A stretch of 64,000 nucleotides of DNA from Marinomonas balearica (GTDB lineage Bacteria > Pseudomonadota > Gammaproteobacteria > Pseudomonadales > Marinomonadaceae): contig NZ_SNXC01000014.1 in NCBI RefSeq assembly GCF_004362145.1, positions 1-64,000 of the forward strand. The letters run 5' to 3'. The translations under genes and the position numbers were made by a program. The notes below the pieces were generated by a model. The model had not been told where the DNA came from and did no database searches. It saw only the letters and a list, made by a program, of their open reading frames with translations. This document shows, in pieces, positions 1-64,000 of the stretch. How positions within the stretch are numbered: the stretch's first letter is position 1; every line of letters starts with the position of its first letter.

Positions 1-42
1 TAAACAGCGGTGGCCTAACCTTGAAATCGAGGAGTGGTAGCC

Positions 43-99
43 ATTAACAAGTACATGCACAGCGACTCGTAAACTCGCGCGTGCTGTAAGCGTTATACG
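43..99 (+). other. attC-like recombination site upstream of the first cassette
   Basis: An imperfect palindrome begins with an ATTAACAAG box and ends with GCGTTATACGC; internal ACAGC and GCTGT arms can pair. The terminal GCGTTATAC (90-98) is the exact reverse complement of GCGTATAAC at 624-632. That is the pairing expected between the first bases of an integron cassette and the R' box of its own attC. The left boundary is uncertain, because a GCCTAAC box at 13-19 could be the true R' of the upstream cassette. Confidence 0.6.
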
Positions 100-110
100 C
101 AAGGAGAAAT

Positions 111-623
111 ATGCGAGTTTTATTCGGAATAGTATTTCTAACCTTTTCCGTATTAGCTATAGGAAAGGAGAAGTGCGATCTAGAGTCAATCGGACTCGAT
201 TATCAATCTAGTGATATAGAAGTATATTTCTATACAGGTACATGTCATTACCGAAACGAAGACTACGGTTTAGCTGTTAAGAACTGGGAAAAATTGTCCC
301 TTATTAAAGAGAATTCTGCTAAGGATGAGGAGCTGAAGATTGATGTCCTTAACAATCTCGGATATATGAAGTTCTTTGGCTTTGGAACACCAAAGGATCA
401 AGATACAGCTATCAACTATTGGAAAGAAGCTATTTTGCTCGGTCATTACGAGGCGGAATATCACTTATGCCACGCATATGCAGATAAAAAAGAGCCTACA
501 TTTAATCTCGCTAAGGCAAAGAAGCATTGTGAAAAAGCCAAGTTAATTTATAAAGGCCAAGATGAACCTGATAAGGATATATTGTCAGATATAGAAACCT
601 ATCTTAATCAAATAAACGAGTAG
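111..623 (+). CDS. Secreted SEL1/TPR-like repeat protein, integron cassette gene
   Basis: A 170-residue protein with an N-terminal signal peptide (hydrophobic residues about 4-17). The mature part has two or three helix pairs of SEL1/TPR type, seen in the NNLGYMKFFGFGTPKD and A-INYWKEAILLGHYEAEYHL segments (residues about 80-125). SEL1-like proteins act as periplasmic protein-interaction scaffolds; no specific partner can be inferred. The AAGGAG ribosome site lies directly before the ATG and just after the attC crossover. The gene fills one cassette, bounded by complementary attC boxes at 90-98 and 624-632. Confidence 0.7.
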   Translation: MRVLFGIVFLTFSVLAIGKEKCDLESIGLDYQSSDIEVYFYTGTCHYRNEDYGLAVKNWEKLSLIKENSAKDEELKIDVLNNLGYMKFFGFGTPKDQDTAINYWKEAILLGHYEAEYHLCHAYADKKEPTFNLAKAKKHCEKAKLIYKGQDEPDKDILSDIETYLNQINE

Positions 624-782
624 GCGTATAACAAAGCCATCGTAGGGACTTCTTTTACGTCGCTTTGTTTATGTGCTTGAATAGCACATAAACAAACCAA
701 CTTCAAAGTCGCCCCACATGGCGGCGTTGAACTAAGCCGCTTCGCGGAGCGTTCTTTGAATACCCAAAATTAGCCGTTAGCG
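624..782 (+). other. Long VCR-like attC site
   Basis: The site runs from the R' box GCGTATAAC (624-632) to the GTTAGCG crossover box (776-782). Its core is a perfect 14-bp hairpin (TTTGTTTATGTGCT at 664-677 with AGCACATAAACAAA at 683-696, 5-nt loop), as in long vibrio-type attC sites. The R' box matches the start of the preceding cassette, which assigns this attC to the SEL1-protein gene. Confidence 0.7.
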
Positions 783-825
783 ACCAAACTTAACTGTCCT
801 GTTAATTCATTATAGGAGAGTTCAT

Positions 826-1677
826 ATGTCTGCGTTACATCAAAAAATCATCGATACAATGACCCTTGAAGGGTTATCTCCCCTGACTCAAAAGGCCTAT
901 CTTTATCAGATTGGTGAAGCCTCACGCTATTTTAACCTACCGCCCGACCGTATTCGGCGGGCAGATATACAGCGTTATATCCTACACCTTATACGGGATC
1001 GGGGCTGGAGTTGGTCAAGTTGCCGACAGAGTGTTCATGCTCTGAACTTCTTGTACCAGAAGGTGCTGTCTAGAAACCGTTTAAGAGTTGCTTTACCTCA
1101 CCCCAATAAACAACAGCGTATTCCTGATCTTCTTTATCCAAACGAAGTACTTCGAATGATCTCAGCCTGCGAACGAGGAAAGGCGAAAGCAGCGATGATG
1201 CTGGCTTATGCCACAGGTATGAGAGCGGGAGAGGTAGTTAGGCTTAAAGTGCCTGATCTCGATGGTAGAAACAGCAGCATTAAAATCAGAGAAGGAAAGG
1301 GAAAGCGAGATCGCTACGTGTTGTTTCCAGAAGGGCTCAAAGCTCCCCTTAGAGAATACTGGAGGGTGTTTCGTCCGACAGATTATGTTGTTTACGGATT
1401 GGATAAGGATCGAAAAATCGATACCTCGACTCTGAGACGAGGTCTTAAGCTTGCAGCGCAACAGGCAGAAATAAATAAAGAAGTACGTTTTCATAGTTTG
1501 CGCCATGCGTTTGCGTGCCATCAACTATTAAGAGGCATGCCTCTTCCCAGACTTCAGATATTACTCGGTCATCAGGCCATCCAGACTACGTTCAGGTATT
1601 TACAATGGATTGCCATGATGGACCTAAAGGAAGAGTCGTCAGAAGACTTATTGAGACCTCTGGAGACAACGCAATGA
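826..1677 (+). CDS. Tyrosine recombinase associated with an IS91-family element
   Basis: A 283-residue phage-integrase family protein. It has an N-terminal SAM-like core-binding domain (about 5-90) and a C-terminal catalytic domain with R133 (ATGMRAGE), H223-x-x-R226 (HSLRHAF), H249 (LLGHQ) and Y258 (TTFRYLQW), so the active site looks complete. Proteins like this are typically encoded just upstream of IS91-like transposases. Here the stop and the transposase start overlap as ATGA at 1674-1677, which indicates translational coupling. It is unlikely to be the integron integrase because of this coupling and because I do not see the extra IntI-specific insertion before the second catalytic box. 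The start has a GGAGAG ribosome site. Confidence 0.85.
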   Translation: MSALHQKIIDTMTLEGLSPLTQKAYLYQIGEASRYFNLPPDRIRRADIQRYILHLIRDRGWSWSSCRQSVHALNFLYQKVLSRNRLRVALPHPNKQQRIPDLLYPNEVLRMISACERGKAKAAMMLAYATGMRAGEVVRLKVPDLDGRNSSIKIREGKGKRDRYVLFPEGLKAPLREYWRVFRPTDYVVYGLDKDRKIDTSTLRRGLKLAAQQAEINKEVRFHSLRHAFACHQLLRGMPLPRLQILLGHQAIQTTFRYLQWIAMMDLKEESSEDLLRPLETTQ

Positions 1678-2954
1678 AAGGTATGGAAAAGGTTAACCTT
1701 GCTCAGCTGGTTCAGCATTGTCGACAAAACCAAACCCTATGTGCAAGCCCACGGCAATGGCAGGTGCTTCATCACATTGAAGACTGCCGAACTGAAAAGA
1801 TGGGAACAGGACAATACGAATGCCATCATTGTGGGTATCACTGGTACTGGCATCACAGCTGTCGAGATCGTCATTGTCCTCAATGTCAGACCAAAGCGAA
1901 TGAAGATTGGGTAAGAAAACAAACAGAGCGAAGTGTGCCGGCGCCGTACTTCCATATCGTGTTTACTCTGCCTCATCAGCTCAATGAATGGATCAGCCAG
2001 CATGATAGAGTCATTTACCACGCCTTGTTTCACTCAGCTTGGCAAACCTTAAACGTGCTCGCGATTCGAAAATATCATGGTAGAGCAGGGATGACGGCCG
2101 TGTTGCATACTTGGGGGCAAACGTTGGCACGACATGTTCATCTGCATGCACTCGTGCCAGCCGGTGTACTGGGGACGCAATCTTGGAAGCGAGTCAACAA
2201 GTCGTATTTTTTACCCGTCAAACTGATGTCGAATCGATTTAGAGGGCTCATGGTGAGTCAGCTACGTGAAGCACACAAGCAAGGCGAATTGGAAGGTGTT
2301 ACACAGCAACAGCTTACTTCTAAACTAAATGAACTTATGTCTGTTCCTTGGGTGGTGTATTGCAAATCCGCACTGGAATACCAAGAGACCCTGAACCGCT
2401 ACCTTGCTCGTTATACGCATCGTATTGGCCTGAGTAATCACCGTATTCAGTCTTGGGATGGCGAGCATGTTCGCTTATCGTACAAAGACTACCGAACGAA
2501 TACACAAAGCCAGATGACACTTACTCCCGAAGAGCTGCTAAGGCGGTTTTTGCTTCACGTTCTGCCAAAACGCTTCATGCGAGTAAGACACTATGGCTAC
2601 ATGTCGAATGCGATCCGACGAAAGAGCCTATTAAAAGTACGAGAGCAAGACACGCCCCGTCCTGAAAAAGATAAAAAGGAGCCGGAAGAAAAAAGCACCC
2701 AGCAGGAGTCTCCGGTAACGGGATGTCATTGCCCAGCTTGTGGGGATTCATCCGCTCACTACATAGGTGACGTCACCTCGAACCGTTGGAAGCGAGAAAG
2801 ATTAAGAACAGGTAGCTTACTGGACACCCACCTAGTTTTTTTGATCTTGTTGACCTCACCGGACGCGTTGTTCGGGAGGATAAAAGAGGGTCAATCGATC
2901 TATCACTTTCGCCTATTTTACAAAGAGTGGGCATTTCTCACGAAAACTGGATAA
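1674..2954 (+). CDS. IS91-family HUH transposase
   Basis: A 426-residue rolling-circle transposase when started at the coupled ATG (1674). The longer frame from 1515 lies inside the recombinase gene and is not needed. It has an N-terminal zinc finger (C50, C53, C63, C68, C71 region; HHCGYHWYWHHSC and RDRHCPQC), a metal-binding HUH motif (HVHLHALVPAG, H156 and H158) and catalytic tyrosines in NRYLARYTHRIGLSNHRI (Y243, Y247). The last ~35 residues, after a CPACG zinc-ribbon-like segment, look unlike the family and may be a readthrough tail past the original end of the element. Nicking and strand transfer would insert single-stranded copies at a short target. Confidence 0.88.
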   Translation: MKGMEKVNLAQLVQHCRQNQTLCASPRQWQVLHHIEDCRTEKMGTGQYECHHCGYHWYWHHSCRDRHCPQCQTKANEDWVRKQTERSVPAPYFHIVFTLPHQLNEWISQHDRVIYHALFHSAWQTLNVLAIRKYHGRAGMTAVLHTWGQTLARHVHLHALVPAGVLGTQSWKRVNKSYFLPVKLMSNRFRGLMVSQLREAHKQGELEGVTQQQLTSKLNELMSVPWVVYCKSALEYQETLNRYLARYTHRIGLSNHRIQSWDGEHVRLSYKDYRTNTQSQMTLTPEELLRRFLLHVLPKRFMRVRHYGYMSNAIRRKSLLKVREQDTPRPEKDKKEPEEKSTQQESPVTGCHCPACGDSSAHYIGDVTSNRWKRERLRTGSLLDTHLVFLILLTSPDALFGRIKEGQSIYHFRLFYKEWAFLTKTG

Positions 2955-3095
2955 CGATTGCAACTCAGTTCGAATCAACCTCAAGCAGTATTGTAGGAGC
3001 GGAAGCGAGCTTAAAGGAATATTCGCACTCAAATCCTAAAGCCAGAGTAAACCGAAGGTGCACAAGGCTACTCGCGTAAGGTTTTAAATCGATAG

Positions 3096-3146
3096 ATTTG
3101 ATTGTGGAGCAGGAAAGTGTTTCGTGATTCTATGTAGTGGATGTCT
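3096..3146 (+). repeat. 51-bp repeat, copy 1 (IS110-associated remnant)
   Basis: This stretch aligns without gaps to 5317-5367 at about 43 of 51 positions; it begins ATTTGATTGT and includes CGTGATTCTATG. Here it overlaps the 3' end of the broken IS110 frame. The second copy directly interrupts an attC box. It probably derives from an end of an insertion sequence that visited both cassettes. Confidence 0.6.
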
Positions 3147-3291
3147 TGCGTGTTTTGTTAATGGTTATTTTGGCACTAGAGATACGGCTGAAGTGGATGG
3201 GTTGAGCACCTCGTTGTTCTTCAATATAAGCGATTTCGACAAACTCTTTGTGAGTGTCCAAACCGATAAATAATATGCTATGGTCAGACAT
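3130..3291 (-). pseudogene. Truncated IS110-family transposase (N-terminus only)
   Basis: On the minus strand an ATG at 3291 opens a 53-codon frame beginning MSDHSILFIGLDTHKEFV, the typical start of IS110 transposases. The first acidic residue of the RuvC-like DEDD site is in GLDTHKEF. Similarity fades after about residue 40 (RISSAKITI) and the frame stops at 3130-3132. The remaining ~300 residues, including the serine catalytic domain, are absent. A GGAGG ribosome site precedes the ATG, so the 5' end is intact and the 3' part was deleted. Confidence 0.8.
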
Positions 3292-3292
3292 T

Positions 3293-3368
3293 CTAGCCTC
3301 CATTATTTAGTTGTATAAACACTAATTATGGCTCTGGTTTTACACTAACCCACGGAATCGGAGGCTAG
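3293..3368. repeat. 9-bp inverted repeat flanking the IS110 5' end
   Basis: CTAGCCTCC at 3293-3301 and GGAGGCTAG at 3360-3368 are exact inverse copies 58 bases apart. The left copy also serves as the ribosome site of the truncated transposase. They could be (sub)terminal inverted repeats of an IS1111-type element, which would put the old IS end close to 3368. Apart from the IS110 fragment and this repeat, I see nothing else coding in 2955-3409. Confidence 0.4.
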
Positions 3369-3409
3369 CCCTCGTGAGGAGTCATTATGTCTATACCAAG
3401 GAGGAGTAA

Positions 3410-3868
3410 GTGAAGAAGTTTCTCAAGATTGTTGGAGTAGTAGTTGTTGTGATTATAACAACATTCGCAATTCTGGCTTTTTTGATGTTTAACAGCATCT
3501 CAGATACTAACGAAAAGGCAATTCCATTTATTGAAGAGAGTATGCCGTTAGTAACGACATGGAATATGGATAACTTTGGTGAGTTACTAACCCCAGAAAC
3601 TTTGCAAAACCTAAGATCTGAAAGAGGCCAAAAAGTCATAACTTCTCTCTCAAGAATCGGAGACTTGAAAAGTTTCAAAAAGCCCACTTTTGTTAAATCC
3701 ACCTCAAGCGCAAATTCTGAAGGAACAGGAGGGAAAACAGCCATTTATACGGTGGAGGCTGAGTTTGAGAATGGTCAAGGTTTGTTTACTTTTACGCTAT
3801 TGGAATCAGAGTCAGGTTATCTAATTCACGGGATACATCTTAACTCAGACTTTTTTATGGAACAGTAG
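3410..3868 (+). CDS. Single-pass membrane protein of unknown function
   Basis: A 152-residue protein starting at GTG behind a strong AAGGAGGAG site. Residues about 5-28 form one very hydrophobic transmembrane helix (IVGVVVVVIITTFAILAFLM). The rest is a soluble periplasmic domain ending in a short beta-rich part (FENGQGLFTFTLLESESGYL). I do not recognise the family; the fold resembles small DUF3887/DUF4019-type extracytoplasmic domains only loosely. Its position between the IS110 remnant and an attC suggests a cassette gene whose 5' side was rearranged. Confidence 0.6.
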   Translation: MKKFLKIVGVVVVVIITTFAILAFLMFNSISDTNEKAIPFIEESMPLVTTWNMDNFGELLTPETLQNLRSERGQKVITSLSRIGDLKSFKKPTFVKSTSSANSEGTGGKTAIYTVEAEFENGQGLFTFTLLESESGYLIHGIHLNSDFFMEQ

Positions 3869-3972
3869 TGGTAAATTGGTATAACAAGGCAATAAACGAG
3901 GACGCATTGTCACTGCGGCAGGTTTTCAACGTGTCGTGAATACAATGGATTAAGCAGTTTTAGGCTGGTCAC

Positions 3973-4031
3973 GGCTAACAAGTCAATGTTGTCGGACTCG
4001 CTAACATTCGCTACAAATTGAAGCGTTAGGT
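3973..4031 (+). other. attC site (59-base-element type) with an adjoining partial attC
   Basis: GGCTAACAAGTCAAT (3973-3987) pairs with the CAAATTGAAGCGTTAGG half (to about 4031), giving a compact attC of about 59 bases. A separate R'-like box TATAACAAGGC at about 3874-3885 directly follows the preceding gene. The stretch 3869-3972 may therefore be what is left of another attC. The crossover box GTTAGGTG (4025-4032) opens the next cassette. Confidence 0.6.
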
Positions 4032-4035
4032 GCCT

Positions 4036-4341
4036 ATGATAGATCTGCACAACAAAGTTCTTCTAGTGTCTCTTAAGCACATAGATGAAAACGAAAATGT
4101 AAGATATGACACATTCTTTGGCGTTGTTAATATATTTAATGACAATACTGTTGTTGTTGTTGATAAAGTTGGTGGTGGTCAAATCGATTTGCCATATGCT
4201 GATAGCCATTTCGAGCCTGCGACGGATGAGTGGTACGAGCTTAAAAATGGTGATTGGTCCGACGAAATTGATTTCATCGTCCAGATGGATGTTTTTGCAA
4301 ATGATATTGCTTACGATAAATATGGTGCTAAAAACACCTAA
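4036..4341 (+). CDS. Hypothetical small cytoplasmic protein, integron cassette gene
   Basis: A 101-residue acidic protein with no signal peptide or transmembrane helix and no recognisable family. A beta-strand pattern is visible in the first half (VLLVSLKHID, TFFGVVNIF, NTVVVVDKVGG), and the second half is rich in Asp, Glu and Tyr. A GTG at 4030 would add two residues but lies inside the attC crossover, so I start at the ATG. Its stop overlaps the R' box CACCTAAC (4335-4342), which is exactly complementary to the cassette's first bases GTTAGGTG (4025-4032). This is therefore a complete cassette. Confidence 0.6.
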   Translation: MIDLHNKVLLVSLKHIDENENVRYDTFFGVVNIFNDNTVVVVDKVGGGQIDLPYADSHFEPATDEWYELKNGDWSDEIDFIVQMDVFANDIAYDKYGAKNT

Positions 4342-4425
4342 CAAGCGCCTCAACAAAGGACGTAAAAAGCTTGGCTTGCGCCACTTCGTTCCTAATTTTA
4401 GCCAAGCATTTTACGCCTGTTAGGC
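4335..4425 (+). other. attC site
   Basis: CACCTAACAAGCGCCTC starts the site and CGCCTGTTAGGCGGG ends it. Inner arms GCTTGGCT and AGCCAAGC pair. The overall layout (TAACAAGCGCC ... GTTAGGCGGGC) resembles vibrio-type repeats. This is the best-preserved attC in the window. Confidence 0.75.
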
Positions 4426-4440
4426 GGGCTTTAGCTGTAT

Positions 4441-4902
4441 ATGTCATGGGAGGTTAAAGTGGACGAATATATTGCGCTTGATCTGCTTACTCTATCCAAG
4501 CTTTCTGAAGAGGCAGATAGGCCGATAGATGTAAGTAAATATAGAGCTGCATTGGCTTTGGCAAAACACGCTGGTCTACTATTCGAATGTCGAAAAAATA
4601 GCGAACTTCGAGGTTACTTTACACTCCGAGAGCTAACCAAGGGCCTGTGGTTTGTTCCAATGTTTGTTGTGCATCCAAACCATCGAAACAAAGTGGTGTT
4701 TTGGTCGCTATTCTCACAGTTGAAGACATTCATAACTAAGCATCATGTGGTTACCTTGATAAGCAATGTTTATCGTAATAATGAGTTGTCTAATAACTTT
4801 CACAAGAAACTTGGTTTTTTGGTTACACGTGAAAATGAGCGTGGGTTTGAGTATACGCTCGAAATAAACGAGACGTTGCGAAAAAAGTGGCAAGAAGTTT
4901 AG
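4441..4902 (+). CDS. GNAT-family N-acetyltransferase, integron cassette gene
   Basis: A 153-residue protein with a GNAT pattern. Strands around FECRKNSELRGYFTLREL and WFVPMFVVHPNHRNK lead into the acetyl-CoA binding turn and helix (residues about 78-100). The C-terminal signature is NNELSNNFHKKLGFLV (about 122-137). The acceptor substrate cannot be inferred. GTG at 4459 follows a GAGG and is an alternative start. The gene follows a good attC, but the expected R' box complementary to GTTAGGC is missing downstream, so the cassette's own attC seems to have been lost. Confidence 0.65.
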   Translation: MSWEVKVDEYIALDLLTLSKLSEEADRPIDVSKYRAALALAKHAGLLFECRKNSELRGYFTLRELTKGLWFVPMFVVHPNHRNKVVFWSLFSQLKTFITKHHVVTLISNVYRNNELSNNFHKKLGFLVTRENERGFEYTLEINETLRKKWQEV

Positions 4903-4943
4903 GAAATACAAGTTAATTTGGCGTTATGTGGCAGGGAGGAGCT

Positions 4944-5297
4944 ATGACCCCAGTAGCAGTTCTTGTTTATGTCCCCGATGTGGAGGCAGGGCTTCAGTGG
5001 TATCAGCAAGCGTTCCCAGAAGCTGTTCCAACTCATCTTCCAGACTTTGATTTCACGATACTCGATGTAAACGGGTTTTCTCTTGAAATCGTTCAATCTG
5101 ATAACAAGGTTTCTGAGGGTAAAAAGGGAACTGTACTCTATTGGTCTGTGAGTGACTTTTCTGTTGCATTATCTCGTTTCGAAGCGCTTGGAGCCTCTTT
5201 ATATCGTGGTCCAATGGAGATCGAAACTGGGCTCTCTATGTGCCAACTCGAAGATCCCTTTGGAAACTTAATCGGTCTACGTGGGGCAACCACATAA
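4944..5297 (+). CDS. VOC (glyoxalase/bleomycin-resistance) family protein, integron cassette gene
   Basis: A 117-residue single-domain VOC protein. It shows the PVAVLVYVPDVEAGLQWYQ opening strand-helix, a DFTILDVNGFSLEIV strand pair and the closing CQLEDPFGNLIGL strand typical of the fold. Two such units or a dimer form the metal site; E33-equivalent and C-terminal metal ligands cannot be assigned surely, so the reaction is unknown. The start is the ATG after AGGGAGGA; an upstream in-frame ATG at 4926 lies in the crossover box. The cassette is intact: GTTATGTGG (4923-4931) is complementary to CCACATAAC (5290-5298), which overlaps the stop. Confidence 0.7.
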   Translation: MTPVAVLVYVPDVEAGLQWYQQAFPEAVPTHLPDFDFTILDVNGFSLEIVQSDNKVSEGKKGTVLYWSVSDFSVALSRFEALGASLYRGPMEIETGLSMCQLEDPFGNLIGLRGATT

Positions 5298-5316
5298 CAT
5301 AACAAAGCGTTTAAGA
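5290..5316 (+). other. Interrupted attC (left half only)
   Basis: The R' half CCACATAACATAACAAAGCG is present, but the sequence switches at about 5317 to the 51-bp IS-like repeat and no matching right half follows. This is an attC broken by an insertion or deletion. Confidence 0.55.
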
Positions 5317-5367
5317 ATTTGATTGTAGGGCTGAAAAATGTTCCGTGATTCTATGCAGTGGGTGTCT
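5317..5367 (+). repeat. 51-bp repeat, copy 2
   Basis: An ungapped partner of 3096-3146 with about 8 mismatches. It begins exactly where the attC half-site of the VOC cassette ends. Together with copy 1 next to an IS110 fragment, it suggests a footprint of an IS110/IS1111-type element that targets attC sites. Confidence 0.55.
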
Positions 5368-5545
5368 GTTAGTATGCATGATTTCTTTAAATAAGGTTAA
5401 GGATGTCAAAAAACCTTAAATGCCAAATGTTTGGTTTTTTACATGTTATTTTCTCAAAGTAGAAAGCTCAGGCTTACAGTAAAAGAAAATATAGGAAAGT
5501 TATTAATCTGAGAGTATTTAATTGTTGGTAAATAAAAATATTTGA

Positions 5546-5596
5546 CCTTTTTCATAGAAAGATCCAATCCAATAGGGAGTCTTTCTATGAAAAAGG
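5546..5596. repeat. Perfect 17-bp inverted repeat with 17-nt loop
   Basis: CCTTTTTCATAGAAAGA (5546-5562) and its exact inverse (5580-5596) would form a long hairpin. The right arm contains an ATG (5587) that opens a nine-codon frame (MKKVEPLTG) behind AGGGAG. I cannot tell whether it is a terminator-like structure, an IS end or a small regulatory hairpin. Nothing else is recognisable in 5368-5648. Confidence 0.5.
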
Positions 5597-5648
5597 TAGA
5601 GCCGTTAACAGGCTAACTAATTATCGTGACCTAAATTCAGATAATAAA

Positions 5649-6224
5649 TCAGAATTGCTTCTTCATCAGACGATCTATAGAGAAATAGCCACCACCAAAT
5701 GCCGCAATCAGTAATGTTCCTACCGTCCAAAATAGAGAGGCTAAATAGGCTTTTAGTTGCACTAAATGCAGAAATTTAACGCCACCATCACTCAATCTTG
5801 AAATGCCTTCTGGAGTGAAAAAATCGCTACCTGCTTGAAGGGCTTCTATGCCTGCTGGTGTTAAAAACGCATGACCATAAGGGTGCGAAAAGTGAAACCA
5901 CAAAGTGATTGCCAACATCACGGCATTGGCGATCGCAACAGGTCGAGTAAGAAAACCTGCAACAATAAACATCCCTCCAAAAAACTGCATAACCGCCAAT
6001 AAAGGTGACCACAACCAACCTGGATAAAAACCAAGATGTTCGACAAAACCGACTTGAGCGAAAGGGTCGAGTATTTTTGGCCAGCCTTCAATAACCAACA
6101 TTCCCCCAAAGATAATACGGAATATTAACCATCCGTAAGGTTGGGCAAACTGATTATATAAAGTACTCATAATAGGCAAAAACAAACGTTCCTCGCTACT
6201 CTGAAATATTGATACGTTAGACAT
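5649..6224 (-). CDS. DoxX-family membrane protein
   Basis: A 191-residue integral membrane protein with four predicted helices: about 30-48 (WLIFRIIFGGMLVIEGW), 70-95, 97-115 and 155-180. The first helix carries the R-x-x-x-G-x-x-x-x-x-G-x-x-K pattern of DoxX/SURF4-like proteins, ending WPKIL. DoxX proteins are linked to quinone redox or thiol-oxidative stress functions, though their exact reaction is unsettled. AAGGAGG lies 7 bases before the ATG; M19 is a weaker alternative start. It runs against the cassette genes and has its own FNR-type control region, so it may be a promoter-bearing cassette or a chromosomal gene. Confidence 0.8.
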   Translation of the reverse strand: MSNVSIFQSSEERLFLPIMSTLYNQFAQPYGWLIFRIIFGGMLVIEGWPKILDPFAQVGFVEHLGFYPGWLWSPLLAVMQFFGGMFIVAGFLTRPVAIANAVMLAITLWFHFSHPYGHAFLTPAGIEALQAGSDFFTPEGISRLSDGGVKFLHLVQLKAYLASLFWTVGTLLIAAFGGGYFSIDRLMKKQF

Positions 6225-6257
6225 ATCCTTTCCTCCTTATAATTAATACTTGTAATG

Positions 6258-6347
6258 AGATTAGCACTTGGCCTTTGAAAAAATACTGATTCAAATCAAA
6301 AATTCCAGATGCAATTTATTGTTTGAAAACATACTGATTCAAATCAA
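6258..6347 (-). promoter_or_regulatory. Two FNR/ANR-type boxes upstream of the DoxX gene
   Basis: CTGATTCAAATCAA occurs at 6286-6299 and 6334-6347. It matches the FNR/ANR consensus TTGAT-N4-ATCAA at 9 of 10 fixed positions. With a -10-like TAATCT on the minus strand (6263-6258), the proximal box is centred at -41.5, the class II activator position. The distal box lies exactly 48 bp further. This implies oxygen-dependent induction of the DoxX gene; the -10 match is weak. Confidence 0.55.
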
Positions 6348-6378
6348 AAAATCTAGATGCACTTTATTGTTTTAAAAC
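6283..6378. repeat. 48-bp tandem duplication carrying the FNR-like box
   Basis: Copies 6283-6330 and 6331-6378 both start ATACTGATTCAAATCAAA and both end AAAAC, and differ at only a few positions. The duplication doubles the putative regulator site. The rest of 6379-6637 shows no gene. Confidence 0.8.
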
Positions 6379-6637
6379 GTTTTTTGATTTCTTAACACGG
6401 TTTAATCTGATTATTAAAGTGTTTACAAAAGGGCGAAGTTGGCCTAAAAATATGAGGGATATGTAAACTGTTTTTGCGTAATACAGGCGGCCATAACTTT
6501 GCTTTATTGGTTAAGTTGCATCAAAAAAGGAGCGGCTCGTTTGCAGTGGATCACGGCTCCAGTTATCTAGCAGGCTCACAGGTTATATGAGTCATTAAAT
6601 ACTGGTAAAAGCACGTGACATTTTTTATACATACAAC

Positions 6638-6679
6638 GCTTAACAAGGCCAAGCACAATCGTGCAATGCGGTGTTAAGT
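6638..6679 (+). other. Short attC-like site before the GFA gene
   Basis: GCTTAACAAGGCC (6638-6650) and GTTAAGT (6673-6679) match RYYYAAC and GTTRRRY, with a GCAC-AATC-GTGC mini-hairpin between them. It is shorter than usual for attC, so confidence is limited. Confidence 0.4.
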
Positions 6680-6692
6680 GTAAGGGTTACAA

Positions 6693-7130
6693 GTGACTAA
6701 TATGATCGGAAAATGTCTTTGTGGAAAAGTCCAATTTGAGATACTTAGGGAGATGCCAAACCTCTACCAATGCCACTGCTCTCTGTGTAGAAAAGTAACG
6801 GGTACTTCGGCAAATGCCGCTACATTTATAGAGCTAGAAGAATTTAATTGGCTGAGCGGCCAAGAACATATTCGATCATATGTTAAAGATACGGGGTTTC
6901 GCTCAGATTTTTGCCTCTCATGTGGTAGCCCTGTTCCCAACGTGCTCACGAATACCGATATGTATTGGGTTCCAGCGGGGTTGCTGGAAGAAACAGACGG
7001 GTTTAAAGTCGTTCAGCATATATACTCAGAATCTAAGGCGCACTGGGATGTGATTTGTGGTGGTGAAGAACACGCAGAAATGCCAAGCTTAGAATCGCTT
7101 AACAAGGCATTGAAGCAGACAAGCAGCTAA
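6693..7130 (+). CDS. GFA-domain (glutathione-dependent formaldehyde-activating-like) zinc protein, integron cassette gene
   Basis: A 145-residue GFA/CENP-V fold protein. It has zinc ligands in CLCGKVQFEI (residues 8-10), the YQCHCSLCRKVTG motif (about 26-38) and FCLSCGSPV (about 75-83). Family members bind two zinc ions; a few handle S-hydroxymethylglutathione or related adducts, but most have no known substrate. GTG at 6693 is favoured by AAGGG six bases upstream; ATG at 6702 is the alternative. The last ~11 codons are also the left half of the cassette's attC. Confidence 0.75.
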   Translation: MTNMIGKCLCGKVQFEILREMPNLYQCHCSLCRKVTGTSANAATFIELEEFNWLSGQEHIRSYVKDTGFRSDFCLSCGSPVPNVLTNTDMYWVPAGLLEETDGFKVVQHIYSESKAHWDVICGGEEHAEMPSLESLNKALKQTSS

Positions 7131-7145
7131 ATGCCGCGGTTAGCC
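7097..7145 (+). other. attC site overlapping the GFA coding end
   Basis: GCTTAACAAGGCAT (7097-7110) pairs with ATGCCGCGGTTAGC (7131-7144). The crossover box is GTTAGCC (7139-7145). The left half lies within the last codons of the GFA gene. GCTTAAC is complementary, with one mismatch, to the cassette's opening GTTAAGT at 6673. This appears to be the last attC of the array. Confidence 0.55.
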
Positions 7146-7181
7146 ATGAGTAAAACAGACCACCCATAACTTTGCGTTAAT

Positions 7182-7239
7182 AACCGACGGGGATGCTCAA
7201 TACGTCGGTTTAGCACCTCCCCCTTACTTAAGAGGGAGG
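7182..7239. repeat. Two small hairpins, possible REP-like element
   Basis: AACCGACG (7182-7189) pairs with CGTCGGTT (7203-7210), and CCTCCC (7216-7221) pairs with GGGAGG (7234-7239). They lie downstream of both the GFA gene and the convergent PII gene. They may act as a weak terminator or be a dispersed palindromic element. Confidence 0.4.
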
Positions 7240-7314
7240 CTGGGAGGAAGCGTATAAACACTGGATTTAAAAGTTGAACCTATTCACAAGAAACGCAGCA
7301 AGCGTAAAGAGCAC

Positions 7315-7656
<342 letters not shown>

Positions 7657-7780
7657 CTATCTCCGAGATATCCAAAAATTATGCAGTTAAAAATATCACT
7701 CAATTTAGGACTTCGCCACCAAAGTTAATACATTGAACTATATTTAATGCCTGAAGGATAAAAATAATAGAGATAGAGCG

Positions 7781-8155
7781 ATGAATCACAGCGAATTTAT
7801 CAAGTTTGAAGCAGGGATTGACGACTTTGTTGGCGATCTTAAGTCAGAGCTAAAACAGAATGCATTACAACTGACCAAAGTGTCGGTTCCTCAATGTTTG
7901 GCCAGCTATCGGGTGGCGAATACGAAATGTGATGCACATCTTAGATTGGTGTTAATGGGGTATCCCGAGGGAGGTGCGATTGCCCGAGTCTCATGGCTGG
8001 GTGTTAAAGGACAAGAACGGACGTGTTGTTATGTAAACGATGTATTTGAAGCGGTCACGTTAAAAGCAAACGGTCGATGGGCAAAAAGTAAACGCAACCC
8101 GAGGGAGAGTTGCATGAGAGAGCTGGCCTGTCTTTTAGAGGAAAGACAACGGTAA
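7781..8155 (+). CDS. Conserved-looking hypothetical protein
   Basis: A 124-residue soluble protein, divergent from the PII gene. It has an N-terminal amphipathic helical part and a beta-rich middle (AHLRLVLMGYPEGGAIARVSWLGVKG) with four scattered cysteines. I do not recognise a family. The ATG is preceded by a weak purine stretch (AGAGATAGAG). The gene is followed by a 14-bp perfect hairpin. Confidence 0.55.
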   Translation: MNHSEFIKFEAGIDDFVGDLKSELKQNALQLTKVSVPQCLASYRVANTKCDAHLRLVLMGYPEGGAIARVSWLGVKGQERTCCYVNDVFEAVTLKANGRWAKSKRNPRESCMRELACLLEERQR

Positions 8156-8168
8156 AAAAGCAGTCAGT

Positions 8169-8202
8169 CTGATATGGCGGTTTCAATTAACCGCCATATC
8201 AG
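8169..8202. terminator. 14-bp perfect hairpin between convergent genes
   Basis: CTGATATGGCGGTT (8169-8182) and its exact complement (8189-8202) enclose a 6-nt loop. It sits between the 3' ends of the hypothetical gene and hemE. No T-run follows immediately on either strand; the nearest, on the minus strand, is about 9 bases away. It is probably a shared terminator, but not a classic one. Confidence 0.5.
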
Positions 8203-8234
8203 CGTACTCAGAATCGATATATGAACTTTGAATG

Positions 8235-9335
8235 CTAAAGATCGTTAAGCGAGTCTAGGTCGTCGTATTTTGTTTCGTGGTATTGGCGACCAAGTTCGTG
8301 AACCGCATCAATGAGGTATTTCGGGTGGTCTGGATTAACAAACTGGTGAATACCATGGCCAAGGTTAAAGACATGGCCTGTGCCTTGACCAAATCCTTCG
8401 AGGACTAGACCGACTTCTTTTTCGATGACATCTTTGTCGGCATACAGTACGCAAGGATCAATGTTTCCTTGAAGTGCGACTTTGTCTCCTACTCTGGCAC
8501 GAGCTTCTGCTATGTCAGTCGTCCAATCCAACCCTATTGCGTCTGGGCCTGTCGCTGCCATATTTTCAAGCCATTGACCTCCGTTTTTTGTGAACATAAT
8601 AACAGGGATTTTGCGACCTTCATGTTCACGAATCAATCCATCCATGATTTGTTTCATGTACATTAACGAGAATCGCTGATACATCGGGCCGCTTAGTACG
8701 CCTCCCCAAGTATCAAATATTTGAACCGCTTGTGCGCCTGCCTTAATTTGCCCATTTAGATAATCGGTTACGGATACCGCTAGCTTGTGCAATAAAGCAT
8801 GTAATACGTCGGGAGTCTGATACATCATGGCTTTAATATGACGGAAATCTTTGCTGGATCCGCCTTCAACCATGTAGGTAGCAAGTGTCCATGGGCTGCC
8901 GGAGAAGCCAATCAATGGAACTCGACCATCTAGAGCATTACGAATTGTGGTGACCGCTCGCATTACATAGTCTAAATCAGACACGGTGGCGATAGGCAAA
9001 GCATCAACGTCTGCTTTTGTGCGAACTGTGTGTTTGAACTTTGGACCTTCGCCCGTTTCGAAGTACAAACCCAGACCCATAGCGTCTGGGATGGTGAGGA
9101 TGTCTGAAAATAAGATTGCTGCATCCAGTTCGTATCTTTCTAATGGTTGAAGTGTGACTTCACACGCAAAGTCCTGATTTTTGCATAAACTTAAAAAGTC
9201 TCCTGCAGTGGCGCGCGAGGCTCTGTATTCAGGGAGATAGCGTCCGGCTTGGCGCATCATCCATACTGGGGTTGTATCTACTGGCTCTTTTAAGAGTGCG
9301 CGTAGAAAACGGTCATTTTTAAGCTCAGGAAACAT
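8235..9335 (-). CDS. hemE: Uroporphyrinogen decarboxylase
   Basis: A 366-residue enzyme, slightly longer than the usual ~355, that decarboxylates the four acetate side chains of uroporphyrinogen III to give coproporphyrinogen III. Signatures are [16 protein letters not shown] (residues about 22-37), the conserved substrate-binding Asp in [37 protein letters not shown] and the C-terminal [10 protein letters not shown]. It is a single gene on the minus strand with no other heme genes beside it. The extra length is in the C-terminal tail. Confidence 0.96.
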
Positions 9336-9496
9336 TCAATCACTCCGACTATTGCGTACTCTTAAGTGGTTGTTTTAAGAGTCGCCAGAAAAATATGTCG
9401 GCATTTTACCGTAACGACATAAAAAAGCAGAAAAATAATAATAATTTATGACACAAATTAAGAGTATCCCCATTATTTTTCAAAAAGTATGCGGTT

Positions 9497-10315
9497 TTAT
9501 TCTCCAAGGTAGCGTTTTAGGCTGTACTCTTGAACCTTACTAGTGGCTTCTTCAATGTCTCTAGTTTGGTGCAGATCTCGCATTATGAGAGGGAGAACGG
9601 CTTTGGTTTGGTTGACATTAAGCCCGGTTGTGAGCCTTGGTGAGTACAATGTACGCAGTAATAGATAATCAAGTGGGCTGAGATATTGATCCGTACTTAC
9701 GTCATTAAATATGGAAGGGTACACCTCATTGGAGTCGTTGGGTAAACCAAGAAGTTGAGTGATCTCTTCAACAATACAATCAAGAAATCGTGCTTTTTGT
9801 CGTGCATAATCGACGGGTATGATGATGACTCCTTTGACAATTTCTCTGCTTTTATTCAGCGAGAAATTACCGAGACAGACGGCTTCATTTAGCGCTTTTC
9901 TAATTCTGTTAGGGTCACCAATATATTGCCTTACTTTGTCTTCCATTTGCTTGTAATAGGTGAAAACGGCAAATAGATTGGCCTCATTACGGTTTAGAGT
10001 GAAGTCAATGGGAACACCGGTAATATGAGACAGATGTTGTGCATGGACACTTAGGAGCTCTTTTTGAAAGGCAGAGTCGCCTGCATTACTGTCGAAAAAT
10101 ATCTTGATGGGTTGCTCCCAGCGAACCAGTTTGGGGTTCGCTGTTTCCTTGTATTCTCGCTCCAGAGCAATTTTTATAAAGCTACTTTCGATGTATGAAT
10201 CGTGCTGCCATCGTTCGATAGAGGCTGCGTTATTTGAAAGTAAGCACGCCCATAAACTACAAAGGGTCAGAAGGATGGGCTTGAGTGTGTTTTTCTGCGT
10301 ATTGTTTAAAAGCAT
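9497..10315 (-). CDS. DUF2927-domain exported protein
   Basis: A 272-residue protein from the ATG at 10315, with an N-terminal hydrophobic signal (LKPILLTLCSLWACLL). It shows the DUF2927 pattern: a W-x-x-P-I-x-I-F strand (VRWEQPIKIFF), then VEEITQLLGLPND and SIFNDVSTDQYLSPLDYLLLRTLY. The EEITQLLG helix resembles a zincin helix but lacks the two histidines, so catalysis is doubtful. The start overlaps the upstream Nudix gene by 59 bases; a longer frame reaches 10384 but its first residues do not resemble a signal peptide. Ribosome site evidence is weak. Confidence 0.7.
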   Translation of the reverse strand: MLLNNTQKNTLKPILLTLCSLWACLLSNNAASIERWQHDSYIESSFIKIALEREYKETANPKLVRWEQPIKIFFDSNAGDSAFQKELLSVHAQHLSHITGVPIDFTLNRNEANLFAVFTYYKQMEDKVRQYIGDPNRIRKALNEAVCLGNFSLNKSREIVKGVIIIPVDYARQKARFLDCIVEEITQLLGLPNDSNEVYPSIFNDVSTDQYLSPLDYLLLRTLYSPRLTTGLNVNQTKAVLPLIMRDLHQTRDIEEATSKVQEYSLKRYLGE

Positions 10316-10796
10316 CGAGAGAGTCCGGTGTGAACGACAACCCTTCAGGGTTGCTGAGAATAAAATCAACCGACATCTCTTCAACCGCAGCGACTTCTTT
10401 GGGTTGAAGTGTCAGTTCCCCGTGTTTTCTTTTGTCATAGCAGGCAGTGTAAAGCTTTCCCCATATTCGATAGCCTTCACCTTCGGTAAAAAATACACCT
10501 TGCGAAGTTAATGGGATGGATATGCCTAACTCTTCTTCTAGTTCTCTTGTTGCGCACGATTCATAGGTTTCACCACTCTCAACGACGCCGCCTGTCGTGA
10601 TGCCAAAATAACCGGGACAAAATGCTTTATCGTCGGTTCTTTTTTGAACAATTAGTGTGTTTTGAGGTGTAAAAACTAAAACGTAAGTTACTCTGTGAAT
10701 ATCGACGCCAAATCTCATTTTCTGACGAGATACTTCGCCTATCACGTTATTTTCTTTATCAACCAGTGCAATGATTTCTTCTTTAGCTGATGTCAA
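10257..10796 (-). CDS. Nudix hydrolase, YfcD-like
   Basis: A 179-residue Nudix protein. The Nudix box is GGVVESGETYESCATRELEE (about residues 69-88, GX5EX7REUXEE), followed by LGI; the metal-binding glutamates are present. The N-terminus (EEIIALVDKENNVIGEVSR) and the following HRVTYVLVF strand match the YfcD/isopentenyl-diphosphate-isomerase-like subgroup. It hydrolyses an unknown nucleoside diphosphate-type compound. It is co-directional with, and overlaps, the DUF2927 gene, suggesting one transcript. Confidence 0.85.
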   Translation of the reverse strand: MTSAKEEIIALVDKENNVIGEVSRQKMRFGVDIHRVTYVLVFTPQNTLIVQKRTDDKAFCPGYFGITTGGVVESGETYESCATRELEEELGISIPLTSQGVFFTEGEGYRIWGKLYTACYDKRKHGELTLQPKEVAAVEEMSVDFILSNPEGLSFTPDSLDAFKQYAEKHTQAHPSDPL

Positions 10797-11163
10797 TGTT
10801 AAGTCACTATTAATGTAGGTTGAGATCTTTGCACGACGATTACGCTCTCCAATACATTGTTCAAAATAGACTTGTCTTGGCTTTACTCGTGACTTCGTGC
10901 AATGGTCTCAGGTTGTATTTGTTGTTTAGGCTTGTCGGAGTGATCATGATTCACTTTTTCAGCACGTCTTTCTAAAGAGTATATATATTTGGCAAATATT
11001 GAAAGGAAACGGGCTTACGGAGTGTTGAGAATTTACTTTCTATAGCGCTGATTTTGTCTGCTTTCCTAATTGCGACAAAGATTTATGTCAAATCTACCAG
11101 AGTGTATGTTGCAGAGTTGGAATTTTGTAGGATTTATATCTCTGATTACTTGGAGCGTTTTTA
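10797..11163. other. 367-bp intergenic region between divergent genes
   Basis: No open frame of note. It must hold the promoters of the Nudix gene (minus) and the astE-like gene (plus). An imperfect palindrome AGTGATCATGATTCACT near 10940-10957 could be an operator, but its 7-nt spacing does not fit a CRP site. No convincing riboswitch or tRNA was seen. Confidence 0.4.
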
Positions 11164-12210
11164 ATGTTGTATCCCAATAATGATTTTCTAAAGTATACGC
11201 TCGAAAACCCTGAAAATTGTGACCATAACGTTGGTGTATTTAATCATTTTGATGTCATTAAGGATGCGCCGGGCGTGTTGCGCTTCGAGCCAAATTTGAC
11301 GGCAAAACCTGTTGAGGATGCTAAGCCAATCAGTTTGGTTTTATCAACCGGGATACACGGTAACGAAACAGGGCCAATGGAGCTGGTCAATGATGTGGTT
11401 AAGGATATCCTGAACACAAAGCTTAGGTTAGCGGTACGATTGTTGGTGATCGTGGGTAACCCTTACGCTGCGCTAAAGGGAACGAGGTTTTGCGATGTAA
11501 ATTTAAATCGTCTCTTTTTGGGCGCCTATGAAAAGTATTCGGGGCTTGAAGTTGCAAGAGCGATTGAGCTTGAGAGGTGCGTCACGCAGTTTTTTGAAAA
11601 AGCGCCTCAAGAGCACGTTAGGCTACATTACGATTTGCATACGGCGATCCGAGGCTCGAAATACAAGAAGTTTGCTGTTCACCCGTTTGTTAGTAAGCGG
11701 CATTATGACCCTTCTCAGTTCTCATTCTTAACGGCGTGCGGTATCGATGCGTTACTGCTATCACATCAACCCACTACCACTTTTTCATATTATAGCTATG
11801 CGATGCATGGCGCTCATGCATTCACTGTTGAGCTTGGTAAAGTGCAACCGTTTGGTTGCAACGACTTGTCGGAGCTTAAGCACATAGACGCCGGTTTGAG
11901 GGCTCTTATTGAAAAGGCATGCTTGGTTCAGAGTGATGAAAAACCGATGAAAGTCTTCAAAATCATCGACGCACTTATAAAAGATTCGGAAAATTATCGG
12001 TTGAATATTGATGCAGAAGCGGAAAATTTTACCTTGTTCGATAAAGGTACTGTGCTGGCCCAATCAGAAAAGGGAATGTATCAAATAGAGCAAGCGGGGG
12101 ATGCCATAGTATTTCCGAATACAAATATACCGTTAGGCCAGAGAGCTGGCCTTGTTGTTCGTGAAGTAAAAAATAAGGATCTTTTTTGTGAACCTAGGGT
12201 TGGGGCTTGA
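11164..12210 (+). CDS. astE: Succinylglutamate desuccinylase (AstE-like M14 zinc hydrolase)
   Basis: A 348-residue member of the AstE/aspartoacylase family. Zinc ligands are in GIHGNETGP (H and E, residues about 63-66) and in YDLHTAIRG (H, about 157-159). The catalytic glutamate is in FTVELGKVQPFG. It would hydrolyse N-succinylglutamate to succinate and glutamate, the last step of arginine succinyltransferase catabolism. No other ast genes lie nearby, so this may be a solo AstE or a relative acting on another acyl-amino acid. The C-terminal ~90 residues form the usual beta domain. Confidence 0.85.
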   Translation: MLYPNNDFLKYTLENPENCDHNVGVFNHFDVIKDAPGVLRFEPNLTAKPVEDAKPISLVLSTGIHGNETGPMELVNDVVKDILNTKLRLAVRLLVIVGNPYAALKGTRFCDVNLNRLFLGAYEKYSGLEVARAIELERCVTQFFEKAPQEHVRLHYDLHTAIRGSKYKKFAVHPFVSKRHYDPSQFSFLTACGIDALLLSHQPTTTFSYYSYAMHGAHAFTVELGKVQPFGCNDLSELKHIDAGLRALIEKACLVQSDEKPMKVFKIIDALIKDSENYRLNIDAEAENFTLFDKGTVLAQSEKGMYQIEQAGDAIVFPNTNIPLGQRAGLVVREVKNKDLFCEPRVGA

Positions 12211-12212
12211 AT

Positions 12213-12249
12213 TGCCAGAATAAAAAACGTAGTGTTATGTTATAACGTT
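12213..12249 (+). promoter_or_regulatory. znuA promoter with Zur-like operator
   Basis: TTGCCA (12213-12218) and TATGTT (12236-12241) are spaced 17 bp apart. The 19-bp dyad AGTGTTATGTTATAACGTT (12231-12249) covers the -10 and matches the gammaproteobacterial Zur pattern AATGTTATA-N-TATAACATT at about 15 of 18 fixed positions with the right spacing. This predicts repression by zinc-loaded Zur. Confidence 0.7.
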
Positions 12250-12271
12250 TGAAAATATCTGGAGTGTTAAC

Positions 12272-13417
12272 ATGAAAAAAGCATTTGCCGCATTAACTGC
12301 AATGGGTTTATCTAGCGCGGTGATCGCGGATCCTATCGTGGTTACGAGTGTAAAACCCGTGAGCATGATTGTTTCAGCAATTGCGGGCGATCACGCAAAA
12401 GTTGAGCAAATAGTATCGAATAATGCTTCTCCACATGATTTTGCACTTCGACCTTCTGATCTTCGAAAGCTCTCTAATGCTGATTCTATCGTTTGGGTCG
12501 GCCATTCTTTAGAGCACTTTTTAACGAAACCCATTGCGAATTTAGGTGAATCTAAGGATATAGAGTGGATGGATTTAAAAGGTGTCCATCTTCAAAATTT
12601 TGGTGAAAAACACGAGCATCATCATGACGAAGACCATGATGAACATCACGAAGACCATGATGAGCATCACGAAGACCACGATGAGCATCACGAAGACCAC
12701 GATGAGCATCACGAAGACCACGATGAACATCACGAAGACCACGATGAACATCACGAAGACCATGATGAACATCACGAAGGCCACGATGAGCATCACGAAG
12801 ACCATGATGAGCATCACGAAGACCATGATGAACATCACGAAGACCACGATGAACATCACGAAGGCCATGATGAACATCACGAAGACCACCATCACGATCA
12901 CAGTGGGGTGAACCCTCATGTATGGATGGATCCTCACAACGCGATAGTGCTTGCCGAGGCAGTAAAAGATCAGTTAAGTAAAATTGATCCAGATTCCGCT
13001 TCTTATTACGAAGAAAACTTCCATGAATTTGAGGAAAGCGTAGAAGCTGCTGAGCACAATCTTGAGCACGAGCTTGAGGATGTAAAAGAAGTGCCTTATG
13101 TTGTTTTCCATGACGCGTACGGGTATTTCGAATCCCACTTTGGTCTTAGCAACGCGGGTGCAATTACATTGAGCCCTGAACGTAAACCGGGTGCGAAAAC
13201 GGTCGCGGATATTCGAGAGCGCATTCAAGATCACCAAATACAATGTATTTTCAGCGAGCCTCAATTTAGCCCTGCCATTGTTGAAACCTTGATTGACGGC
13301 ACAGACGTTAAGACTGCGGTATTAGACCCACTTGGCGGAGATGTGAAAATGGGCACGAATGCATACATTGCATATCTTAAATCGTTAGAAAGCGCATTTA
13401 TAAGCTGTCTAAAATAG
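12272..13417 (+). CDS. znuA: Zinc ABC transporter substrate-binding protein with a long His/Asp/Glu repeat loop
   Basis: A 381-residue periplasmic protein with a Sec signal peptide (MKKAFAALTAMGLSSAVIA). Zinc site histidines are visible in NASPHDFALRPSD (about residue 55), NPHVWMDPHNA and FHDAYGYFESHFGL; the acidic ligand region is toward the C-terminus. ZnuA hands Zn(II) to ZnuBC. The family's charged loop is hugely expanded here: twelve 7-residue units ExHDEHH plus a HHHDHSG tail (residues about 116-212). No znuB, znuC or zur is in the window, so the gene stands apart from its transporter. A Zur-like box overlaps its promoter. Confidence 0.93.
   Translation: MKKAFAALTAMGLSSAVIADPIVVTSVKPVSMIVSAIAGDHAKVEQIVSNNASPHDFALRPSDLRKLSNADSIVWVGHSLEHFLTKPIANLGESKDIEWMDLKGVHLQNFGEKHEHHHDEDHDEHHEDHDEHHEDHDEHHEDHDEHHEDHDEHHEDHDEHHEDHDEHHEGHDEHHEDHDEHHEDHDEHHEDHDEHHEGHDEHHEDHHHDHSGVNPHVWMDPHNAIVLAEAVKDQLSKIDPDSASYYEENFHEFEESVEAAEHNLEHELEDVKEVPYVVFHDAYGYFESHFGLSNAGAITLSPERKPGAKTVADIRERIQDHQIQCIFSEPQFSPAIVETLIDGTDVKTAVLDPLGGDVKMGTNAYIAYLKSLESAFISCLK
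12629..12880 (+). repeat. Twelve tandem 21-bp repeats inside znuA
   Basis: Each 21-bp unit encodes E-D/G-H-D-E-H-H. The units differ mainly by synonymous CAT/CAC and GAA/GAG changes. The array is in frame and probably contracts and expands by slippage or recombination. It also produces long open frames in other phases, which are artefacts. Confidence 0.95.
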
Positions 13418-13437
13418 TTTATTTTTAAACGCAATAG

Positions 13438-13473
13438 CCAAGACCCAATTCGCCTAGTCGAGTTGGGTCTTGG
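13438..13473 (+). terminator. Hairpin after znuA
   Basis: A 15-bp stem (CCAAGACCCAATTCG at 13438-13452 with CGAGTTGGGTCTTGG at 13459-13473, one G-T wobble) closes a 6-nt loop. It lacks a strong T-run. A perfect TATAAT at 13478-13483 follows directly and is the likely -10 of the kdsD promoter. Confidence 0.6.
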
Positions 13474-13513
13474 TCTGTATAATACCGCCAACTCTAAAAC
13501 CATGAGATGGCTT

Positions 13514-14491
13514 ATGAATCCTAGCTCTCAAGCATTGCGTTTAAGCGATGATGCAATTCTCGACAGTGCCAGAATTACTCTGGATACCCAGGCAAAGGCG
13601 CTAACTGGGTTGTCTCAACGAATTTCAAACGAATTTTCACAAGCGGTCAAAATGATATTAGCCACGACAGGGCGTGTCATTGTGTGCGGCATGGGGAAAT
13701 CAGGCCTAATTGGCAAGAAGATTGCGGCCACCCTAGCCTCTACTGGAACGCCTTCGTTTTTCCTCCATCCTGGAGAAGCTTTTCATGGCGATCTAGGCAT
13801 GATTCAGCAAGAAGATCTTGTACTTCTAATCAGTTACTCCGGTGAAACGGAAGAAGTTATACGTTTGCTCCCTTCCTTGAGTAATTTTGGTAATCCTCTT
13901 ATAGCGATTGCTGGAAACCCTTCCTCTACTTTGGCGACTCATTGTCAGTGTTTTTTAAACATCGCCGTAGATCGAGAAGCTTGCCCAAATAATTTAGCAC
14001 CCACTACGTCCACTACACTTACGGCTGCAGTTGGTGATGCGCTTGCTGTAGCGTTAATGGAATGCCGAGATTTTCAGCCGCAAGATTTTGCACGTTTTCA
14101 TCCTGGTGGGAGCTTAGGTCGAAAGCTGCTGACTCGCGTAAAAGATTTAATGCATAAAGAAAATTTGCCAACTTGTCCTGCTGATATGCCGTTATCGGAG
14201 GCTATATCTGTTATGACAGCAGGGCGAATGGGCGTTGTATTGATTCAAGATAATGACCGCATTGAAGGCATTTTTACTGACGGAGATCTGCGTCGAGCTT
14301 TGCTAAAAAAAGGCGAGAACATTATGTCGAAGCCTATGTCAGATTTGATGACAGCAACTCCGAAAACGATTCATCAAGATGTGATGATCGTTGAAGCGGA
14401 AGAACGAATGATCGATGAGAAGATTACATTACTTGTTGTCGTGAACGATTCTGAATCTGTTGTTGGGCTATTAGAAATTTACGATCGCTAG
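13514..14491 (+). CDS. kdsD: Arabinose-5-phosphate isomerase
   Basis: A 325-residue protein with an SIS domain (residues about 30-185; VCGMGKSGLIGKKIAATLASTG, HPGEAFHGDLGM, ISYSGETEEV, the LAPTTSTT phosphosugar motif) and two CBS domains (about 200-325; EGIFTDGDLRR). It interconverts ribulose-5-phosphate and arabinose-5-phosphate, the first step of KDO synthesis. In-frame ATGs at 13502 and further upstream exist; 13514 gives the usual N-terminus and lies downstream of the TATAAT. It is the first gene of kdsD-kdsA-kdsC-kdsB. Confidence 0.93.
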   Translation: MNPSSQALRLSDDAILDSARITLDTQAKALTGLSQRISNEFSQAVKMILATTGRVIVCGMGKSGLIGKKIAATLASTGTPSFFLHPGEAFHGDLGMIQQEDLVLLISYSGETEEVIRLLPSLSNFGNPLIAIAGNPSSTLATHCQCFLNIAVDREACPNNLAPTTSTTLTAAVGDALAVALMECRDFQPQDFARFHPGGSLGRKLLTRVKDLMHKENLPTCPADMPLSEAISVMTAGRMGVVLIQDNDRIEGIFTDGDLRRALLKKGENIMSKPMSDLMTATPKTIHQDVMIVEAEERMIDEKITLLVVVNDSESVVGLLEIYDR

Positions 14492-15414
<923 letters not shown>

Positions 15415-15415
<1 letters not shown>

Positions 15416-16005
15416 TGGACACACAGCTTCTTTCGCAGTACCACGAAATTTCCGAAGACCCTTCGTTGATAGAGACACTTCGAAGCGTATCTTTGGTGAT
15501 TTTTGATGTGGATGGCGTTTTAACGGACGGCGGGCTTTTGTATTCAGAATCAGGGGAATGCATTAAGCGTTTCAATGTCAAAGACGGCGTGGCGATGAAG
15601 TTGCTGCCTAAGTGGGGCGTAGAGGTTGCGGTTATTACGGCAAAAGATTCTGCCCCGCTGCATAAGCGCATGAAAGATTTGAATGTAAAACATTTTTACC
15701 CCGGGTGTCATGATAAAGCGGCCGCATTTACTGAGCTAAAAAGCAAACTTGGTGTAGAGTCTCAAACGGTTGTTTACATTGGAGATGACGTAATTGACTT
15801 GCAGGTAATGCCGTTGGTTGGAATGTCTATTTGTCCAAACGATGCGCATTTGTTAGTGAGACGTCATTGTGATTTGACGTTAAAGGCCGCGGGTGGCACT
15901 GGTGCTGCGCGTGAACTGGCGGATTTGATTCTGGCAGCAAGGATGCCTTTAGAAGATGCCTATGAATTAGCGATGCAACCTGCGTTCGAAGCAAAAGAGA
16001 ATTAA
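15415..16005 (+). CDS. kdsC: 3-deoxy-D-manno-octulosonate-8-phosphate phosphatase
   Basis: A 196-residue HAD phosphatase removing phosphate from KDO-8-P. Motif I is IFDVDGVLTDGG (nucleophile Asp about residue 31), motif II VITAKDS and motif IV YIGDDVIDLQVM, all intact. As usual for KdsC there is no large cap domain and the enzyme should be tetrameric. It overlaps kdsA as TAATG, implying coupled translation. Confidence 0.94.
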
Positions 16006-16019
16006 GAGACTTTTACATC

Positions 16020-16793
16020 ATGAACAACGACCTTCCAGATTTTCACATTGTCATACCTGCGCGTTACGATTCGCAGCGTTTCCCTAAGAAATTGCTGCAA
16101 GATTTAGGGGGCAAGCCCGTTTTACAATGGGTTTTTGAGCTTGCTACCAAAGCAGGGGCAAAGAGCGTTACTATCGCTACGGATCATGACTCTATTTATG
16201 ACGCAGCGGTGAAATTTGGCGCAGACGTTTTGATGACACGAGATGATCATGAAAACGGAACAGAACGACTTGCAGAGGTTGCAATCGCTAAAAACTGGGG
16301 CGATTCTGAAATTGTGGTCAATGTACAAGGTGATGAGCCTTTTTTGCCGATTGAGCTGATTCACAGAGCCGTTGCCGCGTTAGCGAAGGACTCGGTGTCT
16401 GAAATGGCGACCGTTGCTTGTAAGATTGAGCGTTCAGACGATCTCTTTAATCCCAATGTTGTAAAAGTCGTTCTTTCTGATAATGGTCGAGCGCTGTATT
16501 TTAGTCGTGCTCCGATACCGTGGAGTCGAGAAGATTTCACTATGTTGCAGGTGCCTGAATCATTGTCAGACGACTATGCCGCCTATCGGCATGTTGGGCT
16601 GTATGTGTACCGTGTTGGGCTTTTATCTCGCTATGCGAGTATGGCTGTGTCTCCTTTGGAAAAGTGGGAAAAACTAGAGCAGTTGCGCTTTTTACATCAC
16701 GATGTAAGTATACAAGTAGCGATTGCAGAGTCTCTTCCGCCACATGGCGTAGACACAATTGAAGATCTTGAAAAGCTGCGCTTAGAGCTTTAA
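16020..16793 (+). CDS. kdsB: CMP-KDO synthetase
   Basis: A 257-residue cytidylyltransferase that activates KDO with CTP. Motifs: IPARYDSQRFPKKLL near the N-terminus, ATDHDSI, GTERLAEV, VVNVQGDEPFLP (metal Asp), LYFSRAPIPW and KHVGLY-like YRHVGLYVYR, with LEKWEKLEQLRFL near the C-terminus. It is 14 bases after kdsC and ends the KDO operon before the gspN gene. Confidence 0.96.
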   Translation: MNNDLPDFHIVIPARYDSQRFPKKLLQDLGGKPVLQWVFELATKAGAKSVTIATDHDSIYDAAVKFGADVLMTRDDHENGTERLAEVAIAKNWGDSEIVVNVQGDEPFLPIELIHRAVAALAKDSVSEMATVACKIERSDDLFNPNVVKVVLSDNGRALYFSRAPIPWSREDFTMLQVPESLSDDYAAYRHVGLYVYRVGLLSRYASMAVSPLEKWEKLEQLRFLHHDVSIQVAIAESLPPHGVDTIEDLEKLRLEL

Positions 16794-16839
16794 TAAGCTC
16801 TAAATCTTGGTAGCGAGAAAGAACGAAAAGGAAGCAGTA

Positions 16840-17583
16840 ATGATCTCTCGTAGAGTAATAACACATACTATATGGGTTGCTCTGGTGTTGTGTGCGTCAG
16901 TTGCTTGGTATTTGCCACTGAATTACTGGTATCCCTTGATTCAGGGCGTTGCCCCTGCGAGCGTCTCTATCCAGTCTTTAGATGGGCATTGGTGGCAAGG
17001 AAAAGCGCGACTCACGATTCCCAATTTAAAGGGGAGTGTTGATATCAGTTGGAATGGATTGCCATTTCTAAAACAAGCTGACGTTCAAGCTGAGCATAAC
17101 CGATTTCAGATACTGGGTGACGTTCAGGCGACGACAGAAGGTTTCTTATTAAACATCGACTATGCCCGAATCAACGCAGATATCGCCAACTCCGCATTGT
17201 CCGCACAAAAGGTGGGATTGTCTGGTATGCCCATTTACCTTGATAAATGGCAGCTAAACTGGGAGTGGGGGGCAATGATCCCGGTCTCTGTCTTTGGTGA
17301 AGGCAAATGGGATTCTGGCAGCATATTCTTTAAAAATGGCAATCGCTCTCAACAAGCAAACGTAGATCATTGGCAATTGTTAGCAAGCACTTCAGCAAAG
17401 CAGCCACGCTTTGGTTTACTCAATGCTTCCAGCGAGAAAATGATCGATGTAAAAACGCTTGAGAACAATGAGGTTGAGCTGTCAATAATGCCCAGCTTTT
17501 TGAAAGAGCTTGGTATTAAGTGGAACGGAGATCCTAGTTATCCTGCATTTGTGCTTGTTCAGCCAATTGGCTTTACCATGTAA
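16840..17583 (+). CDS. gspN: Type II secretion system protein N
   Basis: A 247-residue protein (start at ATG 16840 after AAAAGGA) with one N-terminal membrane anchor (residues about 8-25) and a periplasmic part. It shows the GspN pattern: SIQSLDGHWWQGKARL and ISWNGLPFLK near the start, WNWEWG-like WQLNWEWG in the middle. GspN is an accessory inner-membrane component of some type II systems. It normally ends a gsp operon; here it follows kdsB and precedes gspC. Confidence 0.8.
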   Translation: MISRRVITHTIWVALVLCASVAWYLPLNYWYPLIQGVAPASVSIQSLDGHWWQGKARLTIPNLKGSVDISWNGLPFLKQADVQAEHNRFQILGDVQATTEGFLLNIDYARINADIANSALSAQKVGLSGMPIYLDKWQLNWEWGAMIPVSVFGEGKWDSGSIFFKNGNRSQQANVDHWQLLASTSAKQPRFGLLNASSEKMIDVKTLENNEVELSIMPSFLKELGIKWNGDPSYPAFVLVQPIGFTM

Positions 17584-17751
17584 CCGTGTTAATGCTCAGC
17601 TTTATAATTTAGTTGTAAAGTATTGCTCTTGATCGTTTATAAATTATCGACATGTTTGAAAGATGGAAGTAAAGTGGTTTCAGTTAAGATGGCTCTTAGA
17701 GTCAGTGATATCAAGCTGCAACTGGGAATAGTAAGTTGAGGATTAACTAAC

Positions 17752-18684
17752 GTGTTATCGTTGCTCATAAATGCAACTAAATCGATCATGATTTTTAGTA
17801 GCGTCACGCTCATCGCATGGCAAGCTGGTAAGTGGGTGACTGTCGGCACGGTTGGCCATGATGAATTATACTTGCCAAAAGTTTACGAACCTACGCGACA
17901 ATCGAACGAGAACTCGATTCCTACACCCTCAAAAGATATGTTTGGTGTGCTTCCTACTGTTAAAAAAGAAGCATCATTAGACAAAACAATTAAAAAGACT
18001 AAATTGAATTTGCTCCTTAAAGGAGTATTTCCTGCGTCAGAAAAGTCGAACGGAATGGCTATTATCACGTCAAAAGGCGCGAAAGATACGCTGTACAAAG
18101 TAGGCGAGAAAATTTCTTCAAATGTTAAATTAAACGAAGTCTTTGATTCATACGTTATTATCGAGCGCTCAGGCGTAAAAGAGAAACTTACCTTTCCAGA
18201 TGCGTCCAACAGTCTGTTTACATCTAGCTCAGACGGCGAAACCTTACCTGCAATTACACAAAATCGTGCTCAGTCAGCTGTGCTGCCCGGAAGCGCAAGG
18301 TCGGCCTATCAATCTATGTCAGGTGATGTGAAAGAGTATGATCAATCATCGAAACGACGCGACCCGTTAATCGAAGATTTGAATCAAATGACAGTAAAAG
18401 AATTGATCGATAACTATGAGAGTAAATTTACACAAGACCCTCAAGGCTTACTAAATTCAACAGGGTTAGAAGCAACAGGCAGCTCTTATAAGGTTGTCGC
18501 TGGCAGTCCCTTAACTCGCATTGGGTTGAAAGTGGGAGATGAGATAGTTTCAGTTAACGGTAAAACGGTCGGTAATGTATCTCAGGATGCTAGTTTGGCC
18601 AGTGTAATGCGATCTCAAGGGGTCGCTCGTATTGAAATGCGTCGCGGAGCACGACGCTTCTTTGTCAATTATCCTGTGAGATAG
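17752..18684 (+). CDS. gspC: Type II secretion system protein C
   Basis: A 310-residue GspC starting at GTG. It has an N-terminal transmembrane helix (about 8-25), then a homology-region domain (about 82-145; LNLLLKGVFPASEKSNGMAI, YKVGEKISSNVKLNEVF) that binds the secretin N0 domain. A linker follows, then a C-terminal PDZ domain (about 215-310; GSPLTRIGLKVGDEIVSVNG). It couples the inner-membrane platform to GspD. The 168-bp gap upstream may carry its own promoter. Confidence 0.92.
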   Translation: MLSLLINATKSIMIFSSVTLIAWQAGKWVTVGTVGHDELYLPKVYEPTRQSNENSIPTPSKDMFGVLPTVKKEASLDKTIKKTKLNLLLKGVFPASEKSNGMAIITSKGAKDTLYKVGEKISSNVKLNEVFDSYVIIERSGVKEKLTFPDASNSLFTSSSDGETLPAITQNRAQSAVLPGSARSAYQSMSGDVKEYDQSSKRRDPLIEDLNQMTVKELIDNYESKFTQDPQGLLNSTGLEATGSSYKVVAGSPLTRIGLKVGDEIVSVNGKTVGNVSQDASLASVMRSQGVARIEMRRGARRFFVNYPVR

Positions 18685-18700
18685 GAAAAGGATCGTATCT

Positions 18701-20572
18701 GTGATTAATGTAGTAAAGAGAGCGTTACTTGTTTCGCTATTGTGTCCGATATTGGCTTTTGCGCAAACTTGGAAAGTTAACCTTCAAGATGCGGATATAA
18801 ATTTGTTCATCCGACAGGTGTCTGAAATTACCGACAAGAGCTTTATAATCGACCCTCGGGTAAAGGGTAGAGTCACCGTTATTTCTAATGCGGATCTAGA
18901 TAAAGATTCAGTGTTTAAACTGTTTTTATCGGTTTTGTCGGTTCATGGGTATGCTGCGATCGAATCCGATGAAGGAATTAAAATTTTACCTCAAAACGTG
19001 GCTAAGCAAGGTGGTTTGACATTTGATAAAGATGGTCGGACTGCCGGTGAGCTTTTGGTTACGCGCGTTATCCCAATTACGAATGCGGTGGCTTCAGAAC
19101 TTGTTCCTATTCTACGTCCTCTTATTCCTCAATACGGACACCTTGCCGCAGTAAATGAAGTGAACGCTCTGATTATTAGTGATCATGCGGCCAATATTCG
19201 AGAACTAGAAGACATCATTTCTCGTTTGGACAGCACGGTAGAAGGCCAAATACGTGTCGTTAAACTACAGCATGCTTGGGCAGGTGATCTGATCGAAATG
19301 CTGAGTCAGCTTGTGGAAGGTGCAGAATCAGGTAATGGTAGAAAGAGCTCTAGTTCTAATTCGAGTAAAATTATTGCGGATGAGCGTACAAACCGATTGG
19401 TGCTAAAAGGAAAAGAAGCGACATTGGATCAGATAGAGGGGTTGATACAGCAGTTGGATCAGCCGTCTGATTCTACCACTCGTTTGAAAGTAATACCGCT
19501 TCGCTATGCGGATGCAAAAACGACAGCAGAGCTTATCACGGGATTGCTCAGCGCTGAAAAAACAGCTCAAAACTCAGAAAGACCTGAAAGCTCTTTCGTT
19601 CAGGCTGATGAATCCTTGAATGCGCTTGTAGTCAGCGCAGAGCCTAATGTGATGGCTGATATAATGGGAGTTCTTACGGAATTAGATATTCCGAGAGCGC
19701 AAGTGTTAATCGAAGCCATCATTGTTGAAGTTAAGATGGAAAGCTCAGATGCGCTGGGTTTTCAATGGTTGTTTGGCGATACATCTGATTCGACGACGCC
19801 AGTTTTAGGTACTAATTTTAGTGCCGCTGGTGGAAGCTTGAGTGATATTGCGACATCGGTTGTGGCAGGTACGCCAACGTTATCTAACGGCATAACCGTG
19901 GGAGCGGCGTCGTTTAACAGTGACGGTGATTTGAATATGGCGGGGATACTGCAGGCCATACAGAGCAATTCCAACTCAAACTTGTTGTCTACCCCTAAAA
20001 TTATGACACTTGATAATCAAAAATCTAAAATTCTTGTAGGGGAGACTCGTCCGTTTCAAACGGGGGGATATTCTGATTCCAGTAGCAGTGCTTTTGTGAC
20101 CACGTCCCGTGAAGACATCGGTTTGACCTTGGAAGTAACGCCTCATATCAATGCAGACAATGAGGTTAAAATGGAAGTGAGTCAAATCGTAGAAGCCGCC
20201 TCGCCAGAAGCAAGTTCTCTGGGTACGATTACTACCAAACGAGAAATCGAGACAACGGTTATTGCAGGTAACCGTAAAACCATCGTTCTAGGTGGATTAA
20301 TAGAAGATAATGTTGTTGAAGTTGAACAAAAAGTACCGTTATTGGGAGATATTCCAATTCTTGGGGCGCTGTTTAGAAGTACGTCCTACGAAAATAATAA
20401 GAAAAATTTGCTGGTTTTCATTAGGCCAACTATATTGCGCAATGCTGTTGATGCGGAGCAAATGGCGCAATCAAAATACAATTCGTTTAGATCAATTGAG
20501 CTTCAGATGCCAATTGAGGCGACGCGTGCAGATTCATTAGACGGTTTGTTTAACAATCCGTTGGTTCAATAA
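18701..20572 (+). CDS. gspD: Type II secretion system secretin D
   Basis: A 623-residue outer-membrane secretin with a signal peptide (to about residue 22), an N0 domain (TWKVNLQDADINLFIRQV), N1-N3 repeats (about 120-330, with NALIISDHAANIRELE and the Ser-rich linker SSSSNSSK) and a C-terminal secretin barrel. The signature is VPLLGDIPILGALFRSTSYE near residue 545. It lies 16 bases after gspC. No gspE-M genes follow; the next gene is a lipoprotein and then the flagellar cluster, so the pump components must be elsewhere. Confidence 0.95.
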   Translation: MINVVKRALLVSLLCPILAFAQTWKVNLQDADINLFIRQVSEITDKSFIIDPRVKGRVTVISNADLDKDSVFKLFLSVLSVHGYAAIESDEGIKILPQNVAKQGGLTFDKDGRTAGELLVTRVIPITNAVASELVPILRPLIPQYGHLAAVNEVNALIISDHAANIRELEDIISRLDSTVEGQIRVVKLQHAWAGDLIEMLSQLVEGAESGNGRKSSSSNSSKIIADERTNRLVLKGKEATLDQIEGLIQQLDQPSDSTTRLKVIPLRYADAKTTAELITGLLSAEKTAQNSERPESSFVQADESLNALVVSAEPNVMADIMGVLTELDIPRAQVLIEAIIVEVKMESSDALGFQWLFGDTSDSTTPVLGTNFSAAGGSLSDIATSVVAGTPTLSNGITVGAASFNSDGDLNMAGILQAIQSNSNSNLLSTPKIMTLDNQKSKILVGETRPFQTGGYSDSSSSAFVTTSREDIGLTLEVTPHINADNEVKMEVSQIVEAASPEASSLGTITTKREIETTVIAGNRKTIVLGGLIEDNVVEVEQKVPLLGDIPILGALFRSTSYENNKKNLLVFIRPTILRNAVDAEQMAQSKYNSFRSIELQMPIEATRADSLDGLFNNPLVQ

Positions 20573-20646
20573 TAGTCTTTGTGGTTTAGTATTATGCTAT
20601 GAGCATAATTCAATGATTAACGGTGCTTGCATAGAGGGATATGGAA

Positions 20647-21234
20647 ATGAAATTAAAGTTTTTGGGTTTGGGCCTTGTTGCTCTTACTGTCGTTGCTTGT
20701 AGTTCAACAGAAGTTAAAGAAGAAGCTGCGCCTGTAGCCGCTTGTATTTTTGCTGATGGCTCAAATCAAGCTGCGCCTGAGTGGGTGTGTGGTGCTCCTA
20801 TTGAAGGTATGAGTTTGTCGGCCGTCGGATACAGTGAAAAATCAGCTGCGGGCTACAACTATATGAAGCAAATGGCAGCCACATCTGCGCGAGTTGAGTT
20901 GGCACAAGTGTTGAGTGTTGATGTTCAAAATATGGTGAAGCAGTATGTGGAAACCACTGGAGCAGGTGAATCAGAAACAGTGGATCGCGTAAATTCTGTA
21001 GTGACTAAGCAGATCACTGAGCAATCATTAATCGGCTCTCAGGTCGTGCGTCAAATGCCTACGCCATCAGGCGGTATTGTTGTCGCAGTAGGTTTGGACC
21101 CTGAACAGGCGGGTTCACTTTCTGAGTCGATTCTGCGTACATCAATGAAGAATAACGCCGCTTTGTTTCAAAAAATTCAAGCTGAAAAAAGCTTTGATGA
21201 GTTAGCCGCAGAAATCGCGAAACGCCAATACTAA
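20647..21234 (+). CDS. LPP20-family outer-membrane lipoprotein, flagellum-associated
   Basis: A 195-residue lipoprotein. The signal peptide ends in the lipobox LTVVAC (Cys about residue 18). The ATG at 20647 fits the GAGGG site better than the ATG six bases earlier. The body has the LPP20-type pattern (APEWVCGAP, ALSAVGYS-like MSLSAVGYSEKSAAGY, followed by an alanine-rich helix). Vibrio FlgP, which helps build the outer-membrane ring of sheathed polar flagella, belongs to this superfamily. Position next to flgB supports a flagellar role, but direct orthology is unproven. Confidence 0.7.
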   Translation: MKLKFLGLGLVALTVVACSSTEVKEEAAPVAACIFADGSNQAAPEWVCGAPIEGMSLSAVGYSEKSAAGYNYMKQMAATSARVELAQVLSVDVQNMVKQYVETTGAGESETVDRVNSVVTKQITEQSLIGSQVVRQMPTPSGGIVVAVGLDPEQAGSLSESILRTSMKNNAALFQKIQAEKSFDELAAEIAKRQY

Positions 21235-21287
21235 GATGTGACTCTCAGTGGCACTTTGCCATTGATGTTGTATCCGAAATTTTCTAT

Positions 21288-21319
21288 AAGCCTTGTGGTG
21301 ATTCCACAAGGCTTTTTTA
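21288..21319 (+). terminator. Rho-independent terminator after the lipoprotein gene
   Basis: AAGCCTTGTGG (21288-21298) pairs with CCACAAGGCTT (21304-21314) over a 5-nt loop and is followed by a T-run. It separates the lipoprotein transcript from the flg operon. Confidence 0.9.
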
Positions 21320-21420
21320 TTGCCGCTTTTTGCCACTGTATTCATTTAATCTGTTGCCGCTTTACCGTTTTTATATCTACTTAATGCGATAAGTCCGCAT
21401 GAGCAGTGGTTTTTGGAAAT

Positions 21421-21436
21421 TGGCATTTTAATTGCT
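21421..21436 (+). promoter_or_regulatory. Sigma-54 promoter of the flgB operon
   Basis: TGGCATTTTAATTGCT has the invariant GG-N10-GC spacing (GG 21422-21423, GC 21434-21435) and matches TGGCAC-N5-TTGCW well. It lies 77 bases before the flgB ATG, as expected for an RpoN-dependent class of rod and hook genes activated by a FleQ/FlrC-type regulator. Confidence 0.8.
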
Positions 21437-21512
21437 TTGTTAAAGATAAAATTCGGTTTAGAACCTATTAGAAAGTCATAAATTGGCTGGTTTAGATAAA
21501 TTTGAGGGTAGT

Positions 21513-21908
21513 ATGGCAATCACATTTCAACAAGCTTTTGCAGGACATGATGAAACGCTTAAGTTTCGCAGTGCAAGAGCATCTGTTTTAGCGAACAACA
21601 TTGCGAATGCAGATACCCCTCATTACAAAGCCAGAGATATTACATTTGATTCTATGCTGCAAAGCGAAGTTAATCGTTTGGATTTAGCGGGCAGTGATGA
21701 TCAGCATATCGCTGGCTCTAGCACATTTGGAACAGATGATGCTTTGCTCTATAGAAACCCAAGCCAACCGTCGTTAGACGGCAATACAGTTGATATGCAG
21801 CGAGAGCAGGCAGAGTTCGCTCAAAACGCATTGCAGTTTGATACCAGCTTTTTGTTTTTAGAACGAAAAGTGAGTGGTATGAAAAAAGCAATTTCTGGAG
21901 GTCAATAA
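21513..21908 (+). CDS. flgB: Flagellar basal-body rod protein FlgB
   Basis: A 131-residue proximal rod subunit. It shows the rod-family signature VLANNIANADTPHYKARDI (about residues 26-44) and a C-terminal amphipathic helix (FLFLERKVSGMKKAI). The start at ATG 21513 follows GAGGG; the open frame extends ten codons upstream but without homology. It is the first gene of a continuous flgBCDE block, two bases ahead of flgC. Confidence 0.95.
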   Translation: MAITFQQAFAGHDETLKFRSARASVLANNIANADTPHYKARDITFDSMLQSEVNRLDLAGSDDQHIAGSSTFGTDDALLYRNPSQPSLDGNTVDMQREQAEFAQNALQFDTSFLFLERKVSGMKKAISGGQ

Positions 21909-21910
21909 TC

Positions 21911-22360
21911 ATGTCATTAAATAATATTTTTGCGATTTCCGGTTCTGCAATGAGCGCACAAACGATTCGTTTAAATACTGTTGCCAGTAATATTGCAAAC
22001 GTTGACAGTGTTGCTAGCTCTGTTGATGAAACGTATCGCGCACGCAAGCCTGTTTTTTCTGAAATGATGGAAGAGTCTATGCGAGCTCGTGGGTGGCGAG
22101 ATGTTTCAGATGATGATCTACAATCTGGTGTGGGTGTGCATGTCGCAGGGATTGTTGAATCCGATGCGCCCTTGAATCCACGTTATGAGCCGGACCATCC
22201 AATGTCGAATGAAGAAGGCTATGTGTTCTACCCGAATGTTAATCCAGTCGAAGAGATGGCCGATATGATGTCCGCAACACGCTCTTTTCAGACTAATGTT
22301 GAAGTAATGAATTCTGCGAAGAGTATGATGCAAAAAATGCTGACTCTTGGGCAGTCCTAG
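21911..22360 (+). CDS. flgC: Flagellar basal-body rod protein FlgC
   Basis: A 149-residue proximal rod subunit. The N-terminal motif IRLNTVASNIANVDSVASS and the C-terminal PVEEMADMMSATRSFQTNVEVMN helix are both typical of FlgC. It assembles with FlgB and FlgF above the MS ring after export by the flagellar type III apparatus. It is directly coupled to flgB. Confidence 0.96.
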   Translation: MSLNNIFAISGSAMSAQTIRLNTVASNIANVDSVASSVDETYRARKPVFSEMMEESMRARGWRDVSDDDLQSGVGVHVAGIVESDAPLNPRYEPDHPMSNEEGYVFYPNVNPVEEMADMMSATRSFQTNVEVMNSAKSMMQKMLTLGQS

Positions 22361-22370
22361 GAGATAAATA

Positions 22371-23081
22371 ATGGCTGATACAACTGCAACAACGGGGCTG
22401 AATTCGTTAATTTCGCAATACGGTACTGATTCGGCAAAGATTAAAGCGGGTATTACGACGGACTCTAGTGCAGAGACATCGTCAAGTGATTCGCTTGCTG
22501 ACAAAAATGTGTTTATGGAGCTTTATATCGCTCAATTGAAAAACCAAGACCCGACTGAGCCTCAAGAGACGGGAGATATGGTTTCTCAGATGGCGGAATT
22601 TAGTTCACTAGAGCAGCTGACAGAAATGTCTTCGAGTCTTACCTCTATGTCAGAGGCTTTGGTGTCCAGTCAGGCGCTGACTGCTTCAACGTTGGTGGGT
22701 AAGTATGCTTACGTTGATCAAGATACTATTTCATACGATGGAAGTAATTCCGCTAGTATTAAGGTGTCTATTCCAACCGACTCAACTTCTACTTCTATCA
22801 GTATTACTGATTCTAGTGGTAATGTAATAAGAAGCGGCAGTCTTGATTCTGATGGTAAGTATACGTGGGATGGTAAAGATGATGCAGGAGAAGATGTTGC
22901 TGCGGGTGATTATAATATTGTCGCAACCTCAAAAAATGTGTCGGGTGAATCAACTCAATTGACAGCGCAAGTTGCCAGTCGAATTAACGGTGTTAGCTTA
23001 AATGGTACTGATGGTACATCACTGAATATTAATGGTTATGGCACACTAAAATTAACAGATACAATCGATATCATCGGTTAA
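22371..23081 (+). CDS. flgD: Hook assembly scaffold FlgD
   Basis: A 236-residue hook-capping protein. The N-terminal part carries the export and capping motif FMELYIAQLKNQDPTEPQE and MAEFSSLEQLTEM. The C-terminal half holds the FlgD Ig-like/tudor fold (GKYTWDGKDDAGEDVAAGDY). It caps the growing hook and is lost at completion. It lies ten bases after flgC and thirteen before flgE. Confidence 0.95.
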   Translation: MADTTATTGLNSLISQYGTDSAKIKAGITTDSSAETSSSDSLADKNVFMELYIAQLKNQDPTEPQETGDMVSQMAEFSSLEQLTEMSSSLTSMSEALVSSQALTASTLVGKYAYVDQDTISYDGSNSASIKVSIPTDSTSTSISITDSSGNVIRSGSLDSDGKYTWDGKDDAGEDVAAGDYNIVATSKNVSGESTQLTAQVASRINGVSLNGTDGTSLNINGYGTLKLTDTIDIIG

Positions 23082-23094
23082 GCGGAGAATTGTT

Positions 23095-24768
23095 ATGGGT
23101 TTTAATACAGCACTTTCAGGAATTAAAGCATCCGCTGACTATTTAGGAGTCACGGGTAACAACATAGCGAACGCTGATACAACGGGCTTTAAAAAATCTC
23201 GAATTGAATTTGGTGACTTGTACAATACCAATGTTATAGGTTCAGGCAGTAGTAATACCATTGGTAGTGGTGTCAGTGTGAATAACATTGCACAAGATTT
23301 CTCTGCTGGTAACTATAATGATACAGGGAATAATCTTGATGTAGCTGTAGATGGCAGTGGTTTCTTTGTTATCGACGAAGGTGGTGTGCAAACCTACTCC
23401 CGAGCTGGCGATTTTAAGTTAGACGAAGATGGTAACCTAGTTACTAATGATGGTGGCTTTGTTCAAGGTTACAATGCGGTAAATGGTGCTATTGGTGGTA
23501 CATTAGAAAACCTACAAGTGCCTACTGAACGTATAGCGCCTCAGGCAACGACAGAAGTAGATATTCAGGTGAACCTTAATTCATCGGATGAAGATGTACC
23601 GGCTTATATTGCTCAGTCTTTTGATCCGACTGATCCTGATACTTATACTTATGCTCAAACAACAACTCAAACTGATGGCGCGGGCGATCAGCATGTAATT
23701 ACACTGTACTATGCTAAAAGTGAAGACCCAAATACTTATCAAGTCTATGCAACTGTTGGTGGTGAGCTTCAAGATTCTACAGGTACAGATTGGCTTGCTG
23801 CGGATACATTTGTTACATTCGATGATGCTGATGGCACGACTAGTGGTACGGCATATTCCGCAATATACAGTGGTAACACTGGGCCGGGGGTGGGGGATAT
23901 TGGTACAACCTTAGCTTTCACAATTACTGGTACTGATGACGACGGCGATACGCTAACACGAACGTTTGATCCCGCTGTAGCGGGTGACGTAACAACTCCT
24001 GAAGGTAATGCTCGGGAAAGCTTTGATCCAGATGATCCTGAAACATATACCTACAATAACACTAATACAATTTATGATTCATTGGGTGAGTCGCATACTA
24101 TAGGTTACTATTTTATCAAACAGGGTGAGAATAACACTTGGGAATTAAAGGTGACCGTTGATGGTGAATCAACGGATTCAGATGGAAACCTCTTTTTGCC
24201 TGAGGATACCATTGTTCAGTTTGATTCAAGTGGTAATTTGACTGGGACTTTTACAGGCTATGAGCCTTATACAACGCCAGTGCCTGCAACGGATTTAACT
24301 ATAACAGGCTGGGATCCAACAAACTTAGCAGGTGAGATAGAGCTTTCGTTTACGGATTCAACTCAATATGCAATTACGAGTACAGATACGTTCGGGCAAG
24401 ACGGGTATGCGGCAGGTGAGTTGCAAGGGGTGAGCTTCGACGAGGATGGGTATCTGATTGCTACTTATACTAATCAGCAAACAGCAACGTTAGGGCAGAT
24501 CGCGCTAGCAACCTTTGATAATACGGATGGGTTGTCTCCTTCTGGCAATACAGGTTGGGTGGCAAGCTCTAGTTCTGGGGCGGCAAATATCGGCAAGCCG
24601 AATACAGGAACTTTGGGAAGTATTAAAGGGGGGTCGCTTGAGGAATCAAACGTTGACTTGACCTCCGAGCTCGTTGCGTTGATTGAAGCTCAGCGAAATT
24701 ACCAAGCGAACTCTAAGACGCTAGAAACAGAAAATACTGTAACTCAGACGATTATTAACCTTCGTTAA
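23095..24768 (+). CDS. flgE: Flagellar hook protein FlgE with a duplicated domain
   Basis: A 557-residue hook subunit, longer than the ~400 of enteric FlgE. The N-terminal rod/hook motif (GVTGNNIANADTTGFKKSR) and C-terminal helix (ESNVDLTSELVALIEAQRNY) are standard. The middle contains two related segments of about 75 residues, one starting SFDPTDPDTYTYAQT (nt about 23617) and one SFDPDDPETYTYNNT (nt about 24018). Both run through a YYxxK strand to a DTxVxFD strand, indicating an internal duplication of a surface domain. A terminator follows the gene. Confidence 0.95.
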   Translation: MGFNTALSGIKASADYLGVTGNNIANADTTGFKKSRIEFGDLYNTNVIGSGSSNTIGSGVSVNNIAQDFSAGNYNDTGNNLDVAVDGSGFFVIDEGGVQTYSRAGDFKLDEDGNLVTNDGGFVQGYNAVNGAIGGTLENLQVPTERIAPQATTEVDIQVNLNSSDEDVPAYIAQSFDPTDPDTYTYAQTTTQTDGAGDQHVITLYYAKSEDPNTYQVYATVGGELQDSTGTDWLAADTFVTFDDADGTTSGTAYSAIYSGNTGPGVGDIGTTLAFTITGTDDDGDTLTRTFDPAVAGDVTTPEGNARESFDPDDPETYTYNNTNTIYDSLGESHTIGYYFIKQGENNTWELKVTVDGESTDSDGNLFLPEDTIVQFDSSGNLTGTFTGYEPYTTPVPATDLTITGWDPTNLAGEIELSFTDSTQYAITSTDTFGQDGYAAGELQGVSFDEDGYLIATYTNQQTATLGQIALATFDNTDGLSPSGNTGWVASSSSGAANIGKPNTGTLGSIKGGSLEESNVDLTSELVALIEAQRNYQANSKTLETENTVTQTIINLR

Positions 24769-24797
24769 GCTCTAAACGTTTTATATCGAAGAAATTT

Positions 24798-24821
24798 AAA
24801 CCGGCGAAAGCCGGTTTTTTT
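24798..24821 (+). terminator. Rho-independent terminator after flgE
   Basis: AAACCGGC (24798-24805) and GCCGGTTT (24810-24817) enclose a GAAA tetraloop and are followed by T residues. It ends the flgBCDE transcript. Confidence 0.9.
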
Positions 24822-24856
24822 ATGTCTATGGTTTGTTTTTAAAGTGTTTTTTAAAG

Positions 24857-24873
24857 ATGGCATGGGTTTTGAA
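24857..24873 (+). promoter_or_regulatory. Possible sigma-54 promoter of flgF
   Basis: ATGGCATGGGTTTTGAA resembles TGGCAC-N5-TTGCW, with GG (24859-24860) then ten bases then GA rather than GC. Placed after the flgE terminator and about 50 bases before flgF, it is the best candidate for restarting transcription. Confidence 0.4.
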
Positions 24874-24923
24874 TAATGTATTGTTAATTGTTCGATAGAT
24901 AACACTGTTAATTGGAGTACGTG

Positions 24924-25661
24924 ATGGATAGAGCTTTGTATTTGGCCATGAGTGGAGGCACTCAAGTGATGAATGCACAAGGTATTCACGCGAATAATTT
25001 AGCCAACGTCGCAACGACAGGTTTTCGAGCAGATTTTGAACAGGCTCGTTCTATGCAGGTTAATGGTGATTATTACCCTTCGCGGGTGTACGCAATGACA
25101 GAGAACCCCGGAACAAGAATGGAAAGAGGGGTGATGATTGAAACGGGTCGGGATATGGATATTGCGATACAAGGCGATGGTTTTATTGCCGCTATGGATG
25201 AGACAGGCCAAGAAGTATACACACGTGCTGGAGACCTTCAGCTAACGCCTTCTGGACAGCTTGTTACCGGAACGGGGTTGCCTGTTCTTGGGAGTGCTGG
25301 CCCCGTTTTCCTTCCGCCTTTGGATGCGCTGCATGTTGGAGCGGATGGAACTATTTCGTTTATTCCTCAAGGTGGCGATGCGACACAAACGACATCAATA
25401 GGGCAAATTAAACTTGTAAATACGGACGCTGAAAACCTTACCAAAGGAAATGATGGGCTTCTTAGAACTAAGAATGGTGAGCCTCTCGATGCAGATAACA
25501 ATGTAAAGGTGATTTCTGGCTTTCTTGAAGGCAGTAATGTTAACGCCGTAGAAGAAATGACGGAAATTATGGAACTTGCCCGTCGTTTTGAGATGAATAT
25601 TAAAGTGATGGATTCCGTTAGACAAAACGCCACAGCATCGGCGAAAGTCTTAGAGCGCTAG
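24924..25661 (+). CDS. flgF: Flagellar basal-body rod protein FlgF
   Basis: A 245-residue proximal rod protein. It shows MSGGTQVMNAQGIHANNLANV near the start, the DMDIAIQGDGFIAAMDETGQEVYTRAGDLQL core and the C-terminal LARRFEMNIKVMDSV helix. The ATG at 24924 is favoured by GGAG; an in-frame TTG at 24912 is possible. It is 24 bases before flgG. Confidence 0.95.
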   Translation: MDRALYLAMSGGTQVMNAQGIHANNLANVATTGFRADFEQARSMQVNGDYYPSRVYAMTENPGTRMERGVMIETGRDMDIAIQGDGFIAAMDETGQEVYTRAGDLQLTPSGQLVTGTGLPVLGSAGPVFLPPLDALHVGADGTISFIPQGGDATQTTSIGQIKLVNTDAENLTKGNDGLLRTKNGEPLDADNNVKVISGFLEGSNVNAVEEMTEIMELARRFEMNIKVMDSVRQNATASAKVLER

Positions 25662-25685
25662 TAGAATTAAATAGGTAGTAGACAT

Positions 25686-26471
25686 ATGCAAACAGCACTT
25701 TGGACAGCAAAAACCGGCTTAACGGCAATGGACAAACAGCTAAGTGTAATATCTAACAACTTAGCAAACGTATCCACAACAGGCTTTAAAAAAGAACGTG
25801 CGGTGTTTGAAAACTTAATGTATCAGACGTTAAGAGCGCCTGGCGGCCTGAGTGCACAAAACACTGAATTGCCGTCGGGTTTGCAAGTGGGAGCCGGAGT
25901 TCGAGTTACGGGCGTGCAAAAAAACTTCGCTGAAGGTGAGTACAATGTTACCGATAGAAACTTGGATGTTGCCATTCAAGGGGCTGGTTTTTTTCAAATA
26001 ACTCGAAATGACGGTACGACAGCCTATACACGTGATGGGTCATTTCAATTGAATAACCAAGGCCAGATGGTTGATTCCACTGGTAATCTTCTTGATCCTC
26101 AAATATCGTTTGATGCGGACGTCGTTGATATCACGATAGGTGAAGACGGTACGGTCTCTGTTCTTCGTGCTGGTGAAACAGACCAAGAAGAGGTCGGGTC
26201 GATTACCATTGCCAACTTCATTAATCCCGCGGGTTTGTATTTCTTGGGCGGAAACCTCTATGAAGAAACATCCGCGAGTGGTGCGCCTATTGTCGGTGTT
26301 CCAGGAGAAGATGGGCTTGGAGAGCTTGGTCAAGGAATGCTTGAATCCTCTAACGTAAACTCAGTGGAAGAGCTTGTTACTATGATTACAACCCAGCGGG
26401 CTTACGAAATGAACTCTAAGGTCATCTCAACGGCGGATGGTATGCTTGGATTCGTGACTCAGCAATTATAA
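25686..26471 (+). CDS. flgG: Flagellar distal rod protein FlgG
   Basis: A 261-residue distal rod subunit of standard length. Motifs: SVISNNLANVSTTGFKKERAVFENLMYQ, GEYNVTDRNLDVAIQGAGFFQI, YTRDGSFQLNNQGQMV and the C-terminal SSNVNSVEELVTMITTQRAYEMNSKVI. It forms the drive-shaft between the proximal rod and the hook, through the P and L rings. Confidence 0.97.
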   Translation: MQTALWTAKTGLTAMDKQLSVISNNLANVSTTGFKKERAVFENLMYQTLRAPGGLSAQNTELPSGLQVGAGVRVTGVQKNFAEGEYNVTDRNLDVAIQGAGFFQITRNDGTTAYTRDGSFQLNNQGQMVDSTGNLLDPQISFDADVVDITIGEDGTVSVLRAGETDQEEVGSITIANFINPAGLYFLGGNLYEETSASGAPIVGVPGEDGLGELGQGMLESSNVNSVEELVTMITTQRAYEMNSKVISTADGMLGFVTQQL

Positions 26472-26489
26472 TAATTACGGGCTAGATAA

Positions 26490-27158
26490 ATGAATCGTTA
26501 TAATTCTCTTTTACTCGCTATTCCTATCTTATTAGCTGGCTGTGCGGCTGTTGAGCCTGCACCCAAAGCAGACGATCCTTTTTATGCGCCAGTTGTACAA
26601 CCCACCCTGAAATACTCAAAATCGGCGGATGGCGGTATTTATCAAGTGGGAATGGGGGATGTGTTTTTTGGCGATAAGAAAGCGCGAAGTGTAGGGGATA
26701 TTCTGACGGTGACTTTGTCTGAAAGCACCAGCTCGACTAAAAGTAATGCTGCAAACCTGAGTAAAGAGTCTTCCGCTACTATTGGGAACCCTACCATTTT
26801 AGGGGTGCCAATTGGCTTAGATACAACTGTGCCTTCTATTACCTCCGAATTCGCGGGAAGTGCAGACGCAAACCAAAGCAATAGTTTAGTGGGCAGTATT
26901 ACGGTAACGGTGTTTGAAGTGTATCCTAATGGTTTGCTTGCTATCCGTGGTGAAAAGTGGATTACTCTGAATCAGGGGGAAGAGTATATACGCTTGTCTG
27001 GGTTGGTCAGAGAAGAAGATATTGGAGCGGATAATACGGTACAATCTAATCGACTGGCTGATGCACGAATTGCTTATTCTGGTACGGGCGAATTGGCTGC
27101 GGGCAGCGAACAAGGATGGTTGACCCGATTTATAAATTCAAAATGGATGCCTTTCTAG
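26490..27158 (+). CDS. flgH: Flagellar L-ring lipoprotein FlgH
   Basis: A 222-residue outer-membrane lipoprotein with lipobox LLAGC (Cys about residue 18). It has the L-ring motifs [20 protein letters not shown], [36 protein letters not shown] and a C-terminal [14 protein letters not shown]. It forms the bushing in the outer membrane together with FlgI. Confidence 0.96.
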
Positions 27159-27186
27159 CAACGATATACTAAACGAGATTTCGGCA

Positions 27187-28287
27187 ATGATAATGAGATA
27201 CTGTGTACGCCTTACCCTTTTCATTACTCTGTTGGTGTCACAGTTGTCATTGGCCGATAGAATAAAAGACATAGCTTCTGTCGCGGGCGTGCGTGAAAAC
27301 CAGCTATTTGGTTATGGTTTGGTGATAGGTCTTAATGGCACTGGTGACAATACTGATTTTACGGATCAAAGTTTTCTGAGTATGTTGAACCAGTTCGGGA
27401 TTAATTTGCCTGCTGGAACGAACGTTGACGCGGACAATGTTGCAGCGGTTTCCTTGACCACAACGCTTCCTCCTTTTTCTAAACCGGGTCAGCAAATTGA
27501 TGTGACCGTATCCTCATTGGGCAATGCGTCCAGTCTTCGAGGCGGGACTTTATTGCTTTCAGCGCTAAAAGGAGCTGACGGTGAGGTGTATGCGATAGCG
27601 CAAGGAAATCTCGTTGTTGGCGGTTTAGGAGCTCAAGGCGCTGATGGCTCACGATTGTCGATTAATATCCCTACGGTCGGGCGCATACCCAACGGAGCAT
27701 CGGTTGAAAAAGTTGTTCCAAGCAGCTTTAACCGTGGTGATACGCTTACTTTCAATCTTAATAGGCCGGATTTCACCACCTCAAAACAAGTTGCCGATAA
27801 AATTAATGGGCTTTTGGGGCCGGGAGTGGCGACGACGCTGGATGCGACTTCCATTCGTGTGACAGCCCCGCGAGATCCCTCTCAGCGAGTAACGTTTCTT
27901 TCTATATTGGAAAATTTGGAAGTTGAAGTGGGAGAGGAACGGGCAAAGATCGTCATAAATTCACGTACCGGCACAATTATAATTGGCCAGCATGTAAAAG
28001 TATCACCAGCGGCTGTGACTCATGGTAGCCTGACGGTAACCATCAAAGAAAACCCTGAAATTGGTCAACCAAATGCTCTCGCGGGTGGTGAGACTATTTT
28101 AGCGCCTCGTACTGAAATAACGGTGGATGAAGACAGTGGACATATGTTTGTGTTCGATCCAGGAGCATCGCTTAACGACATTGTAAGAGCGGTCAATCAA
28201 GTGGGTGCTGCGCCTGGGGATGTGATGGCGATACTTGAAGGGCTGAAACAAGCCGGTGCAATTAATGCAGATTTGGTGGTCATTTAG
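27187..28287 (+). CDS. flgI: Flagellar P-ring protein FlgI
   Basis: A 366-residue periplasmic protein with a cleavable signal peptide ending near residue 24 ([18 protein letters not shown]). It carries [14 protein letters not shown], a core of strands and the conserved C-terminal [23 protein letters not shown]. It assembles the peptidoglycan-level ring around the rod. ATG at 27193 is an alternative start two codons in. Confidence 0.96.
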
Positions 28288-28301
28288 GCTGAGGTGAGCA
28301 G

Positions 28302-29318
28302 ATGAGTCGAATTGGTGCTAATGAATTTTTTGCGGATTTTTCATCGCTGGCGAAATTAAAAACACAGTCGAAAAAAGACCCTGATGCCGCGTTAAAGCAG
28401 GTAGCAAAAGAGTTTGAATCCATTTTTATCAATATGATGTTTAAGAACATGCGCAGTGCCAATGAAAATATTGGTACTGATTTGTTTAGTTCGAGCCAGA
28501 TGAAACATTACCAAGAAATGATGGATTCACAAATGTCCCAAAACCTTGCCAATAATGGCGGTGTAGGGCTAGCGGATGCACTTATTCGTCAGCTGTCTAG
28601 ATCCAGTGGATTAGAAAAAGCGGACGACGCAACATCGTCAACGAGTTCAGATTCCGATTGGTTAGCGCAATTAAATAAAATTGACTCAGGGCAACTGAAT
28701 ACGATGATCAAGCTCGCTGCGGATAATGCAGCGAGAGATGCGCAAAGCAATAGTGCTCGCCAAGCAGATAGTGTTTCGGGGAGCGAACTTAGAAATAAAA
28801 CATCTTTGGATGAGCCGTCAAATACTTCAATTCCTGTAAAAGAGGTTGTTTTTGGTTCTCCAGAAGCTTTTGTTGAGCAGTTGTGGCCGCTAGCTAAACA
28901 GGCAGGAGAGACTATCGGTGTTGATCCGAAAGCAATCCTAGCGCAAGCTGCTTTAGAGTCAGGATGGGGAAAACACCCAATCGCGAAAGACGATGGCACG
29001 GCAAGTTTTAATCTTTTTGGTATTAAGGCGGATTCGAGGTGGTCTGGCGATAAAGCGGTCGTAAACACTTTGGAATACCGTGATGGTGTTGCTAAGCAAG
29101 AAAAGGCAGCCTTTAGAGCGTATTCTTCTTTTGAAGACAGTTTTAATGACTATGCGGACTTCTTGAACGCCAGTGAGCGGTATAAAGATGCCCTTCAGGC
29201 CGGAGATGATGCCGCAATGTTTGCCGCTTACTTGCAAAAAGGCGGGTATGCAACCGATCCTAATTATGCGAACAAAATTCAAAATATCCTTTCAAGTAAA
29301 TGGTTTAACAGTCTTTAG
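28302..29318 (+). CDS. flgJ: Peptidoglycan hydrolase/rod cap FlgJ
   Basis: A 338-residue two-domain protein. The N-terminal rod-capping domain (about 1-105) shows KQVAKEFESIFINMMFKNMR. The C-terminal glucosaminidase domain (about 185-335) shows ILAQAALESGWGKHPI with the catalytic Glu, NLFGIKAD and YATDPNYANKI. It opens the peptidoglycan for the growing rod. A Ser/Asp-rich linker separates the domains. Confidence 0.95.
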   Translation: MSRIGANEFFADFSSLAKLKTQSKKDPDAALKQVAKEFESIFINMMFKNMRSANENIGTDLFSSSQMKHYQEMMDSQMSQNLANNGGVGLADALIRQLSRSSGLEKADDATSSTSSDSDWLAQLNKIDSGQLNTMIKLAADNAARDAQSNSARQADSVSGSELRNKTSLDEPSNTSIPVKEVVFGSPEAFVEQLWPLAKQAGETIGVDPKAILAQAALESGWGKHPIAKDDGTASFNLFGIKADSRWSGDKAVVNTLEYRDGVAKQEKAAFRAYSSFEDSFNDYADFLNASERYKDALQAGDDAAMFAAYLQKGGYATDPNYANKIQNILSSKWFNSL

Positions 29319-29369
29319 CCTATGATTAGGCAGCTTTCGCATCTTAGGATTAAAGTGTTTAAAAATTGG

Positions 29370-29396
29370 TAAAGTAATTGCATAGCATACCGATAT
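29370..29396 (+). promoter_or_regulatory. Sigma-28 (FliA) promoter of flgK-flgL
   Basis: TAAAGTAA, 11 bases, then ACCGATAT, closely matching TAAAGTTT-N11-GCCGATAA. It lies 43 bases upstream of the flgK ATG and fits late-class expression of hook-filament junction proteins. Confidence 0.75.
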
Positions 29397-29438
29397 AGTG
29401 GTTATCAGCCGCGTTAAATTGCTTTCAGAGGTTTTGCT

Positions 29439-31418
29439 ATGGGTACCAGCCTATTAAACATTGGTCTTTCCGGTCTTCAATCCAGTTCGGCTAGAATATC
29501 AACGGTAGGTCAAAACGTTTCTAATGTTGATACCGAAGGCTACAATCGACAAGAAACCTCCACCAGTAGCGTTTTAGGTGGAGGGGTTAAAATAAATGAT
29601 ACCTCTCGTCTGGTCGATCAATTTCGTAATCGACAAGTCTGGTCTGATAACTCTCAGCTTAATTATTACAAAACCTATTCTTCCATGATGGACAATATGG
29701 ACAATGTTGTTGGAGAGGATAGCGTTTCACTAAATACTTATTTGAGTCAGTCGTTCACTGATTTACAGACTGCAAACAGTGACCCTAGTTCAAGCTCCGC
29801 TAGGAATACAGCGTATTCTAGTTTTGAGGGACTTGTTGAGCGATATAATGAGATGGCCTCGATCATCGAAGATCAAAAATCAACAGTGGATAAACAAATT
29901 ACTGCTGTCGTTGATGAGGTCAATGAAATAACCAGCCAAATTTCTAGCTTGAATACTGAAATCCTGAAGCAAGAAACTCAAACGGGTACGACTGCAAATG
30001 AATTGAGGGATCAGCAAGAGCTGCTTGTGACGAATTTGTCGAGCTATCTTGAAGTTGAAGTGTCATATGATGACAGTGATTTAATGACAGTAAAGCTTGC
30101 TGGAAGTACGCCGCTTGTTCTTCAGGGGCGCTCTAACGATATTTTGCTAGAGAATGAATCATCGACCTCGGATAGCTTAACTTTAAAGGTTGATTTTGGA
30201 TCTCATGAGGTGGGAGGTTCGACAGAAGATATCGGTGGAGGGTTAGGCGCGCTTATTGATTATCGTGATGAGTTCAGTCAAGAGGCTGAGCGTACATTGG
30301 GGCTGCAAGCTTTAGTCTTGGCGGATTCTCTAAATGCTCAAAATAACCTTGGCCTAGATGCAGATGGTAACTACGGTAACGATCTGCTGTCGACTGGTGA
30401 AATCGCAGTGGCAGCTAGTGATGATAATGGGTTTAGTAGTGGTGATATTAAGGTAAGAGTTACTGAAGGTGCTTCGAATGAGCTGACTTTGAACTCGTAC
30501 GAGCTTGAAATGATTTCGAGCACTCAATTTGTTGTGAATACCTATGATTCAAATGGAAAGGTGGTCGAACAATCTGACATTGTGGATACGACAACAGCGA
30601 CACCGAATTCGGATGGCTATTTCGAAGTTGACGGTTTCGGAATTGAAGTAGAATTTGATGCTGGAGGAACTTATTCAACGGATGATAAGTTCTCCTTTAT
30701 ACCTACTGAAAGCGCTGCTAAGAATCTTGAATTGACGGCAGTTAACGGTGACGATTTCGCACTTGCTTCTCCTATTTCTGTATCTAAATCGTCTTCTAAC
30801 TTATCTGATGTCGAAATCAGTATCTCAGCAATCACCAACTTAGATCCTGCAACTTCTGGGTTTAGTGCTAGCGAAGGGCTGGATGCATCAGCTCCTCAGT
30901 CTATTGTCTTTACGCCAGACAGTTCTACCTATGAAGTTCGAGACGGTGCAGGAAATACTTTAGCGACTGTCGCTGGCGTTACGGACTATACTAACCTTCT
31001 TGATCAGGCGGGTCTTGCAGACAGTGCGGGTTATGATATCTCCGTATCTTCGGCTCCTAAAGCTGGAGATGAGTTCACCATTGAATTCAATGTGGACAGC
31101 GAGAACGACAATTATAATGGTTTGTTGCTAGCCGAGGTTCAAAATGCGTCTTTGGTAGAGGGAAGCGCAACGTTAACAGAGGCTTACTCATCTTTTGTGA
31201 CAAGCGTTGGTAGTTTAACGTCGACTTTATCGTCTAACGAGGCTGCAGCTGAGACTGTGTATAACCAGTCGGTTAACAGTAAAGATCAGATTTCAGGTGT
31301 TAGCTTAGATGAAGAAGCGGTTAATCTTCTTCAATACCAACAATCTTATTCAGCCGCTGCTCAAGTTATTTCGGCAGCTAGAACGACATTCGATACACTA
31401 TTAAGTGTAGTGGGTTAA
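29439..31418 (+). CDS. flgK: Hook-filament junction protein FlgK (HAP1)
   Basis: A 659-residue protein. The N-terminal motif (STVGQNVSNVDTEGYNRQET) and C-terminal helix (GVSLDEEAVNLLQYQQSYSAAAQVISAA) are diagnostic. The variable middle is Asp- and Ser-rich. It joins the hook to the filament. It lies eleven bases before flgL in one sigma-28 transcript. Confidence 0.95.
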   Translation: MGTSLLNIGLSGLQSSSARISTVGQNVSNVDTEGYNRQETSTSSVLGGGVKINDTSRLVDQFRNRQVWSDNSQLNYYKTYSSMMDNMDNVVGEDSVSLNTYLSQSFTDLQTANSDPSSSSARNTAYSSFEGLVERYNEMASIIEDQKSTVDKQITAVVDEVNEITSQISSLNTEILKQETQTGTTANELRDQQELLVTNLSSYLEVEVSYDDSDLMTVKLAGSTPLVLQGRSNDILLENESSTSDSLTLKVDFGSHEVGGSTEDIGGGLGALIDYRDEFSQEAERTLGLQALVLADSLNAQNNLGLDADGNYGNDLLSTGEIAVAASDDNGFSSGDIKVRVTEGASNELTLNSYELEMISSTQFVVNTYDSNGKVVEQSDIVDTTTATPNSDGYFEVDGFGIEVEFDAGGTYSTDDKFSFIPTESAAKNLELTAVNGDDFALASPISVSKSSSNLSDVEISISAITNLDPATSGFSASEGLDASAPQSIVFTPDSSTYEVRDGAGNTLATVAGVTDYTNLLDQAGLADSAGYDISVSSAPKAGDEFTIEFNVDSENDNYNGLLLAEVQNASLVEGSATLTEAYSSFVTSVGSLTSTLSSNEAAAETVYNQSVNSKDQISGVSLDEEAVNLLQYQQSYSAAAQVISAARTTFDTLLSVVG

Positions 31419-31429
31419 AGGAGATCGCT

Positions 31430-32644
31430 ATGAGAGTGACTAATCACACAATGTATACGCAAACGGCGCAGTCATTGCTTAAAGCGAATGAACGCTACCT
31501 TAAAATTAATGAAAAAATTGCTGAAGAATCCAATATCGTACGCCCAAGTGACGATCCTAATGGGGCTGGGCAGGTACTGAACTATCAAGCAGAAAATGCA
31601 CTCAATGATCAATATGAAAAAACAATGACGTTGGCAAAAAATGCACTGGATTATGAAGAAGTGTCATTGGAAAGCTTAAATACGTCTATGGATAGCGCAA
31701 ATGTTTTGCTAATACAGGCTCAAAACTCAGCATACAGCACTGCAGACCTTAGCTCTATAGCAGATGAGCTTTCTTTGATTGTTGAGTCTATGGCTGATTT
31801 AATGAACTCCAAGGATGCTGGCGGTAACTATATATTCTCTGGTTCTGATTCTTCTAGCCCTACTATGTCATTGAATGGGTCAGGGGAGTATGTATATGGT
31901 GGGAATGAAACGCAAAATAAGGCTCAAATTGCCGACGGTGTTTCAATTCCTGTCAATGATACTGGAAAAAAGATTTTTCAAGATGTCTGGACTCGCAACA
32001 CATTTTCAGCTTCTGTTACAGCGGGCGGTGCTACATTAACGTCGTTGGTTGATGATCAGGATGCTTACAATCGATTTGTTGATGAGAACTATGATGCAAT
32101 AACACCTGCAAATAATACTTATACCCTCACAAGTACAGTAGGAACGCCGAATTCATATAGTTTTACGGACGCAAGCGGAAATGTAGTTGATTCCGGTACC
32201 TATCAGGATGGAAACGAGATCAACGTTAATGGAATGTCGTTTTCTTTGGATAGTGCAGGGGCGACAGTGTCTGTGACGCTTGATACGCCTACACGAGATA
32301 ATGTTCTCAATGAGTTGAATGATACGATATCTGTATTACAGGACCCTAATGCAACTGATGCAGAAAGAACGGCTGCGTTGAGGAACGCTACTGAGAGCAT
32401 AGAGAATACTCAAGAGACTGTGGGTACGGCGATATCAGAGGTTGGCTCTAGAAAAAATACAATTAGTAGTCGAGAAAGTTATATAGCGTCAAAAGAAATT
32501 TCAAATGAACTTGCGATGAATGAAATTGCTGGAATAGATGTGAGTGAAGCGGCGACTGAGTTACAGTCGGCTAACTCTGCAATCAGTGCGACTCAATCTT
32601 TATTTACACGACTTGCAAACTTGTCTTTATTTAATAGTCTTTAA
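31430..32644 (+). CDS. flgL: Hook-filament junction protein FlgL (HAP3)
   Basis: A 404-residue flagellin-like junction protein. The N-terminus VTNHTMYTQTAQSLLKANERYL, the VRPSDDPNGAGQ motif and the C-terminal helix EAATELQSANSAISATQSLF are typical. A flagellin_IN-like segment occupies the middle. It is followed 17 bases later by the HD-GYP gene. Confidence 0.94.
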   Translation: MRVTNHTMYTQTAQSLLKANERYLKINEKIAEESNIVRPSDDPNGAGQVLNYQAENALNDQYEKTMTLAKNALDYEEVSLESLNTSMDSANVLLIQAQNSAYSTADLSSIADELSLIVESMADLMNSKDAGGNYIFSGSDSSSPTMSLNGSGEYVYGGNETQNKAQIADGVSIPVNDTGKKIFQDVWTRNTFSASVTAGGATLTSLVDDQDAYNRFVDENYDAITPANNTYTLTSTVGTPNSYSFTDASGNVVDSGTYQDGNEINVNGMSFSLDSAGATVSVTLDTPTRDNVLNELNDTISVLQDPNATDAERTAALRNATESIENTQETVGTAISEVGSRKNTISSRESYIASKEISNELAMNEIAGIDVSEAATELQSANSAISATQSLFTRLANLSLFNSL

Positions 32645-32661
32645 TTTTTTAGGGATTTTGT

Positions 32662-34203
32662 GTGTCGATAAAAGATGTAGATCATTGTTTCGGAGTAGAC
32701 ATAAATTTTGGATATTTCGATTTATCTGAGATTTTAGACGCTATCAGAATAAAAGATGATGTGCTGAAGGATTCTCGAGTCACAGGCTTGGTCAAGAAAC
32801 ATTCAAAAAAACATCAAATTGTTAACGTTGTTATGCGTCAGGTGGCGCTAGATGAACTGAAACCTTTGTTAAATGATTCCTTTCTATCTTATGACCCTTA
32901 TTTTAAAGAATCATCTATTGCCGGATCTCAGCGAGAGCGAAGATATGACGCTGAAGAGCGGTTTTTGCTTTTATGCCTCTCTATTGCAATGGGGAAGTCT
33001 GTCCGAAGTATACGTCGTCTAAACAAACGTTATAATTCCAGCTATCTGCGTGAGATGTATCCAAAAGGCGTAAGTCTTTATCGTTATCTTAGAAGGATGC
33101 TAAATGATCAAACTCGAGATTACATAATGGATTACAAATCGGGTAAATACGATGAGCTGCCTCAAGAGGACGCTGTAGAGGGTGCTCCCCGAACGCGAGA
33201 AGTGAATAGCGATACTGAAGAGATGTCTTCAGATTCTCAGTCGGCAACTGTATTAGCAAAAGAAAAGGTTATAAGAACTTTACCTTTCAGAGAAGAGGTA
33301 GACTCTGCGTCAGATTTGATGGAAGAGGGTTTGAGGCTGATCCAAAGCCTTTTCGAATCTGTTCGTCGTGGAGATGTATCAGAGTTAGCCCAACTCGAGC
33401 AACTATGTAAGAAAATTGACCATTCATATCGCCGCAACCCCTACGCACTATTGGTTTTAAGGCACATCAAAAATTCAGATAACTACTTAGCACAACATAT
33501 GATGGGAGTAGCCGTTTTGTCTTGTCACATGGGGCACGAGTTGGGGTTGTCTTCGGATTATATACAGGCCATTACGTTAGGCGGATTGCTAATGGATATA
33601 GGTAGATCAAAACTACCTAAAGAAATGATGAATAAGGCTTCAAAGCTGACGGAGATGGAATTAGGACTCTTTCATAAGCATATTGATTTTGGGCAAAGAA
33701 TTTTGTCAAGGTTTGAAAAGTTACCAAAAGTTGCTTATCTCATGTTAGCAGATCATCATGAAAAGCCTGATAGCACAGGCTACCCTAAAAACAAAGAAGG
33801 CTCTGAAATAAGTATTTACGGAAAGATTGGTGCGATTGTGGATGCCTATGATGCGATGACGTCAGAACAGACTCACAAAGCTTCAATGGGAGCGATAAAA
33901 GCCCGCCAAATTTTGTTAAAGGAAAGTGGAGTGTCCTTCGACAAAGAAATTACGGCTGTATTTATTAGGAGTATAGGCGTTATTCCGGTGGGCAGCTGTG
34001 TTCAGCTATCAAACGGGAGGATTGGTTTTGTTATGACTCTTAACAAAAAAAAGGAACCGTCCTTAGTGCGTCAGGTTTACAGCTTGTCTAGCAACACATT
34101 GATGTCTGCAACCGATATGCAGGTTGATGTAGTGGACGTAGAAGTTGTCAAAGAAGTTAACCCCTCCAACTTTAATATTCAATTTACTCGCTATATTTTC
34201 TAA
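32662..34203 (+). CDS. Degenerate HD-GYP protein with N-terminal DUF3391-like region
   Basis: A 513-residue protein starting at GTG. The C-terminal half (about 265-440) is an HD-GYP domain: QHMMGVAVLSCHMG, GGLLMDIGRSKLP, DHHEKPDSTGYP and DAYDAMTSEQTHK are recognisable. The central His of the HD pair is replaced by Met (M311-D312), and the usual K after DIG is Arg, so c-di-GMP phosphodiesterase activity is questionable. The N-terminal ~180 residues are a separate domain with a basic helical part, then an acidic linker. Lying between flgL and the flagellins, it probably reads c-di-GMP or acts as a protein partner in late filament assembly. Confidence 0.75.
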   Translation: MSIKDVDHCFGVDINFGYFDLSEILDAIRIKDDVLKDSRVTGLVKKHSKKHQIVNVVMRQVALDELKPLLNDSFLSYDPYFKESSIAGSQRERRYDAEERFLLLCLSIAMGKSVRSIRRLNKRYNSSYLREMYPKGVSLYRYLRRMLNDQTRDYIMDYKSGKYDELPQEDAVEGAPRTREVNSDTEEMSSDSQSATVLAKEKVIRTLPFREEVDSASDLMEEGLRLIQSLFESVRRGDVSELAQLEQLCKKIDHSYRRNPYALLVLRHIKNSDNYLAQHMMGVAVLSCHMGHELGLSSDYIQAITLGGLLMDIGRSKLPKEMMNKASKLTEMELGLFHKHIDFGQRILSRFEKLPKVAYLMLADHHEKPDSTGYPKNKEGSEISIYGKIGAIVDAYDAMTSEQTHKASMGAIKARQILLKESGVSFDKEITAVFIRSIGVIPVGSCVQLSNGRIGFVMTLNKKKEPSLVRQVYSLSSNTLMSATDMQVDVVDVEVVKEVNPSNFNIQFTRYIF

Positions 34204-34302
34204 TATTTTCTAAAGATATTCTCCTAGTTGACGATAAATTTTTCATCGAACTAGCATGTCTAATTTTCGCGATAGAAAATCTAAAAAAAGTTAAAAAAAC
34301 GT

Positions 34303-34329
34303 TAAAGCTTTTTTAAGATGATCCGATAA
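34303..34329 (+). promoter_or_regulatory. Sigma-28 promoter of flagellin 1
   Basis: TAAAGCTT, 11 bases, then TCCGATAA: a near-perfect FliA promoter, 84 bases before the flagellin ATG. The remainder of the 210-bp upstream region is AT-rich and shows no gene. Confidence 0.85.
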
Positions 34330-34413
34330 ATAGAATATGCAAAGGGCAACCAAATAACTAACTAAATCAAACGGTTGCTATAAAGAAAAGATTCAAATTC
34401 TAGGAGAATTATC

Positions 34414-35232
34414 ATGGCTTTATATGTAAACACAAATACCTCTTCTTTGAATGCTCAGCGTCAACTTACCAACTCTGGTAATGCGTTGGACACTGCATAT
34501 CAGCGTTTGTCTTCTGGTTTGCGAATTAACAGTGCAGCAGATGATGCGGCAGGGCTTCAGATTTCAAACCGTTTGACTTCACAGATTAATGGTTTGAATC
34601 AAGCTGCTCGTAATGCAAATGATGGTATATCTCTAGCTCAAACAGCAGAGGGTGCGATGGATGAAACAACAAGTTTGCTTCAACGTATGCGTACCTTGGC
34701 TGTTCAATCTGCGAATGGCTCCAATACTGATTCTGACCGTGTTGCAATTCAAGAAGAAATTACACAGCTAACCGCTGAAATTAACCGAATTGCTTCTACC
34801 ACAACGTTTGGTGGACAAAATCTTTTGGATGGCACTTACAGCGGTGTTTTTCAGGTGGGTGCAGACGCTAACCAAACGATTTCTTTTGCGATCGGCGGAG
34901 CGGACCTAAGTACATTGGGGGTTGCGACGCCATCTGTTTCAACTGCTGCTAATGCTCAACAACTAATTTCAGATATTGATAGTATGATCAGTACTGTAGA
35001 CAGTACTCGTGCTGAATTAGGTGCCGCTCAAAACCGCTTCACTTCGACAATTAATAATTTGACAAACATTTCTGAGAATGTTTCTGCTGCACGTTCACGT
35101 ATTCGTGATGCGGATTTTGCGACAGAAACTGCGAACTTAACAAGTGCTCAGATTCTTCAACAAGCGAGTTCGACAATATTGTCTCAGGCGAATCAACGTC
35201 CTCAAACTGCCTTGTCTTTACTGGGAGGCTAA
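34414..35232 (+). CDS. fliC: Flagellin 1
   Basis: A 272-residue flagellin with complete D0/D1 ends ([54 protein letters not shown]) and a very short central region, so the filament lacks bulky D2/D3 domains. It is almost identical to flagellin 2 over its whole length. Ser/Thr-rich stretches in the short D2-like part (about residues 150-190) are candidate O-glycosylation sites for the adjacent Maf/Pse pathway. It has its own sigma-28 promoter and terminator. Confidence 0.95.
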
Positions 35233-35241
35233 TTTTAAAAA

Positions 35242-35269
35242 ATAAAAGCGGCATAAAAGCCGCTTTTAT
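35242..35269 (+). terminator. Terminator after flagellin 1
   Basis: ATAAAAGCGGC (35242-35252) pairs with GCCGCTTTTAT (35259-35269) over a 6-nt loop and works in either direction. It follows the stop codon by nine bases. Confidence 0.85.
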
Positions 35270-35278
35270 GAAGAGATA

Positions 35279-35322
35279 ATTCGAATACGGGAGGTAAGAG
35301 GTTTAGGCGATCGTATTCGAAT
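35279..35322. repeat. 11-bp inverted repeat in the flagellin spacer
   Basis: ATTCGAATACG (35279-35289) and CGTATTCGAAT (35312-35322) are exact inverse copies 22 bases apart. The structure lies between two terminators; its role is unknown. Confidence 0.5.
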
Positions 35323-35353
35323 CTTTTCGCTTCTCTCTCCTAGAAGTGATTTT

Positions 35354-35383
35354 GGCTAAGTGTTGGCGCACTTAGCCTTTTTT
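35354..35383 (+). terminator. Second strong terminator in the flagellin spacer
   Basis: GGCTAAGTG (35354-35362) pairs with CACTTAGCC (35369-35377) and is followed by six T residues. With the hairpin at 35242-35269 it doubly insulates flagellin 1. Confidence 0.85.
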
Positions 35384-35544
35384 ATGGGGATATTATCTCC
35401 ATACGTAATTTCTTTTGCACCTCTCGTGCCAACCTTTTATAGAGGTTGAAAATCTATATCTGACTTTGGTTTAGGGTTGGAGGCAGGTGATTTTTTATAT
35501 TTCTAAGTTACTGATATGAAAAAGGTTGCCAATCTATATGGATA

Positions 35545-35609
35545 TTTTTTGCCTCATTGGGCAAAAAAAAGTCTTTTTTTTCTAAAGCTATCTATTTTCG
35601 GGTCGTTAT
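35545..35609 (+). promoter_or_regulatory. Hairpin and sigma-28-like promoter upstream of flagellin 2
   Basis: TTTTTTGCC/GGCAAAAAA form a hairpin (35545-35568). TAAAGCTA (35583-35590), 11 bases and GTCGTTAT (35602-35609) form a weaker FliA-type promoter, 110 bases before the ATG. Apart from these and the terminators above, 35233-35718 contains no gene. Confidence 0.5.
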
Positions 35610-35718
35610 CTTTAATAAGAGGATTTTAAATTTGTGTATATTTTGGAGGTTGGCGCCTTCGATACACATAACGAGTCTGTTTTTACAGACTTAAAATGGC
35701 GAAAATTAGGAGGCTGTT

Positions 35719-36534
35719 ATGGCTTTATACGTAAATACTAATACTTCATCATTGAACGCTCAGCGTCAATTGACGAATTCGGGTAATACCCTCGATACTG
35801 CATACCAGCGCTTGTCTTCTGGTTTACGCATAAACAGTGCGGCAGACGATGCAGCGGGTTTGCAAATTTCTAACCGTTTAACTTCACAGGTTAATGGTTT
35901 AAACCAGGCTGTGCGTAATGCGAATGATGGTATCTCTCTTGCTCAAACGGCAGAAGGTGCAATGGATGAAACAACCAGTATGCTTCAACGTATGCGTACT
36001 TTGGCTGTTCAGTCTGCGAACGGATCTAATACTGATTCTGACCGTCAAGCATTGCAAGAAGAGATTGGTCAGCTAGCAGCGGAAATCGACCGAATTGCTT
36101 CTACCACAACTTTTGGTGGTCAAAATTTGCTTGATGGTAGTTATACTGGCAGTTTCCAAGTTGGTGCAGACGCTAACCAGACGATTTCTTTCGCGATCTC
36201 TGGTACGGATATGAGTACTTTGGGTGTTGGTTCACCTTCGGTTTCAACCGCTGCGAATGCTCAGCAGTTGATTACAGATATTGATAGTATGATTAGTACT
36301 GTAGACAGTACTCGTGCCGAACTTGGTGCAGTACAAAACCGTTTTACTTCTACTATTAATAACTTGAGCAACATCTCTGAGAATGTATCGGCTGCTCGTT
36401 CTCGAATTCGTGATGCTGACTTTGCGACAGAAACTGCCTCGTTGACTAGCGCGCAGATTCTACAACAGGCTAGTTCAACAATTCTATCTCAGGCTAACCA
36501 GCGTCCTCAAACTGCGCTATCATTATTGGGTTAA
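35719..36534 (+). CDS. fliC: Flagellin 2
   Basis: A 271-residue near-copy of flagellin 1. It differs mostly in the central region (for example [14 protein letters not shown] against [14 protein letters not shown]) and lacks one terminal Gly. The D0/D1 ends are the same. Its sigma-28-like promoter matches consensus less well than that of flagellin 1, so expression levels or timing may differ. A terminator follows at once. Confidence 0.95.
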
Positions 36535-36547
36535 TTGGGTAGTTCTC

Positions 36548-36576
36548 AAAAGCTGGGGCTGCGCTCCAGCTTTTTT
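36548..36576 (+). terminator. Terminator after flagellin 2
   Basis: AAAAGCTGG and CCAGCTTTTTT pair around a GC-rich loop (36548-36576), ending in a T-run. It lies between flagellin 2 and flaG. Confidence 0.85.
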
Positions 36577-36594
36577 GTTTTGTAGGAGGTTAAA

Positions 36595-37044
36595 ATGTCT
36601 ATTAGTTCAGATGTGTCTAAACAGGCCTTTAGTCAATTGCAGGCTTCTCAAGAAGCTCAGGCTACAACGGCTAGAGACTTTAAAGAAGCTTATAAACGAG
36701 ACTCTCAAGTAGTTCAGAAAACAGCCGATACAGATCATACCGCATCGGATAATAAAGAATCGGGTGAAAATCATACAGGTGACGAATCTAGCAATATTTC
36801 TTCTCAGCTTGAAGATCTAAAAGCTGAAGAAGTAAATCAAAAAATGCGTCAACTTAATGTTTCGATTTCGTTTGAAACCTCCGAAGATGGTGAAAGCAAT
36901 ATTGTAAAAGTTCTAGATAGGGAAACTGGCGAAACAGTTCGCCAAATTCCAACGGAAGAATTTTTAAAGATTTCAAAGAGAATCGATGAGATTTTTGATG
37001 AAGTAAGCGACCTGAAAGGTAGCTTGGTTAATAGTGAAGTATAA
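36595..37044 (+). CDS. flaG: FlaG family protein
   Basis: A 149-residue protein. The long polar N-terminal half is poorly conserved. The C-terminal FlaG domain shows NVSISFETSEDGESNIVKVLD and ETGETVRQIPTEEFLKI. FlaG proteins restrict filament length in polar flagellates and are encoded between flagellin and fliD, as here. TAGGAGG precedes the start. Confidence 0.93.
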   Translation: MSISSDVSKQAFSQLQASQEAQATTARDFKEAYKRDSQVVQKTADTDHTASDNKESGENHTGDESSNISSQLEDLKAEEVNQKMRQLNVSISFETSEDGESNIVKVLDRETGETVRQIPTEEFLKISKRIDEIFDEVSDLKGSLVNSEV

Positions 37045-37080
37045 TTTAGCCTAGATGTTCAAATTGAAGAGAGAGGGCTT

Positions 37081-38475
37081 ATGTCAGTTTCGTCGTTAGG
37101 AGTTGGGTCTGGTTTAGATCTGCAGGCTTTACTCGATAATATGGTAAGTGTTCAACGTGACACAAAAGTTTCGGCATATAATGAAAAGATCAGTGACTAT
37201 AAGTCTGAGGTCTCTGCTTATGGTGCGATAAAATCTGCACTCGAGACTTTCCAAGAAACGGCAGACAAGTTAAATGATACTGATTTGTTTACTGGACGAA
37301 CTGCATCGCTTACTCAGCCAGACTCTGGAGACTTAGTTTCTGTAACAGCAAGCGAGGATGCTTCCAATGGATCTTATGAAATATCTGTATCTCAACTTGC
37401 GCAAGGTAGCCGAAGTGTTAGTGGAAGCGGATTATTCTCATCAACTGATGACGTAGTAAGTGCAATAGGAGGGGATTTAACCTTCACCGCTGGATCCGAA
37501 ACATTTACTGTTTCTGTTGGAGCTGGAGCTACGCTTTCTGAACTTCGAGAACAAATAAACGACGACGAAGATAATTTTGGTGTTTCTGCAAACCTTGTGG
37601 ATGATGGGAGTGGAAATGTTTACCTCACATTAAATTCAAGTGTTACAGGCAGTGGTAATGATTTGGTTGTTACAAATACTGACGAAACGCTAGATTCAGT
37701 TTCATCAGTTGCTACAGGTACAGGGAGCGCTGGTTTAAGTATTGGGTCAGAAGATGGTGCTCAGGATGCTATTATTACGGTTGATGGGATTGATATAAAC
37801 AGTGACTCAAATACCTTTGAAAACGCTATATCAGGGCTTACTATTAAGGCGTTAGCTGAGTCTGAAACGGGCAGTGATAGTAGTTTAGAGACCGCATCTG
37901 CCTCTATTGATTTCGATACAGATTCAGTTCAAGAGACGCTTGAGAGCTTTGTTGAGTCTTACAATTCACTTTTATCGACATTCGAAAAATACACAGGGAC
38001 AGGTGATATATTAAATGGAAGTAGCCTTGTACGAGGTATGGAATCGGCCCTTAACTCAGATCTAATGACTACGTTTGATGATGCAGGTAGTTTATCATCC
38101 ATATTTGATATCGGCATAGAGATGGATGACGATGGTAGCTTATCTCTAAATTCAACTGATTTTGAAGAGGTAATGGAGTCTAGCTTTGATGATGTAGTCA
38201 CTCTATTTGCTGGAGACACCGGGATTGCTAACATCATGTCTGAGTATTTGGAGGATTTTACAGGATCTGGGGGGCTTGTTGAAAGCTTAAGTAGCTCTGC
38301 TCAGGAGTCCGCCGACGATACACAAGAGACCCTCGAATCTTTTGAATATCGTATGGATTTATATGAAGAACAATTAAAAACAAAGTTTTCGAATTTGGAT
38401 ACGTTGCTTGCAGGTCTCAATAACAGTGGTACGGCTTTACTTACAAGCCTAAGTAACTTATCAAATCAATCTTAA
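37081..38475 (+). CDS. fliD: Flagellar filament cap protein FliD
   Basis: A 464-residue cap protein. The N-terminal VSSLGVGSGLDLQALLDNMV and the NDTDLFTGRTASLT segment are typical of FliD_N. The C-terminal FliD_C domain (about 235-450) ends in the coiled coil RMDLYEEQLKTKFSNLDTLL. It folds and inserts flagellin monomers at the filament tip. Confidence 0.95.
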   Translation: MSVSSLGVGSGLDLQALLDNMVSVQRDTKVSAYNEKISDYKSEVSAYGAIKSALETFQETADKLNDTDLFTGRTASLTQPDSGDLVSVTASEDASNGSYEISVSQLAQGSRSVSGSGLFSSTDDVVSAIGGDLTFTAGSETFTVSVGAGATLSELREQINDDEDNFGVSANLVDDGSGNVYLTLNSSVTGSGNDLVVTNTDETLDSVSSVATGTGSAGLSIGSEDGAQDAIITVDGIDINSDSNTFENAISGLTIKALAESETGSDSSLETASASIDFDTDSVQETLESFVESYNSLLSTFEKYTGTGDILNGSSLVRGMESALNSDLMTTFDDAGSLSSIFDIGIEMDDDGSLSLNSTDFEEVMESSFDDVVTLFAGDTGIANIMSEYLEDFTGSGGLVESLSSSAQESADDTQETLESFEYRMDLYEEQLKTKFSNLDTLLAGLNNSGTALLTSLSNLSNQS

Positions 38476-38494
38476 GCTTTAGAAAGAGGTGAAA

Positions 38495-38878
38495 ATGTAC
38501 GGAAATAAGGGCATCCAAGCTTACAAACGAGATTCTCTAAAGTCTGACTTGGCGAGTGCTAGTCCTCATAGGATTATTCAGCTTCTTATGCAGGGTATTC
38601 TAGAACGAGTGGCGCTAGGGAAAGGGTGTATTGAACGTAAAGATTTTCAAGGGAAATCGGCTTCCCTTGGCCGAGCGATTGAAATTATAAACTCTCTTAG
38701 AGATGCTCTTGAACGGGATGCTAACCCCGAATTGGTTGATAACTTAGATGCATTGTATGAGTATATGATAGACCGTATTCACGCCGCCAGCCTTGAAATG
38801 AACACCGAAATTTTAGACCATGTGTCAAGCCTTATGCTAGAAATAAAAGGTGCTTGGGATCAAATTGCAGACGCTTAA
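38495..38878 (+). CDS. fliS: Flagellin chaperone FliS
   Basis: A 127-residue helical chaperone (MYGNKGIQAYKRDSL, SPHRIIQLLMQGILERV, YEYMIDRIHAASL). It binds the flagellin C-terminus before export. ATG at 38495 sits six bases after GAGG; the GTG two codons upstream is less likely. Confidence 0.94.
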   Translation: MYGNKGIQAYKRDSLKSDLASASPHRIIQLLMQGILERVALGKGCIERKDFQGKSASLGRAIEIINSLRDALERDANPELVDNLDALYEYMIDRIHAASLEMNTEILDHVSSLMLEIKGAWDQIADA

Positions 38879-38898
38879 CTCGTTCTGTCGGGGAGTTT

Positions 38899-39213
38899 AT
38901 GTACGTATTAAATAAAGATTTACCCGATAAAATCAAAAAACTGTATGCTTTCCATGAAAATTTAGTTAACGCGTTAATAGAAGACAACATTTCGAAAGCG
39001 AATGAGATATCCAAATTTATAGATGTTGAACTAAGGTCTATATCAAGTGAGCAGCTTCGTCGATATGAAAATGAGCTACGTCTCTACCTTGAACAACACT
39101 TGAAAATAATCCAATCCGTTGAAAAGCTTCGCTCTGAGAGTTTAAAAGAGCGTGCCGAGTTGTCAAAAAAACGAAAATCAGCTGGTAGCTATATGGAAAC
39201 AAAAAAGCTATGA
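38899..39213 (+). CDS. FliT-like flagellar chaperone
   Basis: A 104-residue, almost wholly helical, basic protein (HENLVNALIEDNISKANEI, LRLYLEQHLKIIQSVEKLR) located directly after fliS, where FliT or an analogue is usual. Sequence similarity to FliT is weak by eye. Starting at ATG 38899 uses a GGGAG site. Its stop overlaps the next start (ATGAAC at 39210). Confidence 0.65.
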   Translation: MYVLNKDLPDKIKKLYAFHENLVNALIEDNISKANEISKFIDVELRSISSEQLRRYENELRLYLEQHLKIIQSVEKLRSESLKERAELSKKRKSAGSYMETKKL

Positions 39214-41300
39214 ACATGAATCACTCTAGTACTAGTAAAGAACAGCTTATTAAGCGTTTTCATCAGGGCGTAGAGCTATTAAAAGATAACGATCAGGTTT
39301 TTACTGACCGATACATTCGAAATGTCGAAGTTTTCAAAACCTATTTTCCAGATATTTATCAGGTGATGGACGGTTACTCTCCTATCAAGAAATCGGTGTT
39401 TCTTGAGGAAGATGGAGGCCTAAATTTATTTGATACCGAAAACGAGACTGTTTTGTTTACAGATCAGCCATTCTCGATGGTTATTGATAACGTTAAGGCA
39501 CAACTAAAAAAACCTCATCGGACGGAATTAAAGATAGGGAAGGGCTCTAATAAAACCCGTCATGAATTTTATATGGATAAGTTCTCTGCGTATTTGGATA
39601 AATCTTATGATGAGGTTTCCGCACAAGAAAGTATGCCGGAATATGTCCCTTCTATGCTCATGTTTGGCCTCGAATTTGGCTATAACCTTTATTTCCTGTA
39701 CCAAGAAGTAGACATACAGAACTTATACATATATGAGCCGGATTTAGATTTTCTCTATTATTCTTTGTTTACGATAGAGTGGCTGGATATTGTCGAAAAG
39801 GCGAACCAATTAGACGCTAGGATACATTTATCAGTAGGTATTACAGAACAGGAATTTGTCGACAAATATTATCCTTATATATTTAGAAAAGGGCTTTATT
39901 TGGCGCCGGTTACTTACATGTACTTTTCTCTATCATTTAGAGAAATGAAAGATGCCGCAAAAACTTTTTCGGAACAATACGCTCGGCAGGTCTATGGTTG
40001 GGGTTTTTTTGACGATGCGATGATTGGCGTTTCTCAATCGATTGCAGCGCCTTCAAATAAAGAGTTTTTTACATCTCATTATCAACCTAATGATCGCTCT
40101 TTACGTGATATTCCTATTTTTATTGTCGCTAATGGACCGTCACTCGATCAAAATATAGATTTTATTCGTCAACATCGAGACTCGGTAATATTGGTATGTT
40201 GTGGAACAACAATCAATACCTTGCATAGATTAGGTATTAAGCCTGATTTTCATGTTGACGTAGAAAGGATGCGAATTACTGTTGATAAGATTGAGTTAGT
40301 GCCTGAAGAGTTTCGAAAAGGAGTTGCGGCACTTACGGCGAATGTTATTCATCCGGATTTCTATAAGTTATTTGACCGTGTAGGAGTAAGTTTAAAGCCA
40401 GGGGAAGTCGCATCGACTATTATGCAGAAGTTAGCGAAGAGTTCTGATCTCGAGTTACCCTTGCTATTTAATTCCGCTCCGATTGTGGCAAATACCGCAC
40501 TTGCGTACTTTACAATGATGATGTTCAGGAATATCTACCTTATTGGTGTGGATTGTGGTTTCAAGGATAAAGATCATCATCATTCTATTCACAGTGGCTA
40601 TTATAAAGATGGAAAAAATACTCATTTAATACATTACTATCATAGACGCCTTGACGAAGTTGAAGGGAATTTTGGTGGTGTTTTTTATACCGACTTTGTT
40701 TTTGGAAATTCCAAACTTTATTTGGAAACAGCTGTAGCATATGCAAAAAAGACGGACAGAATGTTCCGCTGCTATAACATGTCTGATGGTGTAAAAATTG
40801 AAGGTAGCATCCCTCTTAGGCCAATTGACTACCTCCCTTCTTCCCCCTTAAGGGATAGAAAAAGCATAATTGATAAGATATTTAGTACGCATTTTACTGG
40901 TAGTGAAAGCTTAGGAAGTTTATCAGAAGAGTTTGCTAGAATGGAGAGTGAGCTAGATTCATTATTTGCTTACATGAAGTCTGGTTGGGTGGACAGTGAG
41001 GATTTAAGTCGGGCTGCTGTTATGAGGCGTTTGGCGGAATTTAATGACTCAATAGGCAACTACTACAATACAGACTTCCATGCTATATATGAGTTAGTTA
41101 TAGGTTCGTTCACTTACTTCGCATGTTATATGTCACTATTTCTATATCAAAATGAACATGATTCATCTGTGCTTGAGGATACTCAGGTTATGTATGACCA
41201 TTGGTGTGATTTTGTTGATGAAATGAAAGAAATGTTTCATGACGTCCACGAGTTTATAGACAAAGGTGACAGCGCTTTAATGGCGAAATATAACGCGTAG
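39210..41300 (+). CDS. Maf-type motility accessory factor (DUF115), putative flagellin nonulosonate transferase
   Basis: A 696-residue protein of the Maf/DUF115 family. The central domain (about 300-520) holds PIFIVANGPSLDQNIDFIR, VILVCCGTTINTLHRLGIKPDF and IYLIGVDCGFKD, resembling the sialyltransferase/MptE-like fold, with large all-helical flanks. Maf proteins transfer pseudaminic or legionaminic acid to flagellin Ser/Thr before export. It lies directly upstream of pseI and just after filament chaperone genes, the usual context. Confidence 0.88.
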   Translation: MNMNHSSTSKEQLIKRFHQGVELLKDNDQVFTDRYIRNVEVFKTYFPDIYQVMDGYSPIKKSVFLEEDGGLNLFDTENETVLFTDQPFSMVIDNVKAQLKKPHRTELKIGKGSNKTRHEFYMDKFSAYLDKSYDEVSAQESMPEYVPSMLMFGLEFGYNLYFLYQEVDIQNLYIYEPDLDFLYYSLFTIEWLDIVEKANQLDARIHLSVGITEQEFVDKYYPYIFRKGLYLAPVTYMYFSLSFREMKDAAKTFSEQYARQVYGWGFFDDAMIGVSQSIAAPSNKEFFTSHYQPNDRSLRDIPIFIVANGPSLDQNIDFIRQHRDSVILVCCGTTINTLHRLGIKPDFHVDVERMRITVDKIELVPEEFRKGVAALTANVIHPDFYKLFDRVGVSLKPGEVASTIMQKLAKSSDLELPLLFNSAPIVANTALAYFTMMMFRNIYLIGVDCGFKDKDHHHSIHSGYYKDGKNTHLIHYYHRRLDEVEGNFGGVFYTDFVFGNSKLYLETAVAYAKKTDRMFRCYNMSDGVKIEGSIPLRPIDYLPSSPLRDRKSIIDKIFSTHFTGSESLGSLSEEFARMESELDSLFAYMKSGWVDSEDLSRAAVMRRLAEFNDSIGNYYNTDFHAIYELVIGSFTYFACYMSLFLYQNEHDSSVLEDTQVMYDHWCDFVDEMKEMFHDVHEFIDKGDSALMAKYNA

Positions 41301-41310
41301 AGAAAAGTAA

Positions 41311-42336
41311 ATGTTACTAGATATCAAAGGTCCATTTGTAATTGCCGAACTATCCGGTAATCACGGCAAGAGCTTCAATGTTGCGAAGCAGATGATTTAC
41401 GCCGCCTATGAGTCTGGGGTGGACGCAATTAAGCTGCAAACCTATACGCCAGATACAATGACACTTAATGTATCGACAGGTGATTTTCTCATTGGCGAAC
41501 AAGATAGTCTTTGGAAAGGACGAAACCTTTACGATTTGTATGGCGAAGCAGCAACACCTTGGGAGTGGCATAAAGAGCTATTTGATTATGCGAAGTCTCT
41601 TGGTCTTATTGCGTTTAGTTCACCCTTTGACTTGAGCGCAGTCCAGTTTCTAGAAAGCTTGGAGGTACCGTTATATAAAGTCGCTTCATTTGAGCTTACT
41701 GATCTTCCTTTAGTGAGGGCGATTGCTAAAACCGGTAAGCCAACTATTATGTCGACAGGTATGGCTAGTATTGACGACATACAAGATGCGGTAAATGAGT
41801 TTCGTAAATTTAGTGAAGCTAAGCTCACGCTTTTAAAGTGCACTAGTACCTATCCTGCAAGAGTTGAAGATACCAATCTTCTGACTATTCCTGATTTAGC
41901 GAAGCGCTTTGGTTGTGACGTTGGCCTATCTGACCATACTCGTGGTATTGGAGTGTCCGTTGCCTCTATCGCATTAGGGGCAACTGTTATAGAAAAACAT
42001 TTTGTCTTAGATAGAACCGCGGGAGGCGTGGATGCCGAGTTTTCAATGGAGCCCGCCGAAATGAAGTTGCTTGTAGACTCTGTTAAGCAGGCATATTTTG
42101 CGTTGGGCTCTGTTCATTATGGTGGTTCTGAGGCGGAACAAGCGGCTAAAAAGTATCGACGCTCTATCTATATTGCTAAGGATATTAAGGCTGGAATGGA
42201 ACTGACGTCAGATAATATCAGAATCGTACGCCCTTCTTTGGGCCTTGCTCCTAAGCATTGGGACGAAGTGCTTGGGCGCAAAGTGTCTAAAGACCTACAG
42301 GTAGGACAAGCATTGTCGTGGGATCTTCTGGAGTAA
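41311..42336 (+). CDS. pseI: Pseudaminic acid synthase
   Basis: A 341-residue NeuB-family enzyme condensing 6-deoxy-AltdiNAc with phosphoenolpyruvate. It has a TIM-barrel domain with IAELSGNHGKSFNVA, DAIKLQTYTPDTMTL, STGMASIDDIQ and KHFVLDR, and a C-terminal antifreeze-like SAF domain (about 285-341; SIYIAKDIKAGMELT). The LYDLYGEAATPWEWH segment is typical of PseI rather than NeuB or LegI. It overlaps pseG. Confidence 0.92.
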   Translation: MLLDIKGPFVIAELSGNHGKSFNVAKQMIYAAYESGVDAIKLQTYTPDTMTLNVSTGDFLIGEQDSLWKGRNLYDLYGEAATPWEWHKELFDYAKSLGLIAFSSPFDLSAVQFLESLEVPLYKVASFELTDLPLVRAIAKTGKPTIMSTGMASIDDIQDAVNEFRKFSEAKLTLLKCTSTYPARVEDTNLLTIPDLAKRFGCDVGLSDHTRGIGVSVASIALGATVIEKHFVLDRTAGGVDAEFSMEPAEMKLLVDSVKQAYFALGSVHYGGSEAEQAAKKYRRSIYIAKDIKAGMELTSDNIRIVRPSLGLAPKHWDEVLGRKVSKDLQVGQALSWDLLE

Positions 42337-43298
42337 GTGTCGTTATACGTGCCGATGCATCTCAAAGCATTGGCATGGGGCACAGGGTTAGGTGCTCTGT
42401 ACTAGCGGATGTTTTTAAAAGAAAGGGCGCCGATGTACGTTTTGTTACTCGGCCAGACTGCGTTTATGATGAAGCTGATTTGCTTATAAAAGACGAAGCG
42501 TCTTGGCTTTCTATTTCATCGCAGGCAGACATCGCTGTCGTTGATCACTATGGATTTGATCGAAATATGATTGCTCAAACTTATGAGTCCCAACCGAACA
42601 TGCTTGTTCTGGACGATAATAATAACCGTGGTGCTCTAGATGCGCGATGGTTGTTAAACCCACTCACCCTTTCCTATAACACTTCCCGTATTCAGCACCC
42701 CTTTGTTGGCCCTAAATATGCGTTGCTGCGGCCTCAGTTTGCAGTGCTTAAAAATCTCAATGTAGAGCGTCGAAAACTACTCTTAACGTTCGGTGGAAGC
42801 GACCCATTAAACCTGACGCTTCCATTTATTAAATCATTGTTAAGAAAAGGCTTTTCTTCCAACGACATGCTCGTTATGGTAGGAGGATTAGCTGAGCAGA
42901 GAGATCTTATCTGTTCACTTTGCGATGAGCGCTCCATTGAGCATTATGTCGATACGTCTCGTGTTGCTTCTTTGATGTCCATTAGTCGGTACGCATTGTC
43001 TGCTGCAGGCGGCACATTGTTTGAATTAGCCTGTATGGGGGTTCCTAGTTACTTTATTCAAGTTGCTAGAAATCAAAAAGAGGCTCTGCAGGAGCATACA
43101 GCATTGGGGTGGTGTACCTCGGCAGACTTTTCTCAAGGTTTTAGCGACGAGGATGTTTCAAATGTCGTTGATGGTGTTATGTTGAACTGGAATCGTCCTA
43201 CCATATCAGACCAAGAGAGTATCGCGCGTTGTGCCGTTGATGGAGTGGGTTCTTCTCATGTTGTTAACCAGATGTTATCAAATTTAAGAGATAATTAA
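42318..43298 (+). CDS. pseG: UDP-6-deoxy-AltdiNAc hydrolase PseG
   Basis: A 326-residue GT-B-fold hydrolase that removes UDP before PseI. It shows VVIRADASQSIGMGHRVRC (with the catalytic His region) at the N-terminus, LLLTFGGSDPLNLTL and SAAGGTLFELACMGVPSYFI in the C-terminal half. It starts at GTG 42318, within the last codons of pseI; no better in-frame start was seen. Its stop overlaps pseH (TAATG). Confidence 0.88.
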   Translation: MGSSGVSVVIRADASQSIGMGHRVRCSVLADVFKRKGADVRFVTRPDCVYDEADLLIKDEASWLSISSQADIAVVDHYGFDRNMIAQTYESQPNMLVLDDNNNRGALDARWLLNPLTLSYNTSRIQHPFVGPKYALLRPQFAVLKNLNVERRKLLLTFGGSDPLNLTLPFIKSLLRKGFSSNDMLVMVGGLAEQRDLICSLCDERSIEHYVDTSRVASLMSISRYALSAAGGTLFELACMGVPSYFIQVARNQKEALQEHTALGWCTSADFSQGFSDEDVSNVVDGVMLNWNRPTISDQESIARCAVDGVGSSHVVNQMLSNLRDN

Positions 43299-43831
43299 TG
43301 AATTCGTTCTCGCGCTATCAAATTTTATTTCGACCTGTCGTTAAAGAAGATATAGAGCAGTTGAGGCTTTGGCGAAATCGAGAAGACATCCGTTCTGTGA
43401 TGGCAAGTGATAGTGTTGTAAGTGAAGAGCAGCAGTCTGTTTGGTTTGCCTCGCTTAGCTCGTCGTCTAAAGTGCACTTTAGTTTGAGCTTTCGTGGTGA
43501 ACTAATCGGTTATGCAAATGTGACCTTTAAAGACAACCTTGCTGAAACCGGGTTGTATATTGGCCACGATAAATATCGAGGTACATTTTTATCTTTTTGT
43601 GTCGGCTTCGGTTTAAGTGAGTGGTGCTTCGAACAATCGAATATTGAAGAGATTAAAGCGACGGTTTTATCGACGAATGAGGCGGCTTTGAGGTACAACG
43701 AATCTCTGGGTTATCAAAAAAAGAAAGAAGAAGGTGGGTGGGTGTATTTAACGAAGTCCCTGACGGAGCTTGAAGGGGCTAAACTAAAGTTATCCTCCCT
43801 CCTAGAACGTTTCAATGATCAAAAATCATAA
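43298..43831 (+). CDS. pseH: PseH N-acetyltransferase
   Basis: A 177-residue GNAT protein that acetylates the C4 amine in the pseudaminic pathway. It shows LRLWRNREDIRSVMASD, the FSLSFRGELIGYANV strands, YIGHDKYRG and the C-terminal NEAALRYNESLGYQKK. The assignment rests on the pattern and on placement beside pseG and pseI. pseB, pseC and pseF are not in the window. Confidence 0.85.
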   Translation: MNSFSRYQILFRPVVKEDIEQLRLWRNREDIRSVMASDSVVSEEQQSVWFASLSSSSKVHFSLSFRGELIGYANVTFKDNLAETGLYIGHDKYRGTFLSFCVGFGLSEWCFEQSNIEEIKATVLSTNEAALRYNESLGYQKKKEEGGWVYLTKSLTELEGAKLKLSSLLERFNDQKS

Positions 43832-43839
43832 GTAATAAG

Positions 43840-44079
43840 ATGAATAATACACATAAATTAGTAAGCGCATTTGAAAGTAGTTTGAATATTGAAGCAGGCC
43901 TTGTTGTTGATTCACTTGAGTACAATACAATACCTCAATGGGACTCGGTCGCTCACATGGTGCTAATCGCTGGGCTGGAGAAAGAGTTTGGTGTGTTGTT
44001 TGATATGGACGATATTATCGAAATGAGTTCAGTAAAAATAGCAAAAGAACTTCTCACGAAGCATGGAATTGAATTTTAA
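43840..44079 (+). CDS. Acyl carrier protein
   Basis: A 79-residue ACP with the phosphopantetheine site S36 in PQWDSVAHMVLI, where a housekeeping ACP would have DSL. It is clearly different from fatty-acid AcpP and probably dedicated to the following genes: a reductase, an AMP ligase and LuxE/LuxC-like proteins. In Vibrio cholerae O1, comparable genes (rfbK-rfbO) are tied to the tetronate side chain of the O-antigen. Its stop overlaps the SDR start (TAATG). Confidence 0.88.
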   Translation: MNNTHKLVSAFESSLNIEAGLVVDSLEYNTIPQWDSVAHMVLIAGLEKEFGVLFDMDDIIEMSSVKIAKELLTKHGIEF

Positions 44080-44828
44080 TGGGAGAGCATGCTCAGAAAT
44101 TGGGAGCGTGTGTCCTGATTACTGGCTCGACAAGCGGTATTGGCCTCGCATTGGCTGAGTTGCTTTCGGGATTAGGTTATGTCGTTGCGATAAACTCAAG
44201 GTCGTCCTCCGCCTGTGAAGCGCTGGCAAAAAAGTTAAATGGCATTGCTCTTCCATTTGATGTAACTGATTCAGCTCAACTGGATCTCAGTTTTAGATTG
44301 CTTCATCAACAATTGACTAAAAATAGCATTGAGCTGAAAGGCTTTGTTCATTGTGCTGGTAGTATGAATTCTGCACCATTGCACGCTATTAAGGCAGACA
44401 GCCTGAACACACTTTATCTCGAACATATTGAGTCGGCAGTGATGCTGTCCAAATGGGCGTCGAGACTGATGATCAATGTCGCTGACGCCGCAATGGTTTT
44501 CATGTCGTCTATCGTTGCAAAACAAGGTAGTGAAGGTCAAGTAGCTTACTCTACAATAAAGTCTGCGGTTTCGGGATTGGTGGCGTCGCTCGCAAAGGAG
44601 GTTGCGCCCTACGGCATCAGAGTAAACGGTGTTGAACCTGGCGTTATCGATACTCCGTTGATTCACGAATTAAGTGAAGAGCGTCGATTAGATATCGTTA
44701 ATAACACACTTTTACAGCGATTAGGTTCACCCGAAGACGTGGCAAGTGTTATACAGTTTCTCCTTAGCGAGCAGGCAAAGTTTGTTACCGGACAAATGAT
44801 TGCTGTCGATGGCGGTTTAAAACTTTGA
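44079..44828 (+). CDS. SDR-family 3-oxoacyl-ACP reductase-like oxidoreductase
   Basis: A 249-residue classical short-chain dehydrogenase. It has TGSTSGIGLALAE for the cofactor (residues about 12-24), the catalytic S-Y-K set (MSSIVAKQGSEGQVAYSTIKSA) and the family C-terminus FVTGQMIAVDGGLKL. It most resembles FabG, so it may reduce a ketoacyl group on the neighbouring ACP. It is flanked by ACP and AMP ligase genes in a gapless operon. Confidence 0.88.
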   Translation: MGEHAQKLGACVLITGSTSGIGLALAELLSGLGYVVAINSRSSSACEALAKKLNGIALPFDVTDSAQLDLSFRLLHQQLTKNSIELKGFVHCAGSMNSAPLHAIKADSLNTLYLEHIESAVMLSKWASRLMINVADAAMVFMSSIVAKQGSEGQVAYSTIKSAVSGLVASLAKEVAPYGIRVNGVEPGVIDTPLIHELSEERRLDIVNNTLLQRLGSPEDVASVIQFLLSEQAKFVTGQMIAVDGGLKL

Positions 44829-44836
44829 GGTGATGT

Positions 44837-46174
44837 GTGAAGTTGCTTGAAAGGGTTACTCAACATAGTGGTACTGCTTTAATTCTGGAAGACACAAAAG
44901 TGTCTTATTCAGAATTAAATGCGCTGATTGCCTCTGAAGAGCGAAATGTACAAGCTGGTGAAGTCTGTGCGTTGGTTATGAGAAATAATCTCAAGTCAAT
45001 CGTCTCCTACTTAGCCTGCTTGAAGACAGGCGCACCTGTTATTTTATTGAATGACTATAACCAGTTGCAGAATATCCAAGACAGTCTTTCCCCCGATAGA
45101 GTATTTGATGGTAGTATTTGGAAAGAGCTAAGTTCAAGTATAAAGTCTCAGCCTCATCCTGACTTGAGGCTTTTACTGTCTACATCTGGCAGTACTGGGT
45201 CGCCAAAAATGGTGAAGTTATCAGGTCAGAATCTTGATGCGAATGCTGATTCAATTTGCGATTACTTATCAATTTCTTCATCAGACAGAACGATTACATC
45301 ACTGCCTTTAACCTATTCTTTTGGTTTGTCTTTATTGCATAGTTACTTGTGGGCTGGTGCCAGTCTTGTGGTGACAGAGGCTGCAATTACTGAACGTAAG
45401 TTTTGGCAAGCAATGAAGGCGTACAATGTCACGTCTTTTTCTGGAGTGCCTTTCCATTACGAGACGCTTTTAAAACTTCGGTTCATATCAATGGATCTGC
45501 CGCATTTAAAGGTTCTCACTCAAGCCGGAGGAAAACTCAATAATTCGTTACTTGAACAGTTTGCCCAGTATGCTGAGGAAACGGATCGTCGTTTTTTTGT
45601 GATGTATGGCCAAACCGAAGCGGCTCCCCGTATTGCTTATTTACCTCCCGAGAATCTCATAGATAAAATTGGCTCGATCGGAAGGAGCATCCCAGGTGGA
45701 CACCTTTATTTAATTGATGATGACGGTAGTTTGATCGAAGACGATAATGTTGAGGGAGAACTAGTGTATGAAGGGCAAAACGTCATGATGGGCTATGCTT
45801 CTAGTCGTCATGAACTTGAGTCTGTACCAGACTACAAGCCTCTCAAAACTGGAGATCTGGCTTACAAAGATAATGACGGTTTTTTCTTCATACAAGGGCG
45901 AAAAAAACGCTACATAAAAATGCAGGGGCGTCGTTTTGGGCTAGAACATCTTGAACATTTACTTCATGTAATAAGTGTTACTGCTATTTGTATTGGTCAA
46001 GAAGATTGTTTACGAGTTTTTACTGTAAACGAAAATATGAAAGAGAAAGCGAAAGAGCTATTGCTCTCAATGTCTATTCATCCGATGTACTTTAAAATTA
46101 TTGTACTTGATTCGATTCCCCACAAAACAAATGGGAAAGTCGACTATCAGGTGTTGAACGGGTACCTGAAATAA
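44837..46174 (+). CDS. AMP-dependent acyl/aryl ligase-like protein
   Basis: A 445-residue ANL-superfamily adenylating enzyme, short for the family. It shows LLSTSGSTGSPKMVKLS (AMP-binding P-loop), VMYGQTEAAPRIAY (A5), TGDLAYKDNDGFFFIQGRKKRYIKM (A7-A8) and a catalytic-lysine-like KTNGKVDY (A10). It probably charges a small carboxylic acid onto the adjacent ACP. It starts at GTG 44837 and overlaps the LuxE-like start by one base. Confidence 0.88.
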   Translation: MKLLERVTQHSGTALILEDTKVSYSELNALIASEERNVQAGEVCALVMRNNLKSIVSYLACLKTGAPVILLNDYNQLQNIQDSLSPDRVFDGSIWKELSSSIKSQPHPDLRLLLSTSGSTGSPKMVKLSGQNLDANADSICDYLSISSSDRTITSLPLTYSFGLSLLHSYLWAGASLVVTEAAITERKFWQAMKAYNVTSFSGVPFHYETLLKLRFISMDLPHLKVLTQAGGKLNNSLLEQFAQYAEETDRRFFVMYGQTEAAPRIAYLPPENLIDKIGSIGRSIPGGHLYLIDDDGSLIEDDNVEGELVYEGQNVMMGYASSRHELESVPDYKPLKTGDLAYKDNDGFFFIQGRKKRYIKMQGRRFGLEHLEHLLHVISVTAICIGQEDCLRVFTVNENMKEKAKELLLSMSIHPMYFKIIVLDSIPHKTNGKVDYQVLNGYLK

Positions 46175-47235
46175 TGCAGGACTGGACCGAAATTAATCCA
46201 CTGCACCTATCGCGTGTAGAGAAAAAAGCCTGGTTATTACCTCAGTTAAATCAATTAACACAATTACATTCAGAAAATTGCGAACGTTACGCAAATATCT
46301 TGAACGGCACAGGGCTGCCGCTTGTTGCGAGTGAATTTGATGACGTACCTTATCTAGCGGCTAGATTGTTTAAGCTTCTTCGCTTATCTAGTGTCGAAGA
46401 GGGTGATGTTTTTAAAACGTTAACGTCCTCCGGAACAACATCGCAGGTTAAATCGCAAATCGTCTTAGATAAGCAAACTGCCAGCTTGCAGACAAAGGTG
46501 CTGGTCAAATTATTATCATCGATAACAGGAAAAAGTCGCCGGCCAATGTTGTTAGTAGATCGACAAGGTCTTACTAATGATAAAAGCGGCTTCTCCGCGC
46601 GAGGGGCAGGTGTTCAGGGGTTGTCTTTTTTGGGGCGAGATCATACTTATGCCTTGAATGAAGATTTAACGCCAAACTGGGAGCGGATAGATCAATTTAT
46701 CGAGAAGTATAAAGGTCAGTCTGTACTTATTTTTGGGTTTACCTTTATGGTTTGGCAATACTTTGTGACGGAGCTGTTAAATAGAGGAGATCGATCGCTT
46801 TTTGATAATGCCATTTTGTTTCATTCCGGAGGGTGGAAGAAGCTACAGGACAAAGCGGTTGATAATCACACGTTTAAATCCACAACACGCGAAATTCTTG
46901 GTGAGTCGGCAGCGATACATAACTTTTATGGCATGGTTGAGCAGATAGGCAGTGTGTTTGTTGAATGCAGTCATGGGCACCTGCATGCTTCTGCATATTC
47001 CGATATTATTATAAGGAATCAAAACACGTTGGAACCTGCAGCATTTGGAGAGCAGGGTCAGATTCAAGTTATGTCGTTTATTCCTCGGAGCTATCCTGGA
47101 CACAGTATTTTGACCGAAGATCTTGGGCGACTTCTTGGTGAGGATGATTGCTCATGTGGTTGGAAGGGGTGCTACTTTGAAGTGATAGGTCGCCTTCCAA
47201 AGACAGAGATTCGAGGATGTAGTGATGTCTTCTAA
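46174..47235 (+). CDS. LuxE-like acyl-protein synthetase
   Basis: A 353-residue LuxE-family protein. It shows FKTLTSSGTTSQVKS (adenylate-binding loop), LIFGFTFMVWQYF, FYGMVEQIGSVFVECSHGHLH and a C-terminal Cys cluster (DDCSCGWKGCYFEVIGR) that in LuxE receives the acyl group. In bioluminescence LuxE passes fatty acid to LuxC; here no luciferase is present. It resembles the LuxE half of V. cholerae RfbN, as a separate protein. Confidence 0.88.
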   Translation: MQDWTEINPLHLSRVEKKAWLLPQLNQLTQLHSENCERYANILNGTGLPLVASEFDDVPYLAARLFKLLRLSSVEEGDVFKTLTSSGTTSQVKSQIVLDKQTASLQTKVLVKLLSSITGKSRRPMLLVDRQGLTNDKSGFSARGAGVQGLSFLGRDHTYALNEDLTPNWERIDQFIEKYKGQSVLIFGFTFMVWQYFVTELLNRGDRSLFDNAILFHSGGWKKLQDKAVDNHTFKSTTREILGESAAIHNFYGMVEQIGSVFVECSHGHLHASAYSDIIIRNQNTLEPAAFGEQGQIQVMSFIPRSYPGHSILTEDLGRLLGEDDCSCGWKGCYFEVIGRLPKTEIRGCSDVF

Positions 47236-48352
47236 TATAACGTTGTTTGCGGGTAGTCAAAAGGTAGAAGATCGCTCGAGTGCGGTCATTATGCCTTTTG
47301 ATTCTAGTCGAGTTTTATTTCTTTCGCAGTTGTCAGAGGCTTTGCTCCAAGGCAACTACAGTGCTCCATTAAAGGCGTTAGGTTTTTGGCTGAGAGAATC
47401 ACAAATCAAGGCGTGGAAAGAAGAATATAAGCCAAATGATCATTTACTATTAGCGCCAATTGGCCGCGTCTTTATTGTCTCCCCTTCAAATGTCGAAGGT
47501 CTGTTTGCCTATAGTTGGTCGCTTTCTTATTTGATGGGTAACCAAACTATTGTTCGTGTTAGCGCAGCTATTACCTCAGACCAAAAAAAACTTTTTGACC
47601 TGTTTAATCTGATTGACGAACAGACGAATGGTGAAGCACTAAATAACCAAGCCTTCCTTAGCTACGATAAACACAGCGACTGGACACGAAAATGCTCAGA
47701 TTGGTGTCAATTCAGAATGCTGTGGGGAAGCGATCAAAGTATTGAAGATATAAGACGAGTAACGCTACCTGCTCAGAGTCAGGAGAGGGTGTTTCCAGAT
47801 CGCTATTCCATCAGTGTTCTACACCTTGAAGAACAAGACATTCCAATTATTTCAGGTTTAGCAGAAAGTTTTGCGAGAGATGTTATTACCTTTCAGCAAC
47901 AAGCTTGTGCGTCTCCAAAGTGGGTGATTTGGTATAGGACATCTAAAAAAATACAAACCCTTTTTTGGGACGCAGTAGAGAAATTTATTGTCGGCAGTTT
48001 TGCGAAAAACGAGACTTTCATGTCTGCTCAATACTTATGCGCATTTGGTGCTGAAGTTGAAAGAGTAGGGGGTTTGTCTATTGTCAATTATAGAGAAATT
48101 ATTAATGATGGAGTGGCTCTTCGTGGAGTATTAGGCCAGTTTGATCAAAGCTGTATTTCAGAAATTGGTCGTGCGTTTCCTCAAAACCTCCAGAGCATTT
48201 CCCATTATGGGTTATCTCATGAATCCAAATTGGAGTTGTCTAAAACGTCTCAGGTTAGTCAATTCTGTAGACTTGGCGAGGCACTAACATTTACAAAAAA
48301 TTGGGATGGGGTTGATTTAATTACAGTTTTTTCAAGAAAAGTGAGATTATAA
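47225..48352 (+). CDS. LuxC-like acyl-CoA/acyl-protein reductase
   Basis: A 375-residue LuxC-family reductase (aldehyde-dehydrogenase fold). The catalytic Cys is in FQQQACASPKW (about C228), and the nucleotide-binding region is around LAPIGRVFIVSPSNVEG. It reduces an acyl thioester to an aldehyde with NADPH. The ATG at 47225 (GAGG upstream) is preferred over GTG three bases before. It overlaps the LuxE-like gene, so the two likely form a complex. Confidence 0.87.
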   Translation: MSSNITLFAGSQKVEDRSSAVIMPFDSSRVLFLSQLSEALLQGNYSAPLKALGFWLRESQIKAWKEEYKPNDHLLLAPIGRVFIVSPSNVEGLFAYSWSLSYLMGNQTIVRVSAAITSDQKKLFDLFNLIDEQTNGEALNNQAFLSYDKHSDWTRKCSDWCQFRMLWGSDQSIEDIRRVTLPAQSQERVFPDRYSISVLHLEEQDIPIISGLAESFARDVITFQQQACASPKWVIWYRTSKKIQTLFWDAVEKFIVGSFAKNETFMSAQYLCAFGAEVERVGGLSIVNYREIINDGVALRGVLGQFDQSCISEIGRAFPQNLQSISHYGLSHESKLELSKTSQVSQFCRLGEALTFTKNWDGVDLITVFSRKVRL

Positions 48353-48413
48353 CTAAATATTTTATTTAGTTAGTCGATATTCTATTTTATAGAAACTTAA
48401 AACGAGAGCAGTT

Positions 48414-49367
48414 ATGGCACCTTATTCATCCATAGAAGCACGGCTCTACGCTTCCATTGCATTGACTCGAAGAGTAGAAGAAATTATTGCGGATATATAT
48501 CCGAGTGACAAAATTAAAAGCCCTGTCCACTTAGCCATTGGGCAAGAATACATTGCATCTTCAGTAATAGACCACTTACGTGAAAGTGATTTCGCTGCTG
48601 GAACATATCGTGGTCATGGTGTCTACCTATCCAAGGGAGGAGATGTGAACGCGCTAATGGCCGAGCTTTATGGAAAGAAAACAGGCTGTGCTAAGGGGCG
48701 AGCTGGGTCGATGCACCTTGTGGATTCCTCTAAAGGCGTTGTTGGAATGTCTGCCGTTGTTGGAACCGGAATCCCTGTTGCTGTAGGGCACGCATTGGCT
48801 ATTAAGCAGCAAGGCAGAGATGATGTCGTTGTTGTATTTATGGGAGATGGTGCAACCGAGGAAGGTTGTTTTAGCGAGAGCATTAACTTTGCTGCCCTAC
48901 AGAAATTACCAATTTTGTTTGTGGTAGAAAATAACCGCTTAGCTATTCACGAACCTCTAACTAAGCGCTGGGCTGCGGACACCTTGACCGAGCGTGTTGC
49001 TACTTATGGCATTCCTGCGAAGAGGTTTAAAGAACCAGATGTCCTTGCTATTCACGCTCATGCAGGAGATCTTATCGATACAATTAGGAAAGGAGCGGGT
49101 CCTGCTTTTATGGAGTGCCATACTCATCGTTGGTTTGAGCACGTTGGCCCAAATGAGGATTACGATCAAGGCTATAGAAGCCTAGAAGAAGGTAAGGAAT
49201 GGCGAGCTAAAGATGTCTACGTCACATTGGGAAAACAACTGTCGAAAGATGAGAAATATCGCATTGATAAAAGCATTGAGGAACAAGTAATGGCGGCAGT
49301 TGAATTTGCCGAAAACAGTTCATTCCCATCGCCAGAGGAGTTGTATGACTATGTCTATGCTAACTAG
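48414..49367 (+). CDS. Thiamine-diphosphate dehydrogenase E1 alpha-like subunit
   Basis: A 317-residue E1 alpha (pyruvate/acetoin dehydrogenase type). The thiamine-diphosphate motif is GDGATEEGCFSESINFAALQ to VVENN, with upstream HLAIGQEYIAS and YRGHGVYLSKG. No E2 or E3 genes accompany it. Pairing with sugar-modifying genes suggests transfer of a two-carbon unit from pyruvate to a keto-sugar, as proposed for AviB1/AviB2 in avilamycin synthesis, rather than central metabolism. It follows a 61-bp gap after the LuxC-like gene. Confidence 0.9.
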   Translation: MAPYSSIEARLYASIALTRRVEEIIADIYPSDKIKSPVHLAIGQEYIASSVIDHLRESDFAAGTYRGHGVYLSKGGDVNALMAELYGKKTGCAKGRAGSMHLVDSSKGVVGMSAVVGTGIPVAVGHALAIKQQGRDDVVVVFMGDGATEEGCFSESINFAALQKLPILFVVENNRLAIHEPLTKRWAADTLTERVATYGIPAKRFKEPDVLAIHAHAGDLIDTIRKGAGPAFMECHTHRWFEHVGPNEDYDQGYRSLEEGKEWRAKDVYVTLGKQLSKDEKYRIDKSIEEQVMAAVEFAENSSFPSPEELYDYVYAN

Positions 49368-50421
49368 TCGTAGCGCACGAGTCTTAAAATATTTCGAGGC
49401 GTTGTCTGAAGGTGCATACCAGGCGATGGAAGAAGACAGTCGAGTTTTTATGATGGGGCTTGATATTGACGATCATAAATCGATCCAAGGCTCTACAAAA
49501 GGCCTATTAGACAAGTTTGGCTCTGAGCGTATTTTTACTACTCCTCTGTCTGAAGATGCTATGACGGGGGTCGCAATTGGTGCCGCGATGGCTGGGCAGA
49601 GGCCTATACATGTACATATTCGCATGGATTTTCTATTGTTATGTATGAATCAATTGGTAAATATTGCGGCTAAGAGCCACTACATGTATGGCGGAACAGT
49701 TCAGGTACCGATGGTAATTCGAACCATGATTGGTAAATCATGGGGGCAAGGAGCGCAGCACTCACAGGGGTTGCATTCTCTGTTCGCACATATCCCTGGA
49801 ATGAAGGTTGTAGCCCCGTCCAATGCATACGATGCGAAAGGGCTTACAATTCAAGCTGTTAGAGACAATAACCCAGTTTTGATTATGGAGCATCGACTGC
49901 TCTATGGAAGTGAAACTGTTGTGCCTGAAGAAGCTTACGCTGTAGAGTTTGGTAAGGCTCGAGTGATGCGAGAGGGCAAAGACCTGACCATTGTTGGCGT
50001 ATCTAATATGGTAAACGAGGCCTACCGTGCTGCTGAATTATTAGCTGAACAAGGGATTGAAGCAGAGGTAATTGATCCTGTTACTATTTCCCCCCTCGAT
50101 TTTGAAACCATTGAAAGATCCGTAAATAAAACAGGTCGTTTGCTCGTAGTAGACAATGCTTGGTTGAATTGCGGCGTATCTGCTGAAATCGTCGCTCGGG
50201 TTGCTGAAAGTGAAATAATAGAGGTGAAGCCCAAAGTTAGGCGGATGGGATTTGCTGAAACAACTTGCCCAACAACGCCAACATTAGAAGATGCTTTTTA
50301 TCCAAATCCTAAAACCATAGCAATGTCTGCATATCGGCTAGCTACAGGAGAAGATGGTTGGATACCTGATAGCAAGCGCTGTGAATTAGCATATCAATCT
50401 CAGTTTAAAGGACCGTTTTAA
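49345..50421 (+). CDS. Thiamine-diphosphate dehydrogenase E1 beta-like subunit
   Basis: A 358-residue E1 beta from the ATG at 49345 (GAGGAG just upstream). The track-length frame starts earlier but inside the alpha gene. It shows LSEDAMTGVAIGAAMAGQRP, HSQGLHSLFAHIPGMKVVAPS and VIDPVTISPLDFETIERSV, the usual transketolase-central plus C-terminal domains. A 23-base overlap with the alpha gene implies a coupled heterotetramer. Confidence 0.9.
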   Translation: MTMSMLTSRSARVLKYFEALSEGAYQAMEEDSRVFMMGLDIDDHKSIQGSTKGLLDKFGSERIFTTPLSEDAMTGVAIGAAMAGQRPIHVHIRMDFLLLCMNQLVNIAAKSHYMYGGTVQVPMVIRTMIGKSWGQGAQHSQGLHSLFAHIPGMKVVAPSNAYDAKGLTIQAVRDNNPVLIMEHRLLYGSETVVPEEAYAVEFGKARVMREGKDLTIVGVSNMVNEAYRAAELLAEQGIEAEVIDPVTISPLDFETIERSVNKTGRLLVVDNAWLNCGVSAEIVARVAESEIIEVKPKVRRMGFAETTCPTTPTLEDAFYPNPKTIAMSAYRLATGEDGWIPDSKRCELAYQSQFKGPF

Positions 50422-51600
50422 ATGTCATACGATTTGGCTGCCCCCTCATGGGGGCAAGAAGAGTTAGATGCTCTACAAACTGTAATGGATTCAGGTTTTT
50501 TTACCATGGGTCCTAAAGTTGCGGAGTTTGAACGTAAGTTCGCCGATTACCATGGAAAAAAGTATGGAATCATGGTGAACTCCGGCTCTTCTGCGAACTT
50601 AATTTCAGTGGCTGCGTTGTTTTTCACCAAAGAAAACCCTTTGCGACAAGGCGATGAGGTATTAGTACCTGCTATTAGTTGGGCTACGACTTATCATCCT
50701 TTGCAGCAGTATGGATTAAAAGTACGTTTTGTCGATGTTGAGTTGGAATCCTTGAATATGGATGTAGCTCAAATTGAACGGGCAATAACACCGAACACTA
50801 AAATGATTCTTGGTGTAAGCATCTTAGGTAACCCCGCAGCGCTTGATGTCATGCGAAGTCTTGCTGATAAGCATGGTCTGTACTTTATGGAAGACAATTG
50901 CGAGTCGATGGATGCAGAGCTGAATGGTAAAAAAGCAGGAACATTTGGTGATTTAAACACTTTTAGCTTTTTCTTTTCTCACCATATCTCGACTATGGAA
51001 GGAGGAATGATTCTTACCGATTCGCAGGAACTGTATGAATTATGTCGTAGCCTCAGAGCACATGGTTGGACTCGAGATTTGCCAGAAGATTCAATATTGT
51101 TCGAGCGTTCGGGCGATGATCTGTTCGAAGCGTATCGTTTTATTCTTCCTGGGTATAATGTTAGGCCGACTGAACTGAATGCAGCAGCAGGGCTTGAGCA
51201 GTTGAAAAAATTGCCTGATTTCACGAAAGCGAGACGTAAGAATCTAAAGTTATTCCAGTCGTTATTTGAACATGATGATCGGTTTATAATCCAAAAAGAG
51301 AATGGCAGCAGTTCGTGTTTTTGCTTCACAATCATCTTGAACCCCGAAAAAAAATTAGATCGAAAAACTATTTTCAAAGCGCTGTCTGACAACAAAATAG
51401 GTTTTAGAATTATCACAGGTGGAAATTTCCTTAGGCATGATGTACTCAAGTACTATGACTACAGTGAGGCTGCGCCTATAGTCAACGCTAATATTGCCCA
51501 TGATTATGGTTTCTTTGTTGGTAATCACCCTTTCGATCTTAGCTCTGAACTAGAGTTGCTATATCAAGTTCTAGATCGCGCAGCACAGGAGAGTATGTAA
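50422..51600 (+). CDS. PLP-dependent sugar 3-dehydratase of the ColD type (DegT/DnrJ/EryC1 family)
   Basis: A 392-residue aspartate-aminotransferase-fold protein. Where sugar aminotransferases have the PLP-binding Lys, this has SHHISTMEGG with H188 by my count, the same substitution as in GDP-4-keto-6-deoxymannose 3-dehydratase ColD. It should therefore remove the C3 hydroxyl rather than transaminate, giving a 3,6-dideoxy-4-keto sugar. Other signatures: NSGSSANLISVAAL, MEDNCESMDAELNGKKAGTFGD, NVRPTELNAAAGLEQLKKL. It adjoins E1 beta with no gap. Confidence 0.87.
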   Translation: MSYDLAAPSWGQEELDALQTVMDSGFFTMGPKVAEFERKFADYHGKKYGIMVNSGSSANLISVAALFFTKENPLRQGDEVLVPAISWATTYHPLQQYGLKVRFVDVELESLNMDVAQIERAITPNTKMILGVSILGNPAALDVMRSLADKHGLYFMEDNCESMDAELNGKKAGTFGDLNTFSFFFSHHISTMEGGMILTDSQELYELCRSLRAHGWTRDLPEDSILFERSGDDLFEAYRFILPGYNVRPTELNAAAGLEQLKKLPDFTKARRKNLKLFQSLFEHDDRFIIQKENGSSSCFCFTIILNPEKKLDRKTIFKALSDNKIGFRIITGGNFLRHDVLKYYDYSEAAPIVNANIAHDYGFFVGNHPFDLSSELELLYQVLDRAAQESM

Positions 51601-52538
51601 TGTCGCAGAATATTTTAATCACAGGTGGTGCGGGGTATCTTGGTTCTATTTTAGTACCTCGACTACTTGAACTTGGACATAAGGTGACTGTGCTTGATAA
51701 TTTTATGTTTGGGCAGGATTCCTTAAATGCAGTGGCGGCGAATCCAAACTTCAAAGTTGAACGCGGAGATTGTCGAAACGAATCAACAATGAAATCATTG
51801 GTAAAAATGGCTGACACGGTTATTCCTCTTGCCGCTTTGGTCGGCGCTCCATTATGCTCCCGTGATGAAATTGGTACAGTAACAACTAATCGCGATGCTG
51901 TTGTGATGCTTACTAAACTGCTAAGTAAGAATCAAAAAATCCTGATGCCTATAACCAACAGTGGTTATGGAATCGGCGAGTCAGGGAAGTTTTGCACCGA
52001 AGAGTCGCCTCTTCGCCCTATTAGTCTATATGGAAGATCCAAAGTAGAAGCGGAAGAAGCGGTACTTGCACATGGATCTGCTATTAGTTTTAGATTGGCG
52101 ACTGTCTTTGGTTTTGCGCCTCGAATGCGACTAGATTTGCTGGTTAACGATTTTGTCTATAGAGCAGTAAAAGATAGAGCATTGGTGTTATTTGAATCCC
52201 ACTTTAAACGCAACTACATTCATATTCGAGATGTAACGAAGGCATTTGTTCACGGACTAGAACACTTCGATAGCATGTCTGGTGAAGCTTACAACGTTGG
52301 ACTATCTGATGCGAATTTGTCTAAGTGGGAGCTTTGTGAGCGAATTCAAAAGCAAGTACCCGGTTTCACTTTTTTAGAGGCACCTATCGGAGAAGATCCA
52401 GACAAGCGTGACTACATTGTTTCGAATGATAAGATCGAAGCAACAGGGTATACGCCTGATCATTCTCTTGACCAAGGAATTGCCGAGTTAATAAAAGGGT
52501 ATACGATGATATCCAACTCTAAGTTTAGTAATGTCTGA
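51600..52538 (+). CDS. NAD-dependent nucleotide-sugar epimerase/dehydratase
   Basis: A 312-residue extended SDR. It has ITGGAGYLGSILVPRLLELG for the cofactor, catalytic YGRSK (SLYGRSKVEAEEAV), TNSGYGIG and RNYIHIRDVTKAF. It probably epimerises or reduces the sugar produced by the ColD-like enzyme. Start overlaps the preceding stop (TAATG); its end overlaps the next gene by eight bases. Confidence 0.85.
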   Translation: MSQNILITGGAGYLGSILVPRLLELGHKVTVLDNFMFGQDSLNAVAANPNFKVERGDCRNESTMKSLVKMADTVIPLAALVGAPLCSRDEIGTVTTNRDAVVMLTKLLSKNQKILMPITNSGYGIGESGKFCTEESPLRPISLYGRSKVEAEEAVLAHGSAISFRLATVFGFAPRMRLDLLVNDFVYRAVKDRALVLFESHFKRNYIHIRDVTKAFVHGLEHFDSMSGEAYNVGLSDANLSKWELCERIQKQVPGFTFLEAPIGEDPDKRDYIVSNDKIEATGYTPDHSLDQGIAELIKGYTMISNSKFSNV

Positions 52539-53472
52539 TTTTTTTGACTTGGCTGGAAAGCGTGTTTACGTAGCTGGCCATACAGGGTTAGTGGGTGGAG
52601 CGCTTATCAAAGCGCTCAAGACGTACGATATTGAGCTTATTCTTGCATCGAAACAGGAATTGGATCTTCGGGAGCAAAATCGTACTCGAGAGTTTATTTT
52701 TGATAATAGGCCAGATGTTGTTTTATTGGCAGCTGCTAAAGTTGGAGGAATTGAGGCAAATCGGACTCAGCCTGTCGATTTTTTGTACGACAATATTATG
52801 ATTGCGACTAATGTTATCAAGGCTTCGGCGGATGCAGGTGTGGAACGCTTAATGAATCTCGCCTCAAATTGTTATTATCCACGTAATGCAACGCAGCCGA
52901 TCCTAGAAGAAAGTTTGTTGACCGGTCCTTTTGAACCGACAAATGAAGCTTATGCGACAGCAAAACTAGCCGCAATGCGTCTTACACAATACTATGCGTC
53001 TCAATTCGGTAAGTCCTTTTTTACCTTGGTGCCGACTAGTTTGTATGGCCCTGGTGATCATTTTGATGATGCCCGCGGACATGTCATACCTGCTCTCATA
53101 AATCGGTTTCACAAAGCGAAGGAAAGTAATACTCCAACAGTTACACTCTGGGGATCTGGTGCACCAACACGGGAGTTTTTGTTTGTGGATGATGCTGTCA
53201 AAGGAATGTTATTTTTCCTCCAAAATTACTTTGAAAAAGAAGCGATCAATCTTGCTGGAGGGAAATCTGTTTCTATTCGAGAGCTTGGAGAAAGCATCTC
53301 ATCGATCGTAGGATATGCTGGAGAGTTAGTGTGGGATACGTCTAAACCTGATGGCATGCCGCATAAATCTCTAGATAGTGAACGATGTTTTTCTTATCGC
53401 TGGCGTCCTGAAACGTCATTAGTTAATGGATTGAAAGAAACCTATCGATATTATCTTAAACATGCTGACTAA
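52531..53472 (+). CDS. GDP-L-fucose synthase-like reductase/epimerase
   Basis: A 313-residue Fcl/WcaG-family extended SDR. It shows VAGHTGLVGGALIKAL, LLAAAKVGGIEANRTQP, LASNCYYPRNATQPILEESLLTGP and the catalytic YATAKLAAMRL. The closest known reaction is 3,5-epimerisation and 4-reduction of GDP-4-keto-6-deoxymannose. With ColD-like chemistry next to it, it could act in a colitose- or yersiniose-like route. No gmd gene is present in the window. Confidence 0.87.
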   Translation: MSDFFDLAGKRVYVAGHTGLVGGALIKALKTYDIELILASKQELDLREQNRTREFIFDNRPDVVLLAAAKVGGIEANRTQPVDFLYDNIMIATNVIKASADAGVERLMNLASNCYYPRNATQPILEESLLTGPFEPTNEAYATAKLAAMRLTQYYASQFGKSFFTLVPTSLYGPGDHFDDARGHVIPALINRFHKAKESNTPTVTLWGSGAPTREFLFVDDAVKGMLFFLQNYFEKEAINLAGGKSVSIRELGESISSIVGYAGELVWDTSKPDGMPHKSLDSERCFSYRWRPETSLVNGLKETYRYYLKHAD

Positions 53473-54781
53473 ACCTAGAACATTTTTTGCTATTCATCGC
53501 TTCGAGTCAAAGTCTTATGAAGACTCAGCAGGGAAAATAGAAATACGAGAGCCTATGGTTCAATCAGGGCGACTTGGAGAACATGAAACATTTCATTTTG
53601 GCTGGGATGAGATAGATTGTCTTGATTTAATAAATCAATCTATTAAAGTCGCAAAGGCTCAAGCAGGCAATGCTCCAGTTGTTATTTATGGCGCAGGAGC
53701 TCATACGACTCAGCACTGGTATCTTTTCTCATCGCTCAATATTGTTGCTGTCGCAGATAAAAATGAGTCGCTTTGGGGAAGTTTTTTAAAAGAAAAGCCA
53801 GTTATAAGCCCTAAACAAATTTCGGATTATTCGAATCATGTTGTGATCTCTAGTAGAGCATATGAAGAAAATATTCGAGATGAATTGCTGAAAGCTTATC
53901 CTACTCTGACTCTTTTCCAGTTGTATGGCAATGACTATATGGAGAAGCGTTTGGTGCTTTGGGCAAATACATTGCGCGAAAAGGTACTGCGGTTTCAGCC
54001 TGATTTGCTTGTTCATACGCCTACGCACGTTAGAGAGAACTTGCCATCGCAATTCTTTCTTGAGTTGAAACAGCAAGTTCCAAATATGAAAATCCTAACA
54101 GTATGGTGGGATTATGATGAAACGAATATTGAAGCTGGTTATCTTGAATACGAGCGTCAGGTATTAGAGTACGCTGATTTAGTAATAGAAAACTCTAATG
54201 GTACGCGATTAGAACGCATGCATAGAAATGAAGCACCTTACTGTTCGCACCTAAATTCTGAAAAGGTTATTTTTCACCCTAGCTGGTTTGATCCTAGTTT
54301 GTTTTATAATAGTGGTGAAGAAAGAGACATTGATATTGCACTTTTTGGCAGTCGAGTTGGAGAAAGAGGAAGGTGGATTGACTTTCTTGAGGACACGTAT
54401 GGAGATAGGTTTAGGCATATTGGTGGAGTTTCAGGAGAGCATCGTAATCCAATTCCTATATCTGAATACGCGGCTTTGCTAAGGCGTACCAAGGTAGTAG
54501 TAAACACGCAAACTTACTCTTTTCGAAGTCAATGTAAAGGGAAGGTTCGGGAAACACTGCAGTGTGGCGCCATCCTTATGGAGGAGGAAAATAGCGAGAC
54601 ACCATTAGCATTTCCAAATGATGATTCTATCCTATACTTCGATAGTTTTGAGGGGCTTAGGGATAAGATCGACACCTTAATTGAGCATTATTCGAAATAC
54701 AAGCAGCCTCGCAATGAGATTAATTGGGTCGCATGGACTGAATATCTACTAGAAAACCTGTTTGGAAGTGAGAATTTATGA
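53462..54781 (+). CDS. Two-domain glycosyltransferase (Rossmann-like N-terminal domain plus CgeB-like GT)
   Basis: A 439-residue protein. Residues about 65-160 form a small Rossmann-like domain (APVVIYGAGAHTTQHWYL, NIVAVADKNESLWG, HVVISSRAYEENIRDEL). The C-terminal half is a CgeB/glyco_trans_1_2-like glycosyltransferase, with DIDIALFGSRVGERGRW and KGKVRETLQCGAILMEEE. The first domain recurs in spirit at the C-terminus of the two large sulfotransferase-like proteins. It probably attaches the sugar made by the upstream genes. Confidence 0.75.
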   Translation: MLTKPRTFFAIHRFESKSYEDSAGKIEIREPMVQSGRLGEHETFHFGWDEIDCLDLINQSIKVAKAQAGNAPVVIYGAGAHTTQHWYLFSSLNIVAVADKNESLWGSFLKEKPVISPKQISDYSNHVVISSRAYEENIRDELLKAYPTLTLFQLYGNDYMEKRLVLWANTLREKVLRFQPDLLVHTPTHVRENLPSQFFLELKQQVPNMKILTVWWDYDETNIEAGYLEYERQVLEYADLVIENSNGTRLERMHRNEAPYCSHLNSEKVIFHPSWFDPSLFYNSGEERDIDIALFGSRVGERGRWIDFLEDTYGDRFRHIGGVSGEHRNPIPISEYAALLRRTKVVVNTQTYSFRSQCKGKVRETLQCGAILMEEENSETPLAFPNDDSILYFDSFEGLRDKIDTLIEHYSKYKQPRNEINWVAWTEYLLENLFGSENL

Positions 54782-55737
54782 TGTCAAAAGAAACACTAAT
54801 GGTTCGTTTTCCGAACTTCTTTAGACAGTGCAACTTTCACTGTCCATATTGTACTGCCGATGTTGGGGCTGACAATATTCGTTATAAGTGGCCTTATAGA
54901 GATAATCATAGAAAAATTTTAGAAAATCTTTTGAAGCTCGATAAAATGTTAAATATCCGTTTAGGTCCTGCTGGTGAGTTTTTTGTTAGTAAAGATTTAG
55001 TGGAGGATGCTCGATGGTTGACACAACAGAGCAACGTAGAAGCAGTAAATCTAATAACGAATATGGGCTTTACAGAGAAACAATATAGTAAATTTTTCGA
55101 AGGCTTTAATCTTGATAAGGTTGCACTAACAGTTTCATATCACCCTACTGAAATAAAAGATACAGACGTTTGGAAAAAAACGATACTTACATTAGCTGAG
55201 AAAATGCCTGTATCTATTGTGCTTGTTGCTTATCCTCCGTTGGTGCATATGTTGCCAATGATCCATGAAGAGTTAAAAGAATTAAATATTCCTATATCGG
55301 TTAATGGTTTTATTGGTAGCTTTCAAGGTGAAGTATACCCTTATGCTTATACTGAAAAACAAAAAGAATTCTTAAAAGATATTAGCTTTTCTAGACATGA
55401 ATATGAATTCTGGATTAATGGAATAAAGCCAGGCTTATGCAATGCCGGATATAAGTCAATATTCATTGATATAAAAGATGGAAAGGTCTATTCGTGTGGA
55501 ATGCCAAAGAATATTTCACTTGGAGAGCTATTAGATGGACCAAATATAGATCTATTAGACGGGCCTTTACCTTGTATGAATAGTAAGTGCATGTGCGATT
55601 CAGAAAATTATAATCCGGTCGTGTTTGATGAATACTATGACCGTACTGGAATTGCATTGCGACAATATGAATACAAATTCAAAGAAATAGCGATGGAAAA
55701 CCCACTTATGGATGAATGGAATATAGCTTATTGGTAG
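54778..55737 (+). CDS. Radical SAM protein with a SPASM-like C-terminus
   Basis: A 319-residue radical SAM enzyme. The 4Fe-4S motif is CNFHCPYC (C18, C22, C25; CX3CX2C). C-terminal cysteines in GLCNAGYKSIFIDIKDGK to YSCGMPK and in PCMNSKCMC suggest one or two auxiliary clusters of SPASM/twitch type. Substrate unknown; in this setting a sugar or glycan epimerisation, dehydration or C-C bond step is plausible. ATG overlaps the upstream stop (ATGA). Confidence 0.82.
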   Translation: MMSKETLMVRFPNFFRQCNFHCPYCTADVGADNIRYKWPYRDNHRKILENLLKLDKMLNIRLGPAGEFFVSKDLVEDARWLTQQSNVEAVNLITNMGFTEKQYSKFFEGFNLDKVALTVSYHPTEIKDTDVWKKTILTLAEKMPVSIVLVAYPPLVHMLPMIHEELKELNIPISVNGFIGSFQGEVYPYAYTEKQKEFLKDISFSRHEYEFWINGIKPGLCNAGYKSIFIDIKDGKVYSCGMPKNISLGELLDGPNIDLLDGPLPCMNSKCMCDSENYNPVVFDEYYDRTGIALRQYEYKFKEIAMENPLMDEWNIAYW

Positions 55738-55742
55738 CAATC

Positions 55743-56147
55743 ATGAATGAAAATTTATTCCCCCCAATTGAAGATGAATTTATCGAACTTACTGAGTTTT
55801 TTTGGTGTTTGAAATCTAAGGCCCTAGAGAATGATTTTCTAAAAAAAAGTATTGAAAAATTCGGAGTTAGTATAGATAAAAAATACCCTATTCTTCCAAA
55901 AGACAAAGACTCCTCAGATGTTTGGCAAGATTATATGCAACGTTGGGAAGAAAACGAAAGAGAAGTGAGTGTACTTTTCTCTGAATATGTCGCAGCCCAT
56001 AAATTTTCAGAAACCTCTGTTGAGGATCGGCTTTGGAGAGACTTCTCTTTAAGAGACGATTGGCCTACTTGGGTATTAATTAATTATCGCCAGATGCTAA
56101 AACACTATTCTAAATCGACAAATTACATAGAAATTAACAGTATATAA
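55743..56147 (+). CDS. Hypothetical protein downstream of the radical SAM gene
   Basis: A 134-residue protein, acidic and aromatic, without signal peptide or membrane helix (FIELTEFFWCLKSKALENDF; RLWRDFSLRDDWPTW). I do not recognise the family. Start at ATG 55743, five bases after the radical SAM stop; an upstream in-frame start (55716) lies inside that gene. Tight coupling suggests a partner or substrate-binding protein of the radical SAM enzyme. Confidence 0.55.
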   Translation: MNENLFPPIEDEFIELTEFFWCLKSKALENDFLKKSIEKFGVSIDKKYPILPKDKDSSDVWQDYMQRWEENEREVSVLFSEYVAAHKFSETSVEDRLWRDFSLRDDWPTWVLINYRQMLKHYSKSTNYIEINSI

Positions 56148-56162
56148 TGAGAGGGGTTCAAA

Positions 56163-56828
56163 ATGGATATTCATGCGATTGCAGATGACCTAGACAATTG
56201 GGTTACGAATCACCCTTGGGCCAAAGGAGGGTATGTAGATCCGAGTTCTACTCGAGAAGAGAGAATTGCATATCACTCCAACAAAAGTAGCACAAACCCA
56301 ATTCAACAAGTGAGAGAAGAGATTCTCGGTTTAGTCGAAGTAATGCTTGGTTTGAAAAAAAGGCAAAAAATTGTTGAAATTGGTTTTGGGGAAATTGGTG
56401 GAACACATCGACTTTTTAAACAGCTTTTCGATGAAGTTCATACTATAGAAGTTAGAAATGATGTTGTGGATAGGCATGTGCATGAGCAAATGGAAGGAGA
56501 GCTTGGGAACAGTCATTTTTATATTGGTCCTTCCAATGATCCTGATAACTATTTGAATGTTTGTAGAGCTGTTGTACAGTGCGATGCGCTATTTATTGAT
56601 GGGCATCATTCTCGAAATATAGTCGAATCTGATTGGCGAATGTATCATCATCTTGTGAGGGAAGGCGGGATTATTATTTTTCACGATACCATTGTTGATT
56701 TTGAAGGAGAACGAGAAGTAGCCGGTCTAGTTGAGGATCTTAGTCATGGAAATATCAATGGCAGGAAACATGAGTTTTCTCATATTCATAAATCTGTTGA
56801 CGTAGGTATAAGCTACTATATTGTCTAG
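56163..56828 (+). CDS. Class I SAM methyltransferase-like protein
   Basis: A 221-residue Rossmann protein. The SAM site is IVEIGFGEIGGTHRLF with VHTIEVR as motif II. DALFIDGHHSRNIVESDW and GGIIIFHDTIVDFEG match the methyltransferase-24/cephalosporin-hydroxylase-like group. It may O-methylate the glycan or act as a glycan hydroxylase. AGAGGGG lies ahead of the ATG. It is the last gene of the plus-strand island; a hairpin follows. Confidence 0.7.
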   Translation: MDIHAIADDLDNWVTNHPWAKGGYVDPSSTREERIAYHSNKSSTNPIQQVREEILGLVEVMLGLKKRQKIVEIGFGEIGGTHRLFKQLFDEVHTIEVRNDVVDRHVHEQMEGELGNSHFYIGPSNDPDNYLNVCRAVVQCDALFIDGHHSRNIVESDWRMYHHLVREGGIIIFHDTIVDFEGEREVAGLVEDLSHGNINGRKHEFSHIHKSVDVGISYYIV

Positions 56829-56837
56829 AGCTATTTT

Positions 56838-56861
56838 GGGAGGTGTACTAAAGCATCTCCC
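56838..56861. terminator. Hairpin between convergent operons
   Basis: GGGAGGTG (56838-56845) and CATCTCCC (56854-56861) pair with one mismatch around an 8-nt loop. It lies in the 41-bp gap where the plus-strand glycan operon meets the minus-strand sulfotransferase operon. Confidence 0.5.
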
Positions 56862-56869
56862 TGATTTAG

Positions 56870-57751
56870 TTAGTCAAAATAATCGTACTGAAACGTTAGG
56901 TCTGGCAGCGCATATCCAAGTGTTTTTAAAAAAACGTATAGTTCTTTAGACATCACAGAAGTAAATCCTTCTTTTTGCCAGTCGTGCCAAGATTCGAAGG
57001 AGTGATCTAAGTGCGAAGATGTACTCTTATGTTGATTGATCGCACCAGAATCAATAAGAGGTCGCATATCTTCAGTTGAGTACTTTAAACCAGTGATGTC
57101 TTCACAGGTTTGTATAGCGTACATGATATCAGTGGTCATTTTCTCCATTTGAATCGTGCGCATCAACGGACCGTATCGTCTTAAGTCTTGGGCTAGATTA
57201 AACAAAGTATAACAGCTAGTGAAAAATGCTTTTTGTTCTATACTGTGTTTATCAAACCACTCCAGTTCTAACACGTGTGGGAACCTTGAACAAAATAACT
57301 CGAAAAATGTAGAATAATGAGTGCTTAACTCTGGAACTGCTTCTGCTTGAATCACACCACTCATATGGCTTTTTATAAACTGGAAGGGGTTCCGAACTAG
57401 GTGAAAAACCTTAGGTGATATAGCGTTGAAGTCCTCCTTATAATAGAGTTCACGCGGTACAAAGGTATGTACGTTGCCGAAAACTGCTTTACTAGGAAAG
57501 CTTCGTTCGTATATAGCATAGAGCTCAGACAGTGACAGTTTTTTTAACTCAAGGTTTGTTCTTCCTCTTGTTAGAGGGTCCAATCTTTCGCCTGAAATTC
57601 CACGTGTTCTTTCCGCTTCAAAACAGCCTTCAATTACGGAATCTATTTCGTATGTTCCGTGGGCAACGAATACATCGCTATGAGTAGACAGCGCAAAAGC
57701 GAGCCATCTGCTTGCGGAATATCCATAACTAACAACGCTAAATCGATTCAT
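56870..57751 (-). CDS. Small sulfotransferase-like protein C2
   Basis: A 293-residue P-loop protein, last gene of the minus-strand operon. The 5'-phosphosulfate-type loop is SYGYSASRWLAFAL (about residues 8-21); the 3'-phosphate-type segment is VFHLVRNPFQFIKSH. It is paralogous to C1 (60203-61081): both share VAHGTYxxDSVxxGxxE, LTRGR/VTRGR, HSFVLHELY/HTFVPRELY, the ITGLxYS segment and GAxNxHxxxSS near the end. ATG 57751 has GAGG six bases upstream and overlaps the A2 stop; ATG 57763 is four codons longer. Sulfonate acceptor unknown. Confidence 0.72.
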   Translation of the reverse strand: MNRFSVVSYGYSASRWLAFALSTHSDVFVAHGTYEIDSVIEGCFEAERTRGISGERLDPLTRGRTNLELKKLSLSELYAIYERSFPSKAVFGNVHTFVPRELYYKEDFNAISPKVFHLVRNPFQFIKSHMSGVIQAEAVPELSTHYSTFFELFCSRFPHVLELEWFDKHSIEQKAFFTSCYTLFNLAQDLRRYGPLMRTIQMEKMTTDIMYAIQTCEDITGLKYSTEDMRPLIDSGAINQHKSTSSHLDHSFESWHDWQKEGFTSVMSKELYVFLKTLGYALPDLTFQYDYFD

Positions 57752-59294
57752 GATGTACCTCATTCCAAATGAGCTGCTTTATAAAGTGGTTTCTTTTTGC
57801 AAAAGAGATCATGCTTTCTATCGTCGCTTCATGAGTCGGTATCGCAAACACTTTTCCATCAAACGAGGCTAACTCTTGTGATGTGTGGATTTTTTTGTTC
57901 TTAAGAATTAAACCAGCCTCCAATTGGTCATAAAGCTGGACATTTTCTGCTTCAAGTATACCTCTAGGAAGTGCTCGTTGCAGGTTTTCGAAATCATACG
58001 AGATTCCCCAGAGCGCAATAGAGGCATGCTCTTTGAGGTTTGAGACAAGTTTTTCGATAAATTCAGAGGTGTGTTCGTTTTGATTGCTCATATTATTGTT
58101 GTTCAGCTTTTTGAAGGCGTGATCAATAAGGTCTGAACTCGATGAGGTTAGTTCTACGAATAAGCTGTCGTCATTAAAGGTTGCGCGCTCTATTTTGCTG
58201 TTTTTTTGCCATGTTCCCGTATAAAACTTGTACTTTGATACATCTATATTCGATTTGTTGAATGCAAAAGTCGCGAGCATTTCATCTCTGACGACTAAAG
58301 GTGCTCCGTTACGAATACTTTTTGAGATGATTTTCTGTTTTTCGTTATAGTCGCTTTCGCGAAAGTGCTCTATTTTTTGGTATCCAAGTTCGTCGAGTAT
58401 GTGATTAAAGCCGTATGACTTAAAAAGCTCAAGATGTTCGTTAACGAGATTATGTTTCCAGTCCCCAATCACGCCTTTATTGACCCTAAAATTATGTCGA
58501 TGATAAAGAAAGGTGTTCTTGTGGTCCATCGATTTCCATATAGATGCTTTTTGTTCTAGTGTAAGCAGAACACCAAGATACTCACAGATACCAGAAATAG
58601 TCATTATTGGATCTGTAATAAGCTGTTCCCAATGGACACAATAATAATTTTCTTTTATATCGAGAAATTCATCCCAATACTTTTTTTGATGCGATATTAA
58701 CCCTTCACACAGTTTTAAGTCAGAGAATTTAGACAGAGATATTGATAATCGAATACTCTCTTCATCTCCTAAATGCTGGTTACTTTGAATGTACTCGCTG
58801 CTTAAGGCGTTAATGGAATGATTCGCAGAATTAAATATGTCTAAAGGATTTCGAATGCTAGCGAAGTGGAAGTGATTTTTACTTAGATTTAAAAGGGTCC
58901 TCGGATATTCGTGAGAATGTAACGTATCGCTACGATAGGCGAGAACAGAGGGAACTTTGTGTGTAATGAGGATATCGCCTTTCCCCATAATTCCAATATA
59001 CTTTCGGACAAAGTAATTTCCCTCGCTGTCGAACCACTGAGGACCTCCGTTGATGCTTCTAAACTCACCGTTTATGATGATATCTTTTTCATCATATCCG
59101 GATTTGGAAAGTGCATCGAGGTAGCAATTATAAAGATTTAAATCGTTATCATTGAGAATGTTTTGTGCGGCTTGTCGCTCTTCGCAATCATTTAGTGAGC
59201 CAGAAATTAGTTTGATTTTATGAATGATAGAATTAAGCAGGGCGTAGCCAGATCTCGGCTGTCCAGACAGGATAATACGTTGCTCTATGCTCAT
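57738..59294 (-). CDS. Large sulfotransferase-like protein A2 with a C-terminal Rossmann-like domain
   Basis: A 518-residue protein. The N-terminal ~300 residues are a P-loop sulfotransferase fold: LSGQPRSGYALLNSI (P13-R14) and FASIRNPLDIFNSANHSINA (R148-N149-P150), followed by VHWEQLITDP. A C-terminal domain (about 420-515; IALWGISYDFENLQRAL, KVFAIPTHEATIESM) resembles small nucleotide-binding Rossmann modules. It is a paralogue of A1 along its length. It begins within the stop of B2 (ATGA). Confidence 0.75.
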   Translation of the reverse strand: MSIEQRIILSGQPRSGYALLNSIIHKIKLISGSLNDCEERQAAQNILNDNDLNLYNCYLDALSKSGYDEKDIIINGEFRSINGGPQWFDSEGNYFVRKYIGIMGKGDILITHKVPSVLAYRSDTLHSHEYPRTLLNLSKNHFHFASIRNPLDIFNSANHSINALSSEYIQSNQHLGDEESIRLSISLSKFSDLKLCEGLISHQKKYWDEFLDIKENYYCVHWEQLITDPIMTISGICEYLGVLLTLEQKASIWKSMDHKNTFLYHRHNFRVNKGVIGDWKHNLVNEHLELFKSYGFNHILDELGYQKIEHFRESDYNEKQKIISKSIRNGAPLVVRDEMLATFAFNKSNIDVSKYKFYTGTWQKNSKIERATFNDDSLFVELTSSSSDLIDHAFKKLNNNNMSNQNEHTSEFIEKLVSNLKEHASIALWGISYDFENLQRALPRGILEAENVQLYDQLEAGLILKNKKIHTSQELASFDGKVFAIPTHEATIESMISFAKRNHFIKQLIWNEVHHESI

Positions 59295-60199
59295 AAACCG
59301 CTACCTTCTATGATTCTTTGAACTTCCGTCAACATTGAAAATGCGGACTGATAGCCAATGCTTAGCGCTTTAGCTCTTTCGTTATAATTGCCTTTTTCGT
59401 ATTCTTCTACGCAATAATCAATAAAGTTGCCTGAAGCGGTTAAGGTGAAGTCCTGTATATCCGCTCTGATATCTGTTTGTTCACTTACGAGCAATGACTC
59501 ATTAATTAAATGGTAAAAAAAACGCGATTGAGATGGATAGGGCCATTCACGAAATTGTTTTAAATTTAGGCAGATTTTAGCGCGCGAGATCAAATCATTT
59601 CTATGGAATGGAGCCGTTAAAGCATGCACTGACTCGACATAAAATCCACGTTCCTTTAATTCATTTATGATCGTAGTTCGGTACTCTGTCTTTGCTCCAG
59701 TGAAGAGGAAATCAATATTCTTTTGCTCATCACTTCTATGTATAACTTGCTTAAAATTAGGTACATAATAATGCGGGAAATAAAGCACTGGAATAGAAAG
59801 ATTGTCTTCATAGTCTGATTTAGCAACATCACTAAAATGCCATATTGCACTGGCGTATTGACACGCGTCTAAAAAATTATTGTACCTTTCAGACCAGTAT
59901 TCACTATCGAAGTAGTAGGAACTGCCATCTTGAAAAGAAAAGTTGTTGAACGTATTTTTCGTCAAGAACTCAGTACCGACTATGATAAGCCTTCCATCAT
60001 TTTTGACTAAATGATCAATTTTTCTCACATATTCAGCGTCAAAATTCTCAATTACTACATTAACGTGACCGGGACAAAGCTCTTTCTCAATATCCGCAAT
60101 ATGCCCTGCTAACTCCAAAGCACTTTTAATTAGCAAAAAGGTATCGCCTACATTGATACCGAAATTCCAGTGATTACCGTATATGAGCTTGAAGTGCAT
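59291..60199 (-). CDS. CgeB-like glycosyltransferase B2
   Basis: A 302-residue GT-B-like protein and a paralogue of B1. Shared blocks: EFLTKNTFNNFS, YWSERYNNFLDACQ, PVLYFPHYYVPN, DFLFTGAKTEYRTTI, LISRAKICLNLKQFREWP and SRFFYHLINESLLVSE. The last two correspond to the donor-binding half of CgeB/glyco_trans_1_2 proteins. It lies between a C and an A gene in the minus-strand operon, with a 3-base gap and an ATGA overlap. Confidence 0.65.
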   Translation of the reverse strand: MHFKLIYGNHWNFGINVGDTFLLIKSALELAGHIADIEKELCPGHVNVVIENFDAEYVRKIDHLVKNDGRLIIVGTEFLTKNTFNNFSFQDGSSYYFDSEYWSERYNNFLDACQYASAIWHFSDVAKSDYEDNLSIPVLYFPHYYVPNFKQVIHRSDEQKNIDFLFTGAKTEYRTTIINELKERGFYVESVHALTAPFHRNDLISRAKICLNLKQFREWPYPSQSRFFYHLINESLLVSEQTDIRADIQDFTLTASGNFIDYCVEEYEKGNYNERAKALSIGYQSAFSMLTEVQRIIEGSGL

Positions 60200-60202
60200 T
60201 TT

Positions 60203-61081
60203 CTATCCTAAAAAATCTAGGTTGTATCCATTCTTTTTATAAATACATAAATCACTTTCATCTAAAATATGATGAAATATATCTTTCTGTAGTTTAGTCC
60301 AGTTTGTGTAGGTATCTTCTGCCTTACTACTGGCTTTTCTTCTATGAGAGTTGAGAGCGCCTCCAGAGATAAAGCTTTCCAGTGACTGATAAGAATATTG
60401 AAGTCCCGTAATCATTTCACAATATTTCTTAAGGTATTCAATATCCGATGTCATCTCCTCCATAAGAATGTTGTCAATGACTCCCTCAAAGTTGTGTAGG
60501 TCTTGCTGTTGTCGTTTTATGGTATAACAGCTTAAAACATGTCCTCGGTGTTCCATGTTATTACTATCAAAGTCTGGAAACTGCTCTGGAAAGGACTCGA
60601 ACTCTTCTAAAAATTGCTTCTCAAAAAATGAGGAGTAATGATTGTGTAGTTCTTCTGCAAATAAATGGGCGTCAGTGACGAGTTTCGTATGAGATGCAAT
60701 ATAGTTGATAGGGTTTCGGATCAAATTAAAAACAGTCAAATCCATTTCATGGATCTCGGGCTTATTGTAGAGTTCATGTAAAACAAAGCTATGAACGCAT
60801 CCATAGTTTTCGAAGCCCGGGAACTCTGTTTTAAAGTGTTCATATAGTTCTTTTAGAGGCGTTGTCTTTATAAAGCGCTCAGCTTCTCTTCCTCGTGTAA
60901 CCGCATCTTTGTTTATTGGGGCGCTTAGCAGAGCTTTTTCGCTCTCGTAAGAGCCGTTTACGACCGAGTCTAGTGGATAGCTTCCATGGGCTACAAATGT
61001 GCGTTTGTTCGAAGCTAGTACAAAACTAAGCCATCGAGTTGCGGCAGGCCCATTAGCAGTAACACAATAATTTTTTTTCAC
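60203..61081 (-). CDS. Small sulfotransferase-like protein C1
   Basis: A 292-residue paralogue of C2. P-loop-like TANGPAATRWLSFVLASN, VFNLIRNPINYIASH and MEEMTSDIEYLKKYCEMITG are visible. It belongs to the same unassigned sulfotransferase-like branch. Codons and lengths are similar to C2, so the pair looks like an old duplication within the operon. Confidence 0.7.
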   Translation of the reverse strand: MKKNYCVTANGPAATRWLSFVLASNKRTFVAHGSYPLDSVVNGSYESEKALLSAPINKDAVTRGREAERFIKTTPLKELYEHFKTEFPGFENYGCVHSFVLHELYNKPEIHEMDLTVFNLIRNPINYIASHTKLVTDAHLFAEELHNHYSSFFEKQFLEEFESFPEQFPDFDSNNMEHRGHVLSCYTIKRQQQDLHNFEGVIDNILMEEMTSDIEYLKKYCEMITGLQYSYQSLESFISGGALNSHRRKASSKAEDTYTNWTKLQKDIFHHILDESDLCIYKKNGYNLDFLG

Positions 61082-61097
61082 GAAATACTCCTAAAAC

Positions 61098-62018
61098 TTA
61101 GACCTTCAAAAAAGATAAAATGTCATTTATATAATGAGTAACTGGCATGTTTTGAGCGAAGTTACGATGTTGATTCAATGCTACTTCGTTGTATAGGTCA
61201 TCCTCAATAAGTTCAATGACACTTGCACATAACTCTTCGCGATCTTTTTCAATGATAAAGTTTGATAGATCGCACTTTACTGGCGTTGTTTCCGATATGA
61301 TGCAAGATTGATTTGTAAGGTGAAAATGCAATCTTGAGTTTGAAGGGTGTTTCCAACTCTCTTTCTGCTTTAAATTTAATGCGACTTTAGAACGTCTGGT
61401 CAGGTCTTCCCTTAAGTAGGCTGGTGTTGTTGTATCACACTTAGTTATTGAAAGTCCGCTTTGCTCCAATTCTTGTAGTATATCTAGCCTATATTGGGTA
61501 AGTACGCCCGTAAAAACAACGTCATAGTCTTTTTTGACCAAAGATGGGAACGGCATTTGGAGCGATGGTAAATAAGTGTGAGGAAAGTACATAACAGGCA
61601 CATCGGGAAAAGCCTGTTGATAAATATCAACCTGATGCTCGGATAAATGAAACAGCCCGCGACAATGTTGAAGAATGCGTAGAAAACTCTCGTAACGCTC
61701 TTTCCAGTAGCTAGGTATTTCATAATGGCTTTTATTCGCCTCTGAATTTGAGAATTGATTAAATGAATTTTCGGTTAAGAACTCAGTCGCAATTAGGTAA
61801 ATGTGTGTCGAACGATCATTACATTTGCTTTCTAGCTCTTCTACATTTTCACTATTAAAACCTTCGACCAATATATTGGTTCGCCCTATGACAACTTCTG
61901 TACTTAGGCAGGTCGAGATCCCCGCTTGTAGCAAAGTATGTTGTACTAAAAAGTAGCACTCGGGAATTCGGTTGTTTCGAAAGTGCTGCCCGTATACTAA
62001 GTAAACTAAGTGATCCAT
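61098..62018 (-). CDS. CgeB-like glycosyltransferase B1
   Basis: A 306-residue paralogue of B2. It has EFLTENSFNQFSNSE, YWKERYESFLRILQ, PVMYFPHTYLPS, DVVFTGVLTQYRLDI, RRSKVALNLKQKESWKHPS and HFHLTNQSCIISETTPV. The second half fits the CgeB/GT1_2 donor domain; the first half is specific to this family. It starts one base after the A1 stop region and precedes C1 by 16 bases. Confidence 0.65.
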   Translation of the reverse strand: MDHLVYLVYGQHFRNNRIPECYFLVQHTLLQAGISTCLSTEVVIGRTNILVEGFNSENVEELESKCNDRSTHIYLIATEFLTENSFNQFSNSEANKSHYEIPSYWKERYESFLRILQHCRGLFHLSEHQVDIYQQAFPDVPVMYFPHTYLPSLQMPFPSLVKKDYDVVFTGVLTQYRLDILQELEQSGLSITKCDTTTPAYLREDLTRRSKVALNLKQKESWKHPSNSRLHFHLTNQSCIISETTPVKCDLSNFIIEKDREELCASVIELIEDDLYNEVALNQHRNFAQNMPVTHYINDILSFLKV

Positions 62019-62019
62019 A

Positions 62020-63657
62020 TTAAACTGCGCTTATATCTAAAAATTTAATTTTAATGTGGCGGCAATATTGTTTGATTGATTGGCGTGTTTCGTAGCTAAG
62101 TGCCATTGGTATTACGATTGTTTCTTTCTGGCTCGTAATATCATCAGGAGACAAGACCGTTTTATTGAACTTCTGTTGTCCCTTTAATCTACGATCTACC
62201 AAGTTAATGTTAGCCTTGCTGAGGATATGTAACGTGTTTGGGTTTCGTTCTATCCAACTGTCAAAATCAGTTCCGATTCCCCAAAGTGTAATATTTATAT
62301 CTGGGTTGTTCTTTAGAAAGTTTTCTAGTCGAGAGAAGGTGTTCTTATGTGTGCCTAACGCGACGTTAAGAAAGGCTGTGACATCATTTTCGGGATAATG
62401 AGTGCGAAGCAGTTGCTCTAGATGCGCGTCAGAGTCTAACGATTGAATTTTGTTTATCATCGAGCAAAGTAAGTCATTTTTTTCTGCTGCAAAGGTTTGA
62501 AACTCTCTTAATATAGGTTCATCTTCTAAATCACTGCGCTCAATTGATACTCTTCCTCGCTCTGGAAAGGACGTAAATGAGAATTCAGATGCGTCGATAT
62601 TGGATTTATTAAATGCGAATCCAGCTAAGTTCTTATCCTTGATTTCATATGGTTTACCACTGTCCCAATAATGTTGAATTTGTTTTTGGTACTCATTTTG
62701 CCGTTCTGGCACGCAAGGGAAGTCATATCCTAGTCTAGAGAATAGCTCTCCTCCGCCTAGTTCTTCAAAGAGCTTAATATGCTGAGGGATGATGCTGTTC
62801 TTCCAATCTCCAACAACGCCTTTGTTGATGCGAAAATTGTGCTGGTGATGAGAGAGTAAGTTCTTATGGTCTCTAGGCTTCCAAATATCTTCCGCTTCCT
62901 GAGCCGATACTTCTTGATTAATTAAGGAGCCGATATATTGTATCGTCGATATTGGGTCTAATATTAAGTCTTCCCACCTATAGTGCTTGAAGAATTGGGC
63001 CACAGTGAAGTAACGATTCCAATAATCAATTTGATATTTTATTAGGCCACGGCAAACCTTGGGGTCGGACAATTTACTTAAACCAATTTCTTGACGTATT
63101 GCTTCCTCATTTACATCAGTCATAAATCGGCTAATGTATTCGCTTGTAAGGGCATTAATGGAATGTGCAGCCGAGTTAAACACGTCGATTGGATTTCTGT
63201 AAGAGGTCAACCAATTACGCTGTCGCTCCCCATATGTAGATACCCAAGACTCAGGAGATTTTGTCGAATGCATAATAGGGTAATAGTCGAATAGTGCTTT
63301 TGGATATCGAACAGCGAGAAGAAAATCTCCTTTGTCTTTAATACCAAAGTACTTCCTAACAAAAATATCATCTGGATAGTCTGGGTTAACCCATTTAGGG
63401 CCACCAACAATGAGTTGAAATTCACCATTAAATAGTAGTGATTCCTGCATGTTATATCGACTAAAAAAGCTCACATACTCTCTATTGAGTTGCTGACTCA
63501 AAAACGGTAAGACTTTGTTCAGCCTTGTTTGTGCTACATCATGCGCGACAGGAATATTTTTCAGACGATGAATTTCATTTAGAATAGACAGCATCAGCGA
63601 AAAGCCTGTCCGCTGAAGGCTAACAACTACCGAAGAAGTACTGGCATTCTCGATCAT
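62020..63657 (-). CDS. Large sulfotransferase-like protein A1 with a C-terminal Rossmann-like domain
   Basis: A 545-residue paralogue of A2 and first gene of the minus-strand operon. The sulfotransferase part shows VVSLQRTGFSLMLSIL (R16-T17-G18) and LTSYRNPIDVFNSAAHSINA (R154-N155-P156). It has GEFQLIVGGPKWV and VRKYFGIKDKGD in common with A2. The C-terminal domain (about 445-540; ITLWGIGTDFDSWIERN) is the same module as in A2. Sulfotransferase folds use PAPS as donor; the acceptor is presumably a glycan given the interleaved glycosyltransferases. The ribosome site is weak. Confidence 0.75.
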   Translation of the reverse strand: MIENASTSSVVVSLQRTGFSLMLSILNEIHRLKNIPVAHDVAQTRLNKVLPFLSQQLNREYVSFFSRYNMQESLLFNGEFQLIVGGPKWVNPDYPDDIFVRKYFGIKDKGDFLLAVRYPKALFDYYPIMHSTKSPESWVSTYGERQRNWLTSYRNPIDVFNSAAHSINALTSEYISRFMTDVNEEAIRQEIGLSKLSDPKVCRGLIKYQIDYWNRYFTVAQFFKHYRWEDLILDPISTIQYIGSLINQEVSAQEAEDIWKPRDHKNLLSHHQHNFRINKGVVGDWKNSIIPQHIKLFEELGGGELFSRLGYDFPCVPERQNEYQKQIQHYWDSGKPYEIKDKNLAGFAFNKSNIDASEFSFTSFPERGRVSIERSDLEDEPILREFQTFAAEKNDLLCSMINKIQSLDSDAHLEQLLRTHYPENDVTAFLNVALGTHKNTFSRLENFLKNNPDINITLWGIGTDFDSWIERNPNTLHILSKANINLVDRRLKGQQKFNKTVLSPDDITSQKETIVIPMALSYETRQSIKQYCRHIKIKFLDISAV

Positions 63658-64000
63658 TATATTGAACGTTCCTTAAGCTATTTAAACTACATTATGTATT
63701 TACGGCAGTTCGGACAAAACTATGAGTAAAAATGTATATTTTTCATGTTACTGAGCTGTAGGAAAGCGACGAATAAATCCACGGTTTCAGAGTGCGATGA
63801 TCAGCTTTATTTGAGATAAATACCTAATGCTAATGGTAAAAAATTAACAAAAGGCTTAGTTCTCAATGACCAAGTTTAGATGTGTCTTAAATGCGCTCAA
63901 AAGGTGACTATAACTTTTTGTATAGTCGGTTAGGTAGCCACTATCGCTGGTCGTACTGAATTTCGAGAAACGTGTTCATGACTTCTCTAAAGCGTAAATA
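63658..64000. other. Non-coding right end of the window
   Basis: 343 bp without a convincing gene. It should hold the promoter of the minus-strand operon; a weak candidate is TTGTCC-17-TAATGT on the minus strand (about 63716-63688). A 7-bp hairpin (GACTATA/TATAGTC, 63906-63927) lies toward the end. Confidence 0.35.

Follow-up and report, generated by a model that had tools for sequence, protein, structure and literature searches.

Flagellin glycosylation islands built around Maf and Pse genes are known from Campylobacter, and flagellin glycans vary in the sugars that they contain. The sfmABCDE system of Shewanella shares with the locus described here the flagellins, Maf, Pse-type enzymes, accessory sugar genes and flagellin O-glycosylation, and the word stem "sulf" does not occur in that report (PMC3765264). 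Sulfation has been described for capsules, and the reports on Vibrio sp. KMM 8419 and Cobetia marina KMM 1449 describe clusters in which glycosyltransferases, sulfotransferases and PAPS genes are found together, as they are here, but for capsules with ABC export rather than in a Maf/flagellin island (PMC11641403, PMC11766843). The occurrence of PAPS genes and sulfotransferases within one polysaccharide cluster is given as a hallmark of a sulfated polysaccharide (PMC11641403).

The window analysed here, 64,000 nucleotides of Marinomonas balearica (positions 1 to 64,000 of contig NZ_SNXC01000014.1), differs from the Maf/Pse islands in that six sulfotransferase and glycosyltransferase genes and an APS kinase have been added. 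The six open reading frames lie on the minus strand in the order A1-B1-C1-B2-A2-C2, where A is a large sulfotransferase, B a CgeB-like glycosyltransferase and C a small sulfotransferase-like protein, and the paralogue pairs are 31-37% identical (A1 and A2 32%, B1 and B2 31%, C1 and C2 37%), in agreement with the original prediction of a single operon of three gene families. The narrow spacing in that prediction, of 1-16 bases, describes the gaps A1/B1 (1), B1/C1 (16) and C1/B2 (3) and the B2/A2 overlap (4 bases), but the A2/C2 overlap of 26 bases exceeds it, being 14 if an internal ATG is the start of C2. None of the six proteins contains a membrane-helix-grade stretch (maximum 19-residue hydropathy mean 1.32), which is consistent with assembly in the cytoplasm.

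We consider it probable, at roughly 60%, that the operon consists of two paralogous cytoplasmic modules that extend a flagellar glycan and sulfate it from PAPS, where a B glycosyltransferase in each module would work together with an A and a C protein as distinct PAPS-dependent sulfotransferases. Maf would place a pseudaminic-type sugar on flagellin in the cytoplasm and B1 and B2 would then attach further sugars, perhaps from an NDP-sugar whose synthesis is encoded by the HddA/HddC-like, E1, DegT and epimerase genes in the island. Sulfate from PAPS, supplied by the island's own APS kinase, would be moved by A and C onto the added sugars, each at a position of its own. The sugar acceptor and the order of these steps are inferred.

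M. atlantica (G058) carries all six genes in identical order, and set 2 occurs alone as B-A-C in M. gallaica (G060) and M. piezotolerans (G019), which argues that the arrangement is not due to chance. The six-gene order, originally regarded as unfamiliar, is real, but the grouping is not unique to this genome: B-A-C recurs in other Marinomonas, and a C-A-...-B grouping is found in Candidatus Competibacteraceae. The description as duplicated sets is correct in that the two sets are related, but on sequence they are an old pair of diverged modules and not a fresh duplication. A recent tandem duplication was rejected on the low identity between the sets, the orthologues of both in M. atlantica and the A tree, in which A1 groups with the Competibacteraceae A proteins (92/91) and not with A2; this grouping is absent from the trees of B and C. 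A survey of the class at E<=0.001 gave A matches in 13 of the 369 genomes, M. balearica included, the other matches being four strong ones (E 1.5e-91 or better) and eight weak ones that we do not count as A, while C was found in M. balearica alone (1/369). A smaller sample of relatives contained A in 2 of 56. No sign of a mobile origin was obtained when C2 was compared with 72,556 plasmid records and A1 with 50,697 phage records, neither of which gave a match.

B1 (61098..62018, minus strand, 306 amino acids) has no Pfam matches of its own, and B2 (59291..60199, minus strand, 302 amino acids) is assigned on the same basis. None of the 12 B proteins or B domains reaches the PF13524 cut-off of 25 bits, the best scores being 13.2 for B2 of M. 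atlantica and 13.6 for B of M. piezotolerans. A profile of the B family nevertheless aligns with PF13524-type proteins at a probability of 95.7 (E 8.8e-9, hhalign), compared with 0.4 or less for four controls, although with smaller alignments the probability drops to 12.6. The alignment covers the PF13524 region of the neighbouring island glycosyltransferase, a CgeB-like protein (53462..54781, plus strand) that scores 43.8 bits in its own right. A search of solved sequences with the B profile gave nothing below E 0.25, and the B2 model (mean pLDDT 61.7) gave a weak fold search with no match at E<=0.001. The profile comparison and the sub-threshold matches of the two relatives support the original assignment of B to the CgeB-like glycosyltransferases, below every Pfam cut-off.

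The operon lies inside an island of flagellin-glycan genes. On the plus strand this island encodes two flagellins, the proposed glycan carriers (34414-35232 and 35719-36534; PF00669 and PF00700 over cut-off), a Maf flagellin glycosyltransferase (39210..41300; PF20157 and PF01973 over cut-off), the pseudaminic acid synthase PseI (41311..42336; TIGR03586 487.7 bits, cut-off 340) and, by Pfam, sugar-making genes comprising an E1 pair, a DegT aminotransferase and two epimerases (48414..53472). PseB, PseC and PseF also exceed their own cut-offs, so that Maf, Pse enzymes and flagellins stand together in one island. Homologues of the sugar genes lie near A in two other loci (L100 and L103), and the epimerase at 51600 recurs in L101 and L084-L086. 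The A-B-C genes (B alone in G016) are 19-23 kb from flagellin genes in five Marinomonas, and it is this position that suggests flagellin as the target of the modules.

The same sugar pathway could instead serve a sulfated surface glycan other than that of flagellin, such as an O-antigen or capsule, which we regard as unlikely. In its favour, no flagellar genes were seen by eye around the Competibacteraceae C-A-...-B groupings (L084-L086), and sulfated capsules with PAPS genes do occur in marine Vibrio and Cobetia (PMC11641403, PMC11766843). However, no flippase, polymerase or capsule transporter was found among the island proteins scanned (31430-56828 by Pfam, where two proteins had no family, and seven proteins past the window by NCBIfam), while FliD and FliS are encoded in the same island as Maf and the flagellins. 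A PF00669 match was also obtained in all 11 carrier genomes tested, although in G436 the sole match, a 420-residue frame scoring 83.8 bits, is possibly the hook protein FlgL.

A1 (62020..63657, minus strand, 545 amino acids, with a C-terminal extension and a 55% M. atlantica orthologue) and A2 (57738..59294, minus strand, 518 amino acids) score 32.3 and 35.3 bits against PF00685, over its curated cut-off of 22, which bears out the call of A as a large sulfotransferase-like protein; by sequence both are PF00685 sulfotransferases, and we infer that they use PAPS. A profile from nine A proteins matches the solved sulfotransferases 7d1x (2.6e-6) and 7eov (3.2e-6). The motif R-x7-S, which we take to be the 3'-phosphate-binding motif of PAPS-dependent sulfotransferases, is present in each of the 12 A and C proteins scanned from Marinomonas. 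It is retained in the Competibacteraceae A proteins, while in all three Competibacteraceae C proteins the Ser is replaced by Cys. A2 has a His, missing from A1 (the position was judged by eye), at what is presumably the place of the catalytic His of cytosolic sulfotransferases. A weak resemblance (probability 29, E 5.9e-4) links the C-terminal domain of A with the N-terminal one of the neighbouring glycosyltransferase.

Less likely still is the alternative in which A and C share the sulfotransferase fold while at least one of them works without PAPS or is a non-catalytic partner, so that the APS kinase of the island would act in sulfur assimilation or supply a different sulfotransferase. Evidence for this comes partly from the C proteins, C1 (60203..61081, minus strand, 292 amino acids, GTG start) having no PF00685 match and C2 (56870..57763, minus strand, 297 amino acids) falling just below the cut-off at 21.3 bits; only one of nine C members has a PF00685 match at E<=0.1. 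In addition, three of the seven A carriers outside Marinomonas show no convincing APS kinase. G271 (99% complete) and G101 (86%) have PF01583 matches of only 22.7 and 21.6 bits over about 50 positions, which we read as other P-loop proteins though they nominally exceed the cut-off of 21.1, and no PF01583 match was obtained in G437, a 2.6 Mb MAG that carries C-A-B. The CysH of M. balearica scores nearer to PAPS reductase than to APS reductase, below every cut-off, which would allow the APS kinase a role in assimilation as well.

Against this stand the conserved R-x7-S of the Marinomonas A and C proteins and the association of the APS kinase with sulfotransferases across the genus. The original prediction depended on PAPS synthesis in this genome, which is present: the genome has a single APS kinase gene, and it belongs to this island, 6.6 kb past A1, where it overlaps pseB and precedes pseC and pseF; APS kinase and sulfotransferases thus share one cluster, in line with the hallmark given above for sulfated polysaccharides. 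The kinase also adjoins pseB in M. atlantica, M. gallaica, G016 and G003, and lies beside a broken-looking pseB in M. piezotolerans. The G003 island further encodes a CysQ equivalog, for removal of PAP. What is presumably the small subunit of ATP sulfurylase, identified as CysD only by its length, is encoded on a different contig (C5). Across Marinomonas, APS kinase (>190 bits) and PF00685 occur together in 13 genomes, PF00685 alone in 6, the kinase alone in 2 and neither in 27 (p=1.0e-5, Fisher tests that ignore relatedness). The association persists when the four A-B-C genomes are removed (9/6/2/27, p=2.8e-4). With these four kept and five PF00685 proteins of about 705-722 residues dropped, the counts are 13/1/2/32 (p=7e-9), a split chosen after seeing the data. 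The score threshold excludes APS kinase matches of about 20-22 bits, the sole matches in 24 genomes and mostly in frames of about 460-490 residues; nine genomes have no match of any score. The two genes are no more than 12 kb apart in 9 of the 15 kinase genomes. The APS kinase seems dispensable for sulfate assimilation, because G009 and G013 share the short CysH type of M. balearica but show no APS kinase match. By eye, the Fe-S cysteines of CysH are present in seven and absent in four of 11 hand-picked genomes.

For C, the motif and the predicted fold support a sulfotransferase. The C2 model (pLDDT 83.9) gave 19 best Foldseek matches that are all sulfotransferases (best E 1.2e-4), among them Teg14, which we assume to be one, and both matches at E<=0.001 are sulfotransferases, although the query-normalised TM-scores are low (0.33-0.46). 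Profile comparisons gave no similarity of C to A, and the lone match of the C profile to solved sequences, a splicing factor at E 0.037, was set aside as chance. The original description of C as sulfotransferase-like is thus upheld by motif and predicted fold but not by the PF00685 score. That one sulfotransferase modifies a protein, such as flagellin tyrosine, rather than a sugar is very improbable, for although tyrosylprotein sulfotransferases are many of the top matches of C, curacin sulfotransferase ranks first and NDST1 and SULT enzymes are also present, a mixed list from which the fold gives no substrate, and the glycosyltransferase partner in each set points to sugar.

If the modules do sulfate a flagellar glycan, the sulfate would be a new filament chemistry in bacteria as far as the open-access literature shows, since none of the papers listed by searches of open-access PMC reports sulfated bacterial flagellin by title or abstract start. 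It would provide a test of why marine or halophilic swimmers charge their filaments, whether for salt tolerance, bundling or phage escape. The B-A-C unit itself would be a compact toolkit for extending and sulfating sugars that includes an uncharted small sulfotransferase family (C). CysQ, found in the G003 island, is also part of the Cobetia cluster (PMC11766843). Agl30 and Agl31 of Halobacterium salinarum are likewise two different sulfotransferases for two sugars of a glycan that is also on a motility filament, but that glycan is an archaeal N-glycan (PMC11980604). On balance we lean slightly towards the wider proposal that some marine bacteria carry sulfated flagella, in which modules that can be repeated, each with one glycosyltransferase and a pair of sulfotransferases, would draw on their own dedicated source of PAPS to give the flagellin a strongly anionic glycan. 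C would then be a new sulfotransferase family, and the system would have converged on the solution of the sulfated archaellum through unrelated enzymes.

The six minus-strand genes at window positions 56870-63657 were borne out as originally described, in the order A1-B1-C1-B2-A2-C2; the gaps between them are 1, 16 and 3 bases and the overlaps 4 and 26. A is a large sulfotransferase, B a CgeB-like candidate glycosyltransferase and C a small sulfotransferase-like protein, so that A1-B1-C1 forms set 1 and B2-A2-C2 set 2. The window covers bases 1-64000 of its contig, in a Marinomonas genome of 3.88 Mb, and its upstream part encodes flagellins, FlaG, FliD, FliS, Maf, PseI and sugar genes. Past the window end, in the continuation of the contig (L007), a B12-type radical SAM protein (L007:693-2207) is followed by an HddC-like nucleotidyltransferase and then an HddA-like kinase (these below NCBIfam cut-offs), and beyond them by APS kinase, PseB, PseC and PseF on the minus strand, all four over cut-offs. 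The operon is flanked by two radical SAM proteins, the other (window 54778-55737) resembling STM4011 below cut-off. The pseB and APS kinase genes overlap by 8 bases, and this APS kinase is the only match genome-wide.

Both A1 and A2 pass the cut-off of PF00685. C2 falls 0.7 bits short of it and is the sole match among nine proteins of the C family, the other eight, C1 included, giving none. With the AlphaFold model of C2 (pLDDT 83.9, pTM 0.83) the best 19 Foldseek matches are all sulfotransferases, the curacin sulfotransferase domain ranking first (E 1.2e-4); since just two of these 19 reach E<=0.001 and query-normalised TM-scores are low (0.33-0.46), the model points to kinship at the level of fold only. 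All 12 A and C proteins of Marinomonas that were scanned contain R-[NE]-P with a serine eight residues past the arginine, which we take to be the 3'-phosphate-binding motif. The C-terminal domain of A2 (window 57738-59294, residues ~400-518) bears a weak likeness to the N-terminal domain of the neighbouring glycosyltransferase, and is largely missing from A of Candidatus Competibacteraceae.

None of 12 B proteins or B domains reaches a Pfam cut-off, PF13524 matching two at the expected location with sub-threshold scores of 13.2 and 13.6 bits. A 12-member B profile aligns to PF13524-type glycosyltransferases with a probability of 95.7, against 0.4 or less for controls (A, C, PseB and another domain); a comparison using fewer sequences gives only 12.6. 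The structure predicted for B is of low quality (pLDDT 61.7); several of the top matches in its fold search, none of them at E<=0.001, are glycosyltransferases.

Across 48 genomes of the genus, 15 have a strong APS kinase match and 19 a PF00685 match (E<=0.001), with 13 having both (association p=1.0e-5, n=48), and in nine of the 15 kinase-bearing genomes PF00685 lies within 12 kb of the kinase. Where present in the genus, APS kinase therefore tends to be located near PF00685 genes. Against a dedicated supply of PAPS, six genus genomes have PF00685 without APS kinase, and only four of seven A carriers outside the genus have a strong kinase match. In every one of the 48 genomes PF01507 matches a frame of ~300 aa, taken for CysD. 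APS-reductase Fe-S cysteines are present in seven of 11 CysH proteins inspected; a 206-residue type without them occurs in the window's genome, G010, G009 and G013. As no match to APS kinase occurs in either G009 or G013, sulfate assimilation in the genus seems able to do without this enzyme. The island of G003 additionally encodes a CysQ equivalog and another PF00685 protein of 354 aa (L155:9803-11745), near APS kinase-pseB-pseC-pseF. In M. piezotolerans pseB is two short frames and seems broken (L009:4726-5579), and the adjoining APS kinase looks intact. Frames of ~705-722 aa with a PF00685 match occur in G061, G066, G002, G025 and G027, where a strong APS kinase match is absent.

Set 1 is known from the window's genome and M. 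atlantica; set 2 is found in both, and is also present, arranged B-A-C, in M. gallaica and M. piezotolerans. In the latter two the position of set 1 is occupied by genes for a 249-residue sulfotransferase-like and a 376-residue protein (L008:17134-19010 in M. piezotolerans, L026:4799-6675 in M. gallaica); the L008 copy of the former, the one scanned, matches PF13469 below cut-off, and the latter has no Pfam match. A protein search of the genus found B in 5/48 genomes and C in 4/48. Three Competibacteraceae MAGs carry a C-A pair and, ~1.7 kb away, B fused to a second domain, with an epimerase between them of 62-64% identity to that at window 51600-52538. Four other genomes of the class carry A. 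At L100 and L103 it adjoins homologues of the sugar-pathway kinase, E1 pair, DegT, nucleotidyltransferase and both epimerases, L103 also having B; L101 has the 51600 epimerase homologue on the same stretch, and L102 has A with B and weaker sugar-gene matches. From these neighbourhoods, A, B and parts of the island sugar pathway travel together across genomes. C is rarer (1/369 class genomes).

In five Marinomonas genomes the distance from flagellin genes to the A-B-C genes (in G016, to B alone) is 19-23 kb, and in G101 a PF00669 match lies ~21 kb off on the contig of A. PF00669 gives a match in each of the 11 carrier genomes tested, but the hook protein FlgL belongs to this family too, and the only match in G436 may be FlgL rather than flagellin.

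We propose a scheme for which we infer the acceptor, linkage and order of steps. Maf would begin the glycan with a pseudaminic-type sugar, B1 and B2 would each add one unit, and A and C would use PAPS produced by the island to sulfate two positions on the B-added unit. Two gene sets would yield two units of different build. No membrane segment is evident in the six proteins, consistent with assembly on flagellin in the cytoplasm.

Islands for flagellin glycans have been described before, as have sulfated capsules. Among the matches listed from the open-access literature we recognised no case of a sulfated bacterial flagellin. Sulfotransferases and PAPS genes in one cluster are described in one report as a hallmark of sulfated polysaccharide (PMC11641403). 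Glycoproteins of Halobacterium bear sulfated sugars, and the enzymes that make these belong to another superfamily (PMC11980604).
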